Below the pieces are notes generated by a model. That model was given only the letters and a program-made list of their open reading frames with translations, had not been told where the DNA came from and searched no databases. Below are positions 1-64,000 of a stretch of DNA of 64,000 nt, piece by piece. Both the position numbers and the translations under genes were made by a program. The stretch covers positions 2,542,001 through 2,606,000 of the forward strand of contig OZ014424.1 in assembly GCA_963965975.1 (NCBI GenBank), written 5' to 3'. Each line of letters opens with the position of its first letter. Within the stretch, counting starts at the first letter, position 1. The stretch is from Xestospongia bergquistia (lineage: Eukaryota; Porifera; Demospongiae; Haplosclerida; Petrosiidae).

Positions 1-2671
1 ACTGCAAAGCAACATACTAAACTGTTAATAGCAGTTTATTTAGTTAGTCCCATAAGTCCTTTAGACTGAGCAGTTTATTTTATAAATTTACTCAATAGTC
101 TAAACCTTCTAAATTTTTAAATTAAAGACTTTAGATGTTAATGCAAACCAACTTACTAAACTGTTAATAGCAGTTTATTTAGTTAGTCCCATAGAGTCCT
201 TTAGACTGAGCAGTTTACTTTATAAAATTTACTCAATAGTCTAAACCTTCTAAAGTCTTTAAATTAAAGACTTTAGAGTGTTAATACAAACCAACTTACT
301 AAACTGTTAATAGGAGTTTATTTTGTTAGTTTCAAAGAGTCCTTTAGACTGTTTCTTTACTTTATAAACTTCACTCAATAGTCTAAACCTTCTAAACTCT
401 TTAATTTAAAGACTTTAGAGTGTTAATGCAAACCAACTTACTAAACCGTTAATAGCAGTTTACTTAGTTAGTCCCATAGAGTCCTTTAGAATGAGAAGTT
501 TACTTTATAAAATTTACTCAATAGTCTAAACCTTCTAAAGTCTTTAAATTAAAGACTTTAGAGTGTTAATGCAAACCAACTTACTAAACTGTTAATAAGA
601 GTTTATTTAGTTAGTCCCATAGAGTCCTTTAGACTGAGCACTTTACTTTATAAAATTTACTCAATAGTCTAAACCTTCTAAAGTCTTTAAATTAAAGACT
701 TTAGAGTGTTAATGCAAACTAACTTACTGAGCTGTTAATAGCAGTTTATTTAGTCAGTTTCATAGAGTCCTTTATACTGAGCTCTTTACTATATAAACTT
801 CACTGAATAGTCTAAACCTTCTAAACTCTTTACTTTAAAGACTTTACAGAGTTAATGTAAACCAACTTACTAAACTGTTAATCAAAGTTTACTTAGTTAG
901 TCCCATAGAGTCCTTTAGACTGAGCTGTTTACTTTATAATCTTCGCTCAATACTCTAAACCTTCTAAACTCTTTAATTAAAAGACTTTAGAGTGTTAATG
1001 CAAACCAACTTACTAAACTGTTAATAGGAGTTTATTTAGTTACTTTCATAGAGTCCTTTAGACTGAGCTGCTTACTTTATAAAGTTCACTCAATAGTCTA
1101 AACCTTCTAAAGTGTTTAAGTTAAAGACTTTAGAGCATTAATGTAAACCAACTTATTATACTGTTTAGACTGGGCAATATACTTTAAAAATTTCACTAAT
1201 TAGTCGAAGGTTTCTAAGCTCTTTAAATTAAAGACTTTAGACCGTTGATGCAAGCCAACATACTAAACTGTTAATACAGTTTATTTAGTTAGTCCCATAA
1301 GTCCTTTAGACTGAGTAGTTTACTGTATAAATTTACTCAATAGTCTAAACCTTCTAAAGTCTTTAAATTAAAGACTTTAGATGTTAATGCAAACCAACTT
1401 ACTAAACTGTTAATAGGAGTTTATTTAGTTAGTTTCATAGAGTCCTTTAGACTGTTTCTTTACTTTATAAACTTCACTCAATAGTCTAAACCTTCTAAAG
1501 TCTTTAATTTAAAGACTTTAGAGTGTTAATGCAAACCAACTTACTAAACTGTTAATAGCAGTTTACTTAGTTAGTCCCATAGAGTCCTTTAGAATGAGCA
1601 GTTTAGTTTATAAACTTCACTCAATAGTCTAAACCTTCTGAAATCTTTAATTTAAAGACTTTACAGTGTTAATGCAAACCAACATACTAAACTGTTAATA
1701 GGAGTTTAGTTAGTTAGTCCCATAGAGTCCTTTAGACTGAGCTGTTTACTTTATAAACTTTACTCAATAGTCTAAACCTTCTAAAGTTTTTAAATTAAAG
1801 ACTTTAGAGTGTTAATGCAAACCAACTTACTGAATTGTTAATAGAATTTTATTTAGTTAGTTTCATAGAGTCCTTTAGACTGAGCTGTTTACTTTATAAA
1901 GTTCACTCAATAGTCTAAACCTTCTAAAGTCTCTAATTTAAAGATTTTACAGTATTAATGCAAACCAACTTACTCAACTGTTAATAACAGTTTATTTAGT
2001 TAGTCCCATAGAGTCCTTTATACTGAGCTCTTTACTATATAAACTTCACTCAATAGTCTACACCTTCTAAACTCTTTAATTTAAAGTTTTTGCAGTGTTA
2101 ACGCAAACCAACTTACTAAACTGTTAATAGCCGTTTATTTAGTTAGTCCCATAGAGTCCTTTAGACTGAGCAGTTTACTTTATGAAATTTACTCAATAGT
2201 CTAAACCTTCTAAAGTCTTTAAATTAAAGACTTTAGAGTGTTAATGCAAACCAACTTACTAAACTGTTAATAGGAGTTTATTTAGTTAGTTTCATAGAGT
2301 CCTTTAGACTGAGCTGTTTACTTTATAAACTTCACTCAATAGTCTAAACCTTCTAAAGTCTTTAAATTAAAGACTTTAGAGTGTTAATGCAAACCAACTT
2401 ACTGAATTGTTAATAGAATTTTATTTAGTTAGTTTCATAGAGTCCTTTAGACTGAGCTGTTTACTTTATAAAGTTCACTCAATAGTCTAAACCTTCTCAA
2501 GTGTTTAAGTTAAAGAGTTTAGAGCATTAATGTAAACGAACTTATTATACTGTTAATGCGATATTATTTAGTTGGTGCCATTAAGTCCTTTAGACTGAGC
2601 AGTATACTTTAAAAATTTCACTAATTAGTCGAAGGTTTCTAAGCTCTTTAAATTAAAGACTTTAGACCGTT
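1..2671 (+). repeat. Higher-order satellite unit 1
   Basis: This unit starts at ACTGCAAAGCAACATAC, the same variant monomer that starts at 2,672 and 4,771. Its first ~1,680 bp match the next unit almost base for base; I saw one substitution, at about 933-935 against the equivalent point near 3,615. It is 572 bp longer than unit 2, which equals four 143-bp monomers, so it carries a four-monomer insertion or unit 2 a deletion. It ends with a diverged, truncated monomer (TTAGTCGAAGGTTTC, then AGACCGTT). Confidence 0.9.
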
Positions 2672-4770
2672 ACTGCAAAGCAACATACTAAACTGTTAAT
2701 AGCAGTTTATTTAGTTAGTCCCATAAGTCCTTTAGACTGAGCAGTTTATTTTATAAATTTACTCAATAGTCTAAACCTTCTAAATTTTTAAATTAAAGAC
2801 TTTAGATGTTAATGCAAACCAACTTACTAAACTGTTAATAGCAGTTTATTTAGTTAGTCCCATAGAGTCCTTTAGACTGAGCAGTTTACTTTATAAAATT
2901 TACTCAATAGTCTAAACCTTCTAAAGTCTTTAAATTAAAGACTTTAGAGTGTTAATACAAACCAACTTACTAAACTGTTAATAGGAGTTTATTTTGTTAG
3001 TTTCAAAGAGTCCTTTAGACTGTTTCTTTACTTTATAAACTTCACTCAATAGTCTAAACCTTCTAAACTCTTTAATTTAAAGACTTTAGAGTGTTAATGC
3101 AAACCAACTTACTAAACCGTTAATAGCAGTTTACTTAGTTAGTCCCATAGAGTCCTTTAGAATGAGAAGTTTACTTTATAAAATTTACTCAATAGTCTAA
3201 ACCTTCTAAAGTCTTTAAATTAAAGACTTTAGAGTGTTAATGCAAACCAACTTACTAAACTGTTAATAAGAGTTTATTTAGTTAGTCCCATAGAGTCCTT
3301 TAGACTGAGCACTTTACTTTATAAAATTTACTCAATAGTCTAAACCTTCTAAAGTCTTTAAATTAAAGACTTTAGAGTGTTAATGCAAACTAACTTACTG
3401 AGCTGTTAATAGCAGTTTATTTAGTCAGTTTCATAGAGTCCTTTATACTGAGCTCTTTACTATATAAACTTCACTGAATAGTCTAAACCTTCTAAACTCT
3501 TTACTTTAAAGACTTTACAGAGTTAATGTAAACCAACTTACTAAACTGTTAATCAAAGTTTACTTAGTTAGTCCCATAGAGTCCTTTAGACTGAGCTGTT
3601 TACTTTATAATCTTAGCTCAATACTCTAAACCTTCTAAACTCTTTAATTAAAAGACTTTAGAGTGTTAATGCAAACCAACTTACTAAACTGTTAATAGGA
3701 GTTTATTTAGTTACTTTCATAGAGTCCTTTAGACTGAGCTGCTTACTTTATAAAGTTCACTCAATAGTCTAAACCTTCTAAAGTGTTTAAGTTAAAGACT
3801 TTAGAGCATTAATGTAAACCAACTTATTATACTGTTTAGACTGGGCAATATACTTTAAAAATTTCACTAATTAGTCGAAGGTTTCTAAGCTCTTTAAATT
3901 AAAGACTTTAGACCGTTGATGCAAGCCAACATACTAAACTGTTAATACAGTTTATTTAGTTAGTCCCATAAGTCCTTTAGACTGAGTAGTTTACTGTATA
4001 AATTTACTCAATAGTCTAAACCTTCTAAAGTCTTTAAATTAAAGACTTTAGATGTTAATGCAAACCAACTTACTAAACTGTTAATAGGAGTTTATTTAGT
4101 TAGTTTCATAGAGTCCTTTAGACTGTTTCTTTACTTTATAAACTTCACTCAATAGTCTAAACCTTCTAAAGTCTTTAATTTAAAGACTTTAGAGTGTTAA
4201 TGCAAACCAACTTACTAAACTGTTAATAGCAGTTTACTTAGTTAGTCCCATAGAGTCCTTTAGAATGAGCAGTTTAGTTTATAAACTTCACTCAATAGTC
4301 TAAACCTTCTGAAATCTTTAATTTAAAGACTTTACAGTGTTAATGCAAACCAACTTACTAAATCGTTAATAACAGTTTATTTAGTTAGTCCCATAGAGTC
4401 CTTTGTACTGAGCAGTTTACTTTATAAAATTTACTCAATAGTCTAAACCTTCTAAAGTTTTTAAATTAAAGACTTTAGAGTGTTAATGCAAACCAACTTA
4501 CTGAATTGTTAATAGAATTTTATTTAGTTAGTTTCATAGAGTCCTTTAGACTGAGCTGTTTACTTTATAAAGTTCACTCAATAGTCTAAACCTTCTAAAG
4601 TGTTTAAGTTAAAGAGTTTAGAGCATTAATGTAAACGAACTTATTATACTGTTAATGCGATATTATTTAGTTGGTGCCATTAAGTCCTTTAGACTGAGCA
4701 GTATACTTTAAAAATTTCACTAATTAGTCGAAGGTTTCTAAGCTCTTTAAATTAAAGACTTTAGACCGTT
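2672..4770 (+). repeat. Higher-order satellite unit 2
   Basis: This unit is 2,099 bp long and begins with the same variant monomer as unit 1. It is nearly identical to unit 1 up to about 4,340 and to unit 3 along most of its length. Neighbouring monomers inside the unit differ from each other far more than they differ from the equivalent monomer one unit away, which is the defining property of a higher-order repeat. Confidence 0.9.
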
Positions 4771-6600
4771 ACTGCAAAGCAACATACTAAACTGTTAATA
4801 GCAGTTTATTTAGTTAGTCCCATAAGTCCTTTAGACTGAGCAGTTTATTTTATAAATTTACTCAATAGTCTAAACCTTCTAAATTTTTAAATTAAAGACT
4901 TTAGATGTTAATGCAAACGAACTTACTAAACTGTTAATAGCAGTTTATTTAGTTAGTCCCATAGAGTCCTTTAGACTGAGCAGTTTACTTTATAAAATTT
5001 ACTCAATAGTCTAAACCTTCTAAAGTCTTTAAATTAAAGACTTTAGAGTGTTAATACAAACCAACTTACTAAACTGTTAATAGGAGTTTATTTTGTTAGT
5101 TTCAAAGAGTCCTTTAGACTGTTTCTTTACTTTATAAACTTCACTCAATAGTCTAAACCTTCTAAACTCTTTAATTTAAAGACTTTAGAGTGTTAATGCA
5201 AACCAACTTACTAAACCGTTAATAGCAGTTTACTTAGTTAGTCCCATAGAGTCCTTTAGAATGAGAAGTTTACTTTATAAAATTTACTCAATAGTCTAAA
5301 CCTTCTAAAGTCTTTAAATTAAAGACTTTAGAGTGTTAATGCAAACCAACTTACTAAACTGTTAATAAGAGTTTATTTAGTTAGTCCCATAGAGTCCTTT
5401 AGACTGAGCACTTTACTTTATAAAATTTACTCAATAGTCTAAACCTTCTAAAGTCTTTAAATTAAAGACTTTAGAGTGTTAATGCAAACTAACTTACTGA
5501 GCTGTTAATAGCAGTTTATTTAGTCAGTTTCATAGAGTCCTTTATACTGAGCTCTTTACTTTATAAACTTCACTGAATAGTCTAAACCTTCTAAACTCTT
5601 TACTTTAAAGACTTTACAGAGTTAATGTAAACCAACTTACTAAACTGTTAATCAAAGTTTACTTAGTTAGTCCCATAGAGTCCTTTAGACTGAGCTGTTT
5701 ACTTTATAATCTTCGCTCAATACTCTAAACCTTCTAAACTCTTTAATTAAAAGACTTTAGAGTGTTAATGCAAACCAACTTACTAAACTGTTAATAGGAG
5801 TTTATTTAGTTACTTTCATAGAGTCCTTTAGACTGAGCTGCTTACTTTATAAAGTTCACTCAATAGTCTAAACCTTCTAAAGTGTTTAAGTTAAAGACTT
5901 TAGAGCATTAATGTAAACCAACTTATTATACTGTTTAGACTGGGCAATATACTTTAAAAATTTCACTAATTAGTCGAAGGTTTCTAAGCTCTTTAAATTA
6001 AAGACTTTAGACCGTTGATGCAAGCCAACATACTAAACTGTTAATACAGTTTATTTAGTTAGTCCCATAAGTCCTTTAGACTGAGTAGTTTACTGTATAA
6101 ATTTACTCAATAGTCTAAACCTTCTAAAGTCTTTAAATTAAAGACTTTAGATGTTAATGCAAACCAACTTACTAAACTGTTAATAGGAGTTTATTTAGTT
6201 AGTTTCATAGAGTCCTTTAGACTGTTTCTTTACTTTATAAACTTCACTCAATAGTCTAAACCTTCTAAAGTCTTTAATTTAAAGACTTTAGAGTGTTAAT
6301 GCAAACCAACTTACTAAACTGTTAATAGCAGTTTACTTAGTTAGTCCCATAGAGTCCTTTAGAATGAGCAGTTTAGTTTATAAACTTCACTCAATAGTCT
6401 AAACCTTCTGAAATCTTTAATTTAAAGACTTTACAGTGTTAATGCAAACCAACTTACTAAATCGTTAATAACAGTTTATTTAGTTAGTCCCATAGAGTCC
6501 TTTGTACTGAGCAGTTTACTTTATAAAATTTACTCAATAGTCTAAACCTTCTAAAGTTTTTAAATTAAAGACTTTAGAGTGTTAATGCAAACCAACTTAC
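4771..6600 (+). repeat. Higher-order satellite unit 3 (partial)
   Basis: The start and monomer order are the same as in unit 2, with only scattered substitutions (for example AAACGAACTT near 4,917). After about 6,600 the order breaks and the array continues as ordinary diverged monomers, so this marks the edge of the homogenised block. Confidence 0.85.
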
Positions 6601-9600
6601 TGAACTGTTAATAGCAGTTTATTTAGTTAGTTTCATAGAATCCTTTAGACTGTTTCTTTACTTTATAAACTTCACTCAATAGTCTAAACCTTCTAAAGTC
6701 TTTAATTTAAAGACTTTAGAGTGTTAATGCAAACCAACTTACTAAACCGTTAATAGCAGTTTACTTAGTTAGTCCATTAGAGTCCTTTAGAATGAGAAGT
6801 TTACTTTATAAAATTTACTGAATAGTCTAAACCTTCTAAAGTTTTTAAATTAAGGACTTTAGAGTGTTAATGTAAACCAACTTACTAAACTGTTAATAAC
6901 AGTTTATTTAGTTAGTCCCATAGAGTCCTTTAGACTGAGCAGTTTACTTTATAAAATTTACTCAATAGTCTAAACCTTCTAAAGTTTTTAAATTAAAGAC
7001 TTTAGAGTGTTAATGCAAACCAACTTACTGAACTGTTAATAGCAGTTTATTTAGTTAGTTAAATAGAGTCCTTTAGACTGAGCTGTTTACTTTATAAACT
7101 TCACTCAATAGTCTAAACCTTCTAAAGTCTTTAATTTAAAGACTTTAGAGTGTTAATACAAACAAACTTACTGAACTGTTAATAGCAGTTTATTTAGTTA
7201 GTCCCAAAGAGTCCTTTAGAATGAGAAGTTTACTTTATAAAATTTCCTCAATAGTCTAAACTTTCTAAAGTCTCTAAATTAAAGCCTTTAGAGTGTTAAT
7301 GCAAACAAACTTACTGAACTGTTAATAGCAGTTTATATAGCCTAAACCTTATAAAGTCTTTAAATTAAAGACTTTAGAGTGTTAATGCAAACCAACTTAT
7401 TATACTGTTAATGCGATTTTATTTAGTTGGTACCATTAAGTCCTTTAGAAGGAGCAATATACATTAAAAATTTCACTTATTAGTCGAAGGTTTCTAAGCT
7501 CTTTAAATTAAAGACTTTAGACCGTTAATGCAAAGCAACATACTAAACTGTTAATAGCAGTTTATTTAGTTAGTCCCATAAGTCCTTTAGACTGAGCAGT
7601 TTACTTTATAAATTTACTCAATAGTATAAACCTTCTAAAGTCTTTAACTTAAAGACTTTAGAGTGTTAATGCAAACCAACTTACTAAATTGTTAATAGGA
7701 GTTTATTTAGATAGTTTCATAGAGTCCTTTAGACTGTTCTTTCTACTTTATAAAGTTCACTCAATAGTCTAAACCTTCTAAAGTCTTTAATTTAAAGACT
7801 TTAGAGTGTTAATGCAAACCAACTTCCTAAACTGTTAATAGCAGTTTATTTAATTAGTCCAATAGAGTCCTTTAGACTGAGCAGTTTACTTTATAAAATT
7901 TACTCAATAGTCTAAACCTTCTAAAGTCTTTAAATTAAAGACTTTAGACTGTTAATGCAAACCAACTTACTAAACTGTTATTAGGAGTTTATTTAGTTAG
8001 TTTCATAGAGTCCTTTAGACTGTCTTTTTACTTTATAAACTTCACTCAATAGTCTAAACCTTCTAGACTCTTTAATTTAAAGACATTAGAGTGTTATTGC
8101 AAACAAACTTACTAAACTATTAATAGGAATTTATTTAGTTAGTCCCATAGAGCCCTTTAGAATGAGAAGTTTACTTTATAAAATTTACTCAATAGTCTAA
8201 ACCTTCTAAAGTCTTTTAATTAAAGACTTTAGAGTGTTAATGCAAACCAACTTACTATGCTGTTAATAACAGTTTATTTAGTTTTCCCATAGAGTCCTTT
8301 AGACTGAGCAGTTCACTTTGTAAAATTTTCTCAATAGTCTAAACCTCCTAAAGTCTTTAAATTAAAGATTTTAGAGTGTTATTGCAAACCAACTTACTAA
8401 ACAGTTAATAACAGTTTATTTAGTTAGTCCCATAGAGTCCTTTAGACTGAGCTCTTTACTTTATAAACTTCACACAATAGTCTAAACCTTCTAAACTCTT
8501 TAATTTAAAGACTTTAGAGTTTTAATGCAAACCAACTTACTAAACTGTTAATAGGAGTTTATTTAGTTAGTTTTAAAGAGTCCTTTAGACTGAGCTGTTT
8601 ACTTTATAAAATTCACTCAATAGTCTAAATCTTCTAAAGTCTTTAAATTGAAGACTTTAGAGCGTTAATGCAAAAAAACTTATTATACTGTTAATGACAT
8701 TTTATTTAGTTTGTGCCTTTAAGTCCTTTAGAGTGAGCAATATACTTTAAAAATTTCACTTATTAGTCGAAGGTTCATAAGCTCTTTAAATTAAAGACTT
8801 TAGACCGTTACTGCCAACCAACATACTAAACTGTTAATAGCAGTTCATTTAGTTAGTCCCATAAGTCCTTTAGACTGAGCAGTTTACTTTATAAAAATTA
8901 CTCAATAGTCTAAACCTTCTAAAGTCTTTAAATTAAAGACTTTAGAGTGTTAATGCAAACCAACTTACTTAACTGTTAATAGCAGTTTATTTAGTTAGTT
9001 TCATAGAGTCCTTTAGACTGAGCTGTTTACTTTATAAACTTCACTCAATAGTCTAAAGCTTCTAAAGTCTTTAATTTAAAGACTTTAGAGTGTTAATGCA
9101 AACAAACTTACTAAACTGTTAATAGCACTTTATTTAGTTAGTCCCATAGAGTCCTTTAGACTGAGCATTTAACTTTATAAAATTTACTCAATAGTCTAAA
9201 CCTTCTAAACTCTTTAAATGAATGACTTTAGAGTGTTAATGCAAACGAACTTACTAAAGTGTTAATAACAGTTTATTTAGTTAGTCCCATAGAGTCTTTT
9301 AGACTGAGCTCTTTACTTTATAAACTTCACTCAATAGTCTAAACCTTCTAAACTCTTTAATTTAATGACTTTAGTGTGTTAATGCAAACGAACTTACTGA
9401 ACTGTTAATAGCAGTTTAATTAGTTAGTTTCATAGAGTCCTTTAGACTGAGCTGTTTACTTTATAAACTTCACTCAATAGTCTAAAGCTTCTAAAGTTTT
9501 TAATTTAAAGACTTTAGAGTGTTAATGCAAACAAACTTACTAAACTGTTAATAGCACTTTATTTAGTTAGTCCCATAGAGTCCTTTAGACGGAGCAGTTT

Positions 9601-11807
9601 ACTTTATAAAATTTACTCAATAGTCTAAACCTTCTAAACTCTTTAAATTAAATACTTTAGAGTGTTAATGCAAACCAACTTACTAAAGTGTTAATAACAG
9701 TTTATTTAGTTAGTCCCATAGAGTCCTTTACACTGAGCTCTTTACTTTATAAACTTCACTCAATAGTCTAAACCTTCTAAACTCTTTAATTTAATGACTT
9801 TAGAGTGTTAATGCAAACCACCTTATTAAACTGTTAATAGGAGTTTATTTAGTTACTTTTAAAGAGTCCTTTAGACTGAGCTGTTTACTATATAAACTTC
9901 ACTCAATAGTCTAAACCTTCTAAAGTGTTTAAATTAAAGACTTTAGAGTGTTAATGCAAAACAACTTATTATACTGTTTATGCTGTTTTATTTAGTTGGT
10001 GCCATTAAGGCCTTTAGACTGAGCAGTTTACTTTATAAAATTTTCTCAGTAGTGTAAAACATCTAAAGACTTTAGAGTGTTAATGCAAACCAACTTACTA
10101 AACTGTTAATAGCAGTTTATTTAGTTAGTCCCATAGAGCCCTTTAGATTGAGCTCTTTACTTTATAAACTTCACTCAGTAATCTAAACATTCTAAAGTCT
10201 TTAAACTAACGATATTAGAGTGTTAATGCGAAACAACTTACTAAACTGTTAATAGCAGTTTATTTAGTTAGTTTCATAGAGTCCTTTAGACTGTGCTGTT
10301 TACTTTATAAACTTCACTCAATAGTCTAAACCTTCTAAAGTCTTTAAATTAAAGACTTTAGAGTGTTAATGCAAACCAACTTACTAATCTGTTAATAGCA
10401 GTTTATTTTGTTGGTCCCATAGAGTCCATTAGACTGAGCATTTTTCTTTATAAACTTTACTCAATAGTCTAAACCTTCTAAAGTCTTTAAAATAAAGACT
10501 TTAGAGTGTTAATGCAAACCAACTTACTAAACTGTTAATAGCAGTTTATTTAGTTAGTCCCATAGAGTCCTATAGACTGAGCAGTTTACTTTAATGCAAA
10601 TGCAAAAAAATGCAAAAAAAATTGCTAAACTGTTAGTAGCAACTTCTTCATTTAGTGCCTATAAGTCCTTTAGACTGAGCAGTTTACTTTATAAACTTCA
10701 CTCAATAGTCTAAACCTTCTAAAGTCTTTAAATTAAAGACTTTTATAGTGGTAATGTAAACAAACTTACTAAACTGTTAATAGCAGTTTATTTAGTTAGT
10801 CCAATTAAGTCCTTTAGACTGAGCAGTTTACTTTAAAAACTTCACTCAATAGTCTAAACCTTCTAAAGTCTTTAAATTAAAGAATTTAGAGCGTTAATGC
10901 AAACCAACTTGTTAATAGCAGTTTATTTAGTTAAACCCAATAAGTCCTTTCGACTGAAAAGTTTACTTTATATAAATCACTCAATACTCTAAACCTTCTA
11001 AAGTCTTTAAATTAAAGACTTTAGGGTGTTAATGTAAACCAACTTACTAAACTATTACTAGCAGCTTATTTAGTTAGTCCCATTAAGTCCTTTAGACTAA
11101 GCAATTTACTTTATAAAATTCACTCAATAGTCTAATCCTTCTGAAGTCTTTAAATTAAAGACTTTAGATTATTAATGCAAACCAACTTACTAAACAGTTT
11201 ATTGCAGTTTATTTAGTTAATCCCAATAAGTCCTTTAGACTGAAGAGTTTTTTTGAAATAAGTCACTTAATAGTCTAAACTTCTAAAGTCTTTAAATTAA
11301 AGACTTTAGAGTGTTAATGCAAACCTAATTAATAAACTGTTAGTAGCAGCTTTTTTAGTTAGTACCATTAAGTCTTTTACACTGAGCAGTTTACTTTATA
11401 AACTTCACTCAATAGTCTAAACCTTTCAAAGTTTTACATTAAAGACTTTAGATTGTTAATGCAAACCAACTTACTAAACTCTTAAAAGAAGTTTATTTAG
11501 TTAGTCCCATTAAGTCCTTTAGACTGGCAGTTTACTTTATAAACTCCACTCAATAGTCTAAACCTTCTAAAGTCTTTATATTAAAGACTTTAGGGCGTTA
11601 CTGAAAACAAACTTACTAAACTGTAAATAGCAGTTTATTTAGTTAGTACCAATAAGTCCTTTAAACTAAACAGTTTCCTTTACATAAATCACTGAATAGT
11701 CTCAACCTTCTAAAGTCTTTAAATTAAAGACTTTAGAGTGTTAATGCAAATCAACTTACTGAACTGTTAGTAGCAGCTTCTTTAGTTAGTCCATTTAAGT
11801 TTTTTAG

Positions 11808-11857
11808 ACTGAGCAGTTTAGAGTATCCAGTGATTTTTATAAAGTAAACTGCTCAGT
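11808..11857. repeat. Inversion point of the satellite (short hairpin)
   Basis: Forward monomers end with ACTGAGCAGTTTA (11,808-11,820). After a 24-bp spacer the reverse complement TAAACTGCTCAGT starts at 11,845, and every following monomer is in the opposite orientation. This is one clean strand switch, not a gradual change. It could come from inversion or fold-back repair, or from a joining error in the assembly. Confidence 0.9.
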
Positions 11858-14800
11858 ATAAAGGACTTAATCGGACTAATTAAACAAGATGCTACTAAAA
11901 GTTTAGTAAGTTGGTTTGCATTAACACTCTAAAGTCTTTAATTTAAAGTCTTTAGAAGCTTTAGTCTATTGAGTGATTTATATAAAGTAAACTGTTTAAT
12001 TTAAAGGACTTATTGCGAATAAGTAAATAAACTGCTATTAACAGTTTAATAAGTTTGATTTGCATTAACGCTCTAAAGTCTTTAATTTAAAGACTTTTAA
12101 AGGTTTAGACTATTGAGTGAAGTTTATAAACAAAAAAACTCAGTCTAATGGACTTAATGTGACTAACTAAATAAACTGCTATTAACAGTTTAGTAAGTTG
12201 GTTTGCATTAACGCTCTAAAGTCTTTAATTTAAAGACATTAGAAGGTTTAGACTATTGAGTAAAGTTTATAAAGTAAACTGCTCAGTCTAAAGTTCTTAA
12301 TGGCACTACCTAAATAAACTGCTATTAACAGATTAGTAAGTTGGTTTGCATTAACGCTCTAAAGTCTTTAATTTAAAGACTTTAGAAGGTTTAGACTATT
12401 GAGTGAAGTTTTTAAAGTAAACTGCTCAATCTAAAGGACTTATTGGGACTAACTAAATAAACTGCTATTAACAGTTTAGTAAGTTTGTTTGCATTACTAC
12501 TCTAAAGTCTTTAATTTAAAGACTTTAGAAGGTTTAGACTATTGAGTGAATTTTATAAAAAAAACTGCTCAGTCTAAAGGACTTATTGGCACTAACTAAA
12601 GAAGTTGCTACTAACAGTTTAGTAAGTTTTTTTGCATTAACACTCTAAAGTCTAGTTGAGACTATTCAGTGATTTATGTAAAGGAAAATGTTTAGTCTAA
12701 AGGATTTATTGGTACTAACTAAATAAACTGCTATTTACATTTTAGTAAGTTGGTTTTCAGTAACGCCCTAAAGTCTTTAATATAAAGACTTTAGAAGGTT
12801 TAGACTATCGAGTGGTGTTTATAAAGTAAACTGCTCAGTCTAAAAGACTTAATGAGACTGACTAAATAAACTGCTAATAACAGTTTAGTAACTTGGTTTA
12901 AATTAATGCTTTAAAGTCTTTAATTTAAGGACATTAGATGATTTACAGTATGGAGTGAAGTTTATAAAGTAAACTGCTCAGTATAAGGGACTTAATGGGA
13001 CTAATTAAACAAGATGCTACTAAAAGTTTAGTAAGTTGGTTTGCATTAACACTCTAAAGTCTTTAATTTAAAGACATTAGAAGGTTTAGACTATTGAGTG
13101 ATTTATATAAAGTAAACTGTTTAGTCTAAAGGACTTATTGGACTAACTAAATAAACTGCTATTAACAGTTTAATAATTTTGTTTGCATTAATGCTCTAAA
13201 ATCTTTAATTTAAAGACTTTAGAAGGTTTAGACTATTGAGTGAAGATTATAAACTAAACAGATCAGTCTAAAGGACATAATGGGACTAACTAAATAAACT
13301 GCTATTAACAGTTTAGTAAGTTGGTTTGCGTTAACTCCATAAGTATTTAATTTAAAGACTTTAGAAGGTTTAGACGATTTAGTGAATTTTATAATGTAAA
13401 CTACTCAGTCTAAAGGACTTAATGAGACTAACTAAATAAACTGCTATTAACAGTTTAGTAAGATTGTTTGCATTAACATTCTAATGTCTTTAATTTAAAG
13501 ACTTTAGAAGGTTTAGACTATTGAGTGAAGTTTATAAAGTAAACTGCTCAGTCCAAAGGACTTAATGGAAGAACTAAAGAAGCTGCTACTAACCGTTTAG
13601 TAAGTTGGTTTGCATTAACCCTCTAAAGTCTTTAGTTTAAAGACTTTAGTAGGTTTAGACTATTGAGTGAATTTTATAAAGTAAACTGCTCAGTCTAAAG
13701 GACTTAATGGGACTAAATAATTAAACTGCAATTAACTGTTTAGTAAGTTGGTTTGTATTAATGCTCTAAAGTCTTTAATTTAAAGACTTTAGAAGGTTTT
13801 GACTCTTTAGTGATGTTTATAAAGTAAACTGCTCAGTCTAATTGACTTAATGGCACTAACTAAAGAAGTTGCTACTAACAGTTTAGTAAGTTGTTTTGCA
13901 TTAACATTCTAAAGTCTTTAATTTAAAGACTTTAGAGGGTTTAGACAATTGAGTGAAGATTATAAAGTAAACTGGCTGCTACTTACAGTTTAGTATATTT
14001 GTTTGCATTAACCTTCTAAAGTCTTTAATTAAAAGACTTTAGAAGATTTGGACTATTGACTGAAGTTGATATAGTAAACTGCTCAGTCTGTAAGACTTAA
14101 CGGGACTAACTAAATAAACTGATATTAAGAGTTTAGTAAGTTGGTTTGCATTAACACTCTAAAATCTTTAATTTAAAGACTTTAGAAGGTTTAGACTATT
14201 GAGTGAAGATTATAAACTAAACTGCTCAGTCTAAAGGACTTAATGGGACTAACTAAAGAAGCTGCTACTAACTGTTTAATAAGTTCGTTTGCATTAACGC
14301 TGTAAATTCTTTATTTTAAAATCTTTAGAAGGTTTACACTATTGAGTGATTTATGTAAAGGAAACTCTTCAGCCTAAAGGATTTATTGGGACTAACTAAA
14401 GAAGCTGCTACTAACAGTTTAGTAAGATGGTTTCCATCAACGCACCAAAGTCTTCAATTTAAAGAGTTTAGAAGGTTTAGACTATTGAGTGAAGTTTATA
14501 AAGTAAACAGCTCAGTCTAAAGGACTCTATGAAACTAACTAAATAAACTCCTATTAACAGTTTAGTAAGTTGGTTTGCATTAACACTCTAAAGTCTTTAA
14601 CTTAAAGACTTTAGAAGATTTAGCTATTGAGTGAATTTTATAAAGTAAACTGCTCAGTCTAAAGGACTTAATGGCACTAACTAAATAAACTGCTATTAAC
14701 AGTTTAGTAAGTTGGTTTGCATTAACGCTCTAAACTCTTTAATTTAAAGACTTTTGAAGGTTTAGACTATTGAGTGAAGTTTATAAAGTAAACTGCTCAG

Positions 14801-15410
14801 TCTAAAGTTCTTAATGGCACTAACTAAATAAACTGCTATTATCAGTTTAGTAAGTTGGTTTGCATTAACGCTCTGAAGTCTTTAATTTAAAGACTTCAGA
14901 AGGTTTAGACTATTGAGTGATGTTTATAAAGTAAACTGCTCAGTCTAAAGGACTTAATGGGACTAACTGAAGAAGCTGCTACTAACAGTTTAGTAAGTTG
15001 GTTTCCATCAACGCACCAAAGTCTTAAATTTAAAGAGTTTAGAAGGTTTAGACTGTTGAGTGAAGTTTATAAAGTAAACTGCTCAGTCTAAAGGACTTAG
15101 TGGCACTAACTAAATAAATTACTCTTAACAGTTTAGTTAGTTGGTTTGCATTAACGCTCTAAAGTCTTTAACTTAAAGACTTTAGAAGGTTTAGACTATT
15201 GAGTAAAGTTTATAAAGTAAACTGCTCAGTCTAAAGGACTTAATGGGACTAACTAAATAAACTGCAATTAACTGTTTAGTTAGTTTGTTTGCAATAATGC
15301 TCAAATGTCTTTAATTTAAAGACTTTCGAAGGTGTAGATTGTTGAGTGAAGTTTATAAAGTAAACTGCTCAATCTAAAGGATTTAATGGGACTAAATAAA
15401 TAAACTGCTT
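11821..15410 (-). repeat. Satellite array, ~143-bp monomer, reverse orientation
   Basis: This is the same monomer family read as its reverse complement: GTTTGCATTAACGCTCTAAAG, TTTAGACTATTGAGTG, then AAACTGCTCAGTCTAAAGG recur at satellite spacing. Copies vary at many positions and I saw no higher-order identity here. The array stops abruptly at 15,410, where TAAACTGCTT joins a copy of the duplicated host gene. Confidence 0.95.
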
Positions 15411-17492
15411 GTCTTCCTCTATTGTTTATTATACAATGTACATACAATAGGTAAAAGAGGTCTTAAAATTACTCATAATGGTTAGTATAAGATGAATTGC
15501 TCTCTTTTTTTTCTGTCATAGGAGAGCCCATCCTTTCAACTCGTTTATAACCCATATCATCTCATGTACAAGGATGTTCTGGAAGGTTTGCAAATTGTAC
15601 TTTCATTCAAGAACAAATCAACTTTGTGTTTGATGCTCAAGATTGTATGCATCAAATTCTATTGGTTAGTTTGATATTATCCTCGTCATTTATTCATCCA
15701 TCCATTCATTCATTCGTCCATTCATCTATTCATCCATCCGTTCATTCATTTGCCATTTATCCATTCATCCATCCATTACAGCACTTATAAAAAGCAATGA
15801 TTATTACCATGCTACAACATCAACAAAGCAAATAATGGTTACTTCTACCTCACACTGTCCGGCTCGTTGCCACTTAATTCAGTCTCCCTTTTGACCTCTC
15901 TTTAATAAAGACACTCAACAGGATCCTGTAGCTCACCCTTTTCTCCTCCTCCATTCCTCTTACCAAAGAAGCATAAACAAAAAAGAAGTATCTCCTTGTC
16001 AACAACACCAAGATCCTCACTCTTAGTCCCATAATGTAGCAACATGAGGAGCGCGAGCAATAGTACTGGCAGCTGATAGTAACTATGACACTCTTTGAAG
16101 TAACACAAGTAGTAGTTTTACTTTCTCTATTCCTGTTATACCAAGTTTAATGGAGGATTTCTTTTGGTTGATTATAAGAGTGCTGCCTCTTCGTGTGGAG
16201 GTCTACTTACATAACAGGTTTGTCCTCACATATACTATGAATGTTTGACTCTTTCTTTCTCTTTAGATGTTCTAGTATTATTACAATGAATGATTGTCTA
16301 CTATTGCTTTGTAATAATGTCATTAATAGTAATAGGAGAAGTATGTCAAAGAACAAACCAGGTATATTTAAGGAATAGATGGATAAAGGAGTGTAACAAT
16401 AGATAACAAATGAATGACAGAGTAATGGACATATCATTGAAGTCAATGGACGGATGAGTAGATAGACTAATGTAAAGACAGGTGAACATATGGATTCACA
16501 AACAGATAAATAGATTTACTAATGAATGTTTTATTAATGAGTGCTTTGTTAATGATTGTTCTGTTCTCTTTTTATAGTGGTTTTTGTTAAATGATCTACT
16601 TGATACTCATGTGTGTAGTCCTTTGTTGCTCCCTGAGTCTTGTTCTGATAAGTGGGTAGAGGGAGTTATGGGAAATCAATGTGAAAATATTCAAACTGGG
16701 AGCGATTTGTTCCCCAAAAATAGAATGTCCATCAAACTGGTAAAAATATATCACACCACAACGTTGAAAACTAAGAAATATGAAAAGTAATTATTATATT
16801 TGTGCATGTTCTTAAAAATTTTCTACCTGTCCATCAATCCATCCATTTATTATTTACTTCCTCCTTTTGTCTTTCTGTCTTAGTCTTCCTCTATTGTTTG
16901 TTATACAATGTACATACAATAGGTAAAACAGGTCTTAAAATTACTCATAATGTTTAAGATGTGTTTGCCATTAATAGCTGTATGGATGTTTATGTAAGAC
17001 ATGATGCACATTAGATGGAGGTGAATCTCAAGCATGACCCAAACTGGACGGACCAGTTATTAATACTTGTATTACAGGATGTTTGAGTTACTATGTCAAG
17101 TTGAAGGAGGATTTAATGTACATGGCAATGATTAACATTCATAACATTCATAACAATATGTATTACTCTATTAATCTGTATGTTCACTCTAGTGATCCAT
17201 CCATTCATAGGTATGGTACTCATATCTGCCAGTCTTTTTTTTCACCCATGGAGACTGTCCTTTCTCCTTTACCCATTCTTCTCCCTCCTCCAATTCTCTC
17301 TGATTCCCCAACCTTTGAAGTATCAATACTAGTCACCATACCAGCTTGTCTATCAGCTATGAATGATGCTGGGTCTCCTACTATTTTCATCACAACTGGT
17401 CCCCCTACCTGCTAACTACAAACTCATGTGTTCTCTCTATCACGCTCTCTTTTCTCTTAAATCTACTTTAACAGAAATGAAATTAGTATCTT
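15411..17492 (+). pseudogene. Truncated copy (A1) of an unrecognised intron-rich gene
   Basis: This stretch matches 26,274-28,369 almost throughout. It begins inside what is internal sequence in the other copies, so the satellite junction removed its upstream part. Exon-like pieces on the plus strand include one following TCATAG at about 15,520 (it reads ...LVYNPYHLMYKDVLEGLQ...) and one at about 16,579 (WFLLNDLLDTHVCSPLLLPE...). Introns contain CATT/CATC tracts. I could not identify the protein. Small frame differences between copies and the missing 5' end argue for a non-functional fragment. Confidence 0.6.
15687..15776. repeat. CATT/CATC tetranucleotide tract
   Basis: This is an imperfect run of CATT and CATC units within an intron. 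Related tracts lie near 21,040-21,150, 23,757-23,870, 25,080-25,190, 26,557-26,640, 42,625-42,740 and 43,950-44,055, each at the equivalent position of a duplicated gene copy. They generate artificial Ser-Ile-His-Pro open frames. Confidence 0.9.
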
Positions 17493-17921
17493 CAAGAACA
17501 AACATCTATTTTTTTTACCTGCTGCTCATCTGGAACTATTGACAACACCTCTCATGCTGTAAAATACTGTAATACTTTAGAGAATGCTTCCATTTATATA
17601 AATGAGAGTGCTCCTGCATCAAATAATGTAATGATGAGGAAGATGGATTGAATGGATGGATGGGTCAATCAATGGGTGGATAGACTTTTCTTGTATTTTT
17701 CTTGTATTAGTTGAAATCATCTCATCCTTTGCTACAATAACCTTGTCAACCTGAGTTGGAATCTTTCTACAATAGCCTCTCTTCTCCATCTCCCAAATCA
17801 CCTGATCCTATTGTACGTCAACAGCTTCAAGAAATGTTAATAAATCAGAGAGAGAGAGAGAGAGAGAGAGTTATGTATTAATCTTTAAATGATTACTATT
17901 TCATGTGGATCTCTGTCTTTC

Positions 17922-17966
<45 letters not shown>

Positions 17967-20395
17967 GTCATAGAGTCATTGAGTCATAGCAAAAACACAA
18001 AATTAATGACTTAGAACCAATAAATTCTTAAACTCTATCAATACTAAAGAGAACATATTGATTATTTCATGACCGTTTATCACTTCTGCTACTACCTGAC
18101 TTAAATTATTAACACTAAAGATCAAGTGAGCTATTAGTCTCCTGTAGCAGCAATAATGCAAACTATTTGTAATATAGACATAGCCAGTACCACATCTATT
18201 GCAAACTAGGGATTAGGTCAAATAAGTTAACAATCTCGTGCATGCTAGCCACCACCTCCTAGTATATTAGTCATATATGTGTAGTAGTGACTGTTAGAAA
18301 GCAAACCTAATCATAAAATGTATGAAAAGATTTCCTTTAACTTGTGTAGTCATTGTTTAGAAAGCAGATCTAATCATAATAAATATCATAGTGAATTATC
18401 TTATTGCATACATTCACTGATTAGTTTACTATGACAATCACAGACTATCCATCCATTGTCCTTTATCATTTATCCATTCATATTATTATCTTATTCATAT
18501 TATCTATTATCATATTATTATCATATTATTACATTATTATCTGTCCATTTAGATCTCAGAAGATGTGATATGGCAAAGTATAATTTGTGAGAACATCCTC
18601 ATTAGTTACCTTGAATACTAGAAAATCCTTCTATTGAATGCTCAAGACTACCTCTTCCTAGTTATGAGGTAGGTGGAGTCATATAATATTGCATGTATGT
18701 TGTCTTTATTAATTCATTAATTAAAAAGGTATACTAATTACAAATAATAATAAAAGAGTGAACATACTACATATGTTTTTGTTTGTTATAAATATTTACA
18801 TTGTACTATACAAATTGAAATAATTGTCACATTACAATACAAGTTTCAACACTCCTTTACTTTACATTTGTATATATATTTATATATCATTTAAACTGAT
18901 ATCTGTCATAGTTGTTAAATTATCTTATCATTAGGTATCTAATCTCTTTTCCAGGAGTGTTATTGTACATGTCCACTGATTTACATATATTTTCATATCA
19001 GAATGGTTTTGAATATTATATGAGGGAGGACAAAACTTCATGGAAATCTAAACCTGTTTGACTTGTTAGACAGTTTTGGCAACATTATAAACATCCTCCT
19101 AATCTATAAGAAATGGAATTTGTAAATGTATTATAGATGAATGCACGACAAATAAAAGGACAGACAGACAACAAACAAACAAACAGATATCAATCTCTTT
19201 TCATTTACAGATGTCTCTTTATCAGTGAGAATGTAGTCATTTTATAAACACATACTAACACATTGTAATTTGTATGAAATGTTAGAACTTGTCCAGTCCA
19301 ACAAAGATAGGAGTGACTTATCTCCCACATTATGGGACATTAATCTCATGATTGACCTAGCACAGTCTGTAATTGAACCAATGACCATACCGAAACTCTC
19401 TCGTATAATTTGCATGATACAAGAGAACTATCATGTCATTATTATTTTAGCTATTCCCATTGTACCAGGAGAAGATGACTACACCCACAAATCAATCTCT
19501 TTCACCCTTTATATGCTGCTAGTCAATAAAAATGAACTTTTCCCATGTCTCACTATCGACTTTCCTATCTCATCATATGGGCACATCAAGATCAGACAAG
19601 GGTAGACTAGATAGTGAGACAATGTCACAGATTCAACTAGATGTGTCTGTCAGAAATCATCAAAGAAAACTAGGATATGATAGTTTAAATTCACCATCAT
19701 CAGTATAGGAAGTAGCTATTAATCCCAGTGTAATGGCTGAAGAATGGATGGAGTAAAGGTACATATCATTTTAATATTAATCTTAGTAAATTAGATAACA
19801 ATGTTAGTAGATATGATATCAGTGTTGATAGGTCAGATATCAGCATTTCTATATCAGATATCAAGATGAGTAAATCAGATGTCAGTATCAGTGTACGATC
19901 AGATATCATAGTTAAAAATCATGTTGATGCCTGTTTGTAGTAGGTCTGATATCACCATTTCTAAATCAGATAAAGTCAACTCCATCCTATATTTACTTCA
20001 TAATGCTACACATTTAAGAAGTGTTTACCTTTTCTAACATCTAAATAATGGTCTTAATAGTGCCAATACCTTCTGTAGGCTATACTTTAAATGTAATGAA
20101 GATTTAGTGACAGCAAACAGTTGTATTGATGATTGTTGAATGATATATTGAAGGTATATTACCAAGAATACAGCTACAGTACAATAAAAAAATGTTTGTG
20201 AATGTTAATGTTACATTGATCAAGAGATTAAAGTAAATAGTTTATGAATTTTGGTTCTGTAGGAAAGAGGATTGCATACTTCAAGGTCATCATCATATAA
20301 CATAATTTCCAAAACAGTGGAAATAATAGAAAACAAAGGATGCTCCTTGTAAGACTTGCCATCTGACATTAGCCCATCTGCCCTTTGATTGCTAG
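17493..20395. other. Mostly non-repeated AT-rich stretch with one possible exon
   Basis: This lies between two duplicated gene pieces and is not duplicated in the window. It holds GA and CT microsatellites (17,847-17,870 and about 17,917-17,963) and ATT/ATA-rich tracts near 18,480-18,540. An open plus-strand frame at 19,270-19,605 (111 codons) has balanced composition (it includes LSPTLWDINLMIDLAQSVIE) and could be a real exon of the same locus. I do not recognise it and saw nothing else here. Confidence 0.5.
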
Positions 20396-23300
20396 TAAGT
20401 ATCTAATTGGTGTGCATGCTACTAAATTCATATGTAAATGTATTATTGTTCTAACCTCAGTATAAATCTTAAGGACAAAAGAGATTCCAGAAATGGATTA
20501 TCATAGACACATTTTTTGTGAAATTTCAGAAGCCATTTTCCTTTATTCCTTTTACGAATAAGCTTTTCTCCAATCATTCTCTTATGTCTCCTAAAATGAA
20601 CAATAAGAAAATACATATATGTGTGTATTCATGTATACATGTATCCTACTCTGGTCATTTAGACAATCAGCTTGGAAACAACAAATAGGGGGTGTGGTTT
20701 GTTTGGATCTTTCATACGAGGATCCCTTTGTTCCTCAGACACAAATCATCTATCATGGAAGTACTGTCAAAGCTTCACTTTTATGGTCTATAGTACTGCT
20801 TCATTCATCTATCCACTCATCCGTTGATAGTGTAATAGGATGTTGTATTCAAGATGGGTTCTTTATAAAGTCTACTATGAAAAGACTAGAGTAAGTCTCT
20901 CACATAAAATATATATCAATTTGACAGTCCTTTGTCTAGATTCTGAAATTGAAGTGGTTATGATGTATCTAATGCAATCAAATGTTACTATTGAATGCAA
21001 TATTCCACCTGTGAGTGTTTAATGCCCATTCTATGAATCTATCCATCCATGTTCTGTTTCATGTATCCATTCATCAGTCTATTGATCCATTCATCCACCC
21101 ATTTATTCATTCATTCAATCAATGCATTCATTCATTCTTTTATAGCCCTGGCCTCTTATTGACTTTAGCTGTTCACTGGTGGTGACATTCTCATTTGAAG
21201 CTTCTTATCCATTTGTTAGAGACTTCCAAAATGAAAAAGACATCCAACATTTTCAAGGCCTCAATCAGTCTACTGTTACTATCACAACAGATGTCACATT
21301 ATTATTAATTTTATATCGCAGAACTGCTCTGAAATGACTCAATAATAATAATAATATTAAAGGTATTTGTTACCTAGCAACCATTAACACACACTAATTT
21401 ATTTTTGCTATTTGTCCATTCAAAATTTGAATCAAAAAATTATGCATCTATTTTAGCATAGATTGGTCTGATATTGTGGGTGGAGCCACAATGATCAGAC
21501 TGTTCTTGCTGCACCATCTGGTCTTCAATATCTTGTTGGAGAAAAAGTATTGGACATTCCTTATAAGGTAAACTAGCAACTCCTCCACCTCTTGTGTCCA
21601 TCCATCCTTCCAGCATCTATTCACCTCTTCAATACATTAACAGACTATTCGTTTATTTAACCATTTTTTCTCTTTTTGTGTAGATCCATTCTGACGATAT
21701 TGAGGTCCTAACAAGTTTTCTAGAGCAATATTCTGCTGGTTCAATACCTACTCTACTTCCTTCTCTATCTTTCTTGACCTTTGGACTACAAACTGTAAAT
21801 ACAACTATTTTTAACAGCTGATAACAGGGAAACTAATCCAGTTTAAACTCTCATCACTTTACTCCAAGTCTCAAGTTACAGCATACACTTTCTCAGCATT
21901 TATAGAAGGTGAGAAAGTATTATTGACTAACAATAAAGCTATCAATTAACTATAAAATAAAAAAATGATAATTCAAAATTAATTACCTATTATTAAACTT
22001 AATAATTAATAGTAATTTATAAAAAGTTTAATAATTGAGTATGTTTAAATTTTATTTCAAAAGATATATGGGTGTGGCTTAGAAAATTACTAATGAAAAC
22101 ATTCATAATCTCTAAAGACATTAATTTTAGTGATAGATGCAGTACATTATATGTAATGAATAGTAAGAATTAATGAATGTAAATTTTGATTCTGAAAGAA
22201 AAATACTATTTCATACAACTTTCAGTGCATATTTTTGTGTAGATCCATTCTGACGATATTGAGGTCCTAACAAGTTTTCTAGAACAATATTCTGCTGGTT
22301 CAATACCTACTCTACTTCCTTCTCTATCTTTCTTGACCTTTTTCAAGTTATAGCATACACTTTGTCAGCATTTATAGAAGGTGAGAAAGAATTATTGACT
22401 AACAATAACAGCTATCAATTAACTTTACAATAAAATGATAATTTAAAATAAATTACCTATTATTAAACTTAATAATTTATAAAAAGTTTAATAATTGAGT
22501 TGGAAGTTATTTCAAGAGAGATCAAAGTTGTTGTGGTGACGTTTTGCTTACAATGAACAAGAGAGTCTTCCTCTAATTTTTATACCATGTTTCCTATGCC
22601 CCACCCATCAATCTCAACTCAAGGGACTTGTTGTCTTCCAATGGTATCCATTGCTAATAGCAATATGCGAGCATCCCACATTTGTAGACAAAATCACAGA
22701 AACATTAGCATCACTTTTTGAAAGGAAATATTTTTATCATTTCTTCAAGAATTAGTATTTATTCAATTGAAGGTGTGGGCAGATACTTTTAACATTTGGA
22801 ACATCACACAAAAATACATAATGAGAAATATGTGAGTTGTCGGTCTGTTCATTCATTTAATGATTAGTCCATTCATTCATCCATCTATCCATTCATTTCC
22901 TTTTAGTCAACTATTATACATGATGATAGAGAGTCCCTCGAATTACTTCCACTTACAACAAAGTCCCCTACTCCAAGATTTTTACCCTCAAACTAGATGA
23001 CACAGATAATGAAGATGAGACGATTGACCTAGAACTGTTATTATCACTTTCATCAGAAAGTGCTCGCTGTTCCAGTCTCCATATAAACCACACCTCTTTA
23101 TTTCTACATTTGAGTTACACATTAAAATATAACTCCATTGGAGATAATGCAGAACAACAAGATAATTAAAGATGGCAGAATTCCTCTCTGCTTAAGTAAA
23201 TTCATTTTGTTTCTGATTATATTATATCAATGTTATGTGTACACTACATATACTATATATGCCAATTGATAACACTAACAATGATATCATTATTTTATTG

Positions 23301-26273
23301 CTGTGCAGGTTGTCTGTTATCACGTGCAACAAGTGAAGACAATTTTCTTTGTGACTTGAGATTAAAACTTAGACTCTTTTCACTTCTTGATGCCAATGAG
23401 CTAGCAGACATTACTTAAGAGACTTTATGTAGTCCAACAGATCCTATTATCAACATACATCAATGTTTCTGTCCAGCAGCTAGTTCACTGAATGGAAGGT
23501 ACTCATGTTCTTTTTTAGCTTTCTAATCTCTTTCTCTTTCCCATAGTTTGAGTGGTTAGTATAAGATGAGTTCCTCTTGTTTTTTTGTCATTGGAGAGCT
23601 CATCCTTTCATGTCGTTTATAACCCATAGCATCTCATGTACAAGGATATTTTGGAAAGTTTGCAAATTGTATTTTCTACCAAGAACAAATCAACTTTGTG
23701 TTTGATGCTCAAGATTGTATGCATCAAATTCTATTGGTTAGTTTGTTATTTGCCTTGTCATTCATTCATCCATCCATTCATTCATTCGTGCGTTCATCTA
23801 TTCATCCATCTATTCATTCATTCATGCGTTCATCTATTCATCCATCCATTCATTCATTTGCCATTTATCCATCCATTACAGCACTTTTAAAAAGCAATGA
23901 TTATTACTAGCTACATAATCAACAAAAAAAGCAAATAATGGTTACTTCTACTTCACACTGTCCGGCTCACCCATGTCGTTCCCACATATCTCTCTTAATT
24001 CAGTCTCCCTTTTGACTTCTCTTTAATAGAGACACTCAACAGGACCCTGTAGCTCACCCTTTTCTCCTCCTCCATTCTACTCACCAAAGAAGCATAAACA
24101 CAAAAGAAGTATCTCCTGGTCAACAACGCTAAGATCCTCACTCTTAGTCCCATAATGTAGCAACATGAGGAGCGCGAGCAATAGTACTGGCAGCTGATAG
24201 TAATTGTGACACTCTTTGAAGTAACACTAGTCGTTTTACTTTCTCTATTTCTGTTATACCAAGTTTAATGGAGGATTTCTTTTAGTTGGTTATAAGAGTG
24301 CTGCCTCTTCATGTGGAGGTCTACTTACATAGCAGGTTTGTCCTCAAATATACTATGAATGTTATTATGGAATATGAATAATTATTAGTGAAATCATTAA
24401 TTATTTATTTTATGTATTTACAAAAACTGTTTGACTCTTTCTTAAGTATCTAATTGGTGTGCATGCTACTAAATTCACATGTAAATGTATTATTGTTCTA
24501 ACCTCAGTATAGATCTTAAGGACAAAAGAGATTCCAGAAATGGATTATCATAGACACATTTTTTGTGAAATTTTAGAAGCCATTTTCCTTTATTCCTTTT
24601 ACGAATAAGTTTTTCTCTAATCATTCTCTTATGGCTCCTAAAATGAACAATAAGAAAATACATATATATGTGTATTCATGTATACATGTATCCTACTCTG
24701 ATCATTTAGACAATCAGCTTGGAAACAACAAATAAGGGGTGTGGTTTGTTTGGATCTTTCATACGAGGATCCCTTTGTTCCTCAGACACAAATCATCTAT
24801 CATGGAAGTACTGTCAAAGCTTCACTTTTATGGTCTATAGTACTGCTTCATTCATCTATCCACTCATCCGTTGATAGTATAATAGTATGTTGTATTCGAG
24901 ATGGGTTCTTTATAGTCTACTATGAAAATTACTAGAGTAAGTCTCTCACATAAAATATATCAATTCGACAGTCCTTTGTCTAGATTCTGAAATTGAAGTG
25001 GTTATGGCGTATCCAATGCAATCAAATGTTACTATTGAATGCAATGTTCCACTAGTGAGTTTTTAATGTCCATTCCATGAATCTATCCATCCATTTTCTA
25101 TTTCATGTATCCATTCATCAGTCTATTGATCCATTTATCCACCTATTTATTCATTCATTCAATCAATGCATTCATTCATTCTTTTATAGCCCTGGCCTCT
25201 TATTGACTTTAGCTGTTCACTGGTGGCGACATTCTCATTTGAAGCTTCTTATCCATTTGTTAGAGACTTCCAAAATGAAAAAGACATCCAACATTTTCAG
25301 GGCCTCAATCAGTCTACTGTTATTATCACAACAGATGTCACATTATTATTAATTTTATATCGCAGAACTGCTCTGAAATGACTCAATAATAATAATAATA
25401 TTAAAGGTATTTGTTACCTAGCAACCATTAACACACACTAATTTATTTTTGCTATTTGTCCATTACAAATTTGAATCAAAAAATTATGTATCTATTTTAG
25501 CATAGATTGGTCTGATATTGTGGGTGGAGGCACAATAATCAGACTGTTCTTGCTGCACCATCTGGTCTTCAATTACTTGTTGGAGAAAAAGTATTGGACA
25601 TTCCTTATAAGGTAAACTAGCAACTCCTCCACCTCTTGTATTCATGCATCCGTCCTTTCAGCATCTATTCAACTCTTCAATTCATCAACAGACTATTCAT
25701 TTATTTAACCATTTTTTCTCTTTTTGTGTAGATCCATTCTGTCGATATTGAGGTCCGAACAAGTTTTCTAGAACAATATTCTGCTGGTTCAATACCTACT
25801 CTACTTCCTTATCTATCTTTCTTGACCTTTTTCAAGTTACAGCATACACTTTGTCAGCATTTATAGAAGGTGAGAAAGAATTATTGACTAACAATAACAG
25901 CTATCAATTAACTATAAAATAAAATGATAATTTAAAATTAATTACCTATTATTAAACTTAATAATTTATAAAAAGTTTAATAATTGAGTATATTTAAATT
26001 TTATTTCAAATTGAATTGTGGGCAGATACTTTTAACATTTGAAACGTCACACAAAAATACATAATGAGAAAGATGTGAGCTGTTTGTCTGTTCATTCATT
26101 AAATGATTAGTCCATTCATTCATCCATCTATCCGTTCATTTCCTTTTAGTCAACTATTATACGTGATGATAGAGAGTCCCTCGAATTACTTCCACTTACA
26201 ACAAAGTCCCTACTCCAAGATTTTTACCTTCAAACTAGATGACACAGATAATGAAGAAGATCTTTTTGTCTTT
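20396..26273 (+). pseudogene. Larger block of the unrecognised intron-rich gene with internal duplications
   Basis: Two exons join in phase 0: 21,499-21,567 (23 codons, TVLAAPSGLQYLVGEK..., preceded by CAG, followed by GTAAAC) and 21,684-21,794 (37 codons, IHSDDIEVLTSFLEQYSAGS..., donor GTAAAT). Another likely exon begins at 21,146 after TTTATAG and reads PWPLIDFSCSLVVTFSFEAS.... The second exon recurs at about 22,244 and 25,734, and the 20,396-21,300 segment recurs at 24,444-25,355, so the block holds tandem internal duplications. Some repeats of the 37-codon exon lose its donor and hit a stop soon after. The family is unknown to me. Either a real gene with duplicated parts or an array of decaying fragments is possible. 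Confidence 0.55.
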
Positions 26274-26290
26274 GTCTTCCTCTATTGTTT
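21291..26290. repeat. Segmental duplication, copy 1 (~5 kb)
   Basis: This copy matches 35,938-45,200 once the transposon at 37,906-42,129 is removed. From 21,291 to 23,258 the offset to the other copy is constant (14,647), so there is no net indel over ~1.97 kb. I counted about five substitutions there, for example TATATCGCAG against TATATTGCAG. The remainder matches with few substitutions and small indels. This copy preserves the uninterrupted transposon target, ACTATATATGCC at 23,252-23,263. Confidence 0.95.
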
Positions 26291-28369
26291 ATGATATAAT
26301 GTACATACAATAGGTAAAACAGGTCTTAAAATTACTCATAATGGTTAGTATAAGATGAATTACTCTCTTGTTTTCTTGTCGTAGGAGAGCCCATCCATTC
26401 AACTCGTTTATAACCCATATCATCTCATGTACAAGGATGTTCTGGAAAGTTTGCAAATTGTACTTAAACCAAGAACAAATCAACTTTGTGTTTGATGCTC
26501 AAGATTGTATGCATCAAATTCTATTGGTTAGTTTGATATTATCCTTGTCATTTATTCATCCATCCATTCATTCATTCGTCCATTCATCTATTCATCCATC
26601 CGTTCATTCATTTGCCATTTATCCATTCATCCATCCATTACAGCACTTATAAAAAGCAATGATTATTACCATGCTACAACATCAACAAAGCAAATAATGG
26701 TTACTTCTACCTCACACTGTCCGGCTCGTTGCCACTTAATTCAGTCTCCCTTTTGACCTCTCTTTAATAAAGACACTCAACAGGATCCTGTAGCTCACCC
26801 TTTTCTCCTCCTCCATTCCTCTTACCAAAGAAGCATAAACAAAAAAGAAGTATCTCCTTGTCAACAACACCAAGATCCTCACTCTTAGTCCCATAATGTA
26901 GCAACATGAGGAGCGCGAGCAATAGTACTGGCAGCTGATAGTAATTGTGACACTCTTTGAAGTAACACAAGTAGTAGTTTTACTTTCTCTATTCCTGTTA
27001 TACCAAGTTTAATGGAGGATTTCTTTTGGTTGATTATAAGAGTGCTGCCTCTTCATGTGGAGGTCTACTTACATAACAGGTTTGTCCTCACATATACTAT
27101 GAATGTTTGACTCTTTCTTTCTCTTTAGATGTTCTAGTATTATTACAATGAATGATAGTCTACTATTGCTTTGTAATAATGTCGTTAATAGTAATAGGAG
27201 AAGTATGTCAAAGAACAAACCAGGTATATAATGAATAGATTGATAAAGGAGTGTGACAATAGGTGACAAATGAATGACAGAGTAATGGACATATCATTGA
27301 AGTCAATGGACGGATGAGTAGATAGACTAATGTAAAGACAGGTGAACATATGGATTCACAAACAGATAAATAGATTTACTAATGAATGTTTTATTAATGA
27401 GTGCTTTGTTAATGATTGTTCTGTTCTCTTTATATAGTGGTTTTTGTTAAATGATCTACTTGATACTCATGTGTGTAGTCCTTTGTTGCTCCCTGAGTCT
27501 TGTTCTGATAAGTGGGTAGAGGGAGTTATGGGAAATCAAAGTGAAAATATTCAAACTGGGGAGCGATTTGCTCCCTAACAATAGAATGTCCATCAAACTG
27601 GTAAAAACATATCACACCACAACATTGGAGACTGAGAAAAATGAAAAGTAATTATTATATTTGTGCATGTTTTTAGCAATTTTCTACCTATCCATCAATC
27701 CATCCATTTATTATTAATTTTACTTCCTCTTTTTGTCTTTCTGTATTTGTCTTCCTTTATTGTTTGTTATACAATGTACATACAATAGGTAAAACAGGTC
27801 TTAAAATTACTCATAATGCTTTAGATGCCTTTGCCATTAATAGCTGTATGGATGTTTTATGTAATACATGATGCACATTAGATGGAGGTGAAGAGGCTAT
27901 CTTTAATATCAAGCATAAACCAAACTAAATGGACCAGTTATTAATACTTATATTACAGGATGTTTTAGTTATTATGTCAAGTTGAAGCAGGATTTAATGC
28001 ACATGGCAATGATTAACATTCATGACATTCGCAACAATATGTATCACTCTATTAATCTGTACGTTCACTCTAGTGATCCATCCATTCATAGGTATGGTAC
28101 TCATATCTGCCAGTCTTTTTTCACCCATGGAGACTGTCCTTTCTCCTTTACCCATTCTTCTTCCTCCTCCAATTCTCTCTGATTCCCCAACCCTTGAAGA
28201 ATCAATACTGGTCACCACTCCAGCTTGTCTATCAACTATGAATGATGCTGGGTCTCCTACTACTTTTATCACAACTGGTCCCCCTACCTGCTACCTACAC
28301 AACTGATGTGTTCTCTCTATCACGCTCTCTTTTCTCTTAAGTCTACTTCAACAGAAATGAAATTAGTAT
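26274..28369 (+). pseudogene. Second copy (A2) of the 2.1-kb gene fragment
   Basis: This is the paralogue of 15,411-17,492, with scattered substitutions and short indels. It continues directly from the end of the 5-kb duplication. The WFLLNDLL-type exon recurs at about 27,437, but an extra G and other changes shift its later frame relative to A1. After about 28,369 the two copies part. Confidence 0.6.
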
Positions 28370-28382
28370 ATTTGATATCTGT

Positions 28383-28520
28383 ATCTTTTAGTCAAGGAAG
28401 GATCAGGCTATCCTTATATCTATAAAGGGGTTTATGATTACCTTTGTGGCAAGGAGCTAAACGAAATCACTATTGACTATACTATTATACCTGATTATGA
28501 CATCAATCTGTTAGTAAGCA
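28383..28520 (+). CDS. Isolated exon-like open frame, unrecognised
   Basis: After the acceptor ATCTTTTAG an open frame of about 44 codons reads through VKEGSGYPYIYKGVYDYLCG and DYTIIPDYDINLLVSK to a good donor, GTAAATAAG. Composition and splice signals look like a genuine exon of the neighbouring gene. Its expected continuation is replaced by the retroelement fragment that starts about 220 bp downstream. I cannot assign a function. Confidence 0.4.
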
Positions 28521-28744
28521 AGGTAAATAAGTCATGATGACTATGTTATAGGTACTTCTAATTTAAGAGTGCATTCAGCTTAGATTTACTGAACTAACCT
28601 GAACTTATGTTAAAAGAAGAATGACAGTACTATTCCCACAATAAAACTTTATAATTTGTTTACAATTTTCCTACTTATTAGCAGTTAGAGACACTTTTCC
28701 TATCTCTGTTATTTATAGACTTGTTAATTGTTGTCTTAGATGAT

Positions 28745-29990
28745 AGATGCTGTCAGCAACGAGCAGATCCAAGTCCAAGGAATGCAATAGAGCAAAATTC
28801 AGTTTTCATCTAATCTGTTCGATGGTCTTATTATAGGATGTCTCACTTTTGTCACTTAGAAGAGATGCTATGGAATGATGTTGCACATTTGCCTATCCGT
28901 CCACAAGTTGAGAGAATCAGTAGGATGAAGGTAGAATGTTCTATCTCAAGTACCTGTTGGTCACATTGTTGCATTTTATCATCCTCATGTCAACAATACA
29001 CAGCTACGAGTGGAGCGAGACAGTCTAAAGGGGCAAAACGATTAACATCTGTACATCAAAAAAATATCTCTCAAACCGGCCACCCATACCACATTTCCTG
29101 CAATGTCAAGGTAGCATAAGGGCTGGTATTTGCTATGTTGTAATCTTTCTGTTCTCCCGATAGTTGTTGCAGACTAGGCTCTATCGACACATTGTAACAC
29201 ACTTCAGAAAGGAAGGAGGCAGTAATGTTGCATATTTCGTTCTGTCTTATAGAGGGAACCCCCCATTGAACAAGACAGCACATGCTCAGTTGTAAAGGGT
29301 TGGCCACAATTATAATGTGAAGGAGAATTCTTAAAGGACCAACCATAGTGGAGATATAATGCATCCAGAAAAGCTGTCTTACGTAGTGTGAATCCATGAG
29401 ATTTGATTGGTAAAACTGAGAGCCAGATGGACCCACCGTTTTCATTAGAAAAGATCCATAGGCCTAGTTTGTTATAAAGAAAAAGCTGCATTATCCTTTT
29501 TATACTTCCTCTTTTTTCTTTGAATGAAGGTTTTGATCCAGAGTTGTTTCCAGCTACAGTTCACTGGGTTTGCAGATGTTGATTGGTTGTTAATAAGTTC
29601 AATGAAGGGGCCACAAATCGAATTTGAGAAAGAAAATTGTCCTAATGCAAGCATAGCCGGTTTCTGTATCCCATGAGGATGGGACGTAGCGATGAAGTTC
29701 AGGGAGTTAAACTCTTCACACCAAAGACTAATCTTATTTTTAGCAATTTGTCTTATGGAGTTGTGTTGTGAGATCCAATAGGCTAAGTACCTCCAAGATA
29801 TTCAAATCTATCTGAACTGACCTGTATCCCAGAACCAGCAGAGACCCTCTTTGCCTCAGAGTTGAAGTCAGGTTTTACAAGTAATTGAGTCTTCCGAAGT
29901 AACCATACTGTTGGCCTAGTGTATTTGGCTGATCCAACCACAAATTAAAATTCTGAGAGGGAGGGGCTGGCAACGCGAGACTGAACTCAG
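28745..29990 (-). mobile_element. Decayed retroelement, 3' part of a reverse-transcriptase polyprotein
   Basis: Read on the minus strand, segments in shifting frames follow the layout of an invertebrate RT-bearing element C-terminus. In order they are: LLVKPDFNSEAKRVSAGSGI (about 29,860); LPIKSHGFTLRKTAFLDALY; a CCHC-like patch CNCGQPFTTEHVLSC (about 29,280-29,330); FLSEVCYNVSIEPSLQQLSG; a GGRFERYFFDV patch near 29,060; and a HEDDK patch near 28,985. There are several stops and frame shifts, and the RT catalytic core upstream is absent, so this is a dead 5'-truncated copy. The superfamily (LINE-like or DIRS-like) cannot be settled from this piece. Confidence 0.7.
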
Positions 29991-31076
29991 CTCGTTTTAA
30001 TATTCTTGACCGTATTGTTCTTATTAAAGGAAATTGAAGATATAAAATGCTAGTCTCGTATAATACCTTGGGAGAGGGTGAGCAAGTCTGTTGAAGTTAG
30101 CAGCACATTCCTGTAGGTGGATCATAAAATCGCGGTATGTGCTGCTGCAGAAGCCTAATTAATGCCTAATTAATGTCTCATCACCACATGACAATGCTAC
30201 AAGGAAATTTGTATTATTTTGGATATAAGACTGCACTGAAAGATCTCTGAAGGTCAGTATTTTTGTATTGATGCCTAGGCAGCAATAGCAAACATTAGTG
30301 TAGTATACTCTGCTCAAAGCATTATTGATTGTGCATCAAGTGCTTATGTTGTAGGATATGAGACTCTTATTGGCTTAAGATTGGTTTGTAAGTCCAATAT
30401 AACTTCAGAGTTTTCAATTAATATTCAAATTTCTGACTTTCTTTCAAAGCATTTCAGTACAAATTTGATCAATATGACTATCAGATTCATATTAAAATAC
30501 AGCAATATGTCATTTCTATCACTACAATAGAGTTCTAGTTAATAACTTAAAATCAAGAACTTTGTGTTTGGATACAGGGGAGCTGTCTTTGTACGAGGCA
30601 CTTAACTGCCTTTTCATGTGAAAAGTGAAATTTCTCCGTTATTGACAAAGTGAGAATCTGTAAGTATAATTCAATGAGGTTATAGCTTACGACTTATTAT
30701 CTGGAATTACCTGTGGCCAGACAATTGATTTCATAAAATCATTTAAATAGAAAACAGGTTTATTAGACAATCACTCGCCAAAGCAAGTAAATAGTAATTA
30801 ATTTCCATTACCTACATGAAACTGTATGAAGTAATTGTTTGTTAGACTGATATTCTCACCATATCATCAAGGTCAATTGGCCAATCATCATCCACATACT
30901 TTACTTTAACAAAGTCACTATAACATTCTCCATTTAATAGTTGTCTGATTGTGTGCTATTTTGTATCATAAAAACATGAATTTTATATGATATTTGTAAA
31001 CATACTTCATTTGCTTTGATTGTTGTTCTAATGAACCCTCTTGTAAATATGCAGTCACTGATACAATGATAGAATA
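29991..31076. other. Intergenic AT-rich sequence
   Basis: I see no convincing coding exons, RNA genes or terminal repeats here. A short tandem TAATGCCTAAT motif occurs near 30,160. The right part probably includes downstream sequence of the minus-strand protease gene. Confidence 0.5.
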
Positions 31077-32365
31077 TTATCTATAGTATTCACATATATG
31101 AAAAACATACTGATCTGATTTGTCACGTCTGAAGTTTGGATAACTTTTAAGGTAAAATTTCTTGCCCCATTTTTGTTCAGTACAAAATATATCATCCTTA
31201 TCTATTACTGGTTCAGATGTAAATGATGGAAGTAGTATGTCATTGTCCTCTAAATCTTCTACTAAATATCAATCACAACATAGAATTTATAGAACAGTAT
31301 GCTTACGATCCATTATATAATTAACTTCATTGTCTCCATCCCAGCCTAAAGTTAACAAAGATCGAAATTATAATCACTCAGTATTTATGTAATTTATTAT
31401 GTACCTGAGTTGACATAAGTTTTGATGGTTTCTATATAATCTGGTGGAACATTTTCCATATGCACTTCTGCTACTGAACAGCTAGATATTAACAGGCAAT
31501 GTATTAATGTATAATGAGTGTACTCATTTAATGAACAGCATACCTAATTTTAAGGATCCATTTCTTGTAAGTTGTCAGCTATTTTTATAAATAATGTCAA
31601 CATGTAATAAACAGTCTCTACCTCAAAATCATCCTCATCATATGATAATCTGAGATAACTTGCCATAAGTTTAATTGACTAATGTAAATGTTAAATCTTA
31701 GCTATGCTTTTCACATACCTTACATATATATACATTTCTGTAGATGTCATGGCATGTGTCCACTGTTGCACATCTGTGTGTATATAAGTACCATAAAAGT
31801 ACATTTGCGGATGTGTAATGTACTTTGGAATGACAGTATCTCCACTTACTAACGGATAGTTTAAACTTTGACAATCTACACAAATATAGCCTATGTTTTT
31901 TTTAAATGTTATCTTATGTAATAATTTCTTACCATATGCTATTTATTAAATGAGGCCGACTATTATGATATGAATCAACTTCATATATGACCTTATCATT
32001 TACATCAACAACCTATGTAATGTATCCCAAACATATATTGTGTTGATTAAGGCACTGACGATGAGAATCCAATGTTGTGGACAATGAATAGGAAATATGA
32101 TCATGTCTTTCTCTAACAGATTTTTGCCCTATAATTTATTACTTTTCATACTTTGTTAAAATTGTAAAAGCCTTACATATTTTATAACACCACTAAAGCC
32201 TCTTGCTCTTAATAATGGAAGGAATGTGGAGTCGACAATGGCTATGTTTCTCTAGTTTTAACAATTTCTGTGGCGTGCATGTAAAATGATTTGACTTACA
32301 TCTTTTGCTAATAATATTAAGTAATTCATTATCACCTACACAAGTATATACTATTATATATACTG

Positions 32366-32368
<3 letters not shown>

Positions 32369-32402
<34 letters not shown>
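32369..32402. repeat. (TA)n microsatellite
   Basis: A perfect TA run lies inside an intron of the USP-Ulp1 gene. Confidence 0.95.
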
Positions 32403-32407
<5 letters not shown>

Positions 32408-32975
32408 CATAATATATACACTGTTTACTTTTGCAGTTAGCCACACTCCTGGCTGTAAAGTATTGTATGGTGCCTTAATCTCTTTCCAGTCCTTTATTCA
32501 AATATATAGAATAAATTCTTTGCTAGCAATGCACTTACTATTTCCTTGTCTTCATTAACAACAACAAGTGTTCTCTGATAGAAATATTATAACAGTAAAG
32601 TATGCACATTTTAACAACAGACTGACTTCGCTCCATGTTAAAATTGGTGGACAATCAATCACTTTTAATACAGTCTATAGTTAGCAAAATGAATTACAAT
32701 ATGTATTATGTGATATACAATAATTGCATGCTAACCTCAGACTCATCAGACTTGTATATAGCTAGACATACATTTCTCTAAGAGGTAATCATAATGATGC
32801 ATTGTTTTCATTATCTTTACTCACTGAAATGTAATCTATATTTCTGTTGTAATCGTAGTTAGTATTTACATTATTGTCATCATATTCAATCCATTCTCCA
32901 CCTGGTGTTTTCACTAATGCAGTGTCTATTGTGTTTGTTTTAATGTAGGTATCTTATAGCTGTATAATAACTTAC

Positions 32976-33019
32976 AGTGACCTGTATCTACAGATGTTGG
33001 ATGGATGTCCATGATGAAC
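32976..33019 (-). other. Frame-shifting 4-bp duplication in the USP His-box exon
   Basis: The exon begins in the frame VHHGHP and ends in the frame TSVDTGH. The two frames meet across GGATGGAT at 32,999-33,006. Removing one GGAT unit would make both ends continuous in a typical USP His box, so the exon most simply carries a slippage duplication. Confidence 0.6.
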
Positions 33020-34046
33020 CTAAATGGAAGCAAGATTAAAAGGATACTTTCATTGTAATCAGTACTAACAGGTATTCCAAGTAATCTGTAAGTTCTTGAG
33101 GTGTAATCATGTCTGGTAGTACTTTCAATTGTAATTGACCTAGATATAATATCAGATGGATTACATTGCCTGCATCTTACTCTTGTAGCAACAATGGCTT
33201 GTTTGATTTTTTACTTGAATGTGTGTTTCGAGAAATGCCTATTATCTGTACATCAGGTAATGAAGCAACTTTTGTGCTAACAGTCATTAGACGTTCATTG
33301 CAAGGTATGCATTGTAGGCTTTATTATGACATTATTGTCCACAATAAACAGCTTACAAATGATGGGATGATTCATCTGATTAACAAGATATTTTCTTCCA
33401 CCACAATTCTGATATGCGGTCTTCTTTATGTCCAACTACTGAAATTAGTAGTATTTTTGTGTACTCTTCTCCAACATATATCTAATTGTTAATATAAACG
33501 ACACACACTATAACAGACCTCCTTGCAGATAGGACATTGTTTCTCAGTGATTGTATACATATTAAACAGTTTCTGTTAGTTAGACAAACATCTTACTTGA
33601 TTACAGTTGTATATTTCTTAAATCTCTATTACCTCCATTGATTGAACAGTAAGGGATCATCAAGTAATTCTATTCCTTCTATTACATCATTCTGGCCACC
33701 AAAATCTATGTGTGTTGATGTCATCAATGTCTATTAAATTACATATATTATATCATATTGCCTAGAAATAAATGAGTACTGTTATCATCTGTGAATTAAC
33801 AACGTTATCTTCTACTGCACACTCAATGTTTAAGTATTCTTTCTGTACTGGTGTTAATTCTGCTTGTGGTATACCTATTAAAATAATTCATCAATGCTTC
33901 AACAAAGTTTGGGGTTTCTAATTTCCACACAGATGTTTTGCCAGGGGTGTTACATGCAATAACTGGAGGACACAGTGTATCCAACATAGGTTGCTGGTTT
34001 GATTTTCAAAAGCCTTGTTAGGTCTATAGCACAACTTCAGTGCTAT

Positions 34047-34352
34047 GAATGTGAACGACGATATGATATTCAAGTGTGTCAGGTTAGTACAAATACTATC
34101 GTCAGTTGTTTTGATATGGGTGTGTCTTTCCCACCCAGCAATAAGGCCATTTCTTCATTTTTTAGTACATTTCCTCTTATTGCTGGCTTTTGAGACTTTG
34201 AATGTGAACGACGATATGATATTCAAGTGTGTCAGGTTAGTACAAATACTATCGTCAGTTGTTTTGATATGGGTGTGTCTTTCCCACCCAGCAACAAGGC
34301 CATTTGTTCATTTTAGTACATTTCCTCTTATTGCTGGCTATTGAGTCCATTT
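34047..34352. repeat. Two-copy tandem duplication, 153-bp period
   Basis: The segment starting GAATGTGAACGACGATATG at 34,047 repeats at 34,200. The copies differ by a few substitutions and a short deletion in the TTCATTTTTTAG stretch. Both copies contain overlapping open frames that are products of the duplication. It sits just upstream of the minus-strand USP-Ulp1 gene; any role is unknown. Confidence 0.9.
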
Positions 34353-35937
34353 TTTGTGAACCATTGTAATGATGTATATTAAGAAGTCACATTGAATGAT
34401 GTTGTCACCTTGTATATTACAAGTCATTATGATTTTATATTTGCAAATAAGAATGTGAAGCTTGTCACTATTTTTAACTCAGTAATAAAATTCATGTAAA
34501 TGTTTATAATAACCTAATGTTTTTTAAATTTGTATGCAAAACAATCTAGTGTAAGAAATTAAGGACAAACGTTCCTGGAGACCAGTAACTGCAGTGCTAG
34601 TTTCTTGATTATTGTTTATACTAACAAGGTTATGCTAAAAATTTTGTTTTTAAGAAAATATGAAAAGTGATTTTTAAAAAAATTAGTAAACAAACTGTTT
34701 AGAAAGGATTTAATTAGCTATCATTTATAATATATTAGCTAAACCGATAGAATGTTCTGTCCTACACACAATGTTGTTGTAAGTTTTCCGTATCTGCAGC
34801 TCCACCCTATATACAATGTACAGCAACTGCAGCTCCACCCTATCAAAAAACTTGAAACCACAAATATTTAATAAGGCGTGGTTTTCTAGTACCTGAGGAA
34901 TGTCAATAGAGTGGGTGAGCAGGGACAAACTCCTGGACCCTAAACCAGTACAAAACCAGCCAAGGCCCAAGGATAGCAATTAATAGATATTGTTTTCTTG
35001 TCAAATCTGTGTTTAAGGCAACAACGTTGTTTGGGATTTTGTTAAAATTTAAAAGGAATTTAGAAAAGTTAAATTTGAATTCTATTTATTTCTTTTTCAT
35101 GATTTGACCTGTTCTTTATATTTTATTTTCATCTTAACAAATCTAGCAAGAGGAGAGGGTAGTACCCTTAATATAGAGCATTTGTCTTACAGCTGGTATA
35201 GACAAATTTATTTTATCTCAATGTAAACATCTCTTTAATGTGCCTATTTCTAAGAAAGCTATACATATAATTGAAATTGAGATGTCACTCATGTAGCTCC
35301 TGGAATCTTTATGTACATAAATATATTATTTTAAAATTTATCTTAAAGTCCTTTAAAATGACTGAATTTGTGCCACCTTATTTAAGTTAATTTTGAAAGT
35401 TTTTCATAGCAGAAGTATGTGGTTTTCATGTATATTTGATCAGCTATGGTCTTTGTGTGTTCAAAGTCAATTACCCAATTCCAATAGCACCATCCCAAAT
35501 AATCTTTACAATTGAAGATGGCCTTTCTAGATAGTACTTGTGAAAGTCTTCACAAGATTACAAATTGTTGCAGAATATGATGCAAAGCTAACATATGCAA
35601 TACATGTGTATGTACATAAAAGTAATTCAAAGCAAATTTAGTACTACCTAGTTATAAGATGCAAACATGCCAGGTGGAATGATATATATTATAGTGTTAT
35701 TCTTACTAGACTACACTTTCAAAAAATATCTATTTCATAATTCCCCAACACTCAACATTCTTAATTCCTTCAAAGAATTGATTCTCTCACAAATTTTTTT
35801 TCTGGAGTAATATTTTTTGTCTCTATACTCTAGTTTTAGTGCAACCAGGACTCCGACAATTTATGTTATCTCCTGATTTAATTTTATACCAAAATGATGA
35901 AGACATTTATCTTTAGCAAAATCAACCCTATACATTT
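34353..35937. other. Intergenic AT-rich sequence
   Basis: No exon with convincing borders was seen. A 15-bp direct repeat GCAGCTCCACCCTAT occurs twice at about 34,797-34,846. The stretch ends at the sharp left edge of the second 5-kb duplicate. Confidence 0.5.
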
Positions 35938-37901
35938 ATGTCACATTATTATTAATTTTATATTGCAGAACTGCTCTGAAATGACTCAATAATAATAATA
36001 ATATTAAAGGTATTTGTTACCTAGCAACCATTAACACACACAAATTTATTTTTGCTATTTGTCCATTCAAAATTTGAATCAAAAAATTATGCATCTATTT
36101 TAGCATAGATTGGTCTGATATTGTGGGTGGAGCCACAATGATCAGACTGTTCTTGCTGCACCATCTGGTCTTCAATATCTTGTTGGAGAAAAAGTATTGG
36201 ACATTCCTTATAAGGTAAACTAGCAACTCCTCCACCTCTTGTGTCCATCCATCCTTCCAGCATCTATTCACCTCTTCAATACATTAACAGACTATTCGTT
36301 TATTTAACCATTTTTTCTCTTTTTGTGTAGATCCATTCTGACGATATTGAGGTCCTAACAAGTTTTCTAGAGCAATATTCAGCTGGTTCAATACCTACTC
36401 TACTTCCTTCTCTATCTTTCTTGACCTTTGGACTACAAACTGTAAATACAACTATTTTTAACAGCTGATAACAGGGAAACTAATCCAGTTTAAACTCTCA
36501 TCACTTTACTCCAAGTCTCAAGTTACAGCATACACTTTCTCAGCATTTATAGAAGGTGAGAAAGTATTATTGACTAACAATAAAGCTATCAATTAACTAT
36601 AAAATAAAAAAATGATAATTCAAAATTAATTACCTATTATTAAACTTAATAATTAATAGTAATTTATAAAAAGTTTAATAATTGAGTATGTTTAAATTTT
36701 ATTTCAAAAGATATATGGGTGTGGCTTAGAAAATTACTAATGAAAACATTCATAATCTCTAAAGACATTAATTTTAGTGATAGATGCAGTACATTATATG
36801 TAATGAATAGTAAGAATTAATGAATGTAAATTTTGATTCTGAAAGAAAAATACTATTTCATACAACTTTCAGTGCATATTTTTGTGTAGATCCATTCTGA
36901 CGATATTGAGGTCCTAACAAGTTTTCTAGAACAATATTCTGCTGGTTCAATACCTACTCTACTTCCTTCTCTATCTTTCTTGACCTTTTTCAAGTTATAG
37001 CATACACTTTGTCAGCATTTATAGAAGGTGAGAAAGAATTATTGACTAACAATAACAGCTATCAATTAACTTTACAATAAAATGATAATTTAAAATAAAT
37101 TACCTATTATTAAACTTAATAATTTATAAAAAGTTTAATAATTGAGTTGGAAGTTATTTCAAGAGAGATCAAAGTTGTTGTGGTGACGTTTTGCTTACAA
37201 TGAACAAGAGAGTCTTCCTCTAATTTTTATACCATGTTTCCTATGCCCCACCCATCAATCTCAACTCAAGGGACTTATTGTCTTCCAATGGTATCCATTG
37301 CTAATAGCAATATGCGAGCATCCCACATTTGTAGACAAAATCACAGAAACATTAGCATCACTTTTTGAAAGGAAATATTTTTATCATTTCTTCAAGAATT
37401 AGTATTTATTCAATTGAAGGTGTGGGCAGATACTTTTAACATTTGGAACATCACACAAAAATACATAATGAGAAATATGTGAGTTGTCGGTCTGTTCATT
37501 CATTTAATGATTAGTCCATTCATTCATCCATCTATCCATTCATTTCCTTTTAGTCAACTATTATACATGATGATAGAGAGTCCCTCGAATTACTTCCACT
37601 TACAACAAAGTCCCCTACTCCAAGATTTTTACCCTCAAACTAGATGACACAGATAATGAAGATGAGACGATTGACCTAGAACTGTTATTATCACTTTCAT
37701 CAGAAAGTGCTCGCTGTTCCAGTCTCCATATAAACCACACCTTTTTATTTCTACATTTGAGTTACACATTAAAATATAACTCCATTGGAGATAATGCAGA
37801 ACAACAAGATAATTAAAGATGGCAGAATTCCTCTCTGCTTAAGTAAATTCATTTTGTTTCTGATTATATTATATCAATGTTATGTGTACACTACATATAC
37901 T

Positions 37902-37905
37902 ATAT
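37902..37905. other. Target-site duplication, left (ATAT)
   Basis: ATAT precedes GTGACC, and ATAT follows CGGTCAC at 42,130-42,133. The empty copy at 23,252 has ACTATATATGCC, which is what is obtained by collapsing one ATAT. Because the site is an AT run, a 2-bp TA duplication with one extra base at each end of the element fits equally well. Confidence 0.75.
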
Positions 37906-37943
37906 GTGACCGTAAATACGAAAATGGTACCTAACGCGCAATT
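37906..37943 (+). repeat. Left terminal inverted repeat
   Basis: This 38-bp repeat is a perfect reverse complement of 42,092-42,129. It begins GTGACCG and ends GCGCAATT. Confidence 0.97.
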
Positions 37944-38682
37944 TGAAGAATTTGAGATAGTCACACGACATGGTTAAGCTTGTTTTTGGCTACAAAATGT
38001 TTTTTGTCCTTTTGGAATCACGCGTCCCGTTTCCAAGATACGCGAGGAGGAAGACGCTTCGTTTGTTAATTATTTTATTGAGAAAAATGCATTTTTAGCT
38101 ATTTTTCAATGTTTCCGTAATCTTACTCCGTATTGAATAATGTCACATGATAAACCACAAGACCTCGTGGTGGCTAAATAGCCAGGAAGGTGATGGCGAT
38201 GCTCTCATTTGACTTCTTTACTACGAAGAAGGCTAAACTATGTCTGATTAGTAAGTGAAGTATTTGATAGATTAGTATACTATTCTGTCACTATCCAATA
38301 GGTGCCGCGCTACCTTCTCATGATGAATTTAGATTGGAGTCAAAGAATTTCGAGATGTGTCAACATTTTATTTATAGTTAAAGGTTAGACTTTACTAGAT
38401 AATGTATGTTAGTTCTAAGTGACAGAACTCATGCAAATGAAGACGTTGGATAGTGTACAATAAAAACTGTTTCTGCCTTATTGTTTGTTAATCTTATTAT
38501 TGAGTTTGAAGTCAAAGTATTATAACTATTATCATTGTGGTAGAATGTTGTGTATTGTTAATAGTTCTAAATGTTACTTTTTAAAAGTTGGATTAGGCAT
38601 TTTCACACTCTACCAGAATATTCATTTCCTCATTCCTGCTTAACTTTTAATGTAACAATTGAAATCTTTTGTTGTAAATGGT

Positions 38683-38876
38683 GATTCTTAAAAGAACCGT
38701 TAAAAATTGTTTTTGGTTCTGAAAAGAACCATTGTAAAGAATGGGAGTGGTGGTTCTGAAAAGAACCGTTATAAAGAATGGGAGTGGTGGTTCTGAAAGA
38801 ACCATTGTAAGAATGGGAGTGGTGGTTCTGAAAAGAACCATTGTAAAGAATGGGAGTGGTGGTTCTGAAAAGAATC
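38683..38876 (-). promoter_or_regulatory. Tandem histone-type 3' stem-loops in the transposase 3' UTR
   Basis: On the coding (minus) strand, GGTTCTTTTCAGAACC occurs perfectly at 38,824-38,839, 38,752-38,767 and 38,715-38,730. A version one loop base shorter lies at 38,789-38,803, and imperfect versions lie at 38,861-38,876 and 38,683-38,698. The spacing is 35-37 bp, and the linker begins ACCACTCCC. A 6-bp stem with a TTTC loop and ACCAC directly after it is the layout of the replication-dependent histone mRNA 3' stem-loop; the two central stem pairs are pyrimidine-purine as that consensus allows. The first loop is 52 nt after the stop codon. Whether SLBP or histone-type cleavage acts here is inference; the repeats could instead be DNA-level protein sites. 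Confidence 0.7.
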
Positions 38877-38928
38877 GTTAACAGGAATATTATAAGTTGA
38901 AATGCCCAGTAATGATGAAGCAATGAAA

Positions 38929-41900
38929 TTAGTTGCTCTTTTGACAGGATCTTCGATTATGGCCAGCAATACCACAATTACCACAGATTCTTAATCGCTT
39001 TCTTGGAGGGGAATCTAAAATACCATAAATATGTTATTATTGATTTAGTTAATTTACCTGATGTTGATTCTTGACTTTGTAAGTCTAGAGGAGCTTCAAC
39101 ATCTTGTTCTGAAGAGGAGACGTGTTGTTCATTAGAGCAATTTTTTGGTCTTAATGCAGTAGGTTGTGGACAAGTGAGATCCTTTGATCTCAAAGAAGTA
39201 CAAAATGGTCGGATTTTTTCGAAGAGATACCACTGCCTCTTCTCAGACAATCCCTTTGGATGAACTACAGGTGGTAATTAGGCTGATGATGGGCTCCAAG
39301 ATAAATCACTCTTTCTAAGATCAAGCTCCAGCTGTTCAGAATCACTGAACCTTTTAACAAAGACCCTGCCTGGCTTCTCAGCAACAAAGTAAAACTGATG
39401 ATACTGCTTGATGTTTGGGACCTTTTTGAAATATACACCAAGATGAGTGGACCAATCATACGTTGGAACTATCATTTGTCCATCCTGTGTTCCTACAAGT
39501 CTTGTTTCGTTAAGTGCTGCTGACTCGTTAATCATTTGAACGATGTCTTGCAGGCATTCGACATTTGTTTTTTTGTATTTTTGTTTGATTAGTCCAAAAC
39601 CTGCATCTGGTGCAAACTTGGTATGTCCAACTACCATAAATGAGAGAATAATGGATCTGCTCAGACCAACCATCACTCTCCAGCACAGATACTATTTTAA
39701 GTAAATTTAATATTAATAATGATGATAATTTTGATAGTTATTATTTTACCTGAATAACTGTGTTATTCTTGTTTTGTCCTATACAGTTGTCAGCATGCAT
39801 AGACTGGTGCATCTCTCCGAGCCCAAAGTTAGTGAGAAAGTCATGTAACAAGCTAACAACCTTGTTCGATCCTTTGCCAGTGTCACAAGATTCATCAATC
39901 AAGTAGTTAACCTAGAAAAGGACTGCCTGCTATGTAAGTATTGTATGATTAATATTTACCTGTCTGGGTATTCCCTCACAGCATATACCAAATAGCCCAC
40001 ACTTTCTTGGTGTTAGGAAATAAATTGGTCCAGGTTGTAAGGGGTTGCTTGGATAATGCATTTGCTGTGCAAAATCAAAACTTAGATGAAGACTTATGTC
40101 TCTTGTACAGTTAGTAATGGAGGTTCTAAAAGGAGGCAGACAGAAAGTTAGTTCGTCGATTGTGAACCCTTGTTCAATGTTATTTTTGCTTTTAGCACAT
40201 TCAGCTTTGTAGAAATTTCTCTCGATTGTTGCTTGCTCAATGTGAGCCTTTGCTGAATCAATGATCTAGTATAAATTATCATTATTACCTTTGTTGTTAT
40301 CGTTCATATTTACCTGTAGTTTGTGAGACTCAGACGAATTAGCAGCCTGAGTAATTGCAACAGAATTTCTCTGGCATATCCAGCAGAGATCTGATCTTGG
40401 TTTTGTGATGACGACGTGAGGAGCAAACTTCTTCCATATTTTGATAAAGCTCATGTATCCAGCTATACGTCTTGATGATGGTCCATTTGCACGAATGTAA
40501 TCATTCCATACTCCTCTCTTTGTCATGTGAGTCGGAAGCAATTGTATGTCTATTCTTTTATAACCAGGGATTCTCCCTGGTAGTAAAATACCATGAGTTT
40601 CAGCGTAGTTTTTTATGAATGTGACTGTATGTTTCAGTTCCTCTGTTGTGTATGCATTGTGTGGTAGCCGATTAGCATTGCCGTGAATTCTTGTATTTAA
40701 TCCGTAGTTGAGATAGCTTAGCCTGATGGCATCTAATCTCTTTCTACTGATGCTATGCAAGAATAGAAAAGTTGTCCTACAAATCTATAAGATATATTCT
40801 GTTAGTCAATTGTTGAAAGCTGTGCTTACACTACCTTAATACCTTGATGCATGAACTGTGTTCTTATTTTTTCTCTGTCCTTTACCTGATGTCCTCTATG
40901 GTGAATCTTTGTAGATGTCGATATGCTGGCCATTATTTGTCCAAAAATAACAAAATCAAGTGTCGAATGGTCCAATGCTTGACATTGACTCCTAATAGAT
41001 TCGTAGTGGTCTACTGAGAAGGCTCTGCTACAAGGACCATTCCTATATGACCCACACCCACATCCAGTCTCAAAGAAGTAATCTATTTTCTCTTTTTCAT
41101 TTCTGTCTATACCTCTGTCATCCAGCGTAACCTCAACTGAAATATCACAATGAAATTGATGGTCAACTATGGTAATAGATTGACTAACTTTCTTGTACTG
41201 CTATGTCAGCAGATTCATAAACAACATCTACTGTAATTATGGTATGTCTGAAGATTTTGTTTTATTGAGCTTACTTTCATCATTTTCCCTTTGTGGTAGA
41301 GTAATAACATTAACTGTACTCCTTTCCAAAGGAGTGCTATCATGTTCCATAACTAAACAAGGTGTATGAATTGTACAAGACATTGTCTGTTTTATCTTGT
41401 ACATCATTAGGTGCTGCTACTTCATTAGTGTCTGTGGTATGCTGCTCGATTTCTTCTACGAAAGAGGTATGACTATGTTTCATTAATGTAGCATCTACCT
41501 TCTGTAGTCTCTTCAGGACCCTCAATAATACCACTTCCCAATATTGTAGAAGCCTCTATGTGATGATGATATTCGGAGAGGTCTACTTCTTCGTCGCCTT
41601 AAAATAATTATGTTTGATTATTAAATAATTAGTAAAGTCAAAGTAAAACTAGAAATAGTAAGAATTTAATAAACATACTGGAATAGTCATCGAAGGAACT
41701 GTCTTCGCTAAGGAAGTATTCCTCTATAAAGGATTCTAGTAGAGATTGGTCACTGGAACAAAACGATCTACTCGTGGTAAGATCATTCAAGACTAGCAAT
41801 TTGTTTTGTTTTCTCCATCGAATTCTAACTGAAAGTAACAGCTGCAGCTCTTAGCGCGCAAGGGCCTGTGTTACCAGGGCAGTGCATCGCGTCAAGCATG

Positions 41901-42025
41901 GCTCCATTCGCGGTAAAACCGTATACTATAACAGTTGTGTTAGAAAAATTGTAACATTGGAAAACAAGAGTTTTGTTAAGTTTGAAAGAGCAACATGAAG
42001 TATAGTGTTTGTGAACGTCGACCAT
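38929..42025 (-). pseudogene. DUF7869-family transposase-like gene, 12 exons, one in-frame stop
   Basis: Exons on the minus strand: 41,876-42,025; 41,679-41,829; 41,499-41,597; 41,421-41,455; 41,275-41,386; 41,189-41,230; 40,832-41,136; 40,314-40,784; 39,960-40,265; 39,750-39,911; 39,058-39,691; 38,929-39,014. They sum to 2,553 nt (851 codons) with all phases consistent. Motifs: CGCG...GPCSRAF (residues ~222-235), CRTTFLFLHSISRKRLD (~300), PGRIPGYK, CWIC (432-435), HYPSNPLQPGPIYFLTPRK, VNYLIDES (D563), HADNCIGQNKNN (D598), GHTKFAPD (H634, D640), and a C-terminal zinc knuckle CGNCGIAGHNRRSC (833-846). This is the layout of DUF7869 proteins, thought to have an RNase-H-like fold. A TAA at 39,278-39,280 (codon 749) interrupts the frame before GLSEKRQWYLFEKIRPFC. 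Introns are 43-81 nt except one of 34 nt (41,387-41,420), which may be misplaced. The start codon is uncertain. Confidence 0.85.
39278..39280 (-). other. Premature TAA stop in the transposase-like frame
   Basis: The frame is open and family-like on both sides (SWSPSSA before; GLSEKRQWYLFEKIRPFC after), with no frame shift and no intron signals around it. The truncated product would keep the predicted catalytic region but lose the C-terminal ~100 residues and the zinc knuckle. Confidence 0.8.
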
Positions 42026-42091
42026 ACCGAAATCTCGATTTCCATTAGTCAACCATTTCGAACATATTTTAGCCTGTAGTGAAAAAACAAT

Positions 42092-42129
42092 AATTGCGCG
42101 TTAGGTACCATTTTCGTATTTACGGTCAC
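42092..42129 (-). repeat. Right terminal inverted repeat
   Basis: This is the perfect partner of the left TIR. Read on the minus strand it contains AAAATGGTACC, an ATG followed at once by GT, and a strong acceptor (TTTTTTCACTACAG) lies about 13-27 bp inside the element. Confidence 0.97.
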
Positions 42130-45100
42130 ATATATGCCAATTGATAACACTATCGATGATATCATTATTTTATTGCCGTGCAGGTTGTCTGTTATCACGT
42201 GCAACAAGTGAAGACAATTTTCTCTGTGACTTGAACTTAGACTCTTTTCACTTCTTGATGCCAATAAGCTAGCAGACATTACTTAAGAGACTTTATGTAG
42301 TCCAACAGATCCTATTATCAACATACATCAATGTTTCTGTCCAGCAGCTAGTTCACTGAATGGAAGGTACTCATGTTCTTTTTTAGCTTTCTAATCTCTT
42401 TCTCTTTCCCATAGTTTGAGTGGTTAGTATAAGATGAGTTCCTCTTGTTTTTTTGTCATTGGAGAGCTCATCCTTTCATGTCGTTTATAACCCATAGCAT
42501 CTCATGTACAAGGATATTATGGAAAGTTTGCAAATTGTATTTTCAACCAAGAACAAATCAACTTTGTGTTTGATGCTCAAGATTGTATGCATCAAATTCT
42601 ATTGGTTAGTTTGTTATTTGCCTTGTCATTCATTCATCCATCCATTCATTCATTCGTGCGTTCATCTATTCATCCATCTATTCATTCATTCATGCGTTCA
42701 TCTATTCATCCATCCATTCATTCATTTGCCATTTATCCATCCATTACAGCACTTTTAAAAAGCAATGATTATTACTAGCTACAAAATCAACAAAAAAAGC
42801 AAATAATGGTTACTTCTACTTCACACTGTCCGGCTCACCCATGTCGTTCCCACATATCTCTCTTAATTCAGTCTCCCTTTTGACTTCTCTTTAATAGAGA
42901 CACTCAACAGGACCCTGTAGCTCACCCTTTTCTCCTCCTCCATTCTACTCACCAAAGAAGCATAAACACAAAAGAAGTATCTCCTGGTCAACAACGCTAA
43001 GATCCTCACTCTTAGTCCCATAATGTAGCAACATGAGGAGCGCGAGCAATAGTACTGGCAGCTGATAGTAATTGTGACACTCTTTGAAGTAACACTAGTC
43101 GTTTTACTTTCTCTATTTCTGTTATACCAAGTTTAATGGAGGATTTCTTTTAGTTGGTTATAAGAGTGCTGCCTCTTCATGTGGAGGTCTACTTACATAG
43201 CAGGTTTGTCCTCAAATATACTATGAATGTTATTATGGAATATGAATAATTATTAGTGAAATCATTAATTATTTATTTTATGTATTTACAAAAACTGTTT
43301 GACTCTTTCTTAAGTATCTAATTGGTGTGCATGCTACTAAATTCACATGTAAATGTATTATTGTTCTAACCTCAGTATAGATCTTAAGGACAAAAGAGAT
43401 TCCAGAAATGGATTATCATAGACACATTTTTTGTGAAATTTTAGAAGCCATTTTCCTTTATTCCTTTTACGAATAAGTTTTTCTCTAATCATTCTCTTAT
43501 GGCTCCTAAAATGAACAATAAGAAAATACATATATATGTGTATTCATGTATACATGTATCCTACTCTGATCATTTAGACAATCAGCTTGGAAACAACAAA
43601 TAAGGGGTGTGGTTTGTTTGGATCTTTCATACGAGGATCCCTTTGTTCCTCAGACACAAATCATCTATCATGGAAGTACTGTCAAAGCTTCACTTTTATG
43701 GTCTATAGTACTGCTTCATTCATCTATCCACTCATCCGTTGATAGTATAATAGTATGTTGTATTCGAGATGGGTTCTTTATAGTCTACTATGAAAATTAC
43801 TAGAGTAAGTCTCTCACATAAAATATATCAATTCGACAGTCCTTTGTCTAGATTCTGAAATTGAAGTGGTTATGGCGTATCCAATGCAATCAAATGTTAC
43901 TATTGAATGCAATGTTCCACTAGTGAGTTTTTAATGTCCATTCCATGAATCTATCCATCCATTTTCTATTTCATGTATCCATTCATCAGTCTATTGATCC
44001 ATTTATCCACCTATTTATTCATTCATTCAATCAATGCATTCATTCATTCTTTTATAGCCCTGGCCTCTTATTGACTTTAGCTGTTCACTGGTGGCGACAT
44101 TCTCATTTGAAGCTTCTTATCCATTTGTTAGAGACTTCCAAAATGAAAAAGACATCCAACATTTTCAGGGCCTCAATCAGTCTACTGTTATTATCACAAC
44201 AGATGTCACATTATTATTAATTTTATATCGCAGAACTGCTCTGAAATGACTCAATAATAATAATAATATTAAAGGTATTTGTTACCTAGCAACCATTAAC
44301 ACACACTAATTTATTTTTGCTATTTGTCCATTACAAATTTGAATCAAAAAATTATGTATCTATTTTAGCATAGATTGGTCTAATATTGTGGGTGGAGCTA
44401 CAATAATCAGACTGTTCTTGCTGCACCATCTGGTCTTCAATATCTTGTTGGAGAAAAAGTGTTGGACATTCCTTATAAGGTAAACTAGCAACTCCTCCAC
44501 CTCTTGTATTCATGCATCCATCCTTTCAGCATCTATTCAACTCTTCAATTCATCAACAGACTATTCATTTATTTAACCATTTTTTCTCTTTTTGTGTAGA
44601 TCCATTCTGTCGATATTGAGGTTCTAACAAGTTTTCTAGAACAATATTCTGCTTGTTCAATACCTACTCTACTTCCTTATCTATCTTTCTTGACCTTTTT
44701 CAAGTTACAGCATACACTTTGTCAGCATTTATAGAAGGTGAGAAAGAATTATTGACTAACAATAACAGCTATCAATTAACTATAAAATAAAATGATAATT
44801 TAAAATTAATTACCTATTATTAAACTTAATAATTTATAAAAAGTTTAATAATTGAGTATATTTAAATTTTATTTCAAATTGAATTGTGGGCAGATACTTT
44901 TAACATTTGAAACATCACAAAAAAATACATAATGAGAAAGATGTGAGCTGTTTGTCTGTTCATTCATTAAATGATTAGTCCATTCATTCATCCATGTATC
45001 CGTTCATTTCCTTTTAGTCAACTATTATACATGATGATAGAGAGTCCCTCGAATTACTTCCACTTACAACAAAGTCCCCTACTCCAAGACATTTACCCTC

Positions 45101-45200
45101 AAACTAGATGACACAGATAATGAAGAAGATCTTTTTGTTTTTGTCTTCCTCTATTGTTTATTATACAATGTACATACAATAGGTAAAACAGGTCTTAAAA

Positions 45201-45295
45201 TTGTTCCTCAGACACAAATCATCTATCATGGAAGTACTGTCAAAGCTTCACTTTTATGGTCTATAGTACTGCTTCATTCATCTATCCACTCATCC
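45201..45295 (+). pseudogene. Exon fragment joined to the end of the duplication
   Basis: Ninety-five bases equal an internal part of the segment found at about 24,776-24,870 and 43,644-43,738 (it reads PQTQIIYHGSTVKASLLW). It is joined directly after GGTCTTAAAATT with only a TT overlap. It starts and stops inside the source exon, so this is a rearrangement scar, not a spliced copy. Confidence 0.85.
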
Positions 45296-46219
45296 TTTAT
45301 CTCTATAAAATCAAACAGTCATGGTAATGTGCTGGCTACATCAACCCAAATATATTAAATAATGTTATTAAATCAGGTCTATTGATGAGTACTAACAATA
45401 CATAAGTTGGAATTTAAGTTATTTTGACAATACAGTAATGAAGCTCCCTTTTCTCTATTTTTAGCAATATGCACAAAAGACAAATGATCAACAAATGTTT
45501 GTAGTGCCTTAATCAACCATTAGCCAGATAAAAGTACCATTTTTACTGGACAATATTGAATATAGCGCTAAAACGTTCGTAATGTGCAAAAATAGCACCT
45601 TATCAAATACTTCTAATCTCTTGAAAAAATAAATTCTACAAATAAGAAAGTGGCAATGGTGACTTTAGTTAAATAAGCCTATACAATACACTTTAGTAAG
45701 TTGTAAAAGAATTGTGTCACACTCTTTGTGACATAAACTTTGACATTACATTTGAAAATATGGAGAATCTTTTCTATATAGCCTTTTAGACTATCAGTGT
45801 CACTAGTAACTGTTGAAAGTTTTGTATAGTTCTATGGCAAGACTGCAGTTGAATATGCAGCTCTGTTCTCGTCACAACTAACTTTAAGTAGAACTTGTAT
45901 TTAAACGAAATTGATACAGTCAGGAACAAATAAAAATCAGGTATTTATCTGAAATTGAATAAAGAACAAAGATCAAACTAAATGGAAGGACAATGAACAA
46001 AGATAAGAACTATTACAGAAATCAGGAATGAGGCAAGCTTACACACACTTAATTAACACTTAAATGATTCAAAGAAAATGTGGTTATAGATTTAAAGATA
46101 GACTAAATTACACACAAATATCTTGCATGAGTCTCAAATACTTGTATCACATATAGAAACAGGTTGACAGAAGTGGTTCATTATTACAAAACAGATCATA
46201 TGTGATCCATTATTATATA
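45296..46219. other. AT-rich sequence with no recognised gene
   Basis: I saw no exon with both splice borders, no RNA gene and no terminal repeats. Confidence 0.5.
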
Positions 46220-46227
46220 CTATACAT

Positions 46228-46708
46228 CAGGCTTGGGGTCAAATATATGAGTATTTGTATTTAGCTGTATTTAAATACTTTTTTTGAGTATTTGTATTTG
46301 TATTTTGAAATTTTGAAACAGGAAGTATTTGTATTTGTATTTGAAATACTTCGTGAAATCTTTAAATACTCCTTTTTAAATTGTTTGTTTCTGTGGAAAG
46401 ACTATTCAGCATAGTAGGAAAAGTTTTTTTGCCCTGATCAATGTCGCCTAACTGACAAAACATTTGAAGAGATTATCCATAATTTGTAATGATTAGTTCA
46501 TTATATGTAAAGCAAATAATGGGGATTTTCCTGCTGGGATAGTATAAAGAAGTATTTGGAAAGCATTTAAATACTTTTCAAAGTATTTGTATTTGTATTT
46601 GAAATACATTCCTGCTAGAAGTATTTGTATTTGTATATTGTATTTCATGTTTTGAGAGTATTTGTATTTGTATTTAAATACTATTCAATGTATTTGACCC
46701 CATGCCTG
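46228..46708. mobile_element. 481-bp hAT-like MITE with 8-bp target duplication
   Basis: The ends are imperfect inverted repeats, CAGGCTTGGGGTCAAATA at the left and TATTTGACCCCATGCCTG at the right (one mismatch). CTATACAT flanks it on both sides (46,220-46,227 and 46,709-46,716). The 8-bp duplication and CAGG...CCTG ends are the pattern of hAT elements. The interior is non-coding and rich in GTATTTGTATTTG on both arms. Confidence 0.9.
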
Positions 46709-46716
46709 CTATACAT

Positions 46717-48640
46717 ATAAATTATGTAACAAAACTGTAAAAGATAATTCATTGCAAATTGATTTAATTTTAAATACAGTGTATACAGGTTGCATAGTTA
46801 TGAAAAATATCTACATATAATACTATTAATTACTAATGGATTACGAAAGTGAAGGTGATATAGCTAGAATTAGTAAAAGCAATAGGTTAGGCTTATTTTC
46901 AGCAAAAATAAATTTGCAATTGCAATCTGTACATATAACTAGTGGTAATTATACTGTTGAATATCAGATTTATCCCAAGTATTGCTGTGAAGTACTTCAT
47001 ATATCTAAAGTGTATAGTCTGTTATGTTCATATCAGGTCATTTTTACAATTGGGAATTATAAGAGTTGATGAATAGAATTTTATATTTTTAGGTTTCTCT
47101 GTTTTCAAGTATAACATTTGAGAAATAACAAGTCATAAGTCAAGATTCTTTAGTCATTTCTGTCATTTGTCTTCACAGTCATCTATTTTTGTAATTGTCT
47201 GGGATGTTCTAATGTATCACTACATTATATTATAAAGATATTTTGGATATACTATGTACAGCAAACTCAGACATCAAATAGTGCCAGTAATACTACTTTT
47301 AAATAATGAATATTTTATGAGTTTTCTTTGTTCTCATTATCTAGATAGATAGTTAACGTGTGGACAGGATATTATAAGATCTTTGTTACTGGCATCTTCT
47401 TGTGCTTTTTTGCTTGGACACTTCTGGTGTGTGTTTTATTATCAGCTTATTGCCCTAATAATCCATTATTTTTTGTAATATATGCACTTGCATATCTTTG
47501 TACTGTAGCTGGTTTTCGAAACTACTCCTCTCATGAATTTTATCAAGTTTGATTGTACTCAACTATGCTAGGAAGAACAAGTACCCAAAGAATTGCAGTG
47601 CCTTGACCTACTGGGAGGAGGACTACCATACCAAATCACTCATCATCAGCACTTTATATTAGATAACGTATATAATGTACTTTATATCGGAGAAATTAAA
47701 ATTTGTTTTACCTCTTTTAATGTGTTTCCTGTAAAGGAAACAACAGACACCCTTAATGTTAACTGCGATTGCAGCAAAATTACTCCTGCTCTGCTCTACT
47801 AAATGGCTTTTTGAAAGCCACCATTACAAGACGTTGTGCTGTTGTTGTTTACTAGAATGGGACTGTGGCTGATTCGATAGTATTTGTTGTAAACTGCTCT
47901 ATTAAGTATTCTTTAATTCAATATACTGAGACTTTATAAGACAGTATCTTACATACTAAAGCTCTTTCCTCCTCTCTCATGCACTCACTCTAGCTCACTC
48001 ACTCTTTTTCTCATCTTGTCTAATATGTCAGTTAAATCATTGTCTCCATTTATATGGACTCCAACTAAACCTTGGCATTCGCGTTTTCATAATAGTATAA
48101 TTTGTTGTTAAGCTGCATTCAAATGTGACAATATGCACCTTTAATAATATTATTATATCTTAGCAGTAGTGACAACACAGTTGACCTCTCCTCTATAAGT
48201 ACTCATATTTGTACCAAAAGCTTTGATCACTCCAGACACTTTGGTGAAACGATTATTTTCACACTTAGCTTCTTTGAGCAATTAACTTTAGCATACCAAA
48301 TCGTGAATGCATATACAGCTGGTTGATTGTTTGAATAATCAAATTTTTTTTCACCCAGTTTGTTAGTGAGGAGTGGAATTCATCATGCATACTTGTATAT
48401 CACACAGTCAAAAATCAAACAGTAAGGGGGCAGATCCCCCCCCCCCCAATTTCAAAAGTGGGGGGGCTCCATCCCCCCTGCCCCCTAGTTCTCCACAACT
48501 GATTAATAAACCTATATTCAGACAGACAATGTTCATTGTGTACTATAGATAAGATATACGGAGTTATATAGTTGTTATTGTCATGGCGCAATATCCATCA
48601 TCAACTGAACATTCTCAGTTCACAATAGTGGTGCCACATT
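46717..48640. other. Single-copy stretch with weak open frames
   Basis: Open plus-strand frames of 60-80 codons occur at 46,836-47,069, 47,358-47,552 and 47,593-47,802. The second encodes a strongly hydrophobic stretch (IFLCFFAWTLLVCVLLSAYC), which could be a membrane segment. None has recognisable family features, and none can be connected confidently by splicing. Confidence 0.35.
48423..48487. repeat. C/G-run hairpin
   Basis: AAGGGGGCAG and CTGCCCCCT flank a long C run (48,438 onward) and a G7 run. Together they form an inverted repeat of about 65 bp that stands out from the AT-rich surroundings. It may be a tiny foldback element; it also has G-quadruplex potential. Confidence 0.6.
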
Positions 48641-49916
48641 TCTACAGTGTGTCAGCATTTTACTTCTGCAGGGCTGTTTAGCAAGACTACTGGCACCAAA
48701 TTTGTACTAGAAATTAATAAACTTAGATGCCATTCCTTCATTTTAGCAACCGTGTGTCTCGACTTTACTTCTGCAGGGCTGTTTAGCAAAACAGAAGAAG
48801 GAACTGGATTCCATACAGCCAAGTCATTTGACAGTGATGTTCCTCGCTACAACAAAAGGGAAAGACAGTAGTCAAATACGGTCAGAGTAGCAGTACTCCA
48901 CGTGTGTTAGTATATCTAGCTTGCCCAACTTAAGTTTTAAATTCAGTACTTTTAGTGCATCTGTTATCTGAACTAACCCTGTGATAAGTCATTTTCAAAC
49001 ATATCTCACTAGTCTTTTCTCTGTAATATATATACTTTAGTAATCAGTATACTTAGCACAATGTAGCAAGTCTGAATAATATTAGTCACGTGTTTTATTT
49101 AGTACAAGCCTATTTACCCCCATTGTGTCTACGTTTGTATCAGTATCAGCTTGTTTGATAATGATGTTCCTCACTGCAACAAAAGGGAAAGACAGTAGTA
49201 ACAAATATGGTCAGAGTAGCAGTACTCATGTATGTTAGTATATCTAGCTTGACTTTTAAATTCAGTGAGATTTAGCTCTTAGTTTTGTGCATTTATTACC
49301 TTAACTAAGCCTGTAATAAGTCATTTTAAAACATATTTTACCTGTCCTTGTCTATATAATATATACACTTTGGTAACCAGTATATTTAGTACAATGTAGC
49401 AAGTCACGTGTTTTTACAGGCTTTTTACCACCATTGTGTCTGCTGTGGTATCAGTATCAGCTTGTAATGGTTTGTACTAGAAATCATGGACTGCATTACT
49501 TCATTTTAGCAATCAACGTGTCAGGACTTTATTTCTACAGGGCTGTTTAACAAGACAAAAGAAGGAACTGTATTCCATGCAATAAATCTTAGACGATGAT
49601 GTTATTAGCTAGAACAAAAGAAATTGAGTCAGATTTAGCCCTTAGTTTTAGTGCATCTTTTATGCAAACTAAGCCTGTAATAAGTCATATGGAAACATAT
49701 CTGACTATTCCTTTTCTCTAATATATAAACTTTAGTAACCAGTATATTTAGTAAAATGTAAAGGAAGTCTGAATAATATTTGTCAAATGTTTTATCACTA
49801 CAAGCCTATTTAGACCCATTATGTCTACCTTTATTTAGTACAAGCCCATTTAAACCTATTGTGTCTACTTTTGTATCAGTATCAGCTTGTAATGGTTTGT
49901 CACAATTTTTTTGCAG

Positions 49917-50026
49917 GGCTATTTACCCTCATTGTCTCTACGTTTGTGTCAGTATCAGCTTGTGCTGTATTATTATTGGTTGGTTGTTGTATTGTGTATA
50001 CTTATGAATATGATTATCATGTGTAG
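49917..50026 (+). CDS. Terminal-exon-like frame with a transmembrane segment, copy 1
   Basis: After TTTTTTTGCAG the frame reads LFTLIVSTFVSVSACAV, then LLLVGCCIVYTYEYDYHV and TAG (50,024-50,026). It encodes one hydrophobic span of about 25 residues and a short acidic/aromatic tail. The first bases after the acceptor (GGCTNTTTA) and the reading phase are the same as in the GLFSK exon, so both look like alternative exons of one ancestral gene. No ATG-bearing 5' exon is visible nearby. The gene is unrecognised. Confidence 0.45.
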
Positions 50027-53000
50027 ACTTCCTGTCTATGCACTATGTATTATAAAATGTGCATATTGTGGAGATTTTTTTGAGTCTTGAGTATTGCCCT
50101 ATATCATACGTGAATGTGTTTGTAATGGTTGTACTACAAATCATTAGAAATACATTACTTCATTTTAGCAACTAATGTATCAGGACTTTACTTCTACAGG
50201 GCTGTGGACCAAGACAGAAGAAAGAACTGTATTCCATGAAGGCAAGTCCTCGCTACAAGAAAGGGAAAGACTGTAGTAACAAACACGGTCAGAGAAGCAG
50301 TACTCCATGTGCTGTAGTATATCTAACATGACTTTTAAATTCAGTGAGCTTTAGCCCTTAGTTTTAGTGCATTTGTTATCTCAACTAATCTTATTGTAAG
50401 TCTTTTTGAAATATAATATCTCACTAGTCCGTAATATAAAGACTTCAGTAACCGGTATATTTTGTACAATATATATAGTGAGTCTCAATAAAATTAGTCG
50501 AGCGTTTTTATTTAGTACAAGCCTTTTTACCCCCATAGTGTTTACTTTTGTATGAGTATGACTTTGTAATGGTATATACTAGAAAACTTAGGACATTACT
50601 TCTGCAGGGCCATTTAGCAAGACAGTAGAAGGAACTGATTTCCATTTTGCCAAGTCATTTAACAGTGTTCTGCAGTAAATAACGTTCCTCTCTACAGCCC
50701 TAAGGCAAATAAATACAATCAGAATATCATTACTACATGTGCATTAGTATATCCACCTTGACTTTAAATTGAATGAGCTTTAGCCCTTAGTTTTAGTGCA
50801 TTTGTAGTATCAGCTTGTAATGGTTTGTACTAGAAATCTTACACAGCATTACTTCATTTTAGCAACCAATGAATCACGACTTTATTTCTGCAGGGCTGTT
50901 TAACAAGACAGAAGAAGGAACTGGATTCCATTCAGCAAAATCATTTGACAGTGTTCTCTGCAGTAAATCCGAGACAATAATGTTCCTCGCTACAACCCAA
51001 AGGCAAATAAATAGTGTCAATACTTCATGTGCATTAGTATATCTACCTTCACTTTAAATTCAATGAGCTTTAGCCCTATCTACCTTGACTTTAAATACTA
51101 TGAGCTTTATCCCTTTCTACCTTGACTTTAAATTCAATGAGCTTTACCCCTATCTACCTTGACTTAAAATTCAATGAGCTTTAGCCCTATCTACCTTGAC
51201 TTAAAATTCAATGAGCTTTAGCCCTTAGTTTAGTGCTTTTGTAGTATCAGCTTGTAATAGTTTGTGCTAGACAGCATTACTTCGTTTTAACAAGCAATGA
51301 ATCATGACTTTATTTAGCAAGACAGAAGAAGGAACTGGATTTCATTCAGCCAAATCATTCGACAGTGTTCTCTGCAGTAAATCCGAGACAATAATGTTCC
51401 TCAGTACAGCCCAAGAGTAAATAAATACAGTCAAGTGTCAATACTTCATGTGCGTTAGTATATCTAGCTTGACTTTAAATTCAATGAGCCTTTAGTCTTT
51501 AGTTTTAGTGCATTTGTTATCTTAACTAAGCCTGTAATAAGTCATTTTAAAACATATGTCACGTTAGTATACATAGCTTGAGTTTAAATTCAATGAGATT
51601 TAGCCCTTAGTTTAGTGCATCGTTACTTCGTTTTAGCAACCAAAGATTCATGACTTTATTTCTACAGGGCTGTTTAGCAAGATAGAAGAAGGAACCAGAT
51701 TCCATTCAGCCAAATCATTTGACAGTGTTCTCTGCAGTAAATCCAAGACAATAATGTTCCTCGCTATAGCCCAAGGGGAAGTAAATACAGTGAAGTGTGT
51801 TAGTATATATAGCTTGAGTTTAAATTAAATGAGCTTTAGCCCTAAGTTTAGTGGATTTGTCGTATCAGCTTGCAATGGTTTGTACTAGAAATCTTAGACA
51901 GCATTACTTCATTTTAGCAACCAAACATTCACAACTTTATTTCTACAGGTCTGTTTAGCAAGACAGAAGAAGGAGCCAGATTCCATTCAGCCAAATCATT
52001 TGACAGTGTTCTTTGCAGTAAATCCAAGATAATATTGTTCCTCGCTATAGCCCATGAGAAAGTAAATACAGTGAAGTGTGTTAGTATATATAGATTGAGT
52101 TTAAATTGAATGAGCTTTAGCCCTAAGTTTAGTGGATTTGTAGTATCGGCTTGCAATGGTTTGTACTAGAAATCTTTGACAGCATTACTTCATTTTAGCA
52201 ACCAATCATTCACGACTTTATTTCTACAGGTCTGTTTAGCAAGACAGAAGAAGGAACCAGATTCCATTCAGCCAAATCATTTGACAGTGTTCTCTGCAGT
52301 AAATTCAAGACAATAATGTTCTTTGCTATAGCCCATGGGCAAGTAAATACAGTGAAGTGTGTTAGTATATTTAATGAGCTTTAGTCCTTTGTTTATACAT
52401 TTGTAGTATGAACTTGTAATATTTTGTACTAGAAAACTTAGATAGCATTACATCATTTTAGCAACCAATGATTCATGACTTTATTTCTTAAGGACTGTTT
52501 AGCAAGACAGAAGAAGGAACCAGATTCCATTCAGCCAAATCATTTGACAGTGTTCTCTGCAGTAAATCCAAGACAATAATGTTCCTCGCTATAGCCCAAG
52601 GGGAAGTAAATACAGTGAAGTGTGTTAGTATATATAGCTTGAGTTTAAATTAAATGAGCTTTAGCCCTAAGTTTAGTGGATTTGTAGTATCAGCTTGCAA
52701 TGTTTTGTACTAGAAATCTTAGACAGCATTACTTCATTTTAGCAACCAATGATTCATGACTTTATTTATTCAGGGCTGTTTAGCAAGACAGAAGAAGGAA
52801 CCAGATTCCATTCAGCCAAATCATTTGACAGTGTTCTTTGCAGTAAATCCAAGACAATAATGTTCCTCGCTATAGCTCAAAGGGAAGTAAATACAGTGAA
52901 CTGTGTTAGTATATTTAGCTTGAGTTAACATTTATTGAGCTTTAGCCCTAACTTTAGTGGATTTGCAGTATCAGCTTGCAATATTTTGTACAAGAAGTCT

Positions 53001-56000
53001 TAGACAGCATTACTTCATTTTAGCAACCAATCATTCACGACTTTATTTCTACAGCGCTTCTTAGCAAGTGATTCCATTCAGCCAAATGATTTGACAGTGT
53101 TTTCTGCAGTAAATGCAATACAATAATGTTCCTCGCTATAGCCCATGGGCAAGTAAATACAGTGAAGTGTGTTAGTATTTTTAATGAGCTTTAGCCCTTA
53201 GTTTAGTGCATTTGTAGCATGAACTTGTAATATTTTGTACTAGAAAATTTAGATAGAATTACATCGTTTTAGCAACCAACGATTCATGACTTTGTTTTTT
53301 CAGGGCTGTTTAGCAAGACAGAAGAAGGAACCAGATTCCATTCAGTCAAATCATTTGACAGTGTTCTCTGCAGTAAATCCAAGCAATAATGTTCCTCGCT
53401 ATAGCCCAAGGGGAAGTAAATACAGTGAAGTGTGTTAGTATATATAGCTTGAGTTTAAATTGAATGAGCTTTAGCCCTAACTTTAGTGGATTTGCAGTAT
53501 CAGCTTGCAATGTTTTGTACCAGAAGTCGTAGACAGCATTACTTCATGATAGCAACCAATCATTCACGACTTTATTTCTAATGGTCTGTTTAGCAAGACG
53601 GAAGAAGGAACCAGATTCCATTCAGCCAAATCATTTGATAGTGTTCTCTGCAGTAAATTCAAGACAATAATGTTCCTCGCTATAGCTCATGGGCTAGTAA
53701 ATACAGTGAAGTGTGTTAGTATATATAGCTCGAGCCCTTAGTTTAGTGCATTTGTAGTATCAGCTTTTAATGGCTTGTACTAGAATTGTTAGACAGCATT
53801 ATTTCATTTTAGCACCTAATCATTCACGACTTTATTTCTACAGGGCTGTTTAGCAAGACAGAAGAAGGAACCACATTCCATTCAGCCAAATCGTTTGACA
53901 TTGTACTCTGCAGTAAATTCAAGACAATAATGTTCCTTGCCATAGCCCAAGGGCAAGTAAATACAGTGAAGTGTGTTACTATATATATAGCTTGACTTTA
54001 AATTTAATGAGCTTTAGCCCTTATTTTAGTGCATTTGTAGTATGAACCTATAATATTTTGTACTAGAAATCTTAGATAGCATTACTTCGTTTTAGCAACC
54101 CATGATTCATGATTTCTACAGGTCTGTTTAGCAAGACAGAAGAAGGAACCAGATTCCATTCAGCCAAATCATTTGACAGTGTTCTCTGCAGTAAATCCAA
54201 GACAATAATGTTCCTCGCTATAGCCCAAGGGGAAGTAAATACAGTAAAGTGTTTTAGTATATATCGCTTGAGTTTAAATTGAATGAGCTTTAGCCCTAAG
54301 TTTAGTGGATTTATAGTATCAGCTTGCAATGGTTTGTACTAGAAATCTTAGACAGCATTACTTCATTTTAGCAACCAATCATTTACGACTTTATTTCTAC
54401 AGGTCTGTTTAGCAAGACAGAAGAAGGAACCAGATTCCATTCAGCCAAATCATTTGACATTGTTCTCTGCAGTAAATCCAAGACAATAATGTTCCTTGCC
54501 ATAGCCCAAGGGCAATTAAATACAGTGACGTGTGTTACTATATGTATAGCTTGACTTTAAATTTAATCAGCTTTAGCCCTTAGTTTAGTGCATTTGTAGT
54601 ATGAACTTGTAATATTTTGTACTACAAAACTTAGATAGCATCACATCGTTATAGCAACGAATGATTCATGACTTTATTTCTACAGGGCTGTTTAGCAAGA
54701 CAGAAGAAGGAACCAGATTCCATTCTGCCAAATCATTTGACAGTGTTCTCTGCAGTAAATCCAAGACAATAATGTCCTCACTATAGCCCAAGGGGAAATA
54801 AATACAATGAAGTGTGTTAGTATATATAGCTTGAGTTTAAATTCTATGAGCTTTAGCCCTTAGTTTAGTGCATTTGTAGTATCAGCTTGTAATGGTTTAT
54901 ACTAGAAATGTTAGAAAGCATTACTTCATTTTGGCACCCAATCATTCACGACTTTATTTCTACAGGGCTGTTTAGCAAGACAGAAGAAGGAACCAGATTC
55001 CATTCAGCCAAACCATTTGACTGTGTTCTCTGAAGTAAATCGAAGACATAATGTTCCTTGCTCTAGCCCAAAGGGAAGTAAATAGAGTCAAGTGTGTTAC
55101 TATATGTATAGCTTGACTTTAAATTTAATGAGCTTTAGCCCTTATTTTAGTGCATTTGTAGTATGAACTTATAATATTTTGTACTACAAAACTTAGATAG
55201 CATTACTTCGTTTGAGCAACCAATGATTATGTATACTTATGAATATGATTATCATGTGTAGACTTCCTGTCCCATAAGTTATCTATGCACTATACATTAT
55301 AAAATGTGCATATTGTAGAGATTTTATTGAGTCTTGCGTATTGTCCTATATCATACGTGAATGTGTTTGTAATGGTTTGTACTAGAAATCTTAGACTGCA
55401 TTACTTCATTTTAGCAATAATGTTCCTCGCTATAACCCAAGGGCAAGTAAATACAGTCAAGTGTGTTAGTATATATAGCTTGAGTTTAAATTCTATGAGC
55501 TTTAGCCCTTAGTTTAGTGCATTTGTAGTATCAGCTTGTAATGGTTTATACTAGAAATGTTAGAAAGCATTACTTTATTTTGGCACCCAATCATTCACGA
55601 CTTTATTTCTACAGGGCTGTTTAGCAAGACAGAAGAAGGAACCAGATTCCATTCAGCCAAATAATTTGATAGTGTTCTCTTCAGTAAATTCAAGACAATA
55701 ACGTTCCTCGCTATAGCCCATGTGCAAGTAAATACAGTGAAGTGTGTTAGTATATATAGCTTGACTTTAAATTCAATGAGATTTAGCCCTTAGTTTAGTG
55801 CATCATTACTTCGTTTTAGCAACTAAAGATTCATGACTTTATTTCTACAGGGTTGTTTAGCAAGATAGAAGAAGGAACCAGATTCCATTCAGCCAAATGA
55901 TTTGACAGTGGTCTCTGCAGTAAATCCAAGACCAACAATGTTCCTCGCTACAACCCAAGGGCAAGTAAATACAGTCAGTGTATCAATACTTCATTTGTGT

Positions 56001-57358
56001 TAGTATATCAAGCTTGACTTTAAATTCAATGAGCCTTTAGTCCTTAGTTTTAGTGCATTTGTTATCTTAACAAAGCCTGTAATAAGTCATTTTAAAAAAT
56101 ACGTCACGTTTCCTTGTCTCTGTATTATATACATTTTAACAACCAGTTTAAAAGGCTTTTTACCCCCATTGTGTCTTCTTTGGTATCAGTATCAGCTTGT
56201 AAAGGTTTGTACTAGAAATCTTAGATAGCATTACTTCTTTAGTAGCAACCAATGAGTCTCAAGACAGAAGAAGGAAGTGGATTCCATTCAGCCAAATCAT
56301 ATGACAGTGTTCTCTGCAGTAAATCCAAGACAATAATGTTCCTCGCTATAGCCCAAGGGCAAGTAAATACAGTGAAGTGTGTTAGTATATATAGCTTGAA
56401 TTTAAATGTAATGAGCTTTAGCCCTTAGTTTAGTGCATTTGTAGTATGAACTTATAATATTTTGTACTAGAAAACTTAGGTAGCATTACTTCGTTTTAGC
56501 AACCACTGATTCATGACTTTATTTCTACAAGGCTGTTTAGTAAGACAGAAGAAGGAAGTGGATTCCATTCAGCCAAATCATTTGACAGTGTTCTCTGCAG
56601 TAAATCCAAGACAATAATGTTCCTCGCTACAGCCCATGGGCAAGTAAATAGAGTGAAGTGTGTTAGTATATATAGATTTGAGTTTAAATTGAATGAGCTT
56701 TAGCCCTTAGTTTAGTGGATTTGTAGTATCAGCTTGCAATGGCTTGTAGTAGAAATGTTAGACAGCATTACTTCATTTTAGCAGCCAATCATTCACGAGT
56801 TTATTTCTACAGGTCTGTTTAGCAAGACAGAAGAAGGAACCAGGTTCCATTCAGCCAAATCATTTGACAGTGTTCTCTGCAGTAAATTCAAGACAATAAT
56901 GTTCCTTGCTATAGCCCATGGGCAAGTAAATACAGTGAAGTGTGTTAGTATATTTAATGAGCTTTAGTCCTTAGTTTAGTGCATTTGTAGTATGAACTTA
57001 TAATATTTTGTACTAGAAAACTTAGATAGCATTACATCATTTTAGCAACCAATGATTCATGACTTTATATCTTCAGGGCTGTTTAGCAAGACAGAAAAAG
57101 GAACCAGATTCCATTCAGCCAAATCATTTCACAGTGTTCTCTGCAGTAAATCCAAGACAATAATGTTCCTCGCTATAGCCCAAGTGGAACTAAATACAGT
57201 GAAGTGTGTTAGTATATATAGATTGAGTTTAAATTGAATGAGCTTTAGCCCTTAGTTTAGTGCATTTGTAGTATCAGCTTGCAATGGCTTGTAGTAGAAA
57301 TGTTAGACAGCATTACTTCATTTTAGCACCCAATGATTCATAACTTTATTTCTACAGG

Positions 57359-58470
57359 TGTGTTTAGCAAGACAGAAGAAGGAACCAGATTCCATTAAGC
57401 CAAATCATTTGACAGTGTTCTCTGCAGTAAATCCAAGACAATAATGTTCCTAGCTATAGCCCAAGGGAAAATAAATGCAGTAAAGTGTGTTAGTTTATAT
57501 AGCTAAATTCTATGAGCTTTAGCCCTTAGTTTAGTGCATTTGTAGTATGAACTTATAATATTTTGTACTACAAAACTTAGATAGCATTACTTCGTTTTAG
57601 CAACCAATGATTCATTACTTTATTTCTACAGGGCTGTTTAGCAAGACAGAAGAAGGAACCAGATTCCATTCAGCCAAAGCACTTGACAGTGTTCTCTGCA
57701 GTAAATCTAAGACAATAATGTTCCTCGCTATACCCAAGGGGAAGTAAATACATTGAAGTGTGTTAGTATATATAGCTTGAGTTTAAATTTAATGAGCTTT
57801 AGCCCTAACTTTAGTGGATTTGTAGTATCAGCTTGCAATGTTTTGTACCAGAAATCTTAGACAGCATTACTTCATTTTAGCAACCAATCATTCACGACTT
57901 TATTTCTACAGGTGTGTTTAGCAAGACAGAAGAAGGAACCAGATTCCATTAAGCCAAATCATTTGACAGTGTTCTCTGCAGTAAATCCAAGACAATAATG
58001 TTCCTAGCTATAGCCCAAGGGAAAATAAATGCAGTAAAGTGTGTTAGTTTATATAGCTAAATTCTATGAGCTTTAGCCCTTAGTTTAGTGCATTTGTAGT
58101 ATGAATTTATAATATTTTGTACTACAAAACTTAGATAGCATTACTTCGTTTTAGCAACCAATGATTCATTACTTTATTTCTACAGGGCTGTTTAGCAAGA
58201 CAGAAGAAGGAACCAGATTCCGTTCAGCCAAAGCACTTGACAGTGTTCTCTGCAGTAAATCTAAGACAATAATGTTCCTCGCTATACCCAAGGGGAAGTA
58301 AATACAGTGAAGTGTGTTAGTATATATAGCTTGAGTTTAAATTTAATGAGCTTTAGCCCTAACTTTAGTGGATTTGTAGTATCAGCTTGCAATGTTTTGT
58401 ACCAGAAATCTTAGACAGCATTACTTCATTTTAGCAACCAATCATTCACGACTTTATTTCTACAGGGCTG
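57359..58470. repeat. Two-unit higher-order duplication inside the exon array
   Basis: A block of about 552 bp beginning GTGTGTTTAGCAAGACAG (about 57,358 and again at about 57,910) shares private variants such as CATTAAGCCAAATC and GGGAAAATAAATGCAG. The array has thus been expanding in multi-unit steps as well as single units. Confidence 0.8.
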
Positions 58471-60533
58471 TTTAGCAAGACAGAAGAAGGAACCAGATTC
58501 CATTCAGCCAAATCATTTGACATTGTTCTCTGCAGTAAATCCAAGACAATAATGTTCCTTGCCATAGCCCAAGGGCAATTAAGTACAGTGACGTGTGTTA
58601 CTATATGTATAGCTTGACTTTAAATTTAATGAGCTTTAGCCCTTATTTTAGTGCATTTGTAGTATGAACTTGTAATATTTTGTACTACAAAACTTAGATA
58701 GCATTACTTCGTTTTAGCAACGAATGATTCATGACTTTATTTCTACAGGTCTGTTTAGCAAGACAGAAGAAGGAACCAGATTCCATTCAGCCAAACCATT
58801 TGACTGTGTTCTCTGCAGTAAATCCAAGACAATAATGTTCCTTGCTCTAGCCCAAGGGGAAGTAAATAGAGTCAATTGTGTTAGTATATATAGGTTGAGT
58901 TTAAATTCAATGAGCTTTAGCCCTTAGTTTAGTGCATTTGTAGTATGAATCTATAATATTTTGTACTAGAAATCTTAGATAGCATTACTTCGTTTTAGCA
59001 ACCAATGATTCATGACTTTATTTCTACAGGTCTGTTTAGCAAGACAGAAGAAGGAACCAGATTCCATTCAGCCAATTCATTTGACAGTGTTCTCTGCAGT
59101 AAATCCAAGATAATAATGTTCCTCGCTATAGCCCAAGGGGAAGTAAATACAGTAAAGTGTTTTAGTATATATAGCTTGAGTTTAAACTGAATGAGCTTTA
59201 GCCCTAAGTTTAGAGGATTTGTAGTATCAGCTTGCAATGGTTTGTACTAGAAATCTTAGACAGCATTACTTCATTTTAGCAACCAATCATTCACGACTTT
59301 ATTTCTACAGGGCTGTTTAGCAAGACAGAAGAAGGAACCAGATTCCATTCAGCCAAATCATTTGACATTGTTCTCTGCAGTAAATCCAAGACAATAATGT
59401 TCCTTGCCATAGCCCAAGGGCAATTAAATACAGTGACGTGTGTTACTATATGTATAGCTTGACTTTAAATTTAATGAGTTTTAGCCCTTATTTTAGTGCA
59501 TTTGTAGTATGAACTTGTAATATTTTGTACTACAAAACTTAGATAGCATTACTTCGTTTTAGCAACGAATGATTCATGACTTTATTTCTACAGGTCTGTT
59601 TAGCAAGACAGAAGAAGGAACCAGATTCCATTCAGCCAAATCATTTGTCAGTGTTCTCTGCAGTAAATCCAAGACAATAATGTTCCTCGCTATAGCCCAA
59701 GGGCAAGTAAAGACAATGCTTGACTTTAAATTGAATGATTTTTTGCCCTTAGTTTAGTGCATTTGTAGTATGAACTTGTAATATTTTGTACTAGAAAACT
59801 TAGATAGCATTACTTCGTTTTAGCAAGCAATGTGTCAGGACTTTACTTCTGTAGGGCTGTTTAACAAGACAAAAGAAGGAACTGGATTCCAACAGGCAAG
59901 CATTTGACAGTGTTCTCTGCAGTAAATCCGAGACAATGAAATTTCTTGCTAGAACAGAAGGAAAAAACAGTAGTAACAAATACTGGCAGTTAATGTAGCA
60001 AGTCTCAATAGTATTATTCAAGTGTTTTTAAAAGTCTTTTACCCTGATTTTGTCTACTTTGGTATCAGTATCAGCTTGTAAAGGTTTGTACTAAAAATCT
60101 TAGACAGCATTACTTCATTTTAGAAACCAATCTGTCTGCAGGGCTGTGAAGCAAGACAGAAGAAGGAACTGTATTACATGCAGCCAAGTGATTTGACAGT
60201 CTTGTCTGCAATAAATCTTAGACGATGATGTTACTCGCTAGAACAAAAGAAATTGAGTCAGATTTAGCCCTTAGTTTTAGTGCATCTGTTATCCAAACTT
60301 AGCCTGTAATAAGTCATTTGGAAACATATCTGACTATTCCTTTTCTTCATTGTATAAATTTTAGTAACCAGTATATTTAGTACAATTACTACAAGCCTAT
60401 TTAGCCCCATTATGTCTACCATTATATCAGTAGTTAGTCAAGTGTTTTTATTTAGTACAAGCCCTTTTAAACCTATTGTCTACTTTTGTATCAGTATTAG
60501 CTTTAATGTTTTGTCATAACTTTATTTCTGCAG

Positions 60534-60640
60534 GGCTGTTTACCCTCACTGTCTCTACGTTTGTGTCAGTATCAGCTTGTGCTGTATTATTGGTTGGTTA
60601 TTGTATTGTGTATACTTATGAATATGATTATCATGTGTAG
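60534..60640 (+). CDS. Terminal-exon-like frame with a transmembrane segment, copy 2
   Basis: After TTTATTTCTGCAG the frame reads GLFTLTVSTFVSVSACAVLL and VGYCIVYTYEYDYHV, then TAG at 60,638-60,640. It is one codon shorter than the copy at 49,917 (110 against 107 nt), so the frame is kept across a length change. A third remnant at about 55,230 retains only the last ten codons. Confidence 0.45.
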
Positions 60641-62789
60641 ACTTCCTGTCCCATAAGTTATCTATGCACTATATATTATAAAATGTGCATATTGTAGAGA
60701 TTTTATTGAGTCTTGAGTATTGTCCTATATCATACGTGAATGTGTTTGTAATGGTTTGTACTAGAAATCTTAGACTGCATTACTTCATTTTAGCAATAAT
60801 GTTCCTCGCTATAGCCCAAGGGCAAGTAAATACAGTCAAGTGTGTTAGTATATATAGCTTGAGTTTAAATTCTATGAGCTTTAGCCCTTAGTTTAGTGCA
60901 TTTGTAGTATCAGCTTGTAATGGTTTATACTAGAAATGTTAGAAAGCATTACTTCATTTTGGCATCCAATTTCCACAGGGCTGTTTAGCAAGACAGAAGA
61001 ATGAACCAGATTCCTTTCAGCCAAATCATTTGATGGTGTTCTCTGCAGTAAGTCCTAGACAATAATGTTCTTCGCTATAGCCCATGTGCAAGTAAATACA
61101 GTGAAGTGTGTTAGTATATATAGCTTGACTTGAAATTCAATGAGATTCAGCCCTTAGTTTAGTGCATCGTTACTTCGTTTTAGCAACCAAAGATTCATGA
61201 CTTTATTTCTACAGGGCTGTTTAGCAAGATAGAAGAAGGAACCAGATTCCATTCAGCCAAATCATTTGACAGTGGTCTCTGCAGTAAATCCAAGACAACA
61301 ATGTTCCTCGCTACAGCCCATGGGCAAGTAAATACAGTCAGTGTATCAATACTTCATTGTGTTATTATATCTAGCTTGACTTTAAATTCAATGAGCCTTT
61401 AGTCTTTAGTTTTAGTGCATTTGTTATCTTAACTAAGCCTGTAATAAGTCATTTTAAAACATATGTCACGTTAGTATATATAGCTTGAGTTTAAATTGAA
61501 TGAGCTTTAGCCCTAATTTTAGTGGATTTGCAGTGTCAGCTTGCAATGTTTTGTACCAGAAGTCTTAGACAGCATTACTTCATTTTAGCAACCAATCATT
61601 CACGACTTTATTTCTACAGGGCTGTTTAGCAAGACAGAAGAAGGAACCAGATTCCATTCAGCCAAATCATTTGATAGTTTCTCTGCAGTAAATCCAAGAC
61701 AATAATGTTCCTTGCTACAGCCCATGGGCAAATAAATACAGTCATAGTATCAATACTTCATGTGCGTTAGTATATCTAGCTTGACTTCAAGTTCAATGAG
61801 CTTTAGCCCTTAGTTTTAGTGCATTCGTTATCTTAACTAAGCCTGTAATAAGTCATTTTAAAACATATATGTCACCTTTCCTTGTCTCTATAATATATAC
61901 ACTTTAGTAACCAGTATATTTAGTACAATGTAGCAAGTTTGAATAATTTTAGTGACGTGTTTTTAAAAGGCTTTTAAAAGGCCAAGTCATTTGACAGTTT
62001 TATCTGAATGATGATACTCGCTGCAACAAAAGGGAAAGACAGTAGTAACAAATATGTTCAGAGAAGCAGTACTCCATGTGGGTTAGTACATGTAGCTTCA
62101 CTTTGGAATTCAGTCAGATGCACTAAAGCCAAGCCTGTCTAAGTCATTTGGAAACATATCTGACTGTTTCTTTTCTCTCTAATATATACTTTAGTAACCA
62201 GTATATTTAGTACAATGTAGGAAATCTGAATAATATTAGTAAAGTGTTTTTAAAAGGCTTTTTACTCCCATTGTGTCATTGTCCCATTGTGCGTTAGTAT
62301 ATCTAGCTTGACTTTAAATTCAATGAGCTTTAGCCCTTAGTTTTAGTGCATTTGTTATCTTAACTAAACCTGTAATATGTCATTTTATAACGTGATATCT
62401 CACCTATAACCAGTATATTTAGTACAATGTAGGAAGTCTGAATAATATTAATCAAAAGTGTTTTTAAAAGGCTTTTTACCCCCAGTGTGTCTGCTTTGGT
62501 ATCAGTATCAGCTTGAAAAGGTTTGTACTAGAAATGGAAAGATAGTAGTAACAAATACAGTCAGAGAAGCAGTACTCCATGTGCTGTAGTATATGTAGCA
62601 TGACTTTTAAATTCAGTGAGCTTTGGTCCTTAGTTTTAGTGCATTTGTTATCTTAACTAAGCCTATTGTAAGTCTTTTTGAAATATAATGTCTCACTAGT
62701 CCTTTTCTCTGTAATATAAAGACTTTAGTAACCAATATATTTTGTACAATGTAGAAGTCTCAATAAAATTAGTCGTTTTTATTTAGTAC

Positions 62790-63415
62790 TAGCCTCGTAC
62801 CCTGACTTTCACGGTAGAAAAGAAAGCCTGGTCATTACTGCTTGCGCATGCACATAATTATTGACATCATAATGACACATTTTAAATTAAATGACGAATT
62901 GATGGGTTGGGTTTATATTGATGACGTTTTATTCACTACACGAGTTTGTCAGTTATGCAGAGATTTATTTAGTGGAAGCCGAAAGAGCAACAAATTTGTT
63001 CAGTGCTGTTGGAATGTGAAATAATTGGGGTTCGTGAATAACTGCTTTACTTGATGTTATTGTTTCTAGACATGATATGATAGTCTCTCTTCATATATTT
63101 TATGAAGTGCAAACTTCGAATTGTGTCTCTAGAGAAATCTGTTGCAGACCTTGAGGAATTCAAGTAGTTGGTTCATAACCTAGCTTGTAATCCATCATGA
63201 AAGGGAGGATTTTGAAACGCAAACTCTTTCCAAAACCAGTTGGTAACCACACGAAGACATCTTTTCCGTTATGTATAGCTACAATAGAAAAGATCTGCTC
63301 TTTTTTAAAAGATAGATTTGGCTTTCCTAGCTTATTTATAGCATATAATGCAGCAGCAGAAAAGTTACTACAAGTAGCTATCACCAATAATCTAAAGTAC
63401 AGTGGTTTGTACTAG
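62790..63415 (-). mobile_element. Fragment with a RecQ-like helicase start, inserted in the array
   Basis: The array motif is interrupted between about 62,790 and 63,400. On the minus strand, 63,387-63,160 encodes a Q-motif-like stretch (LSFKKEQIFSIVAIHNGKDV) followed by Walker A, VWLPTGFGKS, then LPFMMDYKLG, ending at a stop. This is the N-terminal helicase layout of the RecQ family. Helicase motifs after motif I are absent. The left end contains GCCTCGTACCCTGACTTTC, which I take as an element end. It is a truncated fragment, not a working helicase. Confidence 0.6.
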
Positions 63416-64000
63416 AAATCATAGACTGCATTACTTCATTTTAGCAATCAATGTGTCAGGACTTTACTTCTGCAGGGCTGTTTAACAAGACAAAAGAAGG
63501 AACTGGATTCCAACAGGCAAGCATTTGACAGTGTTCTCTGCAGTAAATCCGAGACAAAGAAATTCCTTGCTAGAACAGAAGGAAAAAACAGTAATAACAA
63601 GTACTGCCAGTCAATGTAGCAAGTCTCAATAATATTATTCAAGTGTTTTTAAAAGGCTTTTTACCCTTATTGTGTCTGCTTTGGTATCAGTATCAGCTTG
63701 TAAAGATTTATATTAAAAATCTTAGACAGCATCACTCCAATCTGTCAGGACTTTACGTCTGCAGGGCTGTGGAGCAAGACAGAAGAAGGAACTGTATTAC
63801 ATGCAGCCAAGTGATTTGACAGTCTTGTCTGCAATAAATCTTAGACGATGATGTTACTCGCTCGAACAAAAGAAATTGAGTCAGATTTAGCTTAGTTTTA
63901 GTGCATCCAAACTTAGCCTGTAATAAGTCATTTGGAAACATATCTGACTATTTCTTTTCTCTAATATATAAACTTTAGTAACCAGTATATTTAGTACAAT

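What the first reader, a model, noticed from the sequence alone, without database searches (positions are those of the whole stretch)
38683..38876. Array of histone-mRNA-type 3' stem-loops in the 3' UTR of a transposase-like gene
Five or six copies, in the sense orientation and starting 52 nt after the stop, match the replication-dependent histone stem-loop in stem length, TTTC loop and ACCAC flank. Such an element could couple transposase expression to S phase, or to oocyte and early-embryo SLBP. Tandem copies in a transposon would be unusual. The perfect copies are kept while linkers are also conserved, so DNA-level repeat homogenisation is an alternative.
Basis: partly seen in the sequence, partly recalled or inferred. 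Interest (0 to 1): 0.85.

Follow-up and report, generated by a model that had tools for sequence, protein, structure and literature searches.

The report
Histone-like hairpins behind a transposon gene
A jumping gene carries, just after its own coding sequence, a row of hairpins, some of which closely resemble the signal that ends animal histone messages; this hints that the element may borrow the cell's S-phase RNA machinery, but that is not shown.

Summary
Confirmed: six hairpin units at 38683-38876, minus strand, the first 52 nt after a TAA stop. Rfam Histone3 (RF00032) matches four on the sense strand at 34.2, 27.2, 24.4 and 21.0 bits, one over the gathering score of 34; the only other match in the window at E up to 10 scores 17.6. 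Three of six units are canonical. The carrier is a 4,226-bp DNA transposon (37905-42130) with perfect inverted repeats and an empty site in a sister duplication. Its spliced gene has a DUF7869 domain.

I favour a histone-type, SLBP-binding 3' element in the presumed transposase message (0.45). Against: linkers of units 1-4 are as conserved as the hairpins, no covariation, T or C before the stem, introns, and exact 20-mer matches in bacterial contigs. No host genome is held, so host histones and other copies of the element could not be compared. A histone hairpin in non-autonomous transposons is published (Tm1-HH, PMC3169594); a tandem array in the 3' UTR of the element's own gene would be a new variant.

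The parts
37905..42130 (-). DNA transposon, 4,226 bp, gene on the minus strand; target duplication TA (or ATAT, ambiguous)
   Evidence: Flanks match a sister duplication without it (21291-23258 and 23255-26333); ends and empty site
37905..37943 (+). Terminal inverted repeat on the side of the gene's 3' end, starting TGTGACCG, perfect over at least 38 bp
42092..42130 (-). Terminal inverted repeat on the side of the gene's 5' end
38929..41136 (-). Spliced gene model, C-terminal 637 aa, with DUF7869 domain (PF25273, 71.6 bits); presumed transposase. Exons further upstream are uncertain
39265..39309 (-). Candidate 45-nt intron that holds the only in-frame TAA of this part of the model
38861..38876 (-). 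Hairpin unit 1 (GATTCT-TTTC-AGAACC; A.C mismatch at pair 2)
38824..38839 (-). Hairpin unit 2, canonical; Histone3 34.2 bits
38789..38803 (-). Hairpin unit 3, one T lost
38752..38767 (-). Hairpin unit 4, canonical; Histone3 24.4 bits
38715..38730 (-). Hairpin unit 5, canonical stem and loop, AAA instead of ACC behind it; Histone3 21.0 bits
38683..38698 (-). Hairpin unit 6, G.U at pair 2, TTTA loop; Histone3 27.2 bits
38665..38670 (-). AAAAGA, candidate histone downstream element, 12 nt after unit 6
   Evidence: Position; AAAAGA lies 8-22 nt downstream of 0.7% of minus-strand positions
38646..38651 (-). ATTAAA, possible polyadenylation signal, 31 nt after unit 6; AATAAA further down at 38372 and 38079

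Best explanation
The 3' UTR of the presumed transposase gene carries a histone-type 3' element, acquired by capture or convergence and then multiplied by tandem duplication. In the message the canonical hairpins (units 2, 4, 5) would bind the host's stem-loop binding protein (SLBP). That would tie export, translation and decay of the message to S phase, or to SLBP of oocytes and early embryos. Cleavage after the last hairpin guided by AAAAGA, or polyadenylation at ATTAAA, would make the 3' end; both may occur. Shown: the hairpins, their place and strand, the Histone3 match, the transposon. Inferred: SLBP binding, kind of 3' end, cell-cycle control, benefit to the element, and that the gene is the transposase.
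For: Four sense-strand Histone3 matches, best 34.2 bits; the only other one in the window at E up to 10 has 17.6. 5 pattern matches in the array against 0.17 expected in the whole window. Against the consensus that Rfam prints, the canonical units differ in stem and loop only by a U-A for the C-G at pair 3 and by C for the weakly conserved last loop base, and ACC follows. First hairpin 52 nt after the stop. The spacer between units 5 and 6 has diverged (11 of 21 identical to the common linker) while hairpins 5 and 6 keep 16 of 16 and 14 of 16. AAAAGA stands 12 nt behind unit 6; the mouse purine core is AAAGAG, pairing with CUCUUU of U7 (passages of PMC7026596). A poly(A) signal close behind the hairpin is the layout of C. 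elegans histone genes (passages of PMC1924863). Local hairpins 2-5 form with pair probabilities of 0.59-0.84. Precedent of a histone hairpin in a transposon: PMC3169594.
Against: Only 3 of 6 units are canonical. No stem pair changes on both sides; all 500 shuffles do at least as well on all 5 measures. Linkers of units 1-4 are 81 of 84 identical and hairpins 1-4 are 62 of 64, so homogenisation suffices there; the sign of constraint rests on one spacer. The base just before the stem is T or C in all six, whereas passages of PMC10388802 name two flanking 5' adenines in the minimal RNA that binds SLBP with full affinity. Units 1 and 6 pair with each other (-13.8 kcal/mol) and show no local hairpin in the ensemble, which hides the unit nearest the candidate downstream element. 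The gene has introns, whereas replication-dependent histone genes lack them (start of the abstract of PMC8178370, in the listing). The exact 20-mer occurs in 5 stretches of bacterial contigs; 4 of these 5 match Histone3, at up to 29.5 bits, so scores of 20-30 can arise without histone function. My own estimate, from no call: a scan of very many windows could meet a 34-bit match by chance.
Confidence: 0.45

Rival explanations
1. A tandem repeat of DNA origin. A palindrome-bearing unit of about 37 nt was duplicated by slippage and homogenised; its likeness to the histone hairpin is a coincidence without RNA function.
For: Linkers of units 1-4 are as conserved as their hairpins (81 of 84, 62 of 64). 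No covariation. The window is rich in tandem arrays. The 20-mer occurs in bacterial contigs, with Histone3 scores up to 29.5. Outer units 1 and 6 are complementary to each other, as if the array grew inside one larger inverted repeat.
Against: The match falls on the sense strand, within 52 nt of a stop, with ACC behind the stem and above the gathering score. Hairpins 5 and 6 are kept although the spacer between them has diverged. In the 4 bacterial genomes searched, 0 of 35 matches reached 34 bits, and of 14 control genomes 9 had matches, 0 over the cut-off; only 150 first-look candidates per genome were scored in the four.
Confidence: 0.35
2. Internal binding sites for the transposase: palindromic repeats bound as DNA during transposition.
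For: Repeated palindromes near the ends of DNA transposons are a known form of such sites (recalled, no call).
Against: The array lies 778 bp or more from the nearer end, and no unit lies near the other end: in the element GGTTCT and AGAACC occur only in the array, but for one lone GGTTCT at 40122.
Confidence: 0.1
3. A captured piece of a host histone 3' end that is passive cargo and no longer acts.
For: Tm1-HH elements were proposed to have acquired host sequence in this way (PMC3169594). Units 1, 3 and 6 are imperfect.
Against: Three units are perfect, and the gene can be read to its end if one plausible intron is granted, so the element does not look decayed. No search for a histone coding remnant in the 3' UTR was made.
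Confidence: 0.1

Closest known systems
Replication-dependent histone mRNA 3' stem-loop (Rfam RF00032)
   Same: 6-bp stem, 4-nt loop, ACC(A) behind the stem, sense strand, 52 nt after the stop; one unit over the gathering score
   Different: Tandem units, a gene with introns that is not a histone, T or C before the stem, a candidate downstream element only behind unit 6
Tm1-HH elements of root-knot nematodes (PMC3169594; abstract, outline and passages seen)
   Same: A histone hairpin inside a DNA transposon with terminal inverted repeats
   Different: Tm1-HH are non-autonomous, without obvious coding potential, each described with a histone hairpin motif, with composite repeat ends and 9-bp target duplications. 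Here a tandem array lies in the 3' UTR of the element's own gene; inverted repeats are simple, about 38 bp; target duplication is TA or ATAT
DUF7869 family (PF25273)
   Same: 71.6 bits over profile positions 30-184 of 192
   Different: Pfam gives no function; the role as transposase is inferred from the structure of the element

Membership tests
Histone 3' UTR stem-loop (RF00032) | Score at or above the curated gathering score | tested here: met
   34.2 against 34 for unit 2 only; 27.2, 24.4 and 21.0 fall below; units 1 and 3 have no match of their own
Histone 3' UTR stem-loop (RF00032) | 6-bp stem with G-C at pairs 1 and 2, 4-nt loop | tested here: met
   In 3 of 6 units (2, 4, 5); 1, 3 and 6 deviate
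Histone 3' UTR stem-loop (RF00032) | Adenines directly before the stem | tested here: not met
   All six units have AAT or AAC before the stem; criterion from passages of PMC10388802. That AAC occurs in sea urchin histone genes is recalled and comes from no call
Replication-dependent histone 3' processing signal | Purine-rich downstream element that pairs with U7 | tested here: inconclusive
   AAAAGA 12 nt after unit 6 only; background 0.7% per position for a 14-nt stretch, but six units give six chances. Host U7 unknown
Replication-dependent histone 3' processing signal | SLBP binding and a non-polyadenylated 3' end | not testable with these tools
   Needs RNA and protein of the organism
Replication-dependent histone gene | Encodes a histone, no introns | tested here: not met
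   Spliced DUF7869 gene
Cut-and-paste DNA transposon | Terminal inverted repeats, target duplication, empty site | tested here: met
   superfamily not assigned
Tm1-HH | Composite ends with a tandem motif of about 14 bp and 9-bp target duplication | tested here: not met
   Simple inverted repeats and TA or ATAT duplication; definition from passages

The most novel reading that the evidence does not exclude
A DNA transposon with its own gene has taken over the histone mRNA 3' end pathway. A tandem array of SLBP sites on its transposase message limits production to S phase, or to the maternal SLBP of eggs and early embryos, so that the element moves when replication or germline passage favours it.
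Probability: 0.25. Interest if true: 0.85.

Novelty: new variant of a known kind. Interest (0 to 1): 0.58.

Why it matters
PMC3169594 says that before the gene Cg-1 the histone hairpin had been found only in histone genes. A transposase message under this control would give a direct way to test how a transposon times itself to DNA replication or to the germline, and whether several SLBP sites in a row act differently from one.

Tried and rejected
No relatives: the search for related loci in viral contigs with a DUF7869 piece and with exon 6 confirmed none; the 19-mer GGTTCTTTTCAGAACCACC gave 0 matches in viral contigs. The 20-mer in genome contigs gave 5 stretches, in records titled as bacteria. 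In three (L002, L003, L005) the reverse strand reads as a hairpin with GAAA loop followed by a run of T, like an intrinsic terminator, and none of the five frames looked like a histone to me. They served as a yardstick for Histone3 scores without histone function, but they were picked for holding the 20-mer, so the sample is biased. A PDB sequence search with 540 aa of the spliced protein gave 0 matches at E up to 1. MIR2933 (25.4 bits, gathering 70) was set aside as chance. No structure prediction was made.

Literature, open PMC papers only: 'histone stem-loop' with 'transposase' 0 papers; 'DUF7869' 0 papers; further searches. That I know of no tandem histone-hairpin array in the 3' UTR of a transposon gene rests on these searches and on the listings they gave. 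Passages only were seen of PMC1924863, PMC10388802, PMC7786107, PMC7026596 and PMC9756948; abstract, outline and passages of PMC3169594. PMC7786107 lists a Histone3 match of 14.7 bits inside a coronavirus gene: weak matches are easy to get.

Recalled, from no call: UUUC as the usual animal loop, AAC before the stem in sea urchin histone genes, palindromic repeats as transposase sites, intrinsic terminators.

Full report
What was checked. The array is real. On the minus strand six units follow the TAA stop at 38931-38929, the first stem starting after exactly 52 nt. Units 2, 4 and 5 read GGUUCU-UUUC-AGAACC. Unit 1 has an A.C mismatch at pair 2, unit 3 lacks one T, unit 6 has G.U at pair 2 and a UUUA loop. 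ACC follows five of six stems. With up to two mismatches the histone pattern is found 6 times in the window, 5 of them in the array, against 0.17 expected. Rfam's Histone3 matches four units on the sense strand at 34.2, 27.2, 24.4 and 21.0 bits; only the first passes the gathering score of 34. At E up to 10 the window holds one more match, 17.6 bits at 47800-47837.

The carrier. The flanks of 37905-42130 match a sister duplication without it: 21291-23258 pairs with 35938-37905 (99.7%) and 23255-26333 with 42130-45202 (98.8%). The ends are perfect inverted repeats of at least 38 bp, TGTGACCG..., and the empty site reads as a TA duplication, or ATAT if the end bases are counted to the target. 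This is a 4,226-bp DNA transposon; that it came in after the duplication is the simplest reading. Its minus-strand gene has exons with GT-AG borders and introns of 43-58 nt. The domain is DUF7869 (PF25273, 71.6 bits); a CCHC-like C-terminus stays below the curated cut-off (15.9 against 27). One in-frame TAA falls within a possible 45-nt intron; with that intron the model reads 637 aa to the final stop. Exons further upstream are uncertain. That the protein is the transposase is inferred.

The RNA. The 273-nt mRNA stretch folds at z = -5.9. In a larger stretch of the 3' UTR, hairpins 2-5 form locally with pair probabilities of 0.59-0.84; units 1 and 6 form no local hairpin, because they pair with each other. 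The changes at pair 2 of unit 1 and of unit 6 fit each other (GATTCTT with AAGAATC). This is either an outer RNA helix or a trace of a larger inverted repeat inside which the array grew. The other strand folds too (z = -5.0), so folding does not give the sense.

Selection or homogenisation? Among the units no pair changes on both sides; one cell of 35 breaks a pair and one unit has G.U. Linkers of units 1-4 are 81 of 84 identical and hairpins 1-4 are 62 of 64, so those units say nothing for selection on RNA. The spacer between units 5 and 6 has diverged (11 of 21 identical) while these two hairpins keep 16 of 16 and 14 of 16. The sequence after unit 6 differs too (12 of 27), but there the array ends, so that says little. 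The internal sign of constraint thus rests on one spacer.

The 3' end. AAAAGA stands 12 nt after unit 6 and ATTAAA 31 nt after it. AAAAGA lies 8-22 nt behind 0.7% of minus-strand positions. In mouse the purine core is AAAGAG, pairing with CUCUUU of U7 (passages of PMC7026596). C. elegans histone genes have hairpin, putative downstream element and poly(A) signal close together (passages of PMC1924863). The layout is alike, but alone unit 6 folds more weakly (-4.4 kcal/mol) than units 2, 4 and 5 (-6.9 to -7.8).

How special is the score? The exact 20-mer GGTTCTTTTCAGAACCACCA was scanned for in genome contigs: 5 stretches, in records titled as bacteria, three of them terminator-like on the other strand. 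4 of the 5 match Histone3, three at 29.5 bits and one at 24.1. In four of these genomes there are 35 matches at E up to 1, none over 34 bits, with 150 first-look candidates scored per genome; 9 of 14 control genomes have matches, 0 over the cut-off. So 34 bits is rare and 20-30 bits is no proof. By my own estimate a scan of very many windows could meet one such match by chance; place and strand make that less likely.

What is known. Gross and Williamson (PMC3169594; abstract, outline and passages) describe Tm1-HH: non-autonomous elements of root-knot nematodes with a histone hairpin, 8 in M. incognita, in a family whose transposase resembles Phantom of the Mutator superfamily. So a transposon with a histone hairpin is not new. 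A tandem array in the 3' UTR of the element's own gene was not found in the searches named under Tried and rejected.

Judgement. The histone-type element with SLBP as partner leads at 0.45; a DNA-level repeat without RNA function 0.35; DNA sites for the transposase 0.1; passive capture 0.1. The host is a eukaryote by its introns; its species is unknown to me and no genome is held, so the two tests that matter most, host histone 3' ends and other copies of the element, remain open.

Noticed in passing
window 38630-38923, minus strand: A 97-aa frame from TTG stays open through the array although unit lengths differ. It was not searched or tested for coding.
   Followed up: no
window 1-15409: A 143-bp satellite fills most of the first 15.4 kb; its consensus turns to the reverse complement at about 11,816.
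   Followed up: no
window 15409-28369 and 35938-45202: Nested duplications at 87-99.7% identity; one pair of blocks gives the empty site of the transposon.
   Followed up: partly
window 51623-59715: About 28 repeats of a 281-bp unit, with related pieces from 48719 to 64000; the unit looks like a splice acceptor and exon, perhaps a gene with many repeated exons.
   Followed up: no
window 38683-38698 and 38861-38876: The two outer hairpin units differ from the inner ones at partner positions and pair with each other.
   Followed up: partly
L002, L003, L005: Contigs titled Gastranaerophilales carry a hairpin with GAAA loop before a T run whose reverse strand scores 29.5 bits with Histone3: a source of false matches for this model.
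   Followed up: partly
window 17832-17981: A TC-rich simple repeat gives many sub-threshold microRNA matches on both strands, most likely artefacts.
   Followed up: no
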